From contig CP021220.1 of assembly GCA_003999685.1 (NCBI GenBank), forward strand, positions 3,100,001 to 3,164,000: DNA of 64,000 nucleotides. Reading direction: 5' to 3'. A program made the position numbers and the translations under genes. Every line of letters begins with the position of its first letter. The stretch's first letter is position 1. The notes below the pieces were generated by a model. It was given only the letters and a program-made list of their open reading frames with translations. It searched no databases and was not told the DNA's origin. Of this stretch, positions 1-64,000 are shown piece after piece. Origin of the DNA: Taiwanofungus camphoratus. Its lineage: Eukaryota > Basidiomycota > Agaricomycetes > Polyporales > Taiwanofungaceae.

Positions 1-715
1 ATCCTTACGAGTCCGAAATGTGTACTAAAGTGCATGGACTCCGAAGTGAACATGAGGAGGATAGGAACTACGTACGGTAGAAAGGTGACCAAGTTCATTC
101 ACGAGGGCGGGATGACTATCCGAGAGCAGCCATGCACCGTGATCACCTATCTTAGTGGGCTAAGAGCGCACAAAGTTCTTAGCAGCGAGACTTGGCCTAA
201 TCGGGGTAGGAGGTGTCCTAACTGGGTGGAGGGCCATATGGGTACGTCCTAGGATGACCTTATGATATAGGATCGAGACCCATGGGGGTGCACAAGGCTT
301 CCTAAGTCCAACTTCTGGAACTTCAGACCGTTTCGGAGCCTATCGGAGGTAGCTGCAATCACAAGAGCTAGGAGAGACTTAGCTAAGACTTCTTAGCTAA
401 GCCCGGGATGAGTGACGTAGTAGATAGGATCTAGATCCAATGGAACAGTATGGGAGGGCCGGCAGTGTCCAATAGTGGACTTAGCAGGAGTTAGGGACTT
501 CGCGTCTAGCATTCGAAACCTCGTAGCACCTCGTGTGACTTCGCAAGACTTCGTAGGGTGTTAGGAGGGTTTAGGAAGGAAAGAGGGCTTTAGGAATATT
601 ATAGGAACCTATCCCTCCTGTCGTAGGCTGTAGAAGAGTCTTAGAGTGGTCGGTTGGGGGATTAGAAAGCTCCTAAAATCACGATTCAGGGCCCAGGAGG
701 CTACGGGACTCATCA
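1..715 (+). repeat. TGAT element copy 1, 3' part
   Basis: This is the 3' part of a repeat seen several more times in the window; it starts before the left edge. It ends in GGGACTCATCA at 715, the same end as the copies at 3786-5549 and 10042-12641. No long ORF and no recognisable protein is present. The family is non-coding, rich in CGTAG and CGAAGT words, and contains a palindromic CTTAGCTAAG pair near 380-400. Whether it is a long solo LTR or a MITE-like DNA element is open. Confidence 0.8.
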
Positions 716-1706
716 GCGGACACTTCAGTTCTTGTAGAAATGCATGTACTGGATTCTCCGTCGCACTGGGAGCTACAGGGCCAGCAAAAGTGCTAGACCG
801 AGGGATGTTGATGATACTGGGGTTGCTAGGCCCTAGAACTGGGGGAGGTAAGGGTGACACTTGCTTTAGTAAATGCTGAGTGTCGACTGTGGAATGGGCA
901 ACTAGATGGCTTGGACCTGCAACAGGAGAAAGATGAAGTGATGTTGAAATAGATTGCTGCTGCACCATGGTGACGCTGCTTCTAGATGTGCTAGAGCTTG
1001 ACACAGAACTAACATGGTCATGACTATTGTTATAGGCTGACTCAATACCCTCAGTTAAGGGCGCATATTGTGGAGGATATTGTTCTTGTTCAAGGTGAAT
1101 ACCTGGAGGCAATGATGCTCGAATGTCTGATCGACAAGGTTGAGTGTGAACATCTGTATGCTAGAAGATATGCTAGAAATACTCACAATTGTGATCAATT
1201 TCTTCCCCAATGGTGTCCTCATTGTCAGTCATGTAGTCATCCTGAAGCTTCAAATCTACCTCCTGCATTTCAAAGTTCTCAGGTTTAATTGCAGGACCAA
1301 CATGCTCATTGGCCCAAGGTGGAGGGTTATCTATGTTCACAATGTCCCCAAGCTTGCCAATCAAATATTTCTCATCCTCATCTAATTTGTCTCCTGCTCC
1401 ATTGTTGACAGAAAACCAAACCTCCTGGGGGCCACAATTGAGCCATTCCATGATCTGTGCGACAGTATATTCTTGCTTCCAATAATCACGTATCAAAGCG
1501 CGTTGCATACGTGTGATTTGCGGAACTTTATGTCTGAAAAATGGTGCATTGTGTCTGATGGGTATATTCAGTCATAGAGACGTGCATGGATCTAGACATA
1601 CTGAGAATGATGCATCTGAGTGGACACCGGGGACTGAGGCGCAGGATGAACAACAAGACATGAAGTTATTGTACTCGAAGCTGCACTTGGATCATTGGAT
1701 GACCAT
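716..1706 (-). other. Unrecognised block with coding-like minus-strand ORFs between repeats
   Basis: A stretch of about 990 bases lies between the 3' end of one TGAT element and the 5' end of another. Two minus-strand ORFs look protein-like. One (1508-1173) encodes a basic then acidic peptide beginning MQRALIRDYWKQEY, with an aspartate/glutamate-rich tail. The other (1112 down to about 716) is serine-, proline- and histidine-rich. I do not recognise either. The second ORF runs straight into the repeat, so the block is probably a host-gene fragment or the remains of another mobile element. It lacks a primer site next to 715 and a purine tract next to 1707, so it does not look like the interior of an LTR element. 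Confidence 0.4.
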
Positions 1707-2743
1707 TGATATGACCTAGGGGACCCTGGCACCTAGGGAGTGCTCCAAAACATGGCTAGGAGGTAGTGTGTGAACTATAGGGATATGAGGGGAGGAGCTA
1801 CAACCTGTATGATACTGGGAAGCCTGTATGTCTTGTTTTTGTAAGCGAGGGAGTAAGGGGCCAAGGGTCCTGCGTGACAGGATCTTGTTCCTAGGTGCTA
1901 GACGATCCCTAAGGCCTTATGAGGCCCTCTGAAGTGTGTGAAGTCCTTTGAAGTTCTGCGAAGTCCTTTGAAGTTCTGTGAAGTCCTTTGAAGTTTTAGC
2001 TAAAGCACACGAGCTGACTTCGTAGACTGTATGGAGTTAGGGAGCAATAAGCCAATAGAATATAGCTTCAACTAATCGGCAAATGGTACGAGACTACTGC
2101 AAAATCTTTAACTAGAGTTAGCTAAAGGGCGTAGTGTTTTGAAGCTTGTTAAAGCGAGGTGTGTGAGATTTGGCTAGCGTAGGAGACCTATAGAAGAGGT
2201 TGGATGGTTCAGGGAGTTAATACTTGGAATAGGGATGGGAGGATGAGATCGCTGGAAGTTCTGAAGTGTCTAATGACTTCAAGGTGTAGGTCGGGGAGTT
2301 CGAAGGCGTAGGGGGATATACTATGACCTAAAATGAAGGCTATAGGAGAGTCGTAGAGCTATTCGTAGGACGTAGGGATGACACAACGTGAGCCTAAGGG
2401 TATAACTAAGACGGAGGCCCACCGGATAGGTGCTATAAGATGTGCTGAAGGGTGTGAAGTCACGGCAACTTCGTGGATCGTAGTGCGTAGTTTGGGAAGC
2501 GTAGACGTAGTTCGTAGATATATCATGAGCATAGACATAGTTCAAAGATACTGAAACAGAGCTGGGGTGGAGACTTAGGGGCTTAGGACCGTTCCTAAGG
2601 TTGTACTTATGGCACTTCTCTGAGATCAGAGCTACAGGGGAACTTGTATATCAAATGGAGAAGCATGCACTGAGGGGTCTCTGTCATACATAGTAAACTA
2701 CCTCTGACTAAATAGGGGAGCATAAGGTGAACTATTCTTGCGC
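1707..2743 (+). repeat. TGAT element copy 2, 5' part
   Basis: It begins TGATATGACCTAGGGG at 1707 and follows the family consensus in forward orientation until CTTGCGC at 2743. There it is replaced abruptly by the reversed 3' end of another copy. It carries the short GAAGT-type tandem words near 1930-2000 that mark the 5' third of the element. No coding potential is seen. Confidence 0.8.
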
Positions 2744-3785
2744 TGATGAGTCCTGTGGCTGCCTGGGCCCCAAATCACGATTTTAGGAGCTCTCCTATCC
2801 CCTAACAGACCATCCTATAACCCTTCTAACACCCTATAAAGTCCTGCAAAGTCACACGAGGTGCTACAAGGTTTCTAACGCTAGCCACAAAGTCCCTAAC
2901 TCCTGCTAAGTCCACTATCGGACACTGCCAGCCCTCCCATACGGTTCTATTGGACCTAGGTCCCAGCTACTACGTCACTCATCCCGGGCTCAGCTAAGAA
3001 GTCTTAGCTAAGTCTCTCCTAGCTCTTGTGATTGCAGCCACCTCCAATAGGCTCCGAAATGGTCCGAAGTTCCAGAGGCTGGACTTAGGAAGCCTTGTGC
3101 ACCCCATGGGCCTTGATCCTATGCCATAAAGTTCTTCTATAGCGCATCCATATGATCCTCTGCCCAGTTAGGACACCTCCTACCCCGATTAGGCCAAGTC
3201 CCGCTGCTAGAAAACTTTGTATGCTCCTAGCCCACTAAGATAGTTGATCACGGCGCATGGCTGCTCTCAGATAGTCATCCCGCCCTCGTGAATGAACTTG
3301 GTCACCTTTCTACCATACGTAGTTCCCCTGTTTCAGTTCCTATTTAGTTTCTATTCTCCTCGTGTTCACTTCGGAGCCCATGCGCTGTAGTACACATTTT
3401 GGACTCGTAAGGATCACTTCACGCAAGAATAGTTTACCTCACGCTCCCCTATTTAGTCAGAGGTAGTTTACAATGTATGAGAGAGACCCCTCAGTGCACA
3501 CTTCTCCCTTTGGAATACCAGTTCCCCCTGTAGCTCTGATCTCAGGAAAGTGCTGCGAGTACAACCTTAGGAATGGTCCTAAGACCCCTAAGTCTCCACC
3601 CCAGCTCCGTTTCAATACCTTTGAACTACGTCTACGCTCGCGATATATCTACAAACCACGTCTACGCTCTCCGAACTACGCACTACGATCCACGAAGTCG
3701 CTGTGACTTCGCATCCTTCAGCACCTTTTATAGCACCTATCCGGTGGGCCTTCGCCTTAGTTATACCCTTAGGCTCACGTTGCGT
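2744..3785 (-). repeat. TGAT element copy 3, 3' part, inverted
   Basis: It starts TGATGAGTCC, the reverse complement of the family's 3' end, and runs in reverse until 3785, where copy 4 begins. With copy 2 it forms a divergent inverted pair of about 1 kb arms. Much of it matches 5820 onward (copy 5). The rest of this copy is not found on the far side of copy 4, so the arrangement is more than a simple insertion. Confidence 0.75.
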
Positions 3786-5549
3786 TGATACGACCTAGGG
3801 GACCCTGGTACCTAGGGAGTGCTCCACAACGTGCCTGGAAGATAGTGTGTGAACTGTGGGGATGTGAGGGGAGGAGCTACAAACTGTATGATACCGGGAA
3901 ATCTGTATGTCTTGTTTTTGTAAGTGGGGGAGTAAGGGGTTAAGGGTCCTGCACAACAGGATCTTGTTCCTAAGTGCTATACGATCCCTAAGGCCTTGCG
4001 AGGCCCTCCGAAGTGCGTGAAGTTCTTCGAGGTTCTACGAAGTCCTTCAAAGTTTTAGCTAAATTGCACGAGCTGACTTCATAGGCTGTATGGAGTTATG
4101 GAGCGATAAGCCAATAGACTATAGTTTCAACTAAGCAGCAGAGGGTACGAGACTGCTGCGAAGTCTTTAACTAGAATTAGCTAAAGGGCGTAAGGCTTAG
4201 AGGTTTGTTAGAACGAGGGGGGCGAGGTTTGGCTAGTGTAGGAGACCTGTAGGAGAGGTCAGATGGTTCAGAGAGCTAATACTTGGAATAGAAATTGGAG
4301 AATGAGGTTGCTGGAAGCTTCAAAGTGTCTGATGACTTCAAGGTGTAGGTCGGAGAGTTCGAGGGCGTAGGAAGATATACTATAGCCTGAAATGAAGACT
4401 ATGGGAGAGTCGTAGGGTTATTCGTAGGATGTAGGGATGACGCAACGTGAGCCTAAGGGTATAACTAAGGTGGAGGCCCACCGGATAGGTGCTATATGAG
4501 GTGCTGAAGGGTGCAAAGTCACAGCGACTTCGTGGATCGTAGTGCGTAGTTCGGAGAGCGTAGACGTGGTTTGTAGATATATCGCGAGCGTAGACGTAGT
4601 TCAAAGGTATTGAAACGGAGCTGGGGTGGAGACTTAGGGGTCTTAGGACCATTCCTAAGGTTGTACTCGCAGCACTTTCCTGAGATCAGAGCTACAGGGG
4701 GAACTGGTATTCCAAAGGGAGAAGTGTGCACTGAGGGGTCTCTCTCATACATTGTAAACTACCTCTGACTAAATAGGGGAGCGTGAGGTAAACTATTCTT
4801 GCGTGAAGTGATCCTTACGAGTCCAAAATGTGTACTACAGCGCATGGGCTCCGAAATGAACACGAGGAGGATAGGAACTAAATAGGAACTGAAACAGGGG
4901 AACTACATATGGTAGAAAGGTGACCAAGTTCATTCACGAGGGCAGGATGACTATCCGAGAGCAGCCATGTGCCATGATCAACTATCTTAGTGGGCTAAGA
5001 GCGTACAAAGTTTCTAGCAGCAGGACTTGGCCTAATCGGGGTAGGAGGTGTCCTAAATGGGTGGAGGATCATATGGATGTGCCATAGGAGAACCTTATGG
5101 CATAGGATCAAGACTCATGGGGTGCGCAAGGCTTCCTAAGTCCAGCCTCCGGAACTTCGGACCATTTCGAAGCCTATTGGAGGTGGCTGCAATCACAAGA
5201 GCTAGGAGAGACTTAGCTAAGACTTCTTAGCTAAGCCCGGGATGAGTGACGTAGTAGCTGAGACCTAGGTCCAATAGAATAGTATGGGAGGGCCGGCAGT
5301 GTCCGATAGTGGACTTAGCAGGAGTTAGGGACTTTGTGGCTAGCGTTCAAAACCTCGTAGCATCTCGCGTGACTTCGCAGGACTTCGTAGGGTGTTAGAA
5401 GGGTTTAGGAAGGAAAGAAGGTGTTAGAAACATTATAGGAACCTATCCCACCTGTCATAGGCTGTAGAAGAGTCATAGGATGGTTGGTTAGGGGATTAGA
5501 AAGCTCCTAAAATCGCAATTCGGGGCCCAGGAGGCTACAGGACTCATCA
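3786..5549 (+). repeat. TGAT element copy 4, full length
   Basis: This is a complete copy of 1764 bases from TGATACGACC to GACTCATCA. The flanking tetramers are GCGT on the left and CCGT on the right, so only an imperfect target duplication is seen. That fits insertion into copy 3 followed by rearrangement. Peptide ORFs inside are short and repeated on both strands in other copies, so they are shadows of the repeat and not genes. Confidence 0.8.
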
Positions 5550-5819
5550 CCGTACATCGTGTTTATACTACTGTACTATAATGTAAGGCGCATCGGGAGT
5601 GGCGTAGTACGAGTGGCATCCTAACTACTTGTGTATGATGAACTATGGAGTGGCCTGTAGAGGGAGTGGCTACTGTACTTGACGTCACTAGAAAGGCTGA
5701 AACAAAGGAACATACATAAAATATACTAAGACAAAACCTGTGGCCATAGCATTATTGAGTGCATCGAGTGGCATGTCGTAGCAGATCGAGCGATATCAGA
5801 GTGGTGAGACCGGTCACGT
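5550..5819. other. Short spacer between two inverted TGAT copies
   Basis: This 270-base AT-rich segment is unlike the repeat. No gene is seen. It ends in ACGT, the left half of the target duplication of copy 5. Confidence 0.5.
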
Positions 5820-7573
5820 TGATGAGTCCCGTAGCCTCCTGGGCCCCGAATCGCGATTTTAGGAGCTTTCTAATCCCCCAACCGACCACTCTAAGACTCT
5901 TCTACAGCCTACGGCAGGAGGGATAGGTTCCTATAATATTCCTAACGCCCCCTTTCCTTCCTAAACCCTCCTAACACCCTACGAAGTCTTGCGAAGTCAC
6001 ACGAGGTGCTACGAGGTTTCGAATGCTAGACGCGAAGTCCCTAACTCCTGCTAAGTCCACTATTGGACACTGCCGGCCCTCCCATACTGTTCCATTGGAT
6101 CTAGATCCTATCTACTACGTCACTCATCCCGGGCTTAGCTAAGAAGTCTTAGCTAAGTCTCTCCTAGCTCTTGTGATTGCAGCTACCTCCGATAGGCTCC
6201 GAAACAGTCTGAAGTTCCGGAAGTTGGACTTAGGAAGCCTTGCGCACCCCATGGGTCTCGATCCTATGCCATAAGGTCATCCTAGGGTGTATCCATATGG
6301 CCCTCCACCCAGTTAGGACACCTCCTACCCTGATTAGGCCAAGTCCCACTGCTAAGAACTTCGTGCGCTCTTAGCCCACTAAGATAGGTGATCACGGTGC
6401 ATGGCTGCTCTCAGATAGTCATCCTGCCCTCGTGAATGAACTTGGTCACCTTTCTACCGTACGTAGTTCCCCTGTTTCAGTTCCTATTTAGTTCCTATCC
6501 TCCTTGTGTTCACTTCGGAGTCTATGCGCTTTAGTACACATTTCGGACTCGTAAGGATCACTTCACGCAAGAATAGTTCACCTCACGCTCCCCTATTTAG
6601 TCAGAGGTAGTTTACTATGTACAGGAGAGACCCCTCAGTGCACGCTTCTCTCTTTGGAATACAAGTTCCCCTGTAGCTCCGATCTCAGGAAAGCGTCGCG
6701 AGTACAACCTTAGGAATGGTCCTAAGGCCCCTAAGTCTCCACCCCAGCTCCGTTTCAGTACCTTTGAACTACATCTACGCTCACGATATATCTACGAACC
6801 ACGTCTACGCTCCCGAACTACGCACTACGATCCATGAAGTCACTGTGACTTCGCACCTTTCAGCACCTCATATAGCACCTATCCGGTGGGCCTCCGCCTT
6901 AGTTATACCCTTAGGCTCACGTTGCGTCATTCCTACGTCCTACGAATAACCCTACGACTCCCCCATAGCCTTCATTTCAGGCTATAGCACCTCCCCCTAC
7001 GCCCTCGAACTCTCCGACCTACACCTCGAAGTCATCAGACACTTCAGAACTTCCAGCAACCTCGTTCTCCCATTCCCATTCCAAGTATTAGCTCTCCGAA
7101 CCATCCGACCTCTCCTACAAGTCTCCTACGCTAGCCAAACCTCGCTCTAACAAACCTCTAAGCCTTACGCCCTTTAGCTAACTCTAGCTAAAAGGACTTT
7201 GCAGCAGTCTCGTACCCTCTGCCGCTTAGTAGAAACTATAGTCCATTGGCTTATTGCTCCCTAACTCCATACAGCCTACGAAGTCAGCTCACGCGATTTA
7301 GCTAAAACTTCGAAGGACTTCGCAGAATCTCGAAGAACTTCGCGTACTTCGGAGGGCCTCGCAAGGCCTTAGGGATCGTATAGCACTTGGGAACAAGATC
7401 CTGTTGTGCAGGACCCTTGACCCCTTACTCCCCCACTTACAAAAACAAGACATACAGGTTTCCCGGTATCATACAGGTTGTAGCTCCTACCCTCACATCC
7501 TCACAGTTATCACACTTTCCACAGCCACGTTGCGGAGCACTCCCTAGGTACCAGGGTCCCCTAGGTCGTATCA
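5820..7573 (-). repeat. TGAT element copy 5, full length, with ACGT target duplication
   Basis: This is a complete reversed copy of 1754 bases, from TGATGAGTCC at 5820 to GTCGTATCA at 7573. It is flanked by ACGT at 5816-5819 and 7574-7577, a clean 4-base target duplication. The two ends share an imperfect 10-base terminal inverted repeat (TGATACGACC against TGATGAGTCC, 7 of 10 matching). Together with copy 6 it defines the element's boundaries. Confidence 0.85.
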
Positions 7574-7577
7574 ACGT

Positions 7578-8391
7578 GTGAGGACTTTGAGTGGTGACTG
7601 CGTGTGGCACATTGTGCATAGGGAGAGCTGCACGCTGGAACATCGGACCGAAATTGGTGAAGTGGCTGTGACGTGATTCGAAGCTATCGGAGAGTCCCAT
7701 AATGGCCTTTCGGGCAGTATCGGACGCGTCGAGTGGTGTCGAAGCCATGACTAAGATCCTAGGGTCAAGTGAGAGCGCTCCATGGGGCCTAGAAGGGTCT
7801 GGTGCCTATCAATGTGCTCCCATCTTGTCTCAAAGAATCTACAGACTTGTCCCCCAGAGTTCAGATTTGGGCTTTTCCTGCTCTAAGGTTTCCCAACAGT
7901 CTGACAAGGTTCCCCTCCATCATATCTACACATTTTGTCAGCCAGCAGTCCTATTATATTGTATATTGCAGCAGTCCTACATCCTCTACGTCCAACATTC
8001 CCGAAGTTGGAGTAACTTTGGTCTAAGTAACTAGCCCCCCTTCTTCCCCTCATCTGGCGTGCCTCCACCCACGTTATACCCCATAGACACGTGTTGCATA
8101 CAGTTCAGTCTATCAGTTATCACCTACACCAGCTCTACATCCCATTCCTATGCCAACAGCTCTCAGCAGTATCTCCTCCCCCGATTACATCAGTTTTCAG
8201 TTTATCTTTTGGTTCTCAGTTTACCATCAGTGCACCCTCAGTTTTCTTTGACTCCTTTGCACCTGGCCAGCATCTTACCAGCCTGCTGCCATTGGATTAG
8301 AAGACCACATTTCTATCTCCCTGGGACTGTCCGCACCTCAGCATAAGATCCTGTCATGCAGGATTCATTGGCCCCTTACTCCTTTGCACAC
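7578..8391. other. Pyrimidine-rich sequence with a diverged TGAT-related piece
   Basis: No credible gene is seen; the several short ORFs here are composition effects of a CT-rich strand. Positions about 8345-8391 match, in reverse, the family stretch around the AGGATCTT word (compare 7395-7440), with clear divergence. This piece seems to continue at 26503-26682 on the far side of the Gypsy element, so the Gypsy element probably entered an older relative of the TGAT family. The last five bases, CACAC, are the left target duplication of the Gypsy element. Confidence 0.5.
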
Positions 8392-8892
8392 TGTTACTGT
8401 CGGGTAGGACTAGAGACGTGTTCGTTTTTTCTTTCCCTCTGTTTGTCACACCATGGACGCGCGGCATCCCTTCCACACCTTACTTACCCAGATTGACTGA
8501 CGGGCCGACCGTCCCCGCTTACGCCATGGTAGTTATGTACTTTCGGGCCGCTGACTCCTCTCACTTTATGCGGTCTCTGGGGGGCTGCTAGTATACCTGG
8601 GGGTTGGCGGTGGCAGTATAAAGGGGGGTCCCACTGTTGGAGGTTCCCCTAGTCGTATTCTCTTCGTTCATCCTTTCCTAAAGTGTACTACGCATTAGTA
8701 CCAATACACGCTAGTCTTCACACATCTCCTTGCACCTCAAGAAGCCCGTAAAAGACTATTGCGACTACATAGGGCTTGTAGTTGAAGACTACCGAGGATT
8801 GTGACTTGTTGTCACCGTCGCTCCTCTTCGACCCTTCGCTGCACACCGCTCCAAGCTTCTGCAGCATTATCAGGGTGAACCCCCCGGTAACA
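8392..8892 (+). repeat. 5' LTR of outer Gypsy element
   Basis: This 501-base LTR has ends TGTTAC and GTAACA. It contains a TATA box (TATAAA near 8617) and the probable transcript start about 34 bases on. The same LTR sequence appears at 25997-26497 and, reversed, at 17738-18239 and 24975-25476. Confidence 0.93.
8617..8661 (+). promoter_or_regulatory. LTR core promoter: TATA box and inferred transcript start
   Basis: TATAAA begins at 8617. The 11-mer AGTCGTATTCT starts at 8651, 34 bases downstream, about where transcription would begin. The same 11-mer is complementary to the primer site just after the LTR, which is independent support for the RNA starting here. The start site is inferred, not shown. 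Confidence 0.65.
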
Positions 8893-8894
8893 CT

Positions 8895-8905
8895 AGAATA
8901 CGACT
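8895..8905 (+). other. Primer-binding site of self-priming type
   Basis: AGAATACGACT lies two bases after the 5' LTR. It is the exact reverse complement of AGTCGTATTCT at 8651-8661, the inferred first 11 bases of the element RNA. No TGG-start tRNA-type site is present. Tf1 and sushi-group chromoviruses are known to prime reverse transcription with the folded 5' end of their own RNA, using 11 bases. The inner copy shows the same pair (24962-24972 and 25206-25216). Confidence 0.8.
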
Positions 8906-8959
8906 CCACAAACCCGAACCCGTCCAGGTTCGAGAGGTCACAAGAAGACAGTGCCTAAA

Positions 8960-9583
8960 AGACCTGTATCGGTCTCGAAGAAGGCGAGGTCAGCGTACTC
9001 ATAGGATTAGTACTGATCACCACGGATTATCAACGACCTTTTGATATCGACTACGAACACGAAGAAGAGCTGGATCACGCAGCATTTGACCCTACTCTCC
9101 CGACTTTAGAAGAGGTCCTGGATCGAGCTGAGCGCAACCTCAGAGCCATTCTCCACGCCGATAGTTCCACCAGTTTCCTCCCAGCTGAACAGAGGGAGCT
9201 GATCCTTTACACCCGCTCCTGCATCTCCAGAGCCAGCGACGCTTGGCAAGCTGTATTAGAAAATCACGACAGGCTGGCAAGTAGGGAAGGGAGCCGACCG
9301 CTACCTCCCACTCCCTCTGAAGATTTTGACGAAGTCCTTGACCACCGTATCCTCACTGCTCAGAAGGTGCTCTCAAACCCACGTTTCTCATTTCAGTTGG
9401 CCGTTCCCATAATCGTGAACCTATATCAAAGGCTACTGAGCGCCCGAGATTTCTATCGCCGGTGGCAAGCTGGATCCATCCTCCAAAACGAGGTGGAGGT
9501 CGACCCTGACGTGCGCCGGGAAGGCTCATCGCTATCAAGCGGAGAACAATCGGGACGTACACCGACATTACACGAAGACTTCT
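8960..9583 (+). other. Coding-like leader ORF upstream of gag in the outer Gypsy element
   Basis: An open frame runs from about 8960 to 9583 between the primer site and gag. It has no early in-frame ATG; the first lies near 9367. The peptide is rich in acidic and leucine-bearing helical stretches. A matching region exists in the inner copy (24285-24503 and upstream). How it relates to gag, as a separate ORF, a spliced part or a leader, is not resolved here. Confidence 0.4.
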
Positions 9584-10041
9584 AACTGGAGGGTCTGCTC
9601 AACGCAACCGTGCCCTCACCGCTACGACTCTGCACTCTACAGGGGAAGTGATTTTGAACCTTGTACTCCAACCAATCGTGCCCTCATCCAGGCCCGCTGG
9701 ACAACCTTTGACGAAACCGACCCACCCTCCGACGAAGGCTCCAGCTCAGAACTGACCGATCCTGACATTGAACGGACAGAACGACAAATGGAGACTGAAG
9801 GGACAGGAAAAACATCCCCTTCCACCCCGGAAACACCCCGTGGCTTGAGCTCTTTCCGATCAGGAATAGGGGAATCAGGGCCACCGCCTGACGATGGGCT
9901 GGGGGAAGAAGGCCCCCTTGAGGGAGGACCACCTTATGATGAGAGTGGAGGACCCCCAGGAGGACCACCTGGTGGAGGAGGACCACCTGGCGGAGGAGGA
10001 CCACCTGGCGGAGGAGGAACACCTGGCGGAGGAGTGCCCGG

Positions 10042-12641
10042 TGATACGACCTAGGGGACCCTGGTACCTAGGGAGTGCTCCGCAACGTGGCTGGGGGTAG
10101 TGTGATAACTGTGAGGGTGTGAGGGTAGGAGCTACAACCTGTATGATACCGGGAAACCTGTATGTCTTGTTTTTGTAAGTAGGGGAGTAAGGGGTCAAGG
10201 GTCCTGCACAACAGGATCTTGTTCCTAAGTGCTATACTATCCCTAAGGCCTTGCGAGGCCCTCCGAAGTATGCGAAGTTCTTCGAGGTTTTGCGAAGCCC
10301 TTCGAAGTTTTAGCTAAATCGCGCGAGCTGACTTCGTAGATGCTGCGAAGTCCTTCTGGTTAGAGTTAGCTAAAGGGCGTAAGGTTTTTGGAGTTTGTTA
10401 GAGCGAAGTGGGCGAGGTTTGGCTAGCGTAGGAGACCTGTAGGAGAGGTCGGAGAGTTCGAGGGCGTAGAGAGATGTACTATAGCCTGTAACTAAGGCTA
10501 TGGGAGGGTCGTAGGGCTATTCGTAGGACGTAGGGATAACGCAACGTGAGCCTAAGGGTATAACTAAGGCGGAGGCCCACCGGATAGGTGCTATAAAAGG
10601 TGCTGAAGGGTGCGAAGTCACGGCGACTTTCGTAGATGGTAGTGCGTAGTTCGGGAAGCGTAGACGTAGTTCGTAGCTATATCGCGAGCGTAGACGTAGT
10701 TCAAAGGTACTGAAACGAAGCTGGGGTGGAGACTTAGGGGCCTTAGGACCATTCCTAAGGTTGTACTCGCGGCGCTTTCCTGAGATCGGAGCTACAGGGG
10801 AACTGGTATTCCAAAGAGAGAAGCGTGCACTGAGGGGTCTCTCCTGTACATAGTAAACTACCTCTGACTAAATAGGGGAACGTGAGGTGAACTAATCTTG
10901 CGCGAAGCGATCCTTACGAGTCCGAAATGTGTACTAAAACGCATGGCCTCCGAAGTGAACACGAGGGGGATAGGAACTAATTAGGAACTGAAACAGGGGA
11001 ACTACGTACGGTAGAAAGGTGACCAAGTTCATTCACGAGGGCGGGATGACTATCCGAGAGCAGCCATGCGCCGTGATCACCTATCTTAGTGGGCTAAGAG
11101 CGCACGAAGTCCTTAGCAGCGGGACTTGGCCTAATCGGGGCAGGAGGTGTCCTAAATGGGTGGAGGGTCATATGGGTACGTCCTAGGATGACCTTATGGC
11201 ATAGGATCGAGACCCATGGGGGTGCACAAGGCTTCCTAAGTCCAACTTCCGGAACTTCGGACCGTTTCGGAGCCTATCGGAGGTAGCTGCAATCACAAGA
11301 GCTAGGAGAGACTTAGCTAAGACTTCTTAGCTAAGCCCGGGATGAGTGACGTAGTAGATAGGACCTAGATCCAATGGAACAGTATGGGAGGGCCGGCAGT
11401 GTCCGATAGTGGACTTAGCAGGAGTTAGGGACTTCGCGTCTAGCATTCGAAACCTCGTAGCACCTCGTGTGACTTCGCAAGACTTCGTAGGGTGTTAGGA
11501 GGGTTTAGGAAGGAGAGGGGGCGTTAGGAATATTATAGGAACCTATCCCTCCTGTCGTAGGCTGTAGGAGAGTCTTAGAGTGGTCGGTTGGGGGATTAGA
11601 AAGCTCCTAAAATCGCGATTCGGGGGCCAGGAGGCTACGGGACTCATCAGCGTAGACGTAGTTCGTAGCTATATCGCGAGCGTAGACGTAGTTCAAAGGT
11701 ACTGAAACGAAGCTGGGGTGGAGACTTAGGGACCTTAGGACCGTTCCTAAGGTTGTACTCGCGGCGCTTTCCTGAGATCGGAGCTACAGGGGAACTGGTA
11801 TTCCAAAGAGAGAAGCGTGCACTGAGGGGTCTCCCTCTTACATAGTAAACTACCTCTGACTAAATAGGGGAGCGTGAGGTGAACTAATCTTGCGCGAAGT
11901 GATCCTTACGAGTCCGAAATGTGTACTAAAACGCATGGACTCCGAAGTGAACACGAGGAGGATAGGAACTAATTAGGAACTGAAACAGGGGAACTACGAA
12001 CGGTAGAAAGGTGACCAACTTCATTCACGAGGGTGGAATGACTATCCGAGAGCAGCCATGCGCCGTGATCACCTATCTTAGCGGGCTAAAAGCGCACGAA
12101 GTTCTTAGCAGCGGGACTTGGCCTAATCAGGGCAGGAGGTGTCCTAACTGGGTGGAGGGTCATGTGGGTACGCCCTAGGATGACCTTATGGCATAGGATC
12201 GAGACCCATGGGGGTGCACAAGGCTTCCTAAGTCCAGCTTCCGGAACTTCGGACCGTTTCGGAGCCTATCGGAGGTAACTGCAATCACAAGAGCTAGGAG
12301 AGACTTAGCTAAGACTTCTTAGCTAAGCCCGGGATGAGTGACGTAGTAGATAGGACCTAGATCCAATGGAACAGTATGGGAGGGCCGGCAGTGTCCGATA
12401 GTGGACTTAGCAGGAGTTAGGGACTTCGCGTCTAGCATTCGAAATCTCGTAGCACCTCGTGTGACTTCGCAAGACTTCGTAGGGTGTTAGGAGGGTTTAG
12501 GAAGGAGAGGGGGCGTTAGGAATATTATAGGGACCTATCCCTCCTGTCGTAGGCTGTAGGAGAGTCTTAGAGTGGTCGGTTGGGGGATTAGAAAGCTCCT
12601 AAAATCGCGATTCGGGGCCCAGGAGGCTACGGGACTCATCA
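10042..12641 (+). repeat. TGAT element copy 6, inserted in gag, with internal duplication
   Basis: It begins TGATACGACC at 10042 and ends ACTCATCA at 12641, flanked by CCGG at 10038-10041 and 12642-12645. The inner Gypsy copy supplies the unoccupied target for comparison, which fixes both boundaries. A basic unit of about 1.61 kb (10042-11649) is followed by a second copy of its last 992 bases. No protein is encoded. The family's 4-base target duplication (here CCGG, ACGT at copy 5) is palindromic in both clean cases. Confidence 0.88.
10658..12641 (+). repeat. 992-base tandem duplication inside TGAT copy 6
   Basis: Positions 10658-11649 and 11650-12641 are two head-to-tail units of equal length that are nearly identical. 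Both start GCGTAGACGTAGTTC and end GACTCATCA. The second unit therefore gives the element two consecutive 3' ends. Confidence 0.85.
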
Positions 12642-13650
12642 CCGGTGGAGGAGGACTACCCGGTAGAGGAGGACCACCTGGGGGAGGAGGACCCCCCGGG
12701 GGAGGACCTCCTGGAGGGGGGCAGCCTTCTGGAGGAACGCCCCTCCCACAGGGAGCTGCACGGGTACCAGACCGAAAAGAGCCAGAAATTACTAAGTTCT
12801 CTGGAAAGCGAGAGGATGCCCGACACTTCCTCATCCAATTTGCCCGAAGATTTGACACCGAGTGATGGGCCTCTGCTTCCGAACGAGAAAAGGTCGGCAA
12901 TTTCCTTGGCCACCTCGAAGGCCATGCTGGTGCCTGGGCCGATACTCTTACCGAAAAGGCACTCGAACCCCACCCCCTCATCCGAGGGGTGAGCCGGGGG
13001 TACTGCACTTTCAGGAATGTCGCTCTCGAGTTCATCAAAAGGTTCGGGGTAATAGAGGAGGAGGTCTCTGCAGCCATCGGACTACGGAACTTGGTCTACA
13101 CCTACGACAAACCCATTGCCGATTTCAACGAGGAGTTCGACCGACTGGCCCGCAGGGCAGAAATCACCGAAGAAAGTGCCCTTATGGCCTGGTACCGAGA
13201 AAAACTACCCAGCACCATGCGAGTCCGAATCATGGAACGAGATGTAGCCCCCACAACCCTAGAAGGATGGAAGGAAGCTGCTGCCCAACGGGACCGGGCC
13301 TATCGAAACAACAAGGCGATCGATGCCGCTCAAAGAACTTCGAAAACCCCTCCACGAGTCGCAGCAAGGGCATTTGACAGTGGGAAGCCAGACCATCAGT
13401 GCTTGCAAGACCGAAGGACGGGCTCCTGCTACAAATGCCACAATAAGGGGCACCTGGCCAAAGACTGCCCAGAGCGAACCTCAGGTCGGGGAACAGGACC
13501 CCCAAACCGAAGGGCCAACATGAAAGATGAAAACGAGGCGGATGATGAAGCCTCTGAGCAGGAGGAGCAGGGGCAAGAAACGAAAGGAGTCAGATTCCCC
13601 CACTTCTCTCAGCACCACGACTTTGCGGATTTTCTGTAAGGCGACCCGAC

Positions 13651-16600
13651 GTGACGCACGAGTCGCCTAAACTCTCTGTACGAAATGTAATTACCGGAAC
13701 GCGCAAGCGCAATACACTTTATCTACCAGGTTACATCATAGTAGGAGAGAAAGCCGTCGCTGCATGCCCCTTATTGGATAGTGGGGCTGACGCCAACCTA
13801 ATTCACCCCGACTTTGTAAGGAAGTGGGGACTCCCCACTCGACCGCTTCCCAGGACAGTAACCTCAACCACCATTGATGGCTCTACAAACAAAGGGGGAC
13901 CGATTACCCACAGAGTCGAAGGGAGTATACGATTAGAGGGGAATGACATCCCAACCAACTTTTATGTCTCAAACATTGGAACGCTCGATGTAGTACTCGG
14001 CAACCCCTGGCTCGCACAAGTCAACCCACGCATCGACTGGGTAGAAGGAACGCTTGAGATTGACCAAGCTCGACTCACAGAATGGCAGGGATACTATGCC
14101 TGGATCATGAGCCAACCCACGACAGATGGAATTCCCCTGTGTCGAGCTTCCATTCATGAAGACGATGAGGAGCTTTCGGACATAATGTGTGCTTACACAC
14201 AAGGAGAAGGGGTTCTGGGGATCTTCCAACAGAAAGGGCAGCCGCTCACACGTGAAGACGGGCTACTGCAGGCCCTAAAACCCACACAAGTAGGGCTCAA
14301 TCGACTAACACACTTCTCTGACTCCCCACGTATGGTATGGGATGCCCCAGAGCTCACGGAATTGATGATCCCCAAGGACCCACCCCCATCCATAGAAGAC
14401 CTTGTCCCAGAATACCTGTGGGACTATAAACGGTTGTTTGAAAAGGAGGCCGCCAACCGGTTCCCAGAATCCAAGCCCTGGGACCATGCCATCGAATTAA
14501 GGCCAGACTTTGTCCCCAGAAAATGCGCCGTAATTCCTTTGTCTCCAAATGAACAGGCAGCGATGGACAAATTTTTGGAAGAAAACCTGGCCAAGGGCTA
14601 TCTCCGAGAATCGAACTCACCAATGGCATCACCAGCCTTTTTTGTCAAAAAAAAGGATGGTACCTTGCGCCCGTGCCAGGACTACCGATACCTGAACAAG
14701 GGCACGATCAAAGATGCCTACCCCTTACCCCTCATAGGAGAGCTAATCGACAGGCTCCAAAGGGCCACTGTGTTCACTAAATTAGACCTCCGAAACGGGT
14801 ACAACAACATCCGGATCAGAAAGGGCGATCAATGGAAAGGAGCATTCATGGTCAAACATGGGAATCAGGACAAGATCGTCGAACCCACTGTCATGTTCTT
14901 TGGGATGTGCAACTCGCCGGCCACGTTTCAGCGAATGATGAATGACGCGTTCCAGGACATGCTGGCCGAGGGGTGGATCGCGATCTATATGGATGACATC
15001 CTCATTTTCTCTGACCATATGGAAGCCCACCGAGAACGAACCAGACGTGTCCTACAACGGCTGCAGGAATGGGACCTATTTGTAAAGCCAGAGAAATGCG
15101 CGTTCGATGTCGTCGAAGTTGACTTCTTGGGAATGACCATCTCACCTGGACAGGTGCACATGGACAAGGACAAACTGGCAGGAATTGCAGATTGGCCCAT
15201 TCCTACTAGGGTCAAGGATGTAGAACGATTCATGGGTCTCGCCAACTACTACCGACACTTCATCCACAACTTCTCCCACATTGCTCACCCCTTGAATGTC
15301 ATCAAGAAGAAGCGCGCGGAGTGGAACTGGACCAAAACCTGCCAGGAGGCCTTTGACGAGCTCAAACAGTGTTTCCAGAGCATGCCTATCCTCCGCATGC
15401 CCGACCCGTCCAAACCATTCACCATGGAGGCCGACGCCTCTCTGGTAGCCACTGGTGCAGTGCTTCAACAACTTGATGAAGAAGGGCGGTTACACCCTAT
15501 AGCTTTCCTCTCGAAGAGCCTGAAAGAAGCGGAGCGGAATTATCAAGTATATGACAGAGAGCTGCTGGCCATCGTCCGAGCACTTGAGGAATGGCGCCAC
15601 CACCTTGAGGGAAGTGGACACCCGGTCACGGTGATCACCGACCACAAGAACCTCACCTATTTCCGAGAAGCACAACGACTCAATCGACGCCAGGCCCGAT
15701 GGCAGTTATTCCTGTCACAATTTGACCTGCAACTATTAAACAAAAAAGGCAGTCGACTCATAGTCGCCGATGCACTCTCCCGGCGACCTGACCACCCAGG
15801 AGGGAAACATGACAACGAAGATGTCATCCTGTTACCAACAGACCTCTTTGTCAACGCCACCAACACTGCAATCATCGAAAAGATACGTGAATGTCGCACC
15901 CGTGACAGGATGGTCATCGAGACGATTGACGCTTTAAAACGGGGGAAGGTACCGCCATTCAAGGGCACAGGCTTTGCGCACACAAAGCTGGCAGACTGGG
16001 ACATTCAGGAGGGACTAATTTTATACAAAAACAGAGTTTACGTACCCCCTGATGATGATCTGCGCCGAGAAGTCATTCAACTCTGTCATGACACACCAGC
16101 AATGGCACACCCAGGGGCACAAGGTACAATGGCCATCGCCCGAAGGGACTGGTTCTGGCATGGAATGTCTTCATTCATCGAGAAATATGTTGAGGGGTGC
16201 GCCAAATGCCAGGAGAGCAAGATCAACACACACCCCACGAAACCCCCCCTGATGGCCATCCCCACAGAACCAAACTCAAGGCCATTCTCGCACATATCGG
16301 TAGACTTCATCACTGATCTACCAGAGTCACAGGGCTTCAATGCGCTCATGGTAGTGGTTGACAGAGAACTCACCAAGGGCATTGTGCTCATACCCTGCAC
16401 CAAGAACATAGATGCGGTAGGGACGGCAGAGGCCCTACACCTCAATGTATACAGGCGATATGGCCTACCTGACCGGATGATATCCGACCGAGGGCCACAG
16501 TTCGCAGCGGCTGCATTTCGAGAATGGTGTAAGCTGACAGGAGTCAAGGCGGCAATGTCCACCGCCTACCACCCCCAATCAGATGGGAGTACAGAACGGG

Positions 16601-17737
16601 TCAACCAGGAACTGGAGGCGGCCTGGAGAATTCTATGCGCAAATGACCCCCACACCTGGGTCAAACACATCCCCGAGTTTGAATTCGCACACAACCAGGT
16701 GCCGCATGCTGGAAGGAAGGAATCGCCATTCAAGCTCACCATGGGGTACGACCCGAAGGCCATCGGATCTCCACGACCCTCCGACAAATACCCCACGCTC
16801 CAAGACCGCCTGACCCAGATCTCCGAATCCCGCAAAGAGGCTCTTGCAGCGCAAGAGCTAGCCCAGAGGCTGATGGAAGAACGAACCCCTTTTCCCTGGA
16901 AACCTTTCCAGGAAGGTGACAAGGTTTGGCTAGAAGCCACGAACCTCCGGCTAAGGACAATAAGTCGGAAATTTGACCCAAAACAGCTTGGACCCTTCAA
17001 GATCATGGAAGCCAAGGGGCCACTGACGTACAAGCTACAGCTCCCGAGAACCTGGAAGATTCACCCGGTGTTCCATGCATCGCTGCTCACCCCATACAGG
17101 GAAACGGTGGAACATGGACCCAACTTTCTGAAACCACCACCTGATCTGGTCGAGGGGGAAGAAGAGTACGAAGTCGAGGCCCTCCGCAGGCATCGTGCCC
17201 GACGTGGGAAATGGGAGTTTCTCATCAAATGGAAGGGATGGCCGGTCTCTGCCAGCACCTGGCAGAAGGAAGACGATCTACGGCATTCCCCTGACCTGCT
17301 GAGGCGTTATAAGAAGGCAAACCACCTGGGCATCAACCCAGTTGACAACCGTTCAACTGCACTGCAAGGAGCCATTCCGCAGCATTTCAAGGCCGCCTCC
17401 CACCATGTCCCATCGAACCAACGCCGCCCGAGCCCGCCTTGCCGCCTCCATCCTCACCGCAGGGAACGCCCGCACACTGAATCCCTTTCTTCGGGGACCG
17501 CAGAACCTCCCCAACTTCGCCGAAGGGATTGTTGTCCCCCTACCTCGCCAAGCAACATCTGGCCTCGCCGCCGACTTTCTGACCCCCGCCGACCGTCTCG
17601 GATGGGTGCTGGCCAACGAACGACTACGCCCGGCGGTGGACACCGCCCTAGTTGTCTGGCCCGATCTTGCGGCCCAGGTTGCCATCTTTCGACATCAGGC
17701 CGAGGTTGTCTTACACCTCGATCAGGTAATAAGGGGG
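13651..17737 (+). pseudogene. Pol region of outer Gypsy element
   Basis: This is a fossil Pol-coding region whose end is displaced by the inner element. The order is aspartic protease (active-site LLDSGAD), reverse transcriptase (YMDD box), RNase H (EADAS), integrase with an HHCC zinc segment (GCAKCQESK) and a DDE core, then a chromodomain (KWEFLIKWKGWPVSASTW). The order protease, RT, RNase H, integrase is that of Gypsy/Ty3, and the chromodomain is that of chromoviruses, which use it to steer integration to marked chromatin. Confidence 0.92.
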
Positions 17738-18239
17738 TGTTACCGGGGGGTTCACCCTGATAATGCTGCAGAAGCTTGGAGCGGTGTGCAGCGAAGGGTC
17801 GAAGAGGAACGACGGTGACGACGAGTCACAATCCTCAGTAGTCTTCAACTACAAGCCCTATGTAGTCGTGATAGTCTTTCACGGGCTTCTTGCGGTACAA
17901 GGAGATGTGAGAAAGACTAGCGTGTATTGGTACTAATGCGTAGTACACTTTAGGAAGGATGAACGAAGAGAATACGACTAAGGGAACCTCCGACAGTGGG
18001 ACCCCCTTCTTATACTGCCACCGCCAACCCCCAGGTATACTAGCAGCCCCCCAGAGACCGCATAAGGTGAGAGGAGTCAGCGGCCCGAAAGTACATAACT
18101 ACCACGGCGTAAGCGGGGACGGTCGGCCCGTCAGTCAATCTGGGTAAGTAAGGTGTGGAAGGGATGCCGCGCGTCCATGGTGTGACAAACAGAGGGAAAG
18201 AAAAAACGAACACGTCTCTAGTCCTACCCGACAGTAACA
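17738..18239 (-). repeat. 3' LTR of inner Gypsy copy
   Basis: This 502-base LTR, read on the minus strand, starts TGTTAC and ends GTAACA. It appears identical to 24975-25476. Confidence 0.93.
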
Positions 18240-18256
18240 CTACCCCCGTCTCCTCT

Positions 18257-18276
18257 CAGGTGTCGCCCCGACACCT
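18257..18276 (-). other. Short perfect hairpin before the 3' LTR
   Basis: AGGTGTCG and CGACACCT form an 8-base stem with a three-base loop between the third ORF's stop and the purine-rich tract next to the 3' LTR. The same hairpin is at 25960-25978 in the outer copy. It could be an RNA signal or protect the purine tract; the role is unknown. Confidence 0.55.
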
Positions 18277-18280
18277 ACCC

Positions 18281-19087
18281 TCATGACCTGGTAGCTTCCT
18301 CGTCAGGCTGCTTCGACCCACTGATTTCCGACCAGGCGGCCCCTGCCTTGGGGCATTGGTCGGTGTCGTGATCGTCAGCGAAACAATCCAGACAGCGAGG
18401 CGGGACGAAGGGCTCAACAGCCGGCTCCCCCAGTCGTGGCCGGTGGATGCAATCAGCAGCAACGTGATCGAGGCCCATGCAAAATTCACAGGCCCCAGCC
18501 CATCGGTCCAGGGGGCGGCACTCGGGGTGGAGACAAACTGTCCATTCGTCCTGCGTGGAGGGGGCTGGGCGCGTGATGACGGAGGAGGGTGGTAGGAGAT
18601 GCTCGAGGGCGGAGACGACGTCAGTGCGAAGGAGGAAATTGAGATGGGAGCGCGTAGCGTTACAGGCCTGCCAGTACGATATACCAATTTCCCGGATGGG
18701 GCTGGCCCACCATTTGGCTTCGTCATGCTCTCCCTTCTCCCTCTCCCCTCTGTACCCCCTTATTACCTGATCGAGGTGCAAGACGACCTCGGCCTGATGT
18801 CGAAAAATGGCAACCTGGGCCGCAAGATCGGGCCAGACAACGAGGGCGGTGTCCACCGCCGGGCGTAGTCGTTCGTTGGCCAGCACCCATCCGAGGCGGT
18901 CGGCGGGGGTCAGAAAGTCGGCGGCGAGGCCAGATGTTGCTTGGCGAGGTAGGGGGACGACAATCCCCTCGGCGAAGTTGGGGAGGTTTTGCGGTCCCCG
19001 AAGAAAGGGATTCAGTGTGCGGGCATTCCCTGCGGTGAGGATGGAGGCGGCAAGGCGGGCTCGGGCGGCGTTGGTTCGATGGGACAT
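18281..19087 (-). CDS. Third ORF of the inner Gypsy copy, with two CCHC zinc knuckles
   Basis: This 268-residue ORF starts MSHRTNAARARLAAS within the end of pol, overlapping it by about 365 bases in another frame, and runs nearly to the 3' LTR. Its N-terminal half is alanine/arginine/leucine-rich. Its C-terminal part has two segments with exact CX2CX4HX4C spacing: CEFCMGLDHVAADC and CLDCFADDHDTDQC. That is the zinc-knuckle spacing of Gag nucleocapsid, here in an acidic context, in a protein separate from Gag. A third ORF after pol is not standard in chromoviruses. The outer copy has the same ORF, with both knuckles, in two pieces. Function is unknown. Confidence 0.8.
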   Translation of the reverse strand: MSHRTNAARARLAASILTAGNARTLNPFLRGPQNLPNFAEGIVVPLPRQATSGLAADFLTPADRLGWVLANERLRPAVDTALVVWPDLAAQVAIFRHQAEVVLHLDQVIRGYRGEREKGEHDEAKWWASPIREIGISYWQACNATRSHLNFLLRTDVVSALEHLLPPSSVITRPAPSTQDEWTVCLHPECRPLDRWAGACEFCMGLDHVAADCIHRPRLGEPAVEPFVPPRCLDCFADDHDTDQCPKAGAAWSEISGSKQPDEEATRS

Positions 19088-22000
19088 GGTGGGAGGTGGC
19101 TTTGAAGTGCTGCGGAATGACTCCTTGCCGGGCAGTTGAACGGTTGTCGACTGGGTTGATGCCTAGGTGGTTTGCCTTCTTATAACGCCTCAGCAGGTCA
19201 GGGGAATGCCGTAGATCATCTTCCTTCTGCCAGGTGCTGGCAGAGACCGGCCATCCCTTCCATTTGATGAGAAACTCCCATTTCCCACGTCGGGCGCGAT
19301 GCCCGCGGAGGGCCTCGACTTCGTACTCTTCTTCCCCCTCGACCAGATCAGGTGGTGGTTTCAGAAAGTTGGGTCCGTGTTCCACCGTTTCCCTGTATGG
19401 GGTGAGCAGCGATGCATGGAACACCGGGTGAATCTTCCAGGTTCTCGGGAGCTGTAGCTTGTACGTCAGTGGCCCCTTGACTTCCGTGATCTTGAAGGGT
19501 CCAAGCCGCTTTGGGTCAAATTTCCTACTTATTGTCCTCAGCCGGAGGTTCGTGGCTTCTAGCCAAACCTTGTCGCCTTCCTGGAAAGGTTTCCAGGGAA
19601 AAGGGGTTCGTTCCTCCATCAGCTTCTGGGCTAGCTCTTGCGCTGCAAGAGCCTCTTTGCGGGATTCGGAGATCCGGGTCAGGCGGTCTTGGAGCGTGGG
19701 GTATTTGTCGGAGGGTCGTGGAGATCCGATGGCCTTCGGGTCGTACCCCATGGTGAGCTTGAATGGCGATTCCTTCCTTCCAGCATGCGGCACCTGGTTG
19801 TGTGCGAATTCGAACTCGGGGATGTGTTTGACCCAGGTGTGGGGGTCATTTGCGCATAGGATTCTCCAGGCCGCCTCCAGTTCCTGGTTGACCCGTTCTG
19901 TACTCCCATCTGATTGGGGGTGGTAGGCAGTGGACATTGCCGCCTTGACTCCTGTCAGCTTACACCATTCTCGAAATGCAGCCGCTGCGAACTGTGGTCC
20001 TCGGTCGGATATCATCCGGTCAGGTAGGCCATATCGCCTGTATACATTGAGGTGTAGGGCCTCTGCCGTCCCTACCGCGTCTATGTTCTTGGTGCAGGGT
20101 ATGAGCACGATGCCCTTGGTGAGTTCTCTGTCAACCACTACCATGAGTGCATTGAAGCCCTGTGACTCTGGTAGGTCAGTGATGAAGTCTACTGATATGT
20201 GCGAGAATGGCCTTGAGTTCGGCTCTGTGGGGATGGCCATCAGGGGGGGTTTCGTTGGGTGTGTGTTGATCTTGCTTTCCTGGCATTTGGCGCACCCCTC
20301 AACATATTTCTCGATGAATGAAGACATTCCATGCCAGAACCAGTCCCTTCGGGCGATGGCCATTGTACCTTGTGCCCCTGGGTGTGCCATTGCTGGTGTG
20401 TCGTGACAGAGTTGAATGACTTCTCGGCGCAAATCATCATCAGGGGGTACGTAAACTCTGTTTTTGTATAAAATTAGTCCCTCCTGAATGTCCCAGTCTG
20501 CCAGCTTTGTGTGCGCAAAGCCTGTGCCCTTGAATGGCGGTACCTTCCCCCGTTTTAAAGCGTCAATCGTCTCGATGACCATCCTGTCACGGGTACGACA
20601 TTCACGTATCTTTTCGATGATTGCAGTGTTGGTGGCGTTGACAAAGAGGTCTGTCGGTAACAGGATGACATCTTCGTTGTCATGTTTCCCTCCTGGGTGG
20701 TCAGGTCGCCGGGAGAGTGCATCGGCGACTATGAGTCGACTGCCTTTTTTGTTTAATAGTTGCAGGTCAAATTGTGACAGGAATAACTGCCATCGGGCCT
20801 GGCGTCGGTTGAGTCGTTGTGCTTCTCGGAAATAGGTGAGGTTCTTGTGGTCGGTGATCACCGTGACCGGGTGTCCACTTCCTTCAAGGTGGTGGCGCCA
20901 TTCCTCGAGTGCTCGGACGATGGCCAGCAGCTCTCTGTCATATACTTGATAATTCCGCTCCGCTTCTTTCAGGCTCTTCGAGAGGAAAGCTATAGGGTGT
21001 AGCCGCCCTTCTTCATCAAGTTGTTGAAGCACTGCACCAGTGGCTACCAGAGAGGCGTCGGCCTCAATGGTGAATGGTTTGGACGGGTCGGGCATGCGAA
21101 GGATAGGCATGCTCTGGAAACACCGTTTGAGCTCGTCGAAGGCCTCCTGGCAGGCTTTGGTCCAGTTCCACTCCGCGCGTTTCTTCTTGATGACATTCAA
21201 GGGGTGAGCGATGTGGGAGAAGTTGTGGATGAAGCGTCGGTAGTAGTTGGCGAGACCCATGAATCGTTCCACATCCTTGACCCTAGTAGGAATGGGCCAA
21301 CCTGCGATTCCTGCCAGTTTGTCCTTGTCCATGTGCACCTGTCCAGGTGAGATGGTCATTCCCAAGAAGTCAACTTCGACGACATCGAACGCGCATTTTT
21401 CTGGCTTGACAAATAGATCCCATTTCTGCAGCCGTTGTAGGACGCGTCTGGTTCGTTCTCGGTGGGCTTCCATATTGTCGGAGAAAATGAGGATGTCGTC
21501 CATATAGATCGCGATCCACCCCTCGGCCAGCATGTCCTGGAACGCGTCATTCATCATTCGCTGAAACGTGGCCGGCGAGTTGCACATCCCAAAGAACATG
21601 ACAGTGGGTTCGACGATCTTGTCCTGATTCCTATATTTGACCATGAATGCTCCTTTCCATTGATCGCCCTCTCTGATCCGGACGTTGTTGTACCCGTTTC
21701 GGAGGTCTAATTTAGTGAACACAGTGGCCCTTTGGAGCCTGTCGATTAGCTCTCCTATGAGGGGCAAGGGGTAGGCATCTTTGATCGTGCCCTTGTTCAG
21801 GTATCGGTAGTCCTGGCACGGGCGCAAGGTACCATCCTTTTTTTTGACAAAAAAGGCTGGTGACGCCATTGGTGAGTTCGATTCTCGGAGATAGCCCTTG
21901 GCCAGGTTTTCTTCCAAAAATTTGTCCATTGCTGCCTGTTCGTTTGGAGACAAAGGAATTACGGCGCATTTTCTGGGGACAAAGTCTGGCCTTAATTCGA

Positions 22001-22841
22001 TGGCATGGTCCCAGGGCTTGGATTCTGGGAACCGGTTGGCAGCCTCCTTTTCGAACAACCGTTTATAGTCCCACAGGTATTCTGGGACAAGGTCTTCTAC
22101 GGATGGGGGTGGGTCCTTGGGGATCACCAATTCCGTGAGCTCTGGGACATCCCATACCATATGTGGGGAGTCAGGGAGTCGTGTTAGTCGATTGAGCCCT
22201 AGTTGTGTGGGCTTTAGGGCCTGCAGTAGCCCGTCTTCACGTACGAGCGGCTGCCCTTTCTGTTGGAAGATCCCCAGAACCCCTTCTCCTTGTGTGTAAG
22301 CACACATTATGTCCGAAAACTCCTCATTGTCTTCATGAATGGAAGCTCGACACAGGGGAATTCCGTCTGTCGTGGGTTGGCTCATGATCCAGGCATAGTA
22401 TCCTTGCCATTCTGTGAGTCGAGCTTGGTCAATCTCGAGCGTTCCTTCTACCCAGTCGATGCGTGGGTTGACTTGTGCGAGCCAAGGGTTGCCGAGTACT
22501 ACATCGAGCGTTCCAATGTTTGAGACATAAAAGTTGGTTGGGATGTCATTCCCTTCTAATCGTATGCTCCCTTCGACTCTGTGGGTAATCGGTCCCCCTT
22601 TGTTTGTAGAGCCGTCAATGGTGGTTGAGGTTACTGTCCTGGGAAGCGGTCGAGTGGGGAGTCCCCACTTCCTTACAAAGTCGGGGTGAATTAGGTTGGC
22701 GTCAGCCCCACTATCCAATAGGGGGCATGCAGCGACGGCTTTCTCTCCTACGACGATATAACCCGGTAGATAAAGTGTATTGCGCTTGCGCGTTCCGGTA
22801 ATTATATTTCGTACAGAGAGTTTAGGCGACTCGTGCGTCAC
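18723..22841 (-). CDS. Pol of inner Gypsy copy
   Basis: An open 1372-residue Pol with protease, reverse transcriptase (YMDD), RNase H, integrase with zinc segment, and a C-terminal chromodomain. After the chromodomain comes a proline/arginine-rich tail that overlaps the third ORF. It starts 11 bases after the gag stop in a different frame, an arrangement other Ty3/Gypsy elements handle by recoding or reinitiation. Confidence 0.93.
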   Translation of the reverse strand: MTHESPKLSVRNIITGTRKRNTLYLPGYIVVGEKAVAACPLLDSGADANLIHPDFVRKWGLPTRPLPRTVTSTTIDGSTNKGGPITHRVEGSIRLEGNDIPTNFYVSNIGTLDVVLGNPWLAQVNPRIDWVEGTLEIDQARLTEWQGYYAWIMSQPTTDGIPLCRASIHEDNEEFSDIMCAYTQGEGVLGIFQQKGQPLVREDGLLQALKPTQLGLNRLTRLPDSPHMVWDVPELTELVIPKDPPPSVEDLVPEYLWDYKRLFEKEAANRFPESKPWDHAIELRPDFVPRKCAVIPLSPNEQAAMDKFLEENLAKGYLRESNSPMASPAFFVKKKDGTLRPCQDYRYLNKGTIKDAYPLPLIGELIDRLQRATVFTKLDLRNGYNNVRIREGDQWKGAFMVKYRNQDKIVEPTVMFFGMCNSPATFQRMMNDAFQDMLAEGWIAIYMDDILIFSDNMEAHRERTRRVLQRLQKWDLFVKPEKCAFDVVEVDFLGMTISPGQVHMDKDKLAGIAGWPIPTRVKDVERFMGLANYYRRFIHNFSHIAHPLNVIKKKRAEWNWTKACQEAFDELKRCFQSMPILRMPDPSKPFTIEADASLVATGAVLQQLDEEGRLHPIAFLSKSLKEAERNYQVYDRELLAIVRALEEWRHHLEGSGHPVTVITDHKNLTYFREAQRLNRRQARWQLFLSQFDLQLLNKKGSRLIVADALSRRPDHPGGKHDNEDVILLPTDLFVNATNTAIIEKIRECRTRDRMVIETIDALKRGKVPPFKGTGFAHTKLADWDIQEGLILYKNRVYVPPDDDLRREVIQLCHDTPAMAHPGAQGTMAIARRDWFWHGMSSFIEKYVEGCAKCQESKINTHPTKPPLMAIPTEPNSRPFSHISVDFITDLPESQGFNALMVVVDRELTKGIVLIPCTKNIDAVGTAEALHLNVYRRYGLPDRMISDRGPQFAAAAFREWCKLTGVKAAMSTAYHPQSDGSTERVNQELEAAWRILCANDPHTWVKHIPEFEFAHNQVPHAGRKESPFKLTMGYDPKAIGSPRPSDKYPTLQDRLTRISESRKEALAAQELAQKLMEERTPFPWKPFQEGDKVWLEATNLRLRTISRKFDPKRLGPFKITEVKGPLTYKLQLPRTWKIHPVFHASLLTPYRETVEHGPNFLKPPPDLVEGEEEYEVEALRGHRARRGKWEFLIKWKGWPVSASTWQKEDDLRHSPDLLRRYKKANHLGINPVDNRSTARQGVIPQHFKATSHHVPSNQRRPSPPCRLHPHRRECPHTESLSSGTAKPPQLRRGDCRPPTSPSNIWPRRRLSDPRRPPRMGAGQRTTTPGGGHRPRCLARSCGPGCHFSTSGRGRLAPRSGNKGVQRGEGEGRA

Positions 22842-22852
22842 GTCGGGTCGCC

Positions 22853-24430
22853 TTACAGAAAATCCACAAAGTCGTGGTGCTGAGAGAAGTGGGGGAATCT
22901 TACTCCTTTCGTTTCTTGCCCCTGCTCCTCCTGTTCAGAGGCTTCATCATCCGCCTCGTTTTCATCTTTCATGCTGGCCCTTCGGTTTGGGGGTCCTGTT
23001 CCCCGACCCGAGGTTCGCTCCGGGCAGTCTTTGGCCAGGTGCCCCTTATTGTGGCATTTGTAGCAGGAGCCCGTCCTTCGGTCTTGCAAGCGCTGATGGT
23101 CTGGTTTCCCACTGTCAAATGCCCTTGCTGCGACTCGTGGAGGGGTTTTCGAAGTTCTTTGAGCGGCATCAATGGCCTTGTTGTTTCGATAGGCCCGGTC
23201 CCGTTGGGCAGCAGCTTCCTTCCATCCTTCTAGGGTTGTGGGGGCTACATCTCGTTCCATGATTCGGACTCGCATGGTGCTGGGTAGTTTTTCTCGGTAC
23301 CAGGCCATAAGGGCACTTTCTTCGGTGATTTCTGCCCTGCGGGCCAGTCGGTCGAACTCCTCGTTGAAATCGGCAATGGGTTTGTCGTAGGTGTAGACCA
23401 AGTTCCGTAGTTCGATGGCTGCAGAGACCTCCTCCTCTATTACCCCGAACCTTTTGATGAACTCGAGAGCGACATTCCTGAAAGTGCCGTACCCCCGGCT
23501 CACCCCTCGGATGAGGGGGTGGGGTTCGAGTGCCTTTTCGGTGAGAGTATCGGCCCAGGCACCAGCATGGCCTTCGAGGTGGCCAAGGAAATTGCCGACC
23601 TTTTCTCGTTCGGAAGCAGAGGCCCATCGCTCGGTGTCAAATCTTCGGGCAAATTGGATGAGGAAGTGTCGGGCATCCTCTCGCTTTCCAGAGAACTTAG
23701 TAATTTCTGGCTCTTTTCGGTCCGGTACCCGTGCAGCTCCCTGTGGGAGGGGCGTTCCTCCAGGCGGCTGCCCCCCTCCAGGGGGTCCTCCCCCAGGGGG
23801 TCCTCCTCCCCCAGGTGGTTCTCCTCTACCGGGTAGTCCTCCTCCACTGGGCACTCCTCCGCCAGGTGTTCCTCCTCCGCCAGGTGTTCCTCCTCCGCCA
23901 GGTGGTCCTCCTCCACCAGGTGGTCCTCCTCCACCAGGTGGTCCTCCCTCGGGGGGGCCTTCCTCCCCTAGCCCATCGTCAGGCGGTGGCCCTGATTCCC
24001 CTATTCCAGATCGGAAAGAGCTCAAGCCACGGGGTGTTTCCGGAGTGGAAGGGGATGTTTTTCCTGTCCCTTCAGTCTCCATTTGTCGTTCTGTCCGTTC
24101 AATGTCAGGATCGGTTAGTTCTGAGCTGGAGCCCTCGTCGGAGGGTGGGTCGGTTTCGTCAAAGGTTGTCCAGCGGGCCTGGATGAGGGCACGATTGGTT
24201 GGAGTACAAGGTTCGAAATCGCTTCCCCTGTAGAGTGCAGAGTCGTAGCGGTGAGGGCACGGTTGCGTTGAGCAGACCCTCCAGTTAGAAGTCTTCGTGT
24301 AATGTCGGTGTACGTCCCGATTGTTCTCCGCTTGATAGCGATGAGCTTTCCCGGCGCACGTCAGGGTCGACCTCCGCCTCGTTTTGGAGGATGGATCCAG
24401 CTTGCCACCGGCGATAGAAATCTCGGGCAC
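22853..24430 (-). CDS. Gag of inner Gypsy copy
   Basis: An open 525-residue Gag. The N-terminal third is acidic and serine/proline-rich. A glycine/proline tract follows (GGGGPP units, 23780-23950), then the retrotransposon Gag core with the segment RRFDTERWASASEREK, and a single CCHC knuckle (CYKCHNKGHLAKDC) near the C terminus. The true start may lie further upstream or downstream; the leader region is coding-like in another frame. Confidence 0.88.
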   Translation of the reverse strand: MPEISIAGGKLDPSSKTRRRSTLTCAGKAHRYQAENNRDVHRHYTKTSNWRVCSTQPCPHRYDSALYRGSDFEPCTPTNRALIQARWTTFDETDPPSDEGSSSELTDPDIERTERQMETEGTGKTSPSTPETPRGLSSFRSGIGESGPPPDDGLGEEGPPEGGPPGGGGPPGGGGPPGGGGTPGGGGTPGGGVPSGGGLPGRGEPPGGGGPPGGGPPGGGQPPGGTPLPQGAARVPDRKEPEITKFSGKREDARHFLIQFARRFDTERWASASEREKVGNFLGHLEGHAGAWADTLTEKALEPHPLIRGVSRGYGTFRNVALEFIKRFGVIEEEVSAAIELRNLVYTYDKPIADFNEEFDRLARRAEITEESALMAWYREKLPSTMRVRIMERDVAPTTLEGWKEAAAQRDRAYRNNKAIDAAQRTSKTPPRVAARAFDSGKPDHQRLQDRRTGSCYKCHNKGHLAKDCPERTSGRGTGPPNRRASMKDENEADDEASEQEEQGQETKGVRFPHFSQHHDFVDFL

Positions 24431-24974
24431 TCAGTAGCCTTTGATAGAGGTTCACAATTATGGGAACGGCCAATTGAAATGAGAAGCGTGGGTTTGAGAG
24501 CACCTTCTGAGCAGTGAGGATACGGTGGTCGAGGACTTCGTCAAAATCTTCAGAGGGAGTGGGAGGTAGCGGTCGGCTCCCTTCCCTTGCCAGCCTGTCG
24601 TGATTTTCTAATACGGCTTGCCAAGCGTCGCTGGCTCTGGAGATGCGGGAGCGGGTGTAAAGGATCAGCTCCCTCTGTTCAGCTGGGAGGAAGCTGGTGG
24701 AACTATCGGCGTGTAGAATGGCTCTGAGGTTGCGCTCAGCTCGATCCAGGACTTCTTCTAAAGTCGGGAGAGTAGGGTCAAATGCTGCGTGATCCAGCTC
24801 TTCTTCTTGTTCGTAGTCGATATCAAAAGGTCGTTGATAATCCGTGGTAATCAGTACTAATCGTATGAGTGCGCTGACCTCGCCTTCTTCGAGACCGGTA
24901 CAGGTCTTTTAGGCACTGTCTTCTTGTGACCTCTCGAACCAGGACGGGTTCGGATTTATGGAGTCGTATTCTAG

Positions 24975-25476
24975 TGTTACCGGGGGGTTCACCCTGATAA
25001 TGCTGCAGAAGCTTGGAGCGGTGTGCAGCGAAGGGTCGAAGAGGAACGACGGTGACGACGAGTCACAATCCTCAGTAGTCTTCAACTACAAGCCCTATGT
25101 AGTCGTGATAGTCTTTCACGGGCTTCTTGCGGTACAAGGAGATGTGAGAAAGACTAGCGTGTATTGGTACTAATGCGTAGTACACTTTAGGAAGGATGAA
25201 CGAAGAGAATACGACTAAGGGAACCTCCGACAGTGGGACCCCCTTCTTATACTGCCACCGCCAACCCCCAGGTATACTAGCAGCCCCCCAGAGACCGCAT
25301 AAGGTGAGAGGAGTCAGCGGCCCGAAAGTACATAACTACCACGGCGTAAGCGGGGACGGTCGGCCCGTCAGTCAATCTGGGTAAGTAAGGTGTGGAAGGG
25401 ATGCCGCGCGTCCATGGTGTGACAAACAGAGGGAAAGAAAAAACGAACACGTCTCTAGTCCTACCCGACAGTAACA
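24975..25476 (-). repeat. 5' LTR of inner Gypsy copy
   Basis: This 502-base LTR is reversed and appears identical to 17738-18239. The self-primer pair is 25206-25216 in the LTR and 24962-24972 next to it. Confidence 0.93.
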
Positions 25477-25955
25477 GGGGGTACAGAGGGGAGAGGGAGA
25501 AGGGAGAGCATGACGAAGCTAAGTGGTGGGCCAGCCCCATCCGGGAAATTGGTATATCGTACTGGCAGGCCTGTAATGCAACGCGCTCCCACCTAAATTT
25601 CCTCCTTCGCACCGACGTCGTCTCCGCCCTCGAGCATCTCCTACCACCCTCCTCCGTCATCACACGCCCGGCCCCCTCCACGCAGGACGAGTGGACGGTT
25701 TGTCTCCACCCGGAGTGCCGCCCTCTGAACCGATGGGCTGGGGCCTGTGAATTCTGCATGGGCCTCGATCATGTTACTGCCGACTGCATCCACCGGCCAC
25801 AACTGGGGGAGCCGGCTGCTGAGCCCTTCGTCCCGCCTCGCTGTCTGGATTGTTTCGCTGACGATCACGACACCGACCAATGCCCCAAGGCAGGGGCCGC
25901 CTGGTCGGAAATCAGTGGGTCGAAGCAGCCTGACGAGGAAGCTACCAGGTCATGA
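25477..25955 (+). pseudogene. Rest of the third ORF of the outer Gypsy element
   Basis: This is the far part of the outer copy's third ORF, separated from its first part (from 17405) by the inner element. It carries both CCHC knuckles seen in the inner copy, with a few residue differences. It is followed by a short hairpin and a purine-rich tract leading into the 3' LTR. Confidence 0.85.
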
Positions 25956-25996
25956 AGGTAGGTGTCGGGGCGACACCTGAGAGGAGACGGGGGTAG

Positions 25997-26497
25997 TGTT
26001 ACTGTCGGGTAGGACTAGAGACGTGTTCGTTTTTTCTTTCCCTCTGTTTGTCACACCATGGACGCGCGGCATCCCTTCCACACCTTACTTACCCAGATTG
26101 ACTGACGGGCCGACCGTCCCCGCTTACGTCATGGTAGTTATGTACTTTCGGGCCGCTGACTCCTCTCACTTTATGCGGTCTCTGGGGGGCTGCTAGTATA
26201 CCTGGGGGTTGGCGGTGGCAGTATAAAGGGGGGTCCCACTGTTGGAGGTTCCCCTAGTCGTATTCTCTTCGTTCATCCTTTCCTAAAGTGTACTACGCAT
26301 TAGTACCAATACACGCTAGTCTTCACACATCTCCTTGCACCTCAAGAAGCCCGTAAAAGACTATCGCGACTACATAGGGCTTGTAGTTGAAGACTACCGA
26401 GGATTGTGACTTGTTGTCACCGTCGCTCCTCTTCGACCCTTCACTGCACACCGCTCCAAGCTTCTGCAGCATTATCAGGGTGAACCCCCCGGTAACA
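25997..26497 (+). repeat. 3' LTR of outer Gypsy element
   Basis: This 501-base LTR has ends TGTTAC and GTAACA and is followed by the CACAC target duplication at 26498-26502. By eye it differs from the 5' LTR at about three sites. Confidence 0.93.
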
Positions 26498-26502
26498 CAC
26501 AC

Positions 26503-26682
26503 ACTAGACTTTTAGGCCCCTGATCGTGGTCTAGGTAGTTTCTCTGTCGTGTCTCCTCACTTACCTTTTCCTCTGGTATCCTTCACAGGCACCACACCGC
26601 TTTAGCTCTCCCTACTCTTTAGAACACGTTGAACCTACTTCCTAGGTTCATCCCTCCATTCAGGACTCCCTAGGTCATATCA
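26503..26682 (-). repeat. 5' end of a diverged TGAT-element relative
   Basis: On the minus strand it begins TGATATGACCTAGGGAG at 26682, a version of the family's 5' end. It abuts the FunK1 fragment and is cut by the Gypsy element on its other side. The matching continuation is probably 8345-8391. The 3' end of this copy is not found. Confidence 0.55.
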
Positions 26683-27582
26683 TTGGTCCTTGTTACGACA
26701 TTCGGACCTCCAAAACTCGGCAGTATATTCCAAAAAAGAGGCAGGAGACTGAAAATATGCAAATTCAGGGCATGGAGTTGTACTGGACCTATCAGCGGTC
26801 CATAAATGAAATGTGCAAAGTTACCATCCACTTCTTTGAGACTGAAGAACCTCACATTTGAAATGGTTTCTTCGAAACACAACTGATTGATAAGGTCATT
26901 GAATATCGCTATAAGTGATTTGTTACAGCCCCTCTCATCTTGTATATGGCCACATCCATGTGGCTTCTCATGCCAGCTGGCCTCATATTTTGCACAAAGA
27001 TCCCCTTTGATGAAGTACTTTTTCTTTCCCTGAGGAATCTCTATGGGTTCAAACTTCCACACCATTTGAACAAAATCAACCACAGGATAACCACATGCAA
27101 TTTTGCCAGAAAATTCTCTCCACAGGAAGTTAAGCATCTTAGGGTCCTTAATACCATGTTTCAAATGAAGATCAGACATAGATGACTTCATTGGCATTCC
27201 ATAAATGAGGTCTGTGTGATACTTCGTTCAGCAAGAACCTAGTACATTGTAGCTCCATCATCAACACACCAGATTGAGTGTTACACTCCAGTGGAGGTGT
27301 CTTGAATGTTTTATGGTGTTCTGCAGTGGCAGGGGATGACAAAAGTAGATGTTTAGGATATGCTCTATGCCGAAACCCGCCTGTAGCATCTGTCTCCTCA
27401 TCTGAGTAGTCACTGTCACTAGAATAGTAGTCGGACATGTTTTCGTCAGTCGAGGTAGATGAATGATAATCAGAACACGGATAGCAATAGCCAAACAAGA
27501 ATGGTGGAGGTCTACCCATTGTTGTAATAACAACTCGAGTTTGATATCTCTGAGGCTTGGATGTTGTCTGGCGACAAGCCAC
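26683..27582 (-). pseudogene. FunK1 kinase fragment A, N-terminal region only
   Basis: This is the N-terminal region of a FunK1 (fungal-type) protein kinase. The first exon begins near MGRPPPFLFGY (27519), or at an upstream ATG at 27582, and has a serine/aspartate-rich stretch. After a short intron it continues as MKSSMSDLHLKHGIKD and a GYPVVDFV segment. All of this aligns with the complete gene at 38128-40898. Similarity fades after about 26790, and the TGAT-type repeat begins at 26682, so the whole catalytic half is missing. The upstream region is duplicated too. Expression of a truncated peptide is possible but unproven. Confidence 0.85.
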
Positions 27583-27587
27583 AATCG

Positions 27588-27635
27588 CGTCGCCACCGAC
27601 GCGTTACATTGCAAACCACGCTCACGTGATCTCGG
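27588..27635 (-). promoter_or_regulatory. Shared upstream box of FunK1 copies, at fragment A
   Basis: The box is CGCCACCGACGCGT, then a short gap, then ACCACGCTCACGTGAT. The same two-part box stands upstream of the other two FunK1 loci (41008-41042 and 52734-52774), about 80-130 bases before the conserved start. It contains a CACGTG E-box, a site class bound by bHLH factors. Confidence 0.6.
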
Positions 27636-27639
27636 CCGC

Positions 27640-28531
27640 AAAGTTAATTTCGAACCAGGGCTCATGGCTAGCGGTCGGACACGCTTCAATTTCGCTTGCA
27701 GTCGGTGCTCGGTGACAAATGAACGGCTCCATAATGATTTCCTTTCTATCCAGATTGTGCATATGCTTGCCTAGCGGAATTTCTCTTCCATCTATTTCAC
27801 TGCCAGTAGCTCTGGTTTCACAGTCGAGGCGTTCCTATTGGGAACTCGATGATCCATTCCATCGAACATGGGGGAACAATCGACAAATTACTTATACAGG
27901 CGAAAAACATCAAGTTCATATTCATCACTGATTGGAGGGTTGTGGGCTGTCTGGGTGTGCAAGTACTGCAGGTGGTTTGACAAGATCTCATATTTTCTCA
28001 GGCTCCTGAGCCACTTTACGCTCGAATCCGCTGGTCTGCATCGCTCGCTTTCGCCTTCCTCTCGTTCTTGTTTCACCTTGTTGCGTCGACTCCGTGTTCC
28101 GGTAGTCCTTGCTTCCTTCACACATCTTGATTGGGTGCCATTCTGAGTATTACTCATACGTTGATCTTGGCTTCAATCTAGACGACATCTATAAACATCT
28201 TCACACCTTCCAGAATTGCAAGTATGGACATGCTAGCACGGACGGCCAGATGGAAGGAGCCAACTCAAGTCACAGTACGAGCCGTTACTTGAGCATAAAG
28301 ACTTCCTCCATCCAAGAAGAAGGTTAATAGTACGAGTAGTCACCTAGCCTGTCGAGAGCAAGAGCTGAGCGCTTATTTATACGCAGTTGCTATTAGCATG
28401 GCCGCTACTATCGACAGCGAGCACTCAAGGACCATAACATCGGCATATTGCTAGCAAACGATAATACAATGGTACAACTTCTCGCTACTGTTTTTGGACA
28501 CACAGATGCCACACTTCTCAGTTCAATTCAT
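27640..28531. other. Region between FunK1 fragment A and the quinone reductase
   Basis: No gene is seen. Much of 27790-28140 is similar to 41210-41520 upstream of the complete FunK1 gene, for example TTATACAG followed by GAAAAAC, and TTTGACAAGAT. The FunK1 duplication therefore carried roughly 500 bases of upstream sequence. The short ORFs here are not conserved between the two copies. Confidence 0.55.
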
Positions 28532-30050
28532 TTAGTTGTCTGCGACCTTGATCACCAGCTTCCCTACTGTCTTTCCGCTCCTCGTGGTGAGGTCCGACTG
28601 TGCCTCCTGTACTCCTTCCTTCGTGAACGGGTACTCCTTGAAGACGTTGATCCTCAGCGCCCCACTCGAGATGAGCTTGAAAAGTTCTGTCCCGTAGTAA
28701 AGGCTCTCCTCGGGAGTGACGACGTAGTTGAACATCCTGTTAATACCACGCACGTAAGAAATATTGACACTGCATCAATTGAGATAGGACGTACGTGGGT
28801 CGGAGCAATGCCAAGTTCTTCTCGACCAACTTCAGAGGGGCGACCGGAGGAACGGGTCCGGACGCGTTCCCTACAGCGACAATGGTGCCCTTCCGCCCCA
28901 CGAGCTTGAAGTCATCGTCAAACCTGGCATAAAAACATCGTGTAGAATGAGTCAAGGCTGATACCGACTACGGAGGATGCAAAAACGAACGTGTCCTTGC
29001 CTACACCGTCATACACGACGTGCACGCCTTTGCCGTTCGTGATTTCCAGCACGCGATCAACAGTGTTCTCCACGGGGTACAAAATGACGTGGTCGGCACC
29101 GTGCGCTTTCGCTATTTCCGCCTTCTCTTGTGTCGACGTCGTACCGATCACGATAGCGCCACGGTGCTTTGCGATTTGACTGAACAAGAGGCCGAGTCCG
29201 CCCGCAATGGTGTGAATAAAGACGTAATCTCCTTTCTTGACGTTGTACGATTCAGTCATAAACGTCAGGGCAGTGAGGCCTGTATCGGTACTGAATTATC
29301 AGCCACTTAACACCTGCATTTCTTCTGAGATGCATATACCTTGCAAGGCAGCAGCGCCTGCCGTCAGAAGTGGGACATTCTCCGGGACCGGGTGGACTTT
29401 GACCCACGGAACTGAAGCATACTCAGCGTGCACCCCGAGATTGAGCTGATGAATAAGAAAAAAAACGAATTGCGTCAGATCCGGACGATAGACTTGAGAG
29501 AAAGACTCAAACTCACCACCGCCACCTTGGAACCAACCTTGAACCCGCGCTTCTTGAACTCCTCGTCGTTCAAGACTTTTTCGTCCGTGGGCAGAGCAGC
29601 AATGGTACCCGAAGCTTCCATGCCCAAGACTAGTGGGAAGGACTTGGCGGGGTAGAGGCCTTTCCTAGTCCATGCCGATCTCATTAGTTGAATAGTATTC
29701 CAGCGCATGCTCAGTCTGGCACTCACCGGTAATAAGTATCAATGAAGTTGACACCTCCATATTGCACCTACAACATCACACACATCCAGCACTGACGCGA
29801 TGTCACATATCGACTGTAGACCCACCTTCACCACGACATTGCCCGGGACATGCTCGGGAAACGGAACGGACTTCCTCTCTAGAACATCGATGTCGCCGTT
29901 CTTGTCAATGGTGATAGCTTGAATCGTCTTCGGAAAAGGCATGGTGTTCTGCCTGTTGGATGTTGTCGACAAGTGGCGTAAGATCTGTCCTGTACGAAGA
30001 AATGCTGCTTGGTATCTGTTCGTGCTGAAGAGTCTGGTGGATGTTATCAT
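28532..30050 (-). CDS. Zeta-crystallin-type NADPH:quinone reductase
   Basis: A medium-chain reductase of the quinone oxidoreductase class, which reduces quinones with NADPH. A multi-exon reading gives the class order: the N-terminal strand MPFPKTIQAITIDKNGD, then GVNFIDTYYR created at the junction after an intron near 29768-29826, then KGLYPAKSFPLVLGMEASG. These are followed by LNLGVHAEYASVPW, the NADPH-binding stretch AGGLGLLFSQIAKHRGA, DGVGKDTF, and a C-terminal KTVGKLVIKV. The ORF extends upstream of MPFPK to 30050 with about 36 residues that are rich in arginine, serine and threonine and have no acidic residue, which suggests a mitochondrial presequence. The alternative start is 29942. 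The zinc ligands of alcohol dehydrogenases are not seen, as expected for this class. Confidence 0.9.
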
Positions 30051-30581
30051 CAGCTTATCATGCCGACCTGGAAGCCGTCCTCCTATGGTTTCACTTCCTC
30101 CGTGAATTTATTGTTGTTTAGGTTTGCGAAAGTCTTTCTCTGATATTCGAATGTCCTAGGCCGTTCACAACATTTGGACGTCACTGCCAGTGAGTCAGTA
30201 GTGACGTTCCTATACTTGAGAACGGGATGAGAGCTGACGGACCTCCGTGTCCGTGACTGCCGCGTAGACCCAAACCGAATACTCGATAGCGAGCATGACA
30301 TAGATACATACTTGTATGCTGGAGTCAAGTGATAGCCCATTTGGCATAGCGGCATACGGTAAGGAAATGGCGTTCACTTGCGCGCTGCGGTACATGGTAC
30401 GCGGCCAGATGAACGAGGAACTTCTTGGGCACACTACGCCGACTGGACCCGATGTTTTACTTTCAGTAAGTTGAATTTCTCAAAATCTCAGCGTATGTGC
30501 AATGTACTACATGATACAGCAGCGAGAGTCCGAAGCAGGATATAGGTCTGAGTCCCACGTGAACAACTTGTCCCATCTTTC
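30051..30581. other. Intergenic region
   Basis: This gap of about 530 bases lies upstream of the quinone reductase and downstream of the phosphatase gene. No conserved ORF, RNA gene or repeat is seen. Confidence 0.5.
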
Positions 30582-31808
30582 TCAAAATCCATCAAATGCT
30601 GCAGTCAGCGTGTCATATATGAACAAGATCTGTGCTTCTTTCTGAATCATCCCTGATCTCTGTTCTCGTAGCGCATCAATTTCTTGTGCGACAAGATCGT
30701 CCCGCAAGTCATCTGGCAGAGGGCCGAGGGGGGAAAGGTGGAGCGACGAGTCTTCCAGCGGCGAAGCAGGTGGGTGGAGAAGGCCATGCGCACGAAGAAG
30801 GGACGAAAGTGCGATGAACGCACCCGTTCTACCGATTCCAGCAGAACAGTTCACCATGATCGGCGGGTCAGGGTCGAGGTCCGCGCTATGTGGTTGCGAG
30901 GAGACATCGCGGTTCACCTCATCCACAAGGCGCGTAAACTTGAGCAAGCCCACGCGATCGTCCTCACTAGGTACGCCGTGGTCCGGCCAAGACCCGTAAA
31001 GCATGTGCTGGAAGACGACAGCCTCAGATGAAGGCAAGAGCGGTTCAATGGACACAGTGCTCTGCACGCACTGTGCGTCGTCTATCGACTTTTGTTTGAG
31101 AAGCGTGACTTTGAACGATGGAGCGGTGCAGCCTCCTTCAGGTGGAAGGGTCCACGATTGTCCCTCCTCTGCAGGAAAGTAGACATGCGCCTTGCGCATG
31201 CCACTCTCAAAGTTTTGGGTGAGTTGCACAACTGTGCGTACGCGACTCGTTTTCGAGCTGGAAGCCGGCGGTCCAGTGGATCGCAGAGCTTCAGGTGGAC
31301 GGGTGATCGGCTGGAGAACGACAGAGAGAAACACATGAGCTGTATGGGGCAGAGGCGCCTGCGTCGCGATCCACCACTTTCCGCCTGCACGCTCACGGAC
31401 CCAATTAGCGTTCAGGTATCTGCCCACTGAGGAAGTTGCGGCGTCTCCCTTCTCGAGTCCAGCATTCGTCACCACGACACGGGTGCGGTCGTATGGCTCA
31501 ATGTCCCCATAACGGTTGCCAGCCTGATTATCCGGATGAGAGCCAACAGAAACGGAGTAGTAGTTTACATGCTCGGACTTGCTGGTTAAGGAGGGGATGA
31601 TGTGAGAGAAACGATGAGCCCTCGATGGGTGCGATCGATGTCGAGATGCGTTGCGAGCGCTGGCCCGCGTGCGCTCGCGCTGAGACAGAGTCCGGAGAAC
31701 AGATGTGATATGCGAGGAAGATTGAGATGTCTTCAACCAGACCGGGATTGCGGGCGCGTTGGACATGGTGGCAGGCGAAGAGAACCTGAACGGCTTGAAC
31801 TGACGCAA
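30582..31808 (-). CDS. Classical protein tyrosine phosphatase
   Basis: A single-exon protein of 408 residues that would remove phosphate from tyrosine. The landmarks of a classical PTP are in order: NRYGDIEPYDRTRV, YLNANWV, the ATQAPLPHT segment, the WPD loop (YGSWPDHGVP) with its general acid, the P-loop (NCSAGIGRTGAFI) with the catalytic cysteine and arginine, and a glutamine-bearing C-terminal segment (RSGMIQKEAQ). The residue before the catalytic cysteine, nearly always histidine in this family, is asparagine here. The first 70 residues are basic and serine-rich. The start could also be the second methionine, 15 residues on. Close orthologues are of the Pyp/Ptp1 type; substrates are unknown. 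Confidence 0.9.
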   Translation of the reverse strand: MRQFKPFRFSSPATMSNAPAIPVWLKTSQSSSHITSVLRTLSQRERTRASARNASRHRSHPSRAHRFSHIIPSLTSKSEHVNYYSVSVGSHPDNQAGNRYGDIEPYDRTRVVVTNAGLEKGDAATSSVGRYLNANWVRERAGGKWWIATQAPLPHTAHVFLSVVLQPITRPPEALRSTGPPASSSKTSRVRTVVQLTQNFESGMRKAHVYFPAEEGQSWTLPPEGGCTAPSFKVTLLKQKSIDDAQCVQSTVSIEPLLPSSEAVVFQHMLYGSWPDHGVPSEDDRVGLLKFTRLVDEVNRDVSSQPHSADLDPDPPIMVNCSAGIGRTGAFIALSSLLRAHGLLHPPASPLEDSSLHLSPLGPLPDDLRDDLVAQEIDALREQRSGMIQKEAQILFIYDTLTAAFDGF

Positions 31809-31891
31809 TGGCTTAGTGTCTCACGTGACTCTTTCATTTCTGATAGTCGGCCTTCGAGCACGTTCAGATTGTCAATAACTCTGCGTTCGCA

Positions 31892-32452
31892 ATGGAAGAT
31901 GTGACCTTGAAGTCTCTAATCACGCCAGAGACCAAAATCAAGTCAGTTGTTCGACAGAGATGTGGGCTTGGCTCATGCTTTAAGTAGAGTCAGCTCGATA
32001 CTCGACAAATCAGTCGGGAAGAAATTTCTCACTGATGGTGATCCAGAGACCTGTTGGACATCGCAGCAGGTAATCTGCCCTCTCGAAGACCAAAGTATGG
32101 TGCTCAACAATCATTCCCTTGACAGGGTACACCCCAGTATATCCAATTGTCGTTCCCTCTTCCTGTAATCCCGACGCGCATCGCACTCACCTTCCAAGGA
32201 GGCTTCGTTGGCATAAGGTGCTCGGTCGAGATTCAGTCGCCACAGGAAAGCGCAAATGAGTCGGCATGGCAGAAATTAACACACATCTTTCCAGAGGATG
32301 TGAATCGAAAACAGGTGTTTGATCTAACACATGCTAATTTAGAGTTGACGCAGGGCGGTGTGGAGAGTCTGAAGCTAGTTTTCGAGGAGAGCTCCGATTT
32401 CTTTGGTAGAATTACTGTATATGACCTGCAACTGGAAGGACTCCTTTTGTAG
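31892..32452 (+). CDS. NR2C2AP-like protein (discoidin-type fold)
   Basis: A small protein in three exons. Readable segments are MEDVTLKSLITPETKIK, then RVSSILDKSVGKKFLTDGD followed by ETCWTSQQ, and after a second intron (about 32070-32127) GTPQYIQLSFPLPV, TRIALTFQGGF and, at the C terminus, SSDFFGRITVYDLQLEG. The order and the FQGGF and DFFGR motifs match nuclear receptor 2C2-associated protein, a small conserved eukaryotic protein with a galactose-binding-like beta fold. Its role in fungi is not known. The 5' splice choice between exons 1 and 2 is uncertain. It is divergent from the phosphatase gene, with starts less than 100 bases apart, so the two may share a promoter. Confidence 0.85.
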
Positions 32453-32744
32453 TTGTGCGGAAAACGTATGTGGTGGTGCGACACACAAAAGTTTCAAGGC
32501 AGACTGAGAGGGGAAAGCGCCGTGTTTGGAAGTCAAGGCCTGCAAAACACGATCACTTGATCACACGTGTCCTGCAAGCTTGGACGCGTCCAAATCCTAA
32601 CGCCTATACGCTACATGGACAAGTCGACATTTTAACATCTTCCAAAGCTTTTGTGAGTAGACTGTGACTCGAAGATTCTCTGTGTTCATTCATTCTCCCA
32701 GACCGTAGACGTTTCTAAAACTAAGATAGGTCGTCCTCAAAAGC

Positions 32745-34274
32745 ATGGTTTCCGAACATTTTGTAATGGACAGCTACCCCGTCATGTTATCGCAGTCGCT
32801 CGGTTTATCTCCCTTCACGTCCTGCCCTATTAATGTAATCCCGGATGAACTGGTGGCGATGATTATTAGCTTATGGTCCGAAATCGATGAAGACGCGGTA
32901 TGGATGGCCTCTGGGGTCTGCCAGCACTGGCGCCGTGTCGTCCTAGCTAATCCTACAATATGGAGCAGGATCTATTTACATTTCAAACCCGCACCACCAA
33001 AATTAGAGCCCCAGGATGAAGCTTGGTGCATAGAAGAGGATGAGGTGGAACTCATTGCCAGCTCACGGGGCAAGCTCCGTCCACTTCCCCTCTGGATCGA
33101 GCGTGCAGGTACCGCCGAACTCGCCATTCATATGCAGGTGCATACAACGTCCCCCATGCTTTCAGTTGTCCTGGGCGAGGCGATAACCTTACTCGCACCG
33201 GAGATGGCCAGGGTACGAGAGCTTGAGGTCTCCGTGGATTCTAACATCCTGGCTACTGAACTTCTCTCCCTGCTTTGGGAGGTCGCGCAGCCTCGTTGTC
33301 TCCGGCATTTTGCCATGCTGTGCACCGAAAGAGCTGAATTTTGTGCGAAAGCGGAGGAATTGCACGTGCTGACGGATATCCTGCATAACGCGCCCCGAAT
33401 GAAAAGCTTGACCTGCAAGGGTTGTTTTCCACTAAAGACGATGGAGCACGATTTCCCATCATCCAGATTGCGTTCTTTGGACCTCGCAGACCTCCAAATC
33501 GACCTCCGCAGTCTCCTTCCGATTCTCCTGGATTGCGACAATCTAACCATCCTGCACATGTTGAATGTGCGGCATGCACTAACCGTGTCATGGTGGTCAC
33601 GCAAAGAACTGAATAGCCCGCCGGTGACGGTCACCCTTCCCGCCCTCAAGCAGTTATACCTGCACAAAGTACCGTTCGAAGACTTCGTCGAGCTCGCCCC
33701 ATGCCTTGATGCACCGAACCTATGCCTCTTCTCACTCCAAAACCTTGGCTATATGGAGGAATACCAGAGGATTCTGCGTGGGGGCAAGAGCTACGACACT
33801 ATGTCCGCATTCGGCAACGCGGTTGCTGCCTTCACAGCGCGTACGCCGGCACTTGCAATTCTGCATCTGTCCTCCTCACTCCTCCCGGATCGCTATCTCC
33901 TCAAGGCCTTGCAGCATCTTCCCCATCTCGCAGAACTCCGCCTCAACAATTTACTGGTCGGGGCACCAGCATTTCGGGGGCTCACGCCACCATATACAAA
34001 GTCACCTTCATCGACACGGAAAACTTTGTGCCCGGAAGTAAAGAAGTCCCTCATCTGCCCTCGGCTCACGCACCTGACCATTTCCAATTGCGATCTTCTC
34101 GCTGGCAATCTTCTCGTCGATTTCGTCCGTGCGCGAAAGAAATGCCTAGATACACTTCAAGTGAGTTTTCTAGATGTTAGAGAATGCAAGAAAGTGGACC
34201 AGGATCACGCGAGCTCGATCCGACAAATGCTGGATACAGACGCAGAGCTAACATATGAACCGAAGGAGATTTGA
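32745..34274 (+). CDS. F-box protein, agaricomycete type
   Basis: An intronless protein of 509 residues. An F-box-like segment lies near residues 28-75 (INVIPDELVAMIISLW, then VCQHWRRVVLANPTIWSRI), followed by the LPLWIERAG segment common in mushroom F-box families and irregular leucine-rich stretches to the C terminus. F-box proteins recruit substrates to SCF ubiquitin ligases by binding Skp1. These families are large and fast-evolving in agaricomycetes, and the target cannot be inferred. A nearer alternative start is eight residues in. The flanking sequence after 34274 is AT-rich and non-coding. Confidence 0.85.
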   Translation: MVSEHFVMDSYPVMLSQSLGLSPFTSCPINVIPDELVAMIISLWSEIDEDAVWMASGVCQHWRRVVLANPTIWSRIYLHFKPAPPKLEPQDEAWCIEEDEVELIASSRGKLRPLPLWIERAGTAELAIHMQVHTTSPMLSVVLGEAITLLAPEMARVRELEVSVDSNILATELLSLLWEVAQPRCLRHFAMLCTERAEFCAKAEELHVLTDILHNAPRMKSLTCKGCFPLKTMEHDFPSSRLRSLDLADLQIDLRSLLPILLDCDNLTILHMLNVRHALTVSWWSRKELNSPPVTVTLPALKQLYLHKVPFEDFVELAPCLDAPNLCLFSLQNLGYMEEYQRILRGGKSYDTMSAFGNAVAAFTARTPALAILHLSSSLLPDRYLLKALQHLPHLAELRLNNLLVGAPAFRGLTPPYTKSPSSTRKTLCPEVKKSLICPRLTHLTISNCDLLAGNLLVDFVRARKKCLDTLQVSFLDVRECKKVDQDHASSIRQMLDTDAELTYEPKEI

Positions 34275-34514
34275 GTAAATTATTAGACAGATATTGCGGT
34301 CTCGTTTGTTAGAGCCCTCATTAATCATTTCGACTCAGCCGGTCGGTGATGTTGATGCACAAAGACCATCAGTGTTATTTACAGTATGCTTCAACCTTTA
34401 GATCATTTTGTCCGCCTGTTATCCCAACTAATACGATGTAACCCAATAAATATCATCCACGCGGCCCCCGTCTCATAAACGGCACCAATAATCCTTCATG
34501 CTCATGCTCAGGCT

Positions 34515-36964
34515 TCAGTGGGAGAGATCGAAACCTCTCCAGGCAGGGCTGACTGCATCCCTGTTGTCAATTTCTACCCACCTTTTTTGCGCTTGGTTGA
34601 TGTCCCCCCGTGAGTAGTCACCATTATCGCCGAAGCCAAAGGCCCGGTCCCAACCAAGACCGACAGCAGATAGCTTGCAAGCGTTGGAACTGGAAAGTCA
34701 CAAGGCTGTCAGCGACTGTCCTTAGGGCTGAAGCCACTAACCAGATTGAAGATGTGGGATGAGCTAGTCCGCTTACCTAATTGTGCAAATGACCGCCCCA
34801 GGCACTACTTCCCCCTCCCATGCCCACAACCCGCTCATTACCGCAAGGTCAACAATCATCCCCCTTGTCAGCCTTACGCGCTCGTCCTCTTCTTCCATCT
34901 CAAACTCCTCTTGTACATACTCCCGCTGCGGCGCCAGCCCCCGCAGGTCTGGGTCTGTGCTAAGATCGAGGGCAAAAACTGCAGTAGATGATGGGAATGC
35001 AGCGAGGAAATCACGCAGAGCATCAGGGGAGTCCGATGCGACGTATGTAATAGGTGGGGCGGGGAAGTGGTTCGGTGCAGAAGTTGGCGCGGGATCTGAT
35101 GCAGAAGTAGGGGAAGTAGAATTGATGTATAATCGTTCCCATGTATCACGCGTGGCCTGAACGTAGTTCCCAAGAGGTACGTACGAGTTGTGGAACGCCC
35201 ATGACTCAGCTTTACGGTCGCCTCTTCGGATATGGACGCTGATATATGGGTCTGGGTTCCCGTTCGAATGCACGGCTTCGGGGAGGGATAGGATGGAAGC
35301 AATCTCTGAGCGTGCCGCACGTATCAAGGCCGCACTGTGTCCGTTTGGCCGTATGGTCTCTGTTAACGACTGAAGAGCACGGTCGAAAATTGGTTTCTGG
35401 CGATGAAGCCCATGGCCGTACCTGCCCAACAAATCCACAGATCAGTTCATCCTAGAATCATTTAACAAGGGAGAAACGAACGGATCTTCGTATTGTTCAG
35501 CATATTCATGTCCAAGGTGGTATTTTGCCGTCTTTGAGCTGATAACCTGGCCGTGCCTGTTCTAATACACCGTTGACTCAGACTATCAGGATAGGCTCAC
35601 CCAGTGCCTGCGCAAGACATGATCAAATGTAAGGTGGTGCGTTGACTAAGGTCTCACCTAGCTTCTCGAGGGCACGCAACCAGCTCTGCAACGTCAATGC
35701 GTTAATTAAAGCTATGTATGTAACAATTGCTTTCGCAGTACCTTTAGGTGGAGGTGCGCGACAACCAGGCTCTGGCCCCGGCTGACGTGAACGCACATCC
35801 TGGAAATGATCTGTCCATCTTGCGTGGGAACTCAGTTGAACATAGAACGTGGAGAAAACAACAGGAGGACTCACTTGCCGCGGTTCCAGTATGTATCATC
35901 AACGAGGAAAGTCCTGTTACGCTGGCTTGCAATAAATCATGACTTGTTCACAAGACGCTCGGGGAAGCATCTCATAAGCGCACCTCTCGCGCTAGACCAG
36001 CCACTTGAGCCATCAAAGCTAGATCCGCGGCCAACCCTACGTGGCCATCTAGCATGTAGGTGATTGTCTTAGAGCACACCTTCGTGAGCCCACCTTCCGG
36101 CATATGGTAGTTTGTTACATCATCGTGATGGACAACGTCCAACGCGCCTGTTCTCGGCGGTACCCAGTACCCTTCATGGTGCATGAAGCCTCCCGTGAGC
36201 TTCTCGCATTCGTGGCGATATTCAGGCCCTGAGAGCGGGAAGTGAGTATAATTCTCGTAGGATATAACGCGCCCATCCGGCGGAAATGTATCGACAAAAG
36301 AGGGAGTCGGGGTCGCTACTACGTCCTTCTGCGGTGTCGGAAGCGAGAGTGTAGACTGAGAGGACGGAGCTACCCCGATGGCCTCTTCGAGAATGCCTGG
36401 CTTTCTCAAGGACATCATGAACATGGCAAGTAATGCACATGCCACAAATGAGCTAGATATCAGTAGCGACTTCTGAATCAAAACCTGCACGATTTTCCAC
36501 CCCGTTTGGTCCACCAGAATGTCATGGTCATCCCCCCTGCTTCTGTATCCTGCCGGGGGGATTGGTTGCGACGAAGACGTGAGGAGTGCCACGGATTGTT
36601 GAAGAGAAGATGTTAAGTATTGGTCATCCTGGTCATCGCCATAACGGCGTTCAACTTCAGTGAGGCCTTCCTCTGCACGACCCGAGCGGGAATGCGGTGT
36701 CCTCGGAGTGAGAACTCGATAATCCGAACGTTGAGGGCGTCCTGAAACAAAAATATCGGCGAGAGGACGATTGGGAGGAGGCATCCGGTGTATACCAAAC
36801 GAAGAAAACCAGTCGCCCGTTCTGCTGGTGATCGTCACAGTGTCCATCGTGGGCATCACGGGACATGATCGCGTCGCGTCGCGTTCATGGGTACGCACTC
36901 TTGTGAAACTGCAGTCCTCTCTACTAGTTTCATGAGGCAACGCATTAATTGATAAATCAAACAT
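34515..36964 (-). CDS. Fucosyltransferase-like type II membrane glycosyltransferase
   Basis: A multi-exon gene. The first large exon (36964-35972) encodes a cytoplasmic N-terminal region of about 165 residues, one membrane segment (SLLISSSFVACALLAMFMM) and a proline/serine stem. Small exons follow: NRTFLVDDTYWNRGK, WTDHFQDVRSRQPG and ELVACPRE. A large exon has ISVHIRRGDRKAESW, the basic motif of the fucosyltransferase GT-B families that contacts GDP-fucose. It then reads YVASDSPDALRDFLAAFPSS and MIVDLAVMSG. The coding region continues past the stop at 34773 through an intron after ICTI to a last exon with AVGLGWDRAFGFGDNGDYS, ending at 34515. It is probably a Golgi enzyme; the exact sugar and acceptor are inferred only from family. 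An alternative start, MPTMDTV, lies downstream. Confidence 0.82.
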
Positions 36965-38127
36965 GATGGAACCCCAGCATTTCTCTTGAGTATGTTCATT
37001 AATGGTTGAGCTGCTTCGACTGACAGTTGCAAAATTATCACCGACAAGCCAATTATTTGAATTATGCTGTGAACATATGTGTAGTGACCGCGTCGTTTTT
37101 TGCTGGCCTGTTGTGGTCCTTCGTTACGAGGTGACTGAGCCTTCTTTGAAATGCGATTTCACCGCACTACTCCTTGAAATACCTGGCGCAGATGGTAGGC
37201 ATCGCTGCTGGTCCGATCGCTTCCACTGGCAGATCCGTCTCGGTGTCAGCCTTTGCAATGAACCACTAATACAGACTCCGAGTCGATAAATGAAACCACG
37301 GCGCACAAACTCATCCTGTCTATATTGATATCCACGACGTCCAAAGCTACTGAGCGGAGCTGATGTTACATGTTTCTGGGACATGAGGCCTTGGGGCCTT
37401 GAGAGTCTCGCAAGCAGCACGCGGGGACCCTCGTGTTAGAACAAGCAAAAAATCGGCGGCGGGCGTGGTTTGTCCCCGGGCGAGAACGAAACCCGAAGGG
37501 CAATCGCGTGAGGTGAATACATGAAAAATGACCGTTTATATACCCGGTACCCCCCTGCTCTTGACCAGGCACTATCTCGGCCGAGCTTGCGAGCTCGCCA
37601 CGGTCGCGTGTTCCAACACCTCGACATACACATCCTGGAGAGGAATTATACCCATTGTCTACGGTGAGCAAAGAAGTAAAGTGCATAGTTAGCAAACAGA
37701 TTGTTCTTTTCAAGCAAGATCGGATCCAGTAGCATAACGTCCACTGTGTTATCGTTATCATCAATATTCAGACGAGCTCCCCAGCTACCCTGAATGACGG
37801 GTACTCCGACTCCGAACCAGTCCCGAACTAGAAAAGTACCGAACTGGCATGTGTTTCGCAATTGTTCAGCTTCCACTGCTCACATTGATTCATATTGCAA
37901 AGAACGTCTCAAACAGACTGTAAATTCTCGGAGGATGTTGCGGGACCCTCTTGTTTGATCCATCGTAGCGATATAGTCCCACTGAATGTAAATAGGTCAT
38001 ATACCCTTAGACAGGTCTCAGTTCTGAACGTAAGATCACTTATTTCAAGCAAACAAAATTGATCAAATTAAAGAAGTAAAGAATGCATAACGAGTTTCTC
38101 GATCCCACCGATAAATATGAAAGCATT
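36965..38127. other. Intergenic region holding one copy of a dispersed repeat
   Basis: No convincing gene is seen. Positions 37443-37605 match 55206-55360 (listed separately). The minus-strand ORF at 37876-37646 looks somewhat protein-like (QLRNTCQFGTFLVRDW) but has no recognisable domain or partner exon. Confidence 0.45.
37443..37605 (+). repeat. Dispersed repeat R, copy 1
   Basis: About 160 bases repeated in the same orientation at 55206-55360, clearly similar but not identical. Shared words include GGGCGTGGTTTGTCC, GGCAATCGCGTGAGGT (with one change), GTTTATATA, GGTACCCCCCTG and GAGCTTGCGAGCTCGCC. A TATA-like stretch is included. Its nature is unknown: a promoter duplicate, a MITE remnant or a degraded LTR. 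Confidence 0.7.
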
Positions 38128-40898
38128 TTATACGTCCATGCCAATTCTCTTCATAAAGTCCTCGTACGTGATCATCGATTCTCGTGCCGCTTCCGCTTCC
38201 ACAAGCTGGGTGCGAAGGGAAGTTTCTTCCTCTTGATCCCCTCGTCGTATTGCAGTTTGGAGCCATAGTCTCAACTCCTGAATATTAGAACGCGCGTTGG
38301 AGACTTTTAAGAAGAGCGGCCGTAAGTCTTGTACCCATTCCGTCAAAATCTCCACATAACTCCTATGAGCGGGCGCCAATATCATTTCGTACGTTGAGGA
38401 CTCCATCAGGAAGTGCAGCTTTGCATCGCCAATCTCTACCAAGCTGTGCCTTTGCCAGGAAGATATGTATCCGACCTTGTGCGTTTTAGGACGAAACGTA
38501 ACACAGAACCACACGAGCACATAGAAGAATGACTCGAGATCGTGACGGTATAGGTGCATCGGGGTATCGCCTGGAGATAACAGATCGAGTGCCATGAAAG
38601 GACCTGTGCCGGTCCGATACCGTGCCTTCGGATGTTGACTGTCATTGGTATTGTTGTTCTGCTCAGTCTCCGCACCCACACGGTCTGCGTGTCCGTCCTG
38701 GATGGTATCTGTCACGACGTGTTGCAGCTCTTCACCTCCCGACGTTGTTTCATCCGCACTCTCCTCGGAATCGCTATTTCCCTCTCCCTCAATAGCTTCT
38801 TCACCCGTGTTTCCCTCCTGCGTACTGGGAATGATGAACTTCACCTCCGGTGGCAGCTCCGGCTCGGATTTGATCATGGCGAGGTCCCAATCACACAGAA
38901 CGCCAATGACGCGACCGTCTTCTCTGTAGAACATAATGTTGTTCACACTTATGTCGCGATGCAGGATCCCCGACGTTTGCCACACATAGTGATGCGCTAC
39001 CACCAATTTTGAGCACAGTATGACTACCAATAAACCGATGGACGCACCACGAACAAAGACAGTCTTGAACTCGTCTGAGCTGTTCACCTGCTCAAGAAGC
39101 AAATATGCCTTCAGAATGAGTGTCCGACAAATCCGCATTTCCATGCTGAGCACACCAAAACCTTCAAGCTTTCCCATTGACGCCCTCGGTAACTTCATTT
39201 CCTCCTCAGTGCACATCAGTGAATATTTGAGATCGACGACATGCTTGAGGTATTTTGGTTTACCATCGTAGAGCCCTCTCCGGACCTTTTTGATGATGTA
39301 GTCTTCACCTTTCCGTGCCTTCGACGGCCATGAAATCTTTGCCACAAGTTTCTCTTCGCCCAATACTTTCTTTGTTTTACCCGTCGCTTCGATAGGCACG
39401 ACCGTAGTCCCTCGCCCGATGGCACCATATGCAGTGAACACAGATCTGTCATCGCTGACAGTAACATTGAATTCAAGCTCCTCCATCGCCTGATCGTTTG
39501 CGTCAATAGCCCTCGGTAACACCAGCTTCGCCCCATCATAGCTGTCGAATTTCGACGACGGGAATTTCAGGAATGGACAGACTCCCAAACTGGAAAGATG
39601 AGCCTTGCGTATTGCCGCCACGACGAGAAGCAGTAATTGTGATAAATAGAACATGTTGAATGGTTGCGATTCGACCAGTCCCGTTCGATCCGCGTACCAT
39701 AGTGTCATGGACGTTTCCCGAACGATGAATCCGGAGGAATAAGAGCGGATGCCGTGAGACAGTAGCTCATTGACATATTTCATTGCCTGCAGGTCATTTT
39801 TCGTCAGCTCCTCCCTGCCTTCCGAGTCAAATTTCGGCTTCCGGTGTTTGTACGTCCGTCTTCGCTTGGGCGGTGGATTGCTTTCACTCGATTCATCTAA
39901 TCCGCGTTTCTTTGTATTGGTCGAGTTGGCCTTCTAATATAAATTAAATAAATATCTAGTTGTAGCGCAGGAACATGCAGATGACACAGAGATCACATAC
40001 CTCCTTATCATTCTCCTTCAACTCGACTTTCAAGAGGTCTTCCAGAGGTATCAGAGTATCTTCTCGCTTGGCAGTACAGTATTGACGCTTTTTCACCTCT
40101 CCGCAGACACCAATCCATTCCCATTTTGCCTGGAACTTATCTGATTTTTTGACAGGTCCATAGGCGAAATCTGGGGAGAAATGTGTAAAGTTGCCCTTCA
40201 TTTCACGATCTTCGACGCTGAAAAAGCTCGCATTTGAGAAGGCTTCTTGAAAAGACAACTGTTTGATAAGATCATCAAATATCGCCTTGAGTGGTTTGTA
40301 ACATCCCCTCTCGTCTTGTACACGGCCACGTCCACGTGGCTTCTTACACCAGCTGGCCTCGTACTTTGTCCAAAGATTCCCTTTGATCATGTACTTTCTC
40401 TTTCGCAGAGGGATTTGTGTGGCTTCAAACTTCCACACCGTCCGAACAAAATCGACCACGGGATAACCGCGTGCGATCTTGCCAGGAAACTCTCTCCGCA
40501 GGAAATTAAGCACTTTATCGTCTTTGACACCCTTTTCCGACTGGAGGTCGGACATAGATGGCTTCATTGGCGTTCCAAGAACGATATCTGCGTAGTACTA
40601 CGTTTAGAAAGAATGTAGTGCGTCGTAACTTCGTCATCAACGTACTAGATCGAGCGTTGCGCCCCGGAGGAGGTGTCTTGAATGTTTTACGGCGATTGAC
40701 AATGTCAGAGACTGAAAACGCTAAAGGTTCAGGACACGCTGTAGGTAAAGAGTTGCCTACAGTGTCTCTCTCCTCATCTGCATAGTCGCTGTCGGTAGAG
40801 GAATAGTCGGACATGTCGTCAGAGTCAGTCGAAGTGGACGAATAATGATCCGTGCACGGATAGCGGTAGCCAAACCAGAATGGCGGAAGTCTACCCAT
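38128..40898 (-). CDS. FunK1 fungal-type protein kinase B, complete
   Basis: The complete member of three FunK1 loci here, in three main exons. The first begins MGRLPPFWFGYRY (40898) and is serine/aspartate-rich. The second (about 40580-39990) has MKPSMSDLQSEKG, GYPVVDFVRTVWKF and WEWIGVCGEV. The third runs from a lysine/arginine-rich segment (PPKRRRTYKHRKPK, a likely nuclear signal) through the kinase core. The catalytic loop is ILHRDISVNNIMF, the metal-binding motif VLCDWDLAM replaces the usual DFG, and YRTGTGPFMALDLLS is the activation and P+1 segment. An acidic serine-rich insert lies between those two. FunK1 kinases are expanded in basidiomycetes; their substrates are unknown. Confidence 0.9.
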
Positions 40899-41007
40899 CT
40901 TCGTAATGAATTTCAGCTTTTGTATGTCTGCGGTGGTGGCTTGTGGCCGCGCTTGGATGCTGTGGCCTTGACCTGGACAATGGCGGTTGGACGAGCCACG
41001 ATCAAGT

Positions 41008-41042
41008 CGCCACCGACGCGTTGCGAACCACGCTCACGTGAT
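41008..41042 (-). promoter_or_regulatory. Shared upstream box of FunK1 copies, at gene B
   Basis: CGCCACCGACGCGT, three bases, then GAACCACGCTCACGTGA, about 110 bases upstream of the start at 40898. It has the same two halves as at fragment A and decayed copy C. Confidence 0.65.
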
Positions 41043-41049
41043 CTCAGCC

Positions 41050-42351
41050 GTCGCTTAAATACCTGACTTGCTTCAGCTCACTGTCATGTCGGCCACGCCG
41101 TTTCGTATCCACGCCGTTTCGTATGCACCTGGTGAATGCGGTCTCTTCTGTACTGTGACCCCACGACGATTTATGTCCTACCATGTTCGCCCAGCAAAGT
41201 CCGTCTCCCAGTTATTCCTCGGTCACACCGTCAAGGCGTTCCTGTCGGGAATTTGGCGATTCTTTCCACTCAGAATTGAATTAGCCATTAATTGGCCTCT
41301 TATACAGCTGAAAAACCTGAAGTCCATGCAACGGGTTCATCGCCGCACGGAGGATTGCAGGCCGCATGGGTGCGCAGGTACTATGGAGGGTGATTTGACA
41401 AGATGTCTCGTATTTGCTGTTGTGTCATCTTTGAGCCATTGTGCACTCACATCATCTCCGTTGGCTTCGGCCTTACTCTCATCACACATTGCGTCGAGTT
41501 ATTGCTTCCTTCACTCGCCTAGCATTCTCTGTGTTACTATGTTGTTCTTGGTTGCAGGGCATCCACCAACATCCTTCCGCCCTGTAGAGCATGCTAGCGC
41601 GTACAGCATGATCATTGAAGTCGCGGGGTGCGGGAATGAAAAGCTGTGATACCAACTTTCAAATTTCAGGAACATCATTCTTGTTCAGCCTGGCCGGTTT
41701 CAACCACAGCGATGGATATCCCAGCACACGTCGCTCGAGCTTGATGCTCTCCAGGGGATAGACCTTGATGAGGGAGATGGATCCTACTTTGGGTCAGAAC
41801 TTGATGGTGCGCCCGTCATCAGACAGCAATGATCCTGCGAGTGCCAAGATATCAAAAAGTGACTCTATATCCGTCTTCCACAGTTCTACTGCCAGATGTA
41901 AATTACGCTCTTGACAAACGAAAAGGGAGAAGGCTAAGCTCCTAGTTGCACTTATAATGATCGTATTTTACTCCTGTTCAAAAAAGGGGCAAGGGACGGT
42001 AAAGCTTCCGAGTCAGGATCTTACATTGGCGTACCACATGCGTCTGCGTCCCCGTCATACGTGTATAATCCTATGAGGCATCTGAGGAGCATTACCCGGA
42101 GTCGTGCATGTCGAGTAGTATGAATACCATATACTTGAAATAAGAGTTTCGGGTCGTGGCGGGCGACGTCGGGGTGATATGTGATCGCTAGCTGAGACTA
42201 CGATGCAGTATCACCAAGAGTGGCTGTTGAGTCGGTAGCCAATCGCTTCTCCAAGTCCAGCGAGCTCAACGGCAGAGCCTGAGACTGTTCGCATTTTCAG
42301 TCCGTCTCATTCCTTTCTTCCCGTCATCCTTCACGCTCCTTCTCTGGATTT
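41050..42351. other. Intergenic region upstream of FunK1 B and the TBC gene
   Basis: The first 500 bases are the duplicated FunK1 upstream region. An ORF at 41068-41649 is not kept in the sister region at 27.7-28.1 kb, so I do not call it. The remaining 700 bases show no gene; a CT-rich run before 42352 is a typical fungal promoter context for the TBC gene. Confidence 0.5.
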
Positions 42352-44883
42352 ATGCCCTCGCCGTCCTTAATCGTTGTCCCCGCGACTCCCATCGACAGCC
42401 TGCGACCACCTCTTTCTCCCCTATTGACAACTACAACGACCGTGTCCACCCCAGAACTCACCCCGACCACGACGGCAACAACTACGCCTGATCCATCATC
42501 CGGCGACTGCGAGCGTAGCTCGTCTGAAACTACTATAGTCACCATCTATTCAATGTACGAGGAAGACCCAGGCAGCTGGTCTGCCGGAGATGCCCTCGTG
42601 GGCCACAGGCATCGTCCTTCCAAAGATGTGAGCATAACAGGGGTTGGTGTGCGCGAGTCATATCTCAGGTCGAATGGAACTGCGGCGGAGGACAGTGCGT
42701 ACTATGATGCTGCCTCCGACTGGCAGCCTGCCAGCAAGCGGTCCACCACAATGGACATGTTCAGGCAGTCTGTCTTGTCTGACGGCTCTGTCCAGCTTGC
42801 ATATACAGACAGTCGACCATCGAGTGGCTATGCTAGTACTTCTGTGACCGACAGCCAAGCTCAGTCTCCCCATCAGAGCTACCGCGCTTTGTCTTCACCC
42901 GATAGACTGCCCAAGTCGTCATTACCTCCGCAAGCAGCACGACACCGGAAGACCAACTCGTCTCAGAGCATCGGTGTTCCAAATGGGACATCATCTCTTT
43001 CTCCAGCACGTCTGGCGTTAACGGCAAGGCCTCTCCATTCCTCTTTGACCCAGGTTCTTCTGCAGCCGCCACAGACGCCTCCTTCCACTCCACCACGACA
43101 TCCATCACCATCAGGCAACACCACTACCAAGCCCCCCCTTGTGCGTTTGTCGGAGGAAGGCCCACAAGCCTCCCAAAGGCAGAGTGCATATGGTTCGTTC
43201 TAGTCGTATACCTGCTTTAACGGGACTCATCCTTTATTGTTTATCCTCTGTGAATAGCACAGATTGCTCCTCCTCGGCCTTCAGCGTCATCGTCTTCTGC
43301 ACAAGCATTCCTAACCCCCCCGTCTTCACCGCCAGGGCGAGCATCGCTGACCAGCAGCCCCTCCTCCAAGCGTTCGCTTGTGCGGTCGTCGAACGAAGAC
43401 CCAGATGCATTTCACGTCCGGAGCACGTACGCTCAGCTCGACGAATGCGGTGTTCGTGGGGACGGGTACGAAGAGGGCGTGGAGCGCACGCGGGCGCGGG
43501 TGGGCGGGAGCCGTGCAAGCGAGCTGCGCGCAGAAGAAGCGCTGGCCGACGAGGAGGAGAAGACTCGAGACCTCACACCGCTCGAGATCAGCATGCTCGC
43601 AAGCTTGGATCGGTTAGCGTCCTCCTGTCATCTTGCGATTCGCACTGACGGGCATTTGTAGGTACGGCTTCTACGTGACACCGTCGCATGACCGGATCAT
43701 ACTGCTTCCTGCAACCCCTCTTCTCAAGCCCCACGGCCATGTGTCCGCGGCGAGCACGAATGCATCACCAACCGCACCGTTGATCCGCTCGCTACCACCT
43801 GCGCACCCTCTACCGAAAGAGTTGTCGCGTGTTGCGAAGTGGGCACGGATGCTGGAGGCGCGGTCGCGCGACAAGGGCCGGAACATCGAAGCGTGGGGGA
43901 TCAGACCGGGCAAGGAGCATAAGCTGAGCGAGCGTACCTTCAAGGGCATCCCGGATTGTTGGCGGAGAGCGGCATGGGACATGCTCATGTGTCGGTTCTC
44001 AAAGCAGGGCGGGCCAGAGACGAGGAGACTGATGGAGCAGTACCACGAAACGTTGGACCAGCCATCGTCCTACGACGTACAGATTGACCTGGACGTGCCC
44101 CGGACGATCAGCGGGCACGTCATGTTTCGGACAAGATATGGCCAAGGGTAAGCGTGTATGCTTTCCCTTGTAAAGTGTGGGTGATCAATGTTCACCCAGT
44201 CAACGATCTCTGTTCCATGTGCTGCACTGTTTGTCTCTTCATTGCGAGACGTGCGGTTATGTTCAAGGCATGGGCCCCATAGCGGCGACACTTCTATGTT
44301 ATTTTGAGCCCGAACGGGCATATGCATCTCTCATCAGACTGCATAATTCATATTCTATGCATTCAATATTCAGCCCCGGTTTTCCTGGTCTTTTGGAGGC
44401 CATTTACGTCCAGGAGCGAATAACAGAACAGATGCTTCCCGCCGTGTATGCTGCCTTCAAGAAGCATATGGTGTCGACCACATCTTATGCCACTAAATGG
44501 TATATCACGCTCTTTGCCAACTCGGTGCCATTCCAGACACAATTAAGGCTCTGGGATGCATTCTTGCTGGAGGGCCATGACATATTCGTAATCGTTGCTG
44601 TTGCTATTGTTTGGGTCTACCGAGGTAAGTCGGCTAGCTTTGCAGTATTGCGTTGGCAGATCAATCTTGTGCCGTGCTAGATCACATTACTTCGGAATCT
44701 GCGAACTTCGAGACGGTGCTCTCTCTGTTATCTTCCTTTTTTGTACCCGAGGACGAGAACGCGCTGCTCGCATGGATTGAGAAGGTGGCCAGCGATAAAA
44801 AGCTGCGCTCGGACATGCGACGGTGGAGGGGTGATTGGCATCGACTGGTTGCAGCCGGGCAGCATACGCAAGCACTGCTATAG
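42352..44883 (+). CDS. TBC-domain Rab GTPase-activating protein
   Basis: A five-exon gene. The N-terminal 280 residues are low-complexity, threonine/serine/proline-rich. The second exon (about 43261-43615) ends LTPLEISMLASLDR. After an intron the third exon reads YGFYVTPSHDRIIL and leads into the TBC domain: RTFKGIPDCWRRAAW, IDLDVPRT (the arginine finger), and across an intron at 44152 QRSLFHVL and YVQGMGPIAA (the glutamine finger). A C-terminal helical part follows (FVPEDENALLAWIEKV). Both catalytic fingers are present, so it should accelerate GTP hydrolysis by a Rab protein. It resembles Gyp-type GAPs; the Rab partner is not predictable. The alternative to the 42352 start would be a later methionine in the disordered region. 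Confidence 0.9.
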
Positions 44884-45777
44884 TGAACTCTATACTAGAC
44901 CTCGATGATCATTCCATGCATGTTTTTTGTGCTGTCGGGTTTTCAGTGGACTGCTGTGTTTCTGATTAGTTGCTTTCTGCACTATAGTTATTACCTTGCA
45001 TCGCATACATTCATGTCGGATGCTAATCGTGATCCCACGCCGCAGTATAGTTATCCTACTTTATCGTCATGTGTACTACCCTGCAGACAATCTACTAGAG
45101 TCGTTCTATTCATATCTAGGATATGATAGCTTGAGAATTCCATTGCACTCGACCACCTCAGTCTTTCTAGTCGGGACTTGTGCACTGGGCCATACAATAA
45201 GACGCGAGACCAACGAGGAATCGCCTTCGAGATCAAGGCTCCTGGCTATATGATACAGGACACTGAAATGCTTCTTAACTTTTATGCGTTGTGGACGGTC
45301 GTCTACATCAAGCTCTCTACCTCCCCCTAGCGTCCCATCGCTGTCTAATGACCCTGATCATTTCCAACTATATACGGGGTAAAATGACAGGATGACAGGA
45401 TCCTAGGACCCCTCTGCTCGCGATAGCCGTGAAGAGGCGGCTGCCTTGAGCCGCAAAAGGCAAGTGCACTCGAGCATAGTGCCGCGGAGCCCGATGCCTA
45501 CCGCATTCGGGTCTTGCTTTGTATTTCGCGTGCATATTTGGGAATCGTTGTTTTCTGTTGCATGCTCAGTCTTCGATGGCAGCAACACATAAAAGCCGAA
45601 CAACAATGGCAAAAATGTCAAAGCCCATCCAGCTCACAAGCCTTGGTTGGCCCGTAGACGATTACGAGCGGCAACTATCTCGAAACGCTTTGACGATCAA
45701 AACATCCTCTATTCCTCGGTGCACGAACCCCCCTTCGACGTCCCACTTCCGCCTGACATCCTATCACATAAATTCAC
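44884..45777. other. Intergenic region
   Basis: About 890 bases without a recognisable gene or repeat. The short ORFs lack any family signature. Confidence 0.5.
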
Positions 45778-46005
45778 ATGTCATCTTACGGCTACACCTC
45801 GCCTCCCTCGTCGCCTGTGACCAGTTTCTTCCCAATCGGCCCAGCGTCTCCGCACGCGTTCTCGTCCTTCCATACGTCGCCGCGGGATGGCCACGCTATG
45901 TATGCCACGATGGGAGCGGGTAATGGCGCACAAGGTGGCGTGCAAAGCAGCGGACAGGCCAATTCTGGCGTGAGCACGCTCAAGAGGTTAGTGGGAAAGA
46001 AGTGA
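45778..46005 (+). CDS. Small protein of 75 residues, unrecognised
   Basis: An intronless ORF encoding MSSYGYTSPPSSPVTSFF and so on, ending in a basic GVSTLKRLVGKK. It is rich in serine, proline and glycine, with no transmembrane segment or signal peptide. The start context and the preceding CT-rich leader ending CACATAAATTCACATG look like those of a real short gene. I do not recognise a family. Confidence 0.5.
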   Translation: MSSYGYTSPPSSPVTSFFPIGPASPHAFSSFHTSPRDGHAMYATMGAGNGAQGGVQSSGQANSGVSTLKRLVGKK

Positions 46006-46609
46006 AGCACCAACCGGAGGGACCGCTGCTATCCGTGCTGGGGCCGGATCGTCGAAGCTTGCGCTAGGGGGCCGATTCTAGGCATCCCTCATTCACTATA
46101 GACGACAATGATGGCAGGGAAAAGTCGGGCTCAATTTCGTCAGCGGACATGACAGTGTTGACCACATTCATGACATACATGACGACCATGCATCCACATC
46201 CATCATCTGCATTTTTTATTCTCATATCTTGGGCATTCACATCATGACATACTTCGTTCGACATCCACCGCATTCATCAATTGTAGCGATAACTAGTTTT
46301 TACGTTCGTGACACGTACCCTGATACCATTCACTATTGTATTTGCATACGGCCTTCCGCTCATGTCTTTGATAAGGCTCTCAGGCAGAAACATTGACGTG
46401 GGTAGGCGCTGTCGACATCCGGATTTGTCGGTGCCAAAGATAGAGAGAGAAGGAATGGTCCAAGTCACAATCGAGGTATCCACTACTGTTTCAATGAACG
46501 ACACGCGAGATGGTACGCGTGTGGCCTGTGGCGGTCATACTGCATAATTTTAGACAGCACGGCGCACGGTGATATGTCACCATAGGTCAAGTCGATGGTA
46601 ACAGATATG
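46006..46609. other. Intergenic region with ATGAC/CATGAC-rich stretch
   Basis: No gene is called. Positions 46130-46260 have a loose repetition of CATGAC words and little else. Confidence 0.45.
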
Positions 46610-47286
46610 TCAAGTTTGATAGTGAGAGCAAAAACTGGTAGAAACATCGTTAACGTCTATAATCCTTACTAGCATACAAGTGGTCCTCCTTGGATGAAAA
46701 TAAGAGCAAACCTGTAGGCGAACGTCCAGCGCAGCGAGTGAAGCAGCCCATGGGCTATGTGCTCTATCTCGGTTGCATTGAGGCTTGGTGTCGCCGCTTA
46801 CGTATTTCCATAGATCGAGGTCTGTGAGAATGTCCTCCATTTGGACTCTCCAGTAAGTATAGTTCTCCGCTCCCTTGAGCGGTTCAATACGGTAGGTCCC
46901 CGTTCCTCTATTCTCCGTCGCCATCCTGGCGCGCTAGTGCGATCGCAACTCGATACGGCGGAACGGTCAGTATATTCTTTGCTGGAGGTAGTACTCTAGC
47001 GTGGGAATACGGCGCAGGCTAACTGCCCGAAACAATGGTAGGTTCGAGATAAGCTGAGCGACCAGTTATTCACCCGCCAGGGCTCATAACCTGTCGTTGG
47101 AGAGCGTTGCGTGAGAAAAGAAGCTACGTTACCGCCGGAGCGCCCGTGCAAGCTTCGGGGCCCCACTTGTCGAATATTCGAGTAGGTACATGATTTCTTA
47201 GTAAGTAGATTACTTTCTATAGTAATGTATTTATAATTGTCTCCACAACAATTTCCATACTCAAAGCAGGATAACCTTACACACAT
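46610..47286 (-). mobile_element. Copia-type LTR element remnant: LTR, primer site and gag start
   Basis: A fossil fragment. On the minus strand, a gag-start ORF (46924-46610) opens MATENRGTGTYRIEPLKGAE and continues with NYTYWRVQMEDIL, a Copia Gag hallmark. Upstream, CAGGTTATGAGCCC near 47080-47095 matches a half-tRNA(iMet) primer site like those of copia and Ty5. Beyond it, about 47094-47286 looks like a short LTR of roughly 195 bases beginning TGTGTAAGG, with a TATAAATA box and ending ACA. No pol or second LTR is seen, so it is a broken remnant. Confidence 0.7.
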
Positions 47287-47613
47287 TCTCTTCCTGTCAA
47301 TTTAAACACCACGGCAGGTTCTCAGATGCATTTTTGGATCAACAAGTCGTAAGTGAAACGAGGCCAGTACCTCTAATCGTGCTCTCGTCACCTTGCTCCA
47401 TTACAGACAGTAAGGACACTCCAGAAACAGGTAATCCTGCGTGATCCGGTCGATGTTCGTGCACAAGTTTGGCCGACACTTCAATTGCCACGTGAGATTA
47501 GCCGAAAGGGAAGATGGCACGTGCACGGACTGGACCAAAGGGCCCGTGCGCACCAATTCGTTGTCTCTGCCAGGAATCTCGGGGTCAAGGTTTCGCTGTC
47601 GACGACGGCGAAC
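47287..47613. other. Upstream region of the ING-family gene
   Basis: About 330 bases. It is open in the frame of the downstream gene from 47485, giving an alternative longer start, but the more probable ATG is at 47614. No other feature is seen. Confidence 0.45.
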
Positions 47614-49046
47614 ATGTCCCACCGTGCACCCGCCATCAATATGCCCATCAACATGTCTACCGCGCACTCCCTCGCTCTCCTCTTCGAGTATACTCATACA
47701 TTAGACTCACTCCCCCTTGACCTCTCTCGCAACTTCGCCGACCTCCGCGAACTCGATGCCGTTCTTTCGTCCTCCATGACCGTTCTCACGGCTAAAATCA
47801 CCCAGCTCACCATTATGATCGAGAACAACCTTGCCACAAAGGAGGAGCGTCTGTGGCTATTAACAGATATCGCGGACGAGGCGAATCGCCTCAAGCTAGG
47901 TGGCGAGGACAAGATAAGGGTTGCCTGCCTCGCCGCGGATGGACTGAGGGGACATAAAACACACATGAAGGCGCTTCTGAATCAAATGCCCGACTCAGAC
48001 TTCGAAAGCCTTGACCTGCTGGGCAGGAAGACCGTCTATCCACATGTGGCAAAACGCGCGTACATGCCACTTGGTATGGCTGGCGAGGGTTCGAGACGAA
48101 ACCGCAGAGGCGGGTACGGTAGCCTGCTCACGAGGGATGCACTTGATGCCAGTCCCAACAAGAGGAAGAGACCGGGCGGGAGGGATGACGAGTCCGAGAT
48201 GGCTGGAAAGACACCTCGAAAGGAGAAAACAGGTGATGCCAGGCAGCGGAATGGCGCAAGATCCAAGAAGTAAGCAGCATTAGTCTCCCGGGAAGTATAC
48301 ACATTGATTCTGGCCTTCAGGAACGACCGTGTAGCTTCGCCAACGGAGTCGCTACTGTCCGTCGCCTCTCACCTACCAGTGCACCAGGCCTCACAGGCCT
48401 CCCGCCAGAATGCATCCGGACGCGGCGCTAGTAGCCTGACATCTAACAAGCGCTCCCGGGCCGCGCAGAACGGCACTGCCGACGCGCTCTCCATCGACCC
48501 TTCACAAAACGATATCTACAACGCGCCACCTTCCTCGTCCGCCTCACATCCGTCGCTTCCTATCCCGTATGCGAACGGGCTCCACGGACTTAACGGTACA
48601 CGCTTGCCAAACGGTGTCGCGGAGTGGACACATGGGCAACTTGAAGGTCCGGGGATGCCAGTCGCGCGGAACTTTGTGAACGCGGTGGGAGGGGACACTG
48701 CAGATGGTGCAATGGGTGCCGGTGCGGAGGCGGAGGCGGACCCAGATGATGGGCGGACATACTGCTTCTGTGATTCTGTCAGTTATGGGGACATGATCGC
48801 TTGTGACGATGCGAACTGCGAGAGAGAATGGGTAAGTGTGATTCCGTGTCATGAATACGTTGCATGAACGCTGAGCGTACTTAAACCACGCAGTTCCACC
48901 TGCCGTGTATTGGCCTTACCGTCCCTCCAGATGGGACATGGTATTGCGAAGCGTGTCGTGCTAAACGCAACGCAAGGCGATCCGGGCGCGGAGGAAAGAA
49001 GCGATCGGGTGGAGGCCGATTGAACGCGCGAAACAACTCCGCATAG
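47614..49046 (+). CDS. ING-family PHD-finger protein
   Basis: A three-exon gene; introns lie at about 48271-48321 and 48832-48893. The N terminus has the ING helical domain (ALLFEYTHTLDSLPLDLSR, then FADLRELDAVL). A basic, disordered middle carries KRKRPGGRDDE. The C-terminal PHD finger reads YCFCDSVSYGDMIACDD, CEREWFHLPCIGL, PDGTWYCEAC, giving the C4HC3 zinc ligands and the tyrosine/aspartate/tryptophan residues that bind histone H3 trimethylated at lysine 4. A glycine/arginine/lysine tail ends the protein. ING proteins (Yng1, Yng2 and Pho23 in yeast) tether histone acetyltransferase or deacetylase complexes to marked chromatin; which complex applies here cannot be told. A start at 47485 or at MPINMSTAHS is possible. 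Confidence 0.92.
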
Positions 49047-49445
49047 ACTTGTATCTATATTGTTGTATCCTTCTCTAGTACGTACCGTTTTGCCACTATT
49101 TGCGAGCATACGAGGACGTTTGCCATGTTGGTTGTGCCACCACCTATCTCCCTATTATACCATCTCGAGTGTATAATGTGCATTTTCTTCCCTTTGTACC
49201 TGTTTTCGATGCATACATAATTATCGTTCATTCTGGCGGATAGAAAAAGGCTGAGAGGAACACCGAGACCTTGTCACGATCACGCGTGACACGCGATCCA
49301 GTACCCGCGTCGATCACGTGCACAATAGCATCGCGGAACCAAAGCGCAGCGCGTTACCACACCGTTCCGCAACCGTGTGCTTCCCGTTGTGGTAGTACTA
49401 CCTGTCTCCCAGACAACCCTTCTCTTCCCTTCAACCGCGACAGCC
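49047..49445. other. Intergenic region
   Basis: About 400 bases between the ING gene and the next gene on the same strand. No feature is seen beyond a GATCACGCGTGACACGCGATC-type palindromic tract near 49277-49300 and a second CGATCACGTG motif near 49310. Confidence 0.45.
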
Positions 49446-50267
49446 ATGGACGATGGACACCCAGGTTTGTTGATCATACCCCCGGAGATTCTGCTTTACA
49501 TATGTGGGTGCATGAAGTCTAAGATTATCGGACCGTTAGGACTAACGTGCAGTATCGGACAGTCTCCTTTCTGGATTTGCCAGACCTTGCTAGCATTGCA
49601 CAAATATCCCCGAGCCTCGCCTGCCTTGCCGAAGATCCCGTCCTCCATCGCATGCGCATCCATGTCGTCGCGCCTTCCCGCATATCGCATTCCCTATTTG
49701 GACAGAGCCCTGCAGGCGTACCTCTGCGGCCCACCGTTGCCGACTTAGTGCACAGGGGGATCATGCGTGGCATGGGGATTGAAAGACGGTGGAGAGCAGG
49801 GATGTATTTCTACTCTCAACATGTGTGCCTCCCTTAATATTGCATCATTTACGGAACTCCTGATTTTCGCGGCATTCAAACAGATGGTGACACAGTACGA
49901 GAACTCTCTCCGTCTGCAGCGCAGGCACGCAGGGAATGTGGTTGAGTCAGCACTGCGAAGACGGTCGTCTGCTGCCCTTTCACGCGTATACTCCGCGCGG
50001 ATACTGCCTGACGAGTCGCCCTCACCGGCCGTCTCTGCATCACTCATTCCAGCCATGCGCCGGCTGAAATGGTCTGTCCAGAAGGATCGACTCGCACAGT
50101 TTGTCAGGGCGAGGAGCGATATGGTGCGCAATGGCGGGGTCGTCGCCTGGCTTGAGGGTAGGGGGCGCGCTGTAATGCGGAGGGAGAACGAGCGTGTAAG
50201 GTTGGCTGTGTGTCCGGGCATCGGAGGTATGGTACGCTTCTATGAAAGTCGGATCAATAAACTCTAA
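49446..50267 (+). CDS. Conserved fungal F-box-like protein
   Basis: A three-exon reading. It starts MDDGHPGLLIIPPEILLYIC. After an intron of about 45 bases it continues YRTVSFLDLPDLASIAQISP with ACLAEDPVLHRMRIH, an F-box-like opening. Then come LRPTVADLVHRGIMRGMG and ERRWRAGMYFYSQ, and after a second intron (about 49829-49882) MVTQYENSLRLQRR, MRRLKWSVQKDRLAQFVRAR and the C-terminal RLAVCPGIGGMVRFYESR. The layout and the RPTV..LV.RGI segment resemble an unnamed fungal family with an F-box-like N terminus. The exact function is unknown; ubiquitin-ligase adaptor is a guess from the F-box. The intron boundaries are my reading. Confidence 0.72.
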
Positions 50268-50476
50268 TACTGCATGAGTATTTTTCTCTTTGTCTGCTTT
50301 CCTCTCACTGTCTTGTTGTCTGCGATTTGGCACTGTCGGGCGTACCCTCCCGCGTCGGATTCCATTTGTAGTTTACCGGATGTCCTATTAGCATGCATGT
50401 TTCCCTCAGCACTTCGGTGTTTCCCATTGACAATCTTCTCTATGGCATCAACATGATCTAGTGTTTTTGGTCGCAC

Positions 50477-52769
50477 TCACATCCCAATAACCAGAACATA
50501 GAAGAACGATTCTAGATCAAAGCAGTACAAATGCCGTGGCGTTTTGCCCTGAGCGAGAAGATCGAAAGCCATGAATGGGCTTGTCCTGGTCCTATAATGC
50601 GCTCTGCATTGCTTGACATGGTCATGTTCGTCCTCCTTTTCAGGCGCCTTCCCGTTTTCATCGTTCCCGTCAGCACGTTTCGAGTTGTTCTGAGACACTA
50701 AGGGCTTTGGAATGTCTCCTTCGATGGGCTCTGTGTCGTTAGCTTTGGGCACCGTTGGGTCCCAATTGCACAGAACACCAACGATACGTCCATCTTCCTT
50801 GTAGAACATTATATTGTTGATGCTGATATCCCTATGCAAGATATCCGATGTCTCCCATACATGGTGATGAGCTGTGAGATACTTAGATGTTAGTATCATG
50901 AGTAGTGGACCTAGAGTGGCATTGACAGGCGCACCACGAACTACCTCAATGAATATAATTTTAAATTCCTCCGGACTACTCACCAGTTCGAGAGGAGAAT
51001 ATGCTTTGAGAACAAGTGTTCTACAGACGCGCTCTTCCACATTGTCCAGGCCGAAATCCCGGAGATCACCCATTGATGCTCGAGGTAACTTCATCTCTTG
51101 CATTGAGCGTATCAATGAACATTTGAGGTCAACAACATGCTTGAGGTATTCCGATCTGTGATCGCTAAGTTGCTTCCGGTCCCTCTTTATGAAATAGCCT
51201 TCAGCATCGCGCATCTTCGGCGGCCATGCAATTTTGACAATCAGTTCTTCTGTTCCCCATGCCTGCTTTGCTCTACCCGCAGCTTTCACGGGCACGATCG
51301 TCATTCCTCGGCCGACAGCACCGTATGCCGTAAATACTCGCCTCTCTTTGTTGACAACGACATCGAACTCCAATTCCCCGGTCTCTTCGTCATATACGTT
51401 TGTATCATTTGGCAGCACCAGCTTCGCTCCCGTGTAGCTGTTATATGCTGATGAGGGGAATCTGAGAAACGGGCAAATCCCCAAAGTCGCAAGATCGGCT
51501 GACCGTATCGCAGCGACTACGAGCAGTATCAGATGCGGATGTCTCAAGAAGTCGAAGCTGGCCGACTCGACCAGCCCCATTCGGTCAGCATACCATAGCT
51601 GGACGCCTGTTTCACGGACCAAGAATCGAGTGGCATAAGAGCGTACACCATGAGACAGTAGATCGTTAAGGTATTTCGTCGCCTGTATATTATATTGTGT
51701 CAACACTCGCGCCAGGTTCTGTTTTGGATTTCAGCATTTGCGTCATCTCTGGGACGTTTTCTCTTGGAGTTGGAGATCCTTGAGTTATCCTGCGAATAGC
51801 AGCAGTGAAACAGGGCATGTACGTCAGACAAAAGCACGGAGGCAGCAATGAACCCACATACTCTCTTCAGCACTCTCGTATCTATTCTTACACTGGCCAA
51901 CTGGTTATATGTTGGCATTGCCTTCTTCCTAACTTCTCCCTCGGCAGCAAGCCACTCCCAATTCGGCCGAATGTCATCAGGGTCGACCGTCCCATATGCA
52001 GAATCCGGCTCGAAAGCCGCAAATTTGCCATTTACCGTACTGTCCCGTAAGTACATGAACTCTGCTGCCGATTGCCTGCGAGACAACTGCTGAATGAGCT
52101 TGTCAAACATAGCCTTCAGCCATTTGTAGCAGCTTCTTCCTCTCGAAGTGGTTCTCATGTAGCTTACGAGATTCGTCTTTGAGATTCAGAATACGTTCTT
52201 ACGCTTTGGAAGTTTGTCCAGGGTGAATCCCCAGACGTCCCGGACAAAGTCAATCACAGGGTAATTTCGTGTAATCTTGCCTTGGAATTCGTTTGGAAAG
52301 AGCCTCCTTACCATCTCACCCGTGACACCACTCTCAGTGTGGAGGCTGGACATACCTGCTTCGCAAAACGTAGGTCAATCTTGCACTGCATGTGGAAGCA
52401 TTGTTCAACATTTATTTTCGTGAATAAGACTGGAAAAACGACCTACCAGACTGTGCATGAAGCTCTTGTGGCGGCGTATAATATCGAGTATGTTGTTAAC
52501 AAACGACAGAGTCGGATATAAGAGACAGCCTGAGAGGAAAGAAGTCTATAAGAGCTCCAGCAGTGTCTCTCTTCGTTTGAGAAGTCAGTAACATCGAGCA
52601 TTGTTACGTCAGAATTTGAAGAGGAATGTCGATTGGTACAAGGGAAGTAGTGACCAAAATAGAATGGTGGAGGTCTACCCAATTTTGTAACAGACGCGAT
52701 ATTATATTGAGTGGATGTGGCTTGAACAGTACGACCGCCACCGACGCGTAGGTTCTGAACCACGGTCAC
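50477..52769 (-). pseudogene. FunK1 kinase C, decayed copy
   Basis: A diverged FunK1 paralogue. The core still reads ILHRDISINNIMF and YRTRTSPFMAFDLL. Four signs point to decay. The conserved start MGRPPPF is LGRPPPF because ATG has become TTG. The exon corresponding to GYPVVDFV here runs NYPVIDFVRDVWGF, then LPKRKNVF and an in-frame stop near 52195. The metal-binding motif DWDLA is NWDPT, losing the aspartate that holds magnesium. The protein ends FFYVLVIGM where the complete gene B continues for about 110 more residues. A pseudokinase expressed from an internal start cannot be excluded, since the 409-residue exon (51706-50477) is open. Confidence 0.8.
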
Positions 52770-52774
52770 GTGAA
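52734..52774 (-). promoter_or_regulatory. Shared upstream box of FunK1 copies, at decayed copy C
   Basis: CCGCCACCGACGCGT, a gap of about ten bases, then GAACCACGGTCACGTGAA. The gap is longer than at gene B, while both halves are kept. Confidence 0.6.
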
Positions 52775-52776
52775 CT

Positions 52777-53665
52777 CCACATGCTTTTTTCGTCGAAGCG
52801 GACTGCCATTCAGTCGCGTGTGCGGAATACCACTCAGTGATATGATCAATAAACTATTCAAATTCATAAGCCCTAACTAGCTCGAGGTGAAGTACCAACA
52901 CGGGTAAGTCTCTTCTACGGTGTGTCTTTGCAATAGTGACCCATGGTATTCATTAGGTTTGCTTGCCGCATTACTTGGCCATGCCCTCATGAAGAGGAAC
53001 TGCACCGTTACGCATGGCAAATACAGACGCATCGACCATAGAGACTGTCACTTTTACTTAGAGCGGAAAAGCTCAGGCAGGCTGCCTCGAGCCTTTCCTC
53101 AGCGCTCACCTACACGATGAAGTCACGAATGGACTAACACAGAAAGATGCTACAGACATAACCTCTGACGACGACGACGGCATCATCACTATCGCTTTTG
53201 ATGAAGAGAACGAATACAGATCAAGGTGTACATCAGTCGCATCGTCGACATGGCAAGTGGCATTCCCATCGCAAACGGCTTGAAGAAGAATAGTAGGCAG
53301 TCCGATTCGGCACGTCTGAAAATCTCATGTCAGTACTTTGTAGACACTCAAGCACCCTTGATTTTTGGAGCCATTAGGACCTTGAATATCCCTCCAAAAA
53401 AGATGTCTCTTAATGTTCGTAAAGAGCTGCACTTGGTCCCAAGCATCCCTGTTGCGTCGTTGAGAACATGTGCCACCCTTTTGTGTCCCCTTGATACTGT
53501 TCTCACAGTCAATCTGGCACACATCAGGTTATTTGCCCCCCTACAAGCTGCCTAGAGACTTCAAGAGGATCAAGCACAGCAAATCCTTATCGCCAACTTC
53601 GAATCGCTGTGCTGGAATTTCCAATTCACCAGTGTAAGGCATTGCTTGCATCCATCATCGACCTG
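52777..53665. other. Intergenic region, no clear gene
   Basis: About 890 bases. An open frame near 53100-53280 reads an acidic stretch (TSDDDDGIITIAFDEENE) without a start, and another ORF at 53226-53555 has no family signature. These may be pieces of a lost gene; I do not call one. Confidence 0.45.
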
Positions 53666-54871
53666 TCACGACCGCGATCCAGCAGCTCTCCCGCCTTCCG
53701 AAAACTGCCTCCACGCGCAATCAGCGATCGACCGCACTTCCCTTACACGTTCCGCACTTGCACGCCATACACCCCACTCGCCATCTCCGCCGGTACCCAT
53801 GCCCATCCCAGACGGTCGGTGTTCCATCGCACTAGCGACCCATCCGCCTGCGCTAAGGTGAAGCTCACGCAGGCCATATGGGAGGAGCGCATCGAGAAGC
53901 AGATGGACCGTGGATGGGCTGATCCCAGAGCCAGGGAGGATGGTCGGCAAACTGGGCTGCTCAATTTCTGCGGAATTTGTACGTAAAAGCAGGGTGCGAA
54001 GGACGGGCAAAGAGGCAGGCGCTGCTGGACCGTGGCCGCTGTGTTAGTGAAGAGGGACACTATCATCCAAACGGCAAGTGGCAAGGATCAGGTGGCCTTG
54101 CCTTGTGAGGATGCGCGTCATGTGAGGGATTGACCAGATGTCATTCAGAGCTATGGTAGATGACAGTGAGTCAGGGTCTCCAGCTATAATGCAGACTCAC
54201 CTTCGATAGGGTCCCTCGTCATGTCAAATGCTCTGTGGAAGCAGACTTGTCAGTCACAAGCTCGGCGCTCGCGCCTTGCCCTTGAGATTGATGGATACAG
54301 GGCACACGAACCTTGCATGGGAAATGCTTCGTTAGCGAGTCTGCTCGGATCAGACCCTTTGTTCTGAATCCCCAACGACTGTCAGAGATGAGAAGAAACA
54401 CAGACCTGGTGACGCGCTCCACGTCTACTGTTCCATCTTTTCTGAGAATTCCAAATACCACGCCGCTGGCACCGGATTGCTTGAATATGTACATGTCCTC
54501 CAACATGACATTGCGTTCTGCCTCTGAGTAGAGGAAATCGCCTGTTCGTGGGCGAACCATTGCCTGCATTAGCCAGAGCTCATCAGGATATGGCGAAAGC
54601 AGATGATCTGAACCAACCGCATACAAGGGCCTCACCATGATGGGCGTATCGGGCACGGCCCTCTGAACGGCCCTCAGCAAGCCTAGGCTAGGCGTCGTAC
54701 CTCCACCAACGCCTAGGTTTGCACAGAGCTCGAGACGATCAGCTCCCCCTTGTTTAGCGCTGCAACTCCACGGATCAGATATCGAAAAAAATGGCAGTTA
54801 TATGCTACAAACGCGATAGCAGATTCAACGGAATCAACGCAGACTTCGATGAGAAGGGGTGTCCCGTGCAT
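53666..54871 (-). CDS. cutC: CutC family protein (copper homeostasis protein CutC-like)
   Basis: A multi-exon gene that becomes clear when short introns are removed. It starts MHGTPLLIEVCVDSVESAIA. An intron near 54770-54812 leads to QGGADRLELCANLGVGG with TTPSLGLLRAVQRAVPD. Another intron leads to MVRPRTGDFLYSEAE, then GASGVVFGILRKDGTVDVER, VCFHRAFDMTRDPIE, LNDIWSIPHMTRILT and, near the C terminus, ILPGSGISPSTVHLLLDALL with LRELHLSAGGW. This is the full motif order of the CutC TIM-barrel family. Bacterial CutC was linked to copper tolerance; the fungal function is not settled. Exon borders around 54330-54420 are uncertain. Confidence 0.9.
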
Positions 54872-55892
54872 GATGTCGCCTGTATGCTCCTTTGTTGGCT
54901 GCATGCGCTGTACGTGTCTATAGTAAGTCGGCTTGTGCTACCACCTGATTAAGGATAGAGGAGAGAACGCCAACGCATTGCAGGTCTAGCTTTGGAAGGC
55001 AATCACAATCCCACTGCAATTGAATGCCGGTTGCTATCCCGCGCCTGCCGTTTCTATCGCGTTCACGGGTGTCCCAATCTGATTTAGTGCGCCCCTTGCC
55101 TGAATACACCCCACAGCAAGCTCTTACGGCTTTGCCCCGGTCATTAATGTCGCTACAATGACATTTGCTGGGCTTGAAGACCGAGATCCCCGAAGTTATT
55201 GTGAGAAGCAAAAAATCGACGGTGGGCGTGGTTTGTCCACGGGCATGAACGAAGCCCGAAGAGCAATCGCGTGAGGTAAGTACATGAAAATTGATCGTTT
55301 ATATATCTGGTACCCCCCTGCACTATCTTGGCCGAGCTTGCGAGCTCGCCATGATCGCGTGCTCCGAAAGTCGTTATATTCTTACCGAGTCACGGTGCAT
55401 TTGCATCGTACATTACGACGAGAGTTCAGACTCGCAGCTTACCGTGTCGTATGGGGAAAGCCTAGTCGCGAACTGCCCTGCGGCCATTCGGACTTGCGGT
55501 GGGCACTGATTATGTTAATGGTCGCGATCACGTGGGCCATCCCTTCCGCTTGTGATCTTCGAAAGGGCCATTCATTGTTTTCAAGCTTCAATCCGGTCGC
55601 ATGAATCGGACATCCACACCATGTTCATGACATCCCTTGATGTCCTACACATCCCCTTCTCTGTCAGGCTCGATACTCATCGTGTCAAAGCTGGCTCCGT
55701 CTCGCCAGCGACTTTGTGGCTTTTCATCACGACAGACATCAAGCGGTTAGCCAAGCGGAACCCTCGAATCGCCTGGCAGCGCACGACCACGGGTTTATGG
55801 CTTGCGTTTATTCCTTTTTTTGCCTGATAGCATGAGAACAGACGCTTTGAAGCGTTAATCTAGATTCCCAACTTCTCGAGTTAGACTACGCC
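54872..55892. other. Intergenic region holding the second copy of repeat R
   Basis: No gene is called. Positions 55206-55360 match 37443-37605. The ORF at 55552-55827 is open but without recognisable features. Confidence 0.45.
55206..55360 (+). repeat. Dispersed repeat R, copy 2
   Basis: Matches 37443-37605 in the same orientation. It lacks about ten bases (CTTGACCAGG-like) just after the GGTACCCCCCTG word. Confidence 0.7.
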
Positions 55893-58087
55893 GTGATGAA
55901 TGGTCCTATTCAGACTACTTCATTGCCACAGTACTTAAATTCTGTTTCGTGCGAGTCTACGTACCAGCTTGATCCAGCTGGTTTCTGCACAACGACGATG
56001 CCTTCCTCTCCCCCACAGACGGTCAGTCCCCATAAAATATGGTGGACGAACGGCGCATTCTTTGTGCTTGTGCACATCGCCGCTGCAGTGGGCATCTTCT
56101 GGTATCCCCTCACTTCCACACACTGGGCGACCTTGGTGTTATGCGTTATCCTTTTCCAATCGGCTGAGATAGCGTCTGTGAACTGCGCCGTATATTTGAT
56201 TCCTCCAACTCTGACCTGCATTTAGAATCACTGTTGGTTACCATCGGCTCTACTCACATCGAGCCTTTCGGGCAAGGTACGTTGTGCGATTGCTTCTGGC
56301 ACTGTTAGGAGCAAGTGCTATGCAAGGATCGATCAAGGTAGGTGCTTCAAGTTGTAGCTATCGCTTTATCTGTCCGTAACCTGAATTGTATGTAACAGTG
56401 GTGGTGAGTGTCTGGACCACACTTTTTTTCCGACTCTGTTATCTAAAATTCTTCAAGGTCGTTGAGGCATCGCCTACACCATGTGCGTATCATATTTACT
56501 GATAGTATCCTCCGTCGTTCATTCCGGTGTTTCGCAGCGATTCACAGATGATCCCGTACATGATCCGTAAGGAAATTATTGTCTAGATTATATTTTCCAA
56601 GTCTAAGTATATATCTCTGTTAGCTATGCTGCCACTCGAGGTCTTCTCTGGGCTCACATGGGCTGGATATTCTTCAAGCCACGCTACGAGCGTCTCGAGC
56701 TTATAGATCGAGATGACCTCGACAATGACCCAGGTTGGATTTCATACTTGTACCGGGTGATGTGCCTCTCATAGAAATGCAGTCGTACGCTTTCAACACA
56801 AGTATTATGGTACGCGCTCGGTCTTCTTGGATTAATTAGGACTGACTCAATAGTCGGTCGTCAGTACCGCTTGCCCTGTTTATGGGCCTCATCCTGCCCC
56901 CGCTCATCGGAACCCTATGGGGCGATCCTGTCGGTGCCTTTGTCTGGGGCTCTTTAGTCGCAAGGCTTCTCAGTAAGCAATGGAACCGGGCTCTTCGCGC
57001 CTTGAACGCCCTGCTGATAAACTACGTTCCGAACCCAAGTCTGGCATAGCACGTTCTTCGTCAACTCGTCAGCCACAATAATACCACACATGGTTATAAC
57101 AGACGCTGACGCGATTCATGCAGACTCGCTCATTGGAATGGTCTCCAGCCGTATTCTGACGAAAACACTTCAAAATCGAACTTGGTGCGCTCCTCTGATG
57201 TTTGATGCGAACGGAGGAGCGTCAGTTCTCTGGTCCTGACCTGCGCTTGATCTTGATAGCTTCTCGCCCTGCTTACATGTGGCGAAGGCAATCACAACTT
57301 CGTATGTGCCACTCAGTCTTGCCTCTACTCGATAACGCTTTAAGTCGTAATTTGCACCGACATTACATATCTTTAGCACGTAAGCGCTCTCATACCCATG
57401 ATGTTCTGCTTACGACTGTGCATGTACAGCATGCGTTCCCACACGACTATCGATCCGGGCCCTCTTTATTTGACTGGGATCCCTCGAAGTGGTTGATACT
57501 GCTGCTGCATACTGTAGGACTTGTCTCTGGTCTCAAACGGGCGCGTCCGAACGACATCCATGCCGCAACGGCTTATATGGCTCACAAAAAGGAACAAGCC
57601 TCACAAGGAGAGCTGTCCCATAGTGAATCAGAATGTTGTGTTGACGTCGGATCGGAAGGGACGAACGAATGGCAGGGCGAAACGTGGACGTGGGAGCAGG
57701 TCGGAGAGTATGTACTCGCGGGGAAGAATAAGGGCAGATGCGTTATCGTCATCAATGGGTATGCCGTGGACGCTACGGAGTATCTGGGCGAACACGTGAG
57801 TGTCTTTCTGCTTCTGGCCTCTTCCTGTCTGCCGAGATATTCGAGCATATGAGAGTTGACCCGCTTCTCATCAGCCCGGAGGGTCCGCGCTCCTGCGCAA
57901 ATACTCCGTTCGCGCGAATTCATGCGGAGACCCGCACGACGATGCGGTTTCGCCAGCCGCGCAAGAGGCGTTGTGGAGAAAGGCAGACTGGGCGTTCGAT
58001 GGCGGTATGAACAACCACTCGCATGTTGCCAAAAGGCGGATGCGTGAGCTGAGGGTTGCTAAATTGTCAGAAGCCGAAAAGAACTGA
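55893..58087 (+). CDS. OLE1: Delta-9 fatty acid desaturase with cytochrome b5 domain
   Basis: An Ole1-type acyl-CoA desaturase that puts the first double bond into saturated acyl chains at the ER. My 14-exon reading gives 469 residues: 55893-56173, 56226-56337, 56399-56403, 56458-56482, 56538-56566, 56624-56733, 56783-56809, 56865-56972, 57040-57067, 57124-57184, 57260-57301, 57379-57381, 57430-57795, 57875-58087. All joins are GT..AG and in frame. The histidine boxes are HRLYSH, HRLHH and HNFHH, the last completed by a 3-base exon. RFTDDPVHDPY, NSLAHWNG and FPHDYRSGPSLFDWDPSKW are family landmarks. The C-terminal cytochrome b5 domain has WTWEQVGEYV and the haem-binding HPGG, formed across the last intron. 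A 5-base exon (56399-56403) is also needed. An alternative start is MPSSPPQ, 35 residues on. Confidence 0.93.
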
Positions 58088-58269
58088 GCATTTGGTTTGG
58101 GGTTAGCCGTGCTAACCTTAAATACTGGAATCCGGCAAAATCAAGGTGGTTGTTTTTGCAACCGTATGAAATCTTTATCCACGTATGTGAAAGTATCTCA
58201 TCAGCCTGTAGAACATGTAAGAGTATACCATCTTCATTTGGCATGAAAACCCAACGAAGTTGGCATAGG

Positions 58270-59109
58270 TTATATCAATTTCCTGTCAATCAGCACATTG
58301 ATGTTGCGGTCATGCATAGTGACTCTATTGGTCCCTCGTATTCCTTGCCGGATCTCTGATAACAATACCACGTCCTTCATCCCCAATCGCACACCCTCCT
58401 CAAATGTGAGCGCTTCATCACGTTTGCACAACTCAAGGTATGCAGGCGCGAGCCACGGCGTGACGTCGTACATGCGCGCTAGCAGGATACGGTCTACTGG
58501 CGATGCGAGCTGAGAGAGGCGCTCGATGGCGAGGTCTCGATAGCCCAGGAACTCCCACTTCGTGGCAAGGGCAAGGATCGACGTCCATTCTTCCACGGTA
58601 GTCAGGTCACCAGTACCTGCTTTTCTGCCCAGAGGAACGCATGTCAGTTCAGTCATCACGCGCAACAGAAAAGTTCCCAACTCTCGTATCAACACGTGAG
58701 AAACCTGGATTAAATGAAAGGCGGTGCTAAAGCTTACTCTGGATAGAACAAAGAGAGGAGTCGCTCAAAGTCCTTGCTTAATACCTCTGGGACACAGATG
58801 GGATTTTCATCGCTCTGGCCTTCTACCGGCTTACCGACCTCTGGAGGTAGGGAGAACATTGTGGCAAACATCTTGGAATGTCGCTTGAAGAAATAACGAT
58901 GAACTTTGAAAAGAGTATTCTCAACCTGCGAAAGAAGGTGTAAACCGGGCAAGAATATCATCACAGCAGCGTATCAGGGGACGTACGAGGAATACAACTG
59001 TTTCATCGTCAAAGTAAAGAGACTGATGCCTCTTCGCATTATCAACCTGCTCGCCTCTGGTTGGCGTCAACAAATCCATCGACAAGCAGTTAGTCCTCAG
59101 CATCATCAA
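58270..59109 (-). CDS. BTB/POZ domain protein, agaricomycete type
   Basis: At least three exons. The first ends RHQSLYFDDETVVFL. After an intron of about 60 bases (near 58920-58980) the second reads VENTLFKVHRYFFKRHSKMFATMFSLP. The third (58695-58270) has TVEEWTSILALATKWEFLGYRDLAIERL and a helical end. This is the BTB fold with the long C-terminal helical region common in mushroom BTB families. Such proteins form dimers and often recruit Cullin 3. The start is not settled; methionines at 59109 and 59076 both precede the domain. The 3' end faces the desaturase gene, with about 180 bases between. Confidence 0.82.
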
Positions 59110-59788
59110 GACCTGCCATCAGAGACTGACCCATTGATACCTTCCTTCACGTCTGCTAACATTCCGAGCTTGCGGTATGTAGCTGAATACAGCCTGCTGG
59201 TGAAGCGGAAGGTTGAACAACCTGACAAATCAAACCTGTGCGTCAAGTCAGCCGTCCTCGGTCTCTGGTCGCACGCAGGCGGCTGTACAAGACTTGCATA
59301 AAGCACATTTGGCACGGGCGTTTCGTTAAGGGTTCGAAACTCGGACACCTGCGGTTTGTGGGTCCACATGAACCCGAGGTCCCGCGATCATGCACCGTCT
59401 CAGTTCTAGGCAATAAGTATGTAAATAAAATGAAACTCGGGGCGTTCAGCTGCGTTGGACCTCCCACGGGCCCATCAGCTTGTCAAAAAAGCACGCCAAC
59501 AGATTCACCCCTCCATCTCATACAACCATAACCTGATTCCTGAGCATAGAGACTCTATTCCAGTGTATAACCTGATACGAAATTGACGAGACGTTTGCGG
59601 TCTTCATCTGAATTCAACGTTCACGACTCGTCGGATCACGTGATAGTTAGCCATTTATGGCCCCGGCGCGCCGTCACTGACGAAGACAAGAGGCTGGGAT
59701 ATCGAGGACCGCCGTCGCTGTTGTCAACGCTGGGCTCATCTAGCAGTCATCCCCAACCTAGATATATTGATCACTGATCACCCGCACA
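59110..59788. other. Divergent promoter region between the BTB and Rsc4-like genes
   Basis: About 680 bases between two outward-facing starts. A TCACGTGA palindrome near 59636-59643 is a candidate bHLH site. No gene or repeat is seen. Confidence 0.5.
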
Positions 59789-62308
59789 ATGTCGAAGAGA
59801 GAGGCCAGTAGAATCGCAGCAGCAGGCATCGACATCGACGCACCGCGCGCCAAGCGACGCAGGGAGGCACCTGCAGAGACAGCTAGTTCACCTCCGAAAG
59901 AACAGGTCAATGCAACCCACACGAGCGCAGCGATAAAGAACGAGGCAGAAGGAGAGGAGAGTCAAAGGGAGGATCGAGACGCGGTAAGAGAGAAAGGAAC
60001 GAAGTTGTGGCAGACCGTCAAGGACGCGGTCAACAAGGAGTGCGTGACTCTTCCAGTACCACAATAGCTTTATCTCGAGTTGACTTTGAATACTAACGCT
60101 CTTGACTTTTCTCCTCCTTTGTACTCTTCCACGGCATGTCAATGTCACACTTGCACTATAAAATATTCACCACGGCTTCTGTAGGGGTAGGATCCTCTCC
60201 CATGATTTCATGCGCCTCCCATCGAGGCGACAATATCCAGACTACTACCAGCAGATCAAACGACCCATTGCTCTCGACGAAATCAAAGCTCAACTCGACG
60301 CGGGGGCGTATGCTTCCCTCGAAAGTGTCAAGGTGGATTTCGAAACATGCTTCCGCAACGCGAAGCGGTACAACATCAAAGAGAGTCAGATCTGGAAGGA
60401 TGCTAAATACCTGCATGTGAGTTTTCATGAGATCAACGTCCTCTGAGCCACTTTGCTTTTTGGATTACCTCCCTCGGGTCGCCCCTGTTCATGACCTGTC
60501 CCCTTCTACTTTGCTGTCTGCAGTATGGTTTCACAATCTCTGATCTTTGTGGTAGAAACTGGTCGTTAAGGAGTACAATAAGATGACTGGGGCTAACGAC
60601 GACGTCACTGGAGAAGTCGCAGAGGAAGGTGAAGATATTAATGGGCCAGCGGCAGCGGGTCCAAGCGGTCTCTCAGAAGATGAAGGAGGCAAGAAGAAGA
60701 AAACACCTAATATGACCCGACTTCTCAAGTCACGGTTGCAGAAGCTGGTTGAGAAGACAGACGATTCGTGAGCATTTATTACTTAGGCTTGATAACAATA
60801 CTGAATGTGGCCTGCTAGGGGTCGTGTACTTTCGACTGAGTTTATGGACTTGCCGAACAGGAAACAATGGCCCATATATTATAAGGCCATCAAGCGTCCC
60901 CAATGTTTAGAGAACATATTTGTACGTGAGGCCTTTAAAATATTTCTTGCATGATGGTAATATGACCCGACGATAGAAACGGTTGAAACGCAAAGAATAT
61001 CACGCATCCCCCGATTTTGCCAACGACGTTGAACTGGTCTTTTCTAACGCTTTAGAATTCAATCAGGAACACACGGGTATTTGGGAGGACGCTGTAGTAC
61101 TTCGGGTACGGACACTGGGTTCACTACTTCTGTGTCATGTTAACAAGTCTTATTACCTACAATAGGATTATTTTCGGCAGCTCATGTCGGATCTGCCTCC
61201 ACCGTATTCCATACCTGCCTACACGACTGCAGAGTCGCAAACAAAGTTGAAGCTCAAAGTTCCTGCAGCACCTTCAAACCAAACCGCCTCTCAGCCTTTG
61301 ACACACTTGACATCATCTCCACCAAACAACGCAACTTCGTCTGGCACAGTGCGTATTCCTCCGCACCATGCGACTATAACGAATGGAAGCATGGTCCAAA
61401 CTTCTGTTGCGCAGGAAGCAGCAAGGTCGCCAGTGATCACACCGAAGATCGCGCCCGCCTCGCCGCATGCACATTCTGCCACCCCAGTCCCAACGGTGCA
61501 GCCATCTCCGTCCCCGACATTGACTATTCCTCAATTGAAGACTTCACCATCGACCTCTACAGGTACCCTGCAGCCTGCAACTTTCGCGCAGTCTTCGTAC
61601 CCCTCAGCATATTCTCAGCACTATCCGAACGCGACATATCAGCAACATTCTGTCGCTCCACCAGTGCCTTCGACTTCAACTTCCTCGCCCAGCGCTCAAA
61701 ATGTCAGCACTGCACCTCAGACGGCAGTCGCACCCACGTCTCGAGTATCCCCCATGTCGTCTGCTCAAAATCATCGCCGTCTTAAGTCCATCTTGTTGAC
61801 TACGAAACCACTGGGACGACGGCTCGATCTTGATGACAGTGATGGCGTTAAATCCTGGGCGGTACGACTAAATGGGGAGTCAGGAGTGCGAGTCTCGGGC
61901 GTGAAGTTCCGAGGTCACAAAGAAGAGGACGAGGAAAGTAGTGAGGACGAGGGCAAGGGCCGCAAAGACCTCGAACAGGAGGAGGAAGAGGAAGAGGACG
62001 AAGAAACAGCCAAGGAGGAGATAAAAGTGAAACGAGGTCGAGGCCGACCACGGAAGAATGTCAAAGCTACCGAGAACCAGAAACCGTCCACCGAGCACAC
62101 GAAAAGTAAGAATAAAGGGAAAGCTCCTTCCAAGCCTTTACCTGCGCATGAAGAGTTGCAGGTAAAACTGAACGATGTGCTGGTAAAAGAGAACGAAGAG
62201 CGTACAGGTGAATGGGATCTGGAACTACCCATCGGCTCCAATATCTTGGAGGTTGGTGAGAAAGGCAGTGTCCCATGGAAAATTTATTTGCAAAAAGTGG
62301 CTTCTTGA
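59789..62308 (+). CDS. Rsc4-like double-bromodomain chromatin remodelling subunit
   Basis: A multi-exon gene. It starts MSKREASRIAAAGIDIDAPR with a basic segment (PRAKRRRE). Bromodomain 1 is split by an intron near 60043-60190: GRILSHDFMRLPSRRQYPD, YYQQIKRPIALDEI and RNAKRYNIKES, the last with the acetyl-lysine-reading asparagine. Bromodomain 2 is GRVLSTEFMDLPNRKQWP, YYKAIKRPQCLENIF and FSNALEFNQEHTGIWEDA. The C-terminal exon (61165-62308) is serine/proline-rich. It holds LLTTKPLGRRLDLDDSDGVK, an AT-hook (KRGRGRPRKN), and a conserved end (WDLELPIGSNILEVGEKGS). Tandem bromodomains plus this C-terminal region fit Rsc4 of the RSC remodeller, which binds acetylated histone H3. Other polybromo relatives are less likely. 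Confidence 0.9.
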
Positions 62309-62475
62309 TACCTTTGTCGGATCTTTGGTTTCTGGTTAATGATGTACTTTGATATCCTATGTATTGTGTAACTTGCAAACAGACAACATTGTAACGCTAG
62401 TCCCAATTAATAAGTCAATCTCTTGTAGTCCGATGTTAGTAGAAGTATAAGGTAGTGCGAATATAGTGCCATATC

Positions 62476-64000
62476 TCAAGGAGAGCCAGGGGATGCGGTC
62501 CTCCATGCCGCTACTTTCTGCGCTAAGGGCATCTCCTCGTCTGACTCGTCTTCACTTGGAGGCTCTGGTAGATATCGCTGATATCTGCCAGGTTCATGTG
62601 TTCGACCTTCTATGAACCTTTGCAACATCTCTTCCCTGTCAATCGTCTTCACCTCATAACCTTCCGAGCCCCTCCGGACACGAACGCGGCCCATTGGGCC
62701 AGGCTTTTCGTCTTCGTTTCTACCAGTCTCGTCAACTGCCGCAGACGTGGTAGACGAGGATGATGAAATTGAATATGTGTCGTCTGCCTGGGCCTCGTGA
62801 TAGTCAGGGTGATATGGCGGCAGGGATGAGAACGGGCCTTGCGCTGCAATGGTGTGTTTCGCGCGATGACGTCTCGAGGCCGAGTGCATATGAGTGTTGG
62901 AAGGTGCAAGGTTCGGGTTCAAAGAGTCATTTTCATACGTCCATGGGGTCGAAGGCAGAGTAAATACATGGTTGGGATCTGGTTCAGGCAGTGTGTACAC
63001 CTCGGTGGGATCCTGGGGAGGCCACGCTTCGGCGTTATGAACTGTATGACGGTAATAAGTTACAAACAGCCCACTGGTGAAGAATTACATAAACAAGTGA
63101 AGGTAGGACTAGCGGAGACACAAAGAAGCTCATGAGTGCCGACATGACGATAGTATGCACCAGAATTGCGCATCTATGGCGCCCGGATGCTCTGCAGCTA
63201 TGGCTCCGGTAACTCGTCCCCGCCATACAAAGGAATTCGCATATGCCCGTCCTGACTAGTTGCATGAAGTGCTATCCACTTACCGTCACCCTCAGCAAGT
63301 TGATATTTCAATCCAGTGCCCGGAGTAACGGTTGGCCAACACCACAGGAGACGATTCTCCCCCAGAACCGATGAGATATTTCGTCGGACGCCGAGATTCT
63401 GTGAAGTCACTCAGAGCTGTCCTGGAGTACACTTTTTTTTGTAAAACGCACGTAAGGAAATTTAATCTGTCAGGATCAATAAAGGATGCTCAATACGGCA
63501 CCATGCACTACGCAGAGGGAGTAATACCTCATGAATTTTGCCATGCCGAACCAGTGTCGCGACCTTATCTTTCTCCCATCCTTCTATGGTAGTAGTATTG
63601 CCCATGAGGCGGTAGAAATGGTATAAGCTGATTTTATCCAGCAACAATGGGTTACTAAGATGAATGCATGTTGAAGTGATTACAACTAACCTGAATCCGC
63701 CGACTGCGAGGAGGACTGGTATACAAGTCGCATAATTGAGAATCACAAAAATAAGCTCAAGTCCGTCCATATTGTCCTTGAGGTAGACTACCTCAGCGCG
63801 TGCAGATGTCCATGAGGGGAGATTACGCGGGACGTACCCAATAGCGGGTGGCACTGTATACCCGTCGCGTAATCATTGAGACATGGTAGGAACATGCGAC
63901 ATCCACATAAAAGAGGAATCGAATGAAGTGACCATAGTTGAAATGACCAACACAGTTATTCACCCATGGACAATGGTGATCTGTCGTCTTATACATGGAC
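62476..64000 (-). CDS. PFA4: PFA4-like DHHC protein S-acyltransferase, partial at the right edge
   Basis: The 3' part of a palmitoyltransferase gene whose start lies beyond 64000. At the edge the minus strand reads [19 protein letters not shown], the catalytic DHHC motif (63971-63980), preceded by an intron end. Membrane segments follow in pieces: [16 protein letters not shown], and [22 protein letters not shown]. Then come [20 protein letters not shown], a PFA4/PaCCT-type segment, and [16 protein letters not shown]. The last exon (63000-62476) is a 174-residue acidic, serine-rich tail. PFA4 in yeast palmitoylates chitin synthase Chs3 in the ER; the same substrate here is only a guess. The facing Rsc4-like gene ends 168 bases away. 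Confidence 0.9.

Follow-up and report, generated by a model that had tools for sequence, protein, structure and literature searches.

The DNA analysed here (the window) is a stretch of 64,000 nucleotides from Taiwanofungus camphoratus (contig CP021220.1, positions 3,100,001 to 3,164,000), and it carries two copies of one LTR retrotransposon family (family A), an inner element inserted into an outer one, with a third open reading frame (ORF3) after pol. The features, in window coordinates, are:

17738..18239, minus strand: inner element, 3' LTR (502 bp, the same sequence as its 5' LTR)
18281..19087, minus strand: ORF3 of the inner element, 268 codons, with its own ATG
18353..18394, minus strand: zinc knuckle 2 (CX2CX4HX4C), residues 232-245 of ORF3
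18449..18490, minus strand: zinc knuckle 1 (CX2CX4HX4C), residues 200-213 of ORF3
18723..22841, minus strand: pol ORF of the inner element, the last ~120 codons overlapping ORF3 in another frame
19176..19325, minus strand: chromodomain in the C-terminal part of the inner pol (Pfam PF00385, E 6.2e-12)
22853..24430, minus strand: gag open frame of the inner element, with a single CCHC knuckle
24285..24908, minus strand: ORF0 (a name given here), an open frame lacking ATG, before gag
24975..25476, minus strand: 5' LTR of the inner element, 502 bp
8392..8892, plus strand: 5' LTR of the outer element, ends located by motif
17405..17737, plus strand: 5' portion of the outer ORF3, which the inner element interrupts
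25477..25955, plus strand: 3' part of the outer ORF3, with both knuckles
25997..26497, plus strand: 3' LTR of the outer element, ends located by motif

The inner element is a chromovirus (a chromodomain-bearing Gypsy element) with all the expected parts: the Pfam domains RVT_1, RNase H, H2C2, rve and Chromo in pol, two LTRs, and a target site duplication (CCCCC on either side). Its insertion target was the ORF3 of the outer copy, which belongs to the same family and lies in the opposite orientation, and the outer ORF3 is therefore split. A sequence-only reading of the window had described the ORF as kept in both copies; for the outer copy this holds for the two knuckles and fails for the frame, which is interrupted. 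The inverted arms seen in the window (5.1 kb at 97%) are a product of the same insertion (17738-25476). The outer copy has a pol frame of 1400 codons, and its gag is broken at 9935-12641 by ~2.7 kb of repeats that also occur at 64-6814, several of them inverted. ORF0, which in family A has 207 codons without a single ATG and overlaps the gag frame, gave 80 matches in the genome, with ~75% identity at places fitting a diverged subfamily; it may be an N-terminal exon of Gag that is reached via splicing or frameshift.

ORF3 of the inner element runs for 293 codons from stop to stop and for 268 from its ATG, starting ~89 nt past the chromodomain and ending ~40 nt short of the 3' LTR. Its knuckles, CEFCMGLDHVAADC (200-213) and CLDCFADDHDTDQC (232-245), each have the spacing CX2CX4HX4C, and the inner Gag has a single, separate knuckle, which reaches 21.8 bits for zf-CCHC (cut-off 20.8). 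The sequence-only reading was right on all of these points: an ORF of 268 residues at 18281-19087, a start inside the C-terminal region of pol in another frame with an end near the 3' LTR, two exact CX2CX4HX4C knuckles, and a separate, single knuckle in Gag. It gave no strand, which is minus. Across nine aligned copies of the types A, A2 and B, the C, C, H and C of knuckle 1 are invariant; knuckle 2 is present in A2 and missing from B.

The window's own genome (33.2 Mb, 15 contigs) yielded five hydrophobin matches above the cut-off, as a fungal genome would. A search of it with the window ORF3 gave 124 matches, among them 51 full-length rows (268 residues) at 79-100% identity, 29 of these free of stops by hand count. 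ORF3 was also stop-free at every integrase place lying in a 1403-codon pol frame (18/18, hand count), so that the intact members lacking the ORF that the earlier reading had named as evidence against a gene did not turn up there. An ORF3 match lay within 400 nt on the same strand at 56 of the 61 integrase places assigned to family A and at 41 of the 51 assigned to family B (by ORF3 type where matched and by integrase identity where unmatched), counts that are lower bounds, the integrase search having scored the best 113 of 345 candidates. We inspected four of the 16 misses. Two (L050 and L051) retain a B-type ORF3 up to approximately residue 60; a third (L052) has no ORF3 match of its own in the ~0.7 kb that separates it from a copy in the opposite orientation, and the A-type ORF3 found there belongs to the neighboring element on the other strand and had already been counted as a match; the fourth (L049) is an element of family C. 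Past the 3' region of this last element we noted, by eye, an apparent endonuclease frame of a non-LTR element. In old A and B copies the stops are mostly TGA, and arginine has given way to histidine, cysteine or tryptophan (by eye), as expected from C-to-T decay at methylated sites.

Four families in this genome carry a post-pol ORF, where the earlier reading saw one: A (268 aa), B (251 aa), C (84 aa) and D (469 aa). Family B has gag and pol in a single frame of up to 1667 codons and an integrase mostly 74-79% identical to that of A. Its ORF3 of 251 residues has ~25% identity to the A protein and is clearly homologous to it over residues 18-179 (hhalign probability 96.9); it has one knuckle, CIRCRQMGHWSHDC, and the second is absent. 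Family C was found via one integrase place at 51% identity, and its ORF3 (84 residues, beginning MSQSN) directly follows the pol stop and contains a knuckle pair, CX2CX4HX4C plus CX2CX6HX4C. The D ORF3 (469 residues; 432 in L059) has the same pair as C and an acidic C-terminus. By our own sorting, the 130 genome matches to the C ORF3 consist of 78 C, 45 D and 7 weak ones. The C and D proteins are homologous across the knuckles (97.3, hhalign), and the likeness between A/B and C/D is weak and at knuckle level only. A post-pol ORF match was present within 1300 nt on the same strand at 142 of the 150 scored chromodomain places (C at 67, D at 41, B at 30, A at 4, none at 8); these counts too are lower bounds, coming from the best 150 of 271 candidates in a search that favored C, D and B.

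Selection on ORF3 was estimated as dN/dS by NG86, and the values are to be read with several features of the sample in mind: the pairs share copies and are non-independent, dS exceeds 1 (saturation) in several of them, and old copies show C-to-T decay. The first 20 stretches were chosen for divergence. The A-type estimates use L003 (the window type), L028, L009, L010 and L012, out of 48 loci, leaving out L013 (a stop and no ATG), L011 (near L010), the decayed L022-L027 and other young copies. In the five diverged A-type pairs ORF3 has a dN/dS of 0.11-0.21, with the pol overlap and the part downstream of it computed apart. L003 against L009, L010 and L012 (ORF3 identity 59-67% in one comparison and 60-69% in another) gave 0.17, 0.18 and 0.21 downstream and 0.14, 0.15 and 0.17 in the overlap; the corresponding values were 0.15 and 0.17 for L009 against L010, and 0.11 and 0.20 for L009 against L012. 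For the closer pair L003-L028 the downstream value was 0.17 and the overlap value, from 19 changes, 0.38 (interval 0.15-0.99). The earlier reading had proposed that a dN/dS well below 1 outside the pol overlap would support a real gene, and the range of 0.11-0.21 in the five diverged pairs bears this out.

For the same five pairs, mean values were 0.46-0.70 once the changes had been relocated at random among sites of matching trinucleotide context, and in 10 of 10 tests none of 300 relocations was as low as the observed value. The other two frames over the same stretches had a dN/dS of 0.77-2.75. The pol frame within the overlap had 1.59-2.33, which indicates that the pol tail behind the chromodomain is unconstrained; the end of the pol frame also differs from copy to copy. 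ORF3 is thus a genuine third gene and not a chance frame. A chance open frame in a G+C-rich tail was ruled out by the dN/dS, relocation and codon-position tests, and the pol tail as the constrained frame was ruled out by the values of 1.59-2.33 in the overlap.

The integrase dN/dS is 0.05-0.17 in the five A-type pairs for which it was computed. From A to A2 the dN of ORF3 is 0.20-0.26, against 0.06-0.15 for integrase (same three pairs), and from A to B the identity is ~25% in ORF3 against 79% in integrase. For family B (loci L014-L021, with stop codons dropped, 2-3 per pair for L014 and L018-L021), four comparisons across the two subfamilies, at a dS of 1.4-2.2, put ORF3 dN/dS at 0.12-0.24, and three pairs of near copies put it at 0.18-0.33. 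The range is 0.00-0.20 in C (14 of 15 pairs from all six fetched loci, one being undefined, with few changes in each) and 0.09-0.18 in D (10 pairs, all five loci).

The spacing CX2CX4HX4C is common to the knuckles of A, A2 and B and to the first knuckle of C and D. Two D copies score above the zf-CCHC cut-off of 20.8 (32.9 and 24.0 bits), the B protein of L015 reaches 17.7, and Pfam returned no zf-CCHC match for P0001, L009 or two C copies. Against nucleocapsid structures, the knuckle part of an A/B profile gave weak matches (1cl4 at E 0.0096, covering both knuckles, and NCp10 at 0.018). A PDB sequence search yielded weak knuckle matches only, with none for D up to E 1, and no relative was confirmed in IMG/VR scans. 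No convincing transmembrane segment appeared in one protein per group by hydropathy, the only method applied (maximum mean over 19 residues: A 1.42, A2 1.76, which is borderline, B 1.37, C 0.12 and D 0.84). An AlphaFold2 single-sequence model had a mean pLDDT of 41.8 and was unusable. The N-terminal part is variable and perhaps helical (the latter a weak guess), and it is missing or almost missing in C.

Gag has a knuckle of its own in A, B, C and D (one copy per family), by which a relocated nucleocapsid was ruled out. A second copy of Gag was ruled out as well: in 16 profile comparisons between ORF3 and Gag outside the knuckle the best probability was at most 8.6%, and the likeness is confined to the knuckle.

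As to expression, all nine aligned copies (A, A2 and B) retain the ATG and begin with the same two residues, MS; other B copies start with MP, and decayed copies such as L013 have no ATG. In D the first ATG past the pol stop is that of ORF3 in 5/5 copies (by eye). Five of six C copies have an ATG overlapping the pol stop as ATGA (by eye), and in three of those five (L054, L055 and L058) this start is in frame with ORF3. The relative frame of pol and ORF3 varies among C copies, which favors a separate start for ORF3 over frameshifting or readthrough. The branch-site pattern CTRAY was found upstream of ORF3 in 4 of 20 stretches (each at most 130 nt long), and no copies other than L003 and L028, which are close to each other, have it at a common position; because no branch site is conserved across families, a spliced mRNA of the cerv kind is unsupported. 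ORF3 is most likely translated from its own AUG; an internal promoter, reinitiation or a spliced RNA that escaped notice could each provide for this.

Several known systems resemble ORF3 in part. A sense ORF lies between pol and the 3' LTR and is kept in most copies, as the cited part of PMC7264820 describes for plant aORF-3S; those plant ORFs are env-like, some with transmembrane domains, whereas ORF3 has zinc knuckles and no convincing membrane segment. Boty is the single fungal example given in that source, and its ORF is antisense (PMC7264820). In a figure legend, Novikova et al. (2010; PMC2864245) mark a fungal chromovirus "add. ORF", a further ORF of unknown function, to which ORF3 can be likened by description only, since the sections of that paper drawn on here give no knuckle, sequence or selection test for it and mention CCHC motifs for Gag. 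The view of the earlier reading that gag and pol are all that standard chromoviruses have is therefore too strong for fungi (PMC2864245); Muszewska et al. (2011; PMC3248453), in the portion cited, give two ORFs, gag and pol, as usual, often with added domains. The LTR retrotransposons of bdelloid rotifers likewise carry family-specific extra post-pol genes (also named ORF3) with non-envelope functions; the types listed in the part of PMC5408684 used here (esterase, exonuclease, env, coiled-coil or transmembrane) are unlike the knuckle-bearing ORF3, and the extra Zn knuckle of Juno lies inside pol, behind the dUTPase (PMC5408684). We found no description of a zinc-knuckle post-pol ORF in fungal chromoviruses in the open-licence literature searched, which does not prove that there is none. 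Post-pol ORFs as such are already known; the constrained zinc-knuckle version is new.

A possible parallel in function is CERV of the C. elegans element Cer1. As described in the cited portion of PMC10309623, CERV, whose C-terminal half is the post-pol ORF, is required for export of Cer1 genomic RNA; like ORF3, it has an ORF between pol and the 3' LTR with a potential cysteine finger, it is reported to have no resemblance to Env, and it is highly divergent. By analogy, ORF3 may have a comparable role in genomic RNA export. The likeness comes from description and not from sequence, and the two differ in that CERV (517 aa) is made from a spliced mRNA with its first exons in the gag frame (PMC10309623), whereas ORF3 has its own ATG and no conserved upstream branch site. 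Further, at 84 residues the C ORF3 is too short to be a protein of the CERV type, multimer domain included.

It seems probable that ORF3 does a real job in the life cycle of the element and, given the knuckle motifs, that the knuckles bind nucleic acid. The earlier reading had offered, as an inference, an accessory factor that binds RNA or is related to silencing, and either role would still be one. The reading we favor, with as much doubt as belief, is that this third chromovirus gene encodes a small soluble accessory protein whose knuckles bind the RNA of the element and which serves the handling of genomic RNA. Such a protein would have a variable N-terminal part with one or two zinc knuckles behind it; the knuckles would bind element RNA in addition to the Gag knuckle, and the remainder would join that RNA to a partner or to the protein itself. 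The step served would be post-transcriptional, either nuclear export of the genomic RNA or its delivery to Gag particles.

ORF3 could also be an auxiliary nucleocapsid, that is, a second nucleocapsid-like protein packaged in the virus-like particle and acting in dimerization, primer annealing or strand transfer. The resemblance of the tandem knuckles to the two-knuckle 1cl4 and the C ORF3, which is hardly more than two knuckles, suit this idea; we nevertheless think it rather unlikely, as a Gag knuckle is already present in the four families (one copy each) and no likeness of ORF3 to Gag was found beyond the knuckle (16 profile comparisons, at most 8.6%). With the nucleocapsid knuckle of retroviruses and retrotransposons in general, ORF3 has the CX2CX4HX4C spacing in common, and two D copies pass the zf-CCHC cut-off; it differs in being encoded after pol, apart from Gag, with a different N-terminal part, and in the CX2CX6HX4C of the second C and D knuckle. 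Less probable still is an anti-silencing factor that binds siRNA or element DNA, or blocks methylation or RNAi: faster divergence than integrase would fit an arms race, and old copies have many stops, mostly TGA, but dN/dS is far below 1 and Pfam found no domain of a known suppressor. Gag-type knuckles are not known to be typical of silencing suppressors.

Two further explanations have hardly any claim on our belief. An envelope-like gene, the proposal made for many post-pol ORFs of plants, is at odds with the zinc knuckles and with the want of a convincing transmembrane segment (hydropathy maxima 0.12-1.76). A reading frame open by accident in a G+C-rich tail, or pol extended by a frameshift, could draw on the overlap with the open pol frame in A and B; we regard it as highly improbable when constraint lies in the ORF3 frame and none in the pol frame, the start codon is kept in nine aligned copies, pol frames end differently from copy to copy, and relative frames vary in C.

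Returning to the RNA-handling accessory protein, we extend the idea to fungal chromoviruses as a group only tentatively and with more doubt than conviction: they would carry a fast-evolving yet constrained third gene for a dedicated nucleic-acid-binding regulator, comparable to what complex retroviruses have in their accessory genes and present in two or more diverged lineages (A/B and C/D). The ORF3 protein is small and suits ordinary biochemistry, so that the function of a post-pol ORF becomes directly testable. Gag and Pol are commonly regarded as all that LTR retrotransposition requires. If almost every chromovirus in a fungal genome maintains a third gene that is constrained and has nucleic-acid-binding motifs, an unstudied step of the life cycle probably depends on ORF3; were this true, simple retrotransposons would have regulation like that of complex retroviruses.
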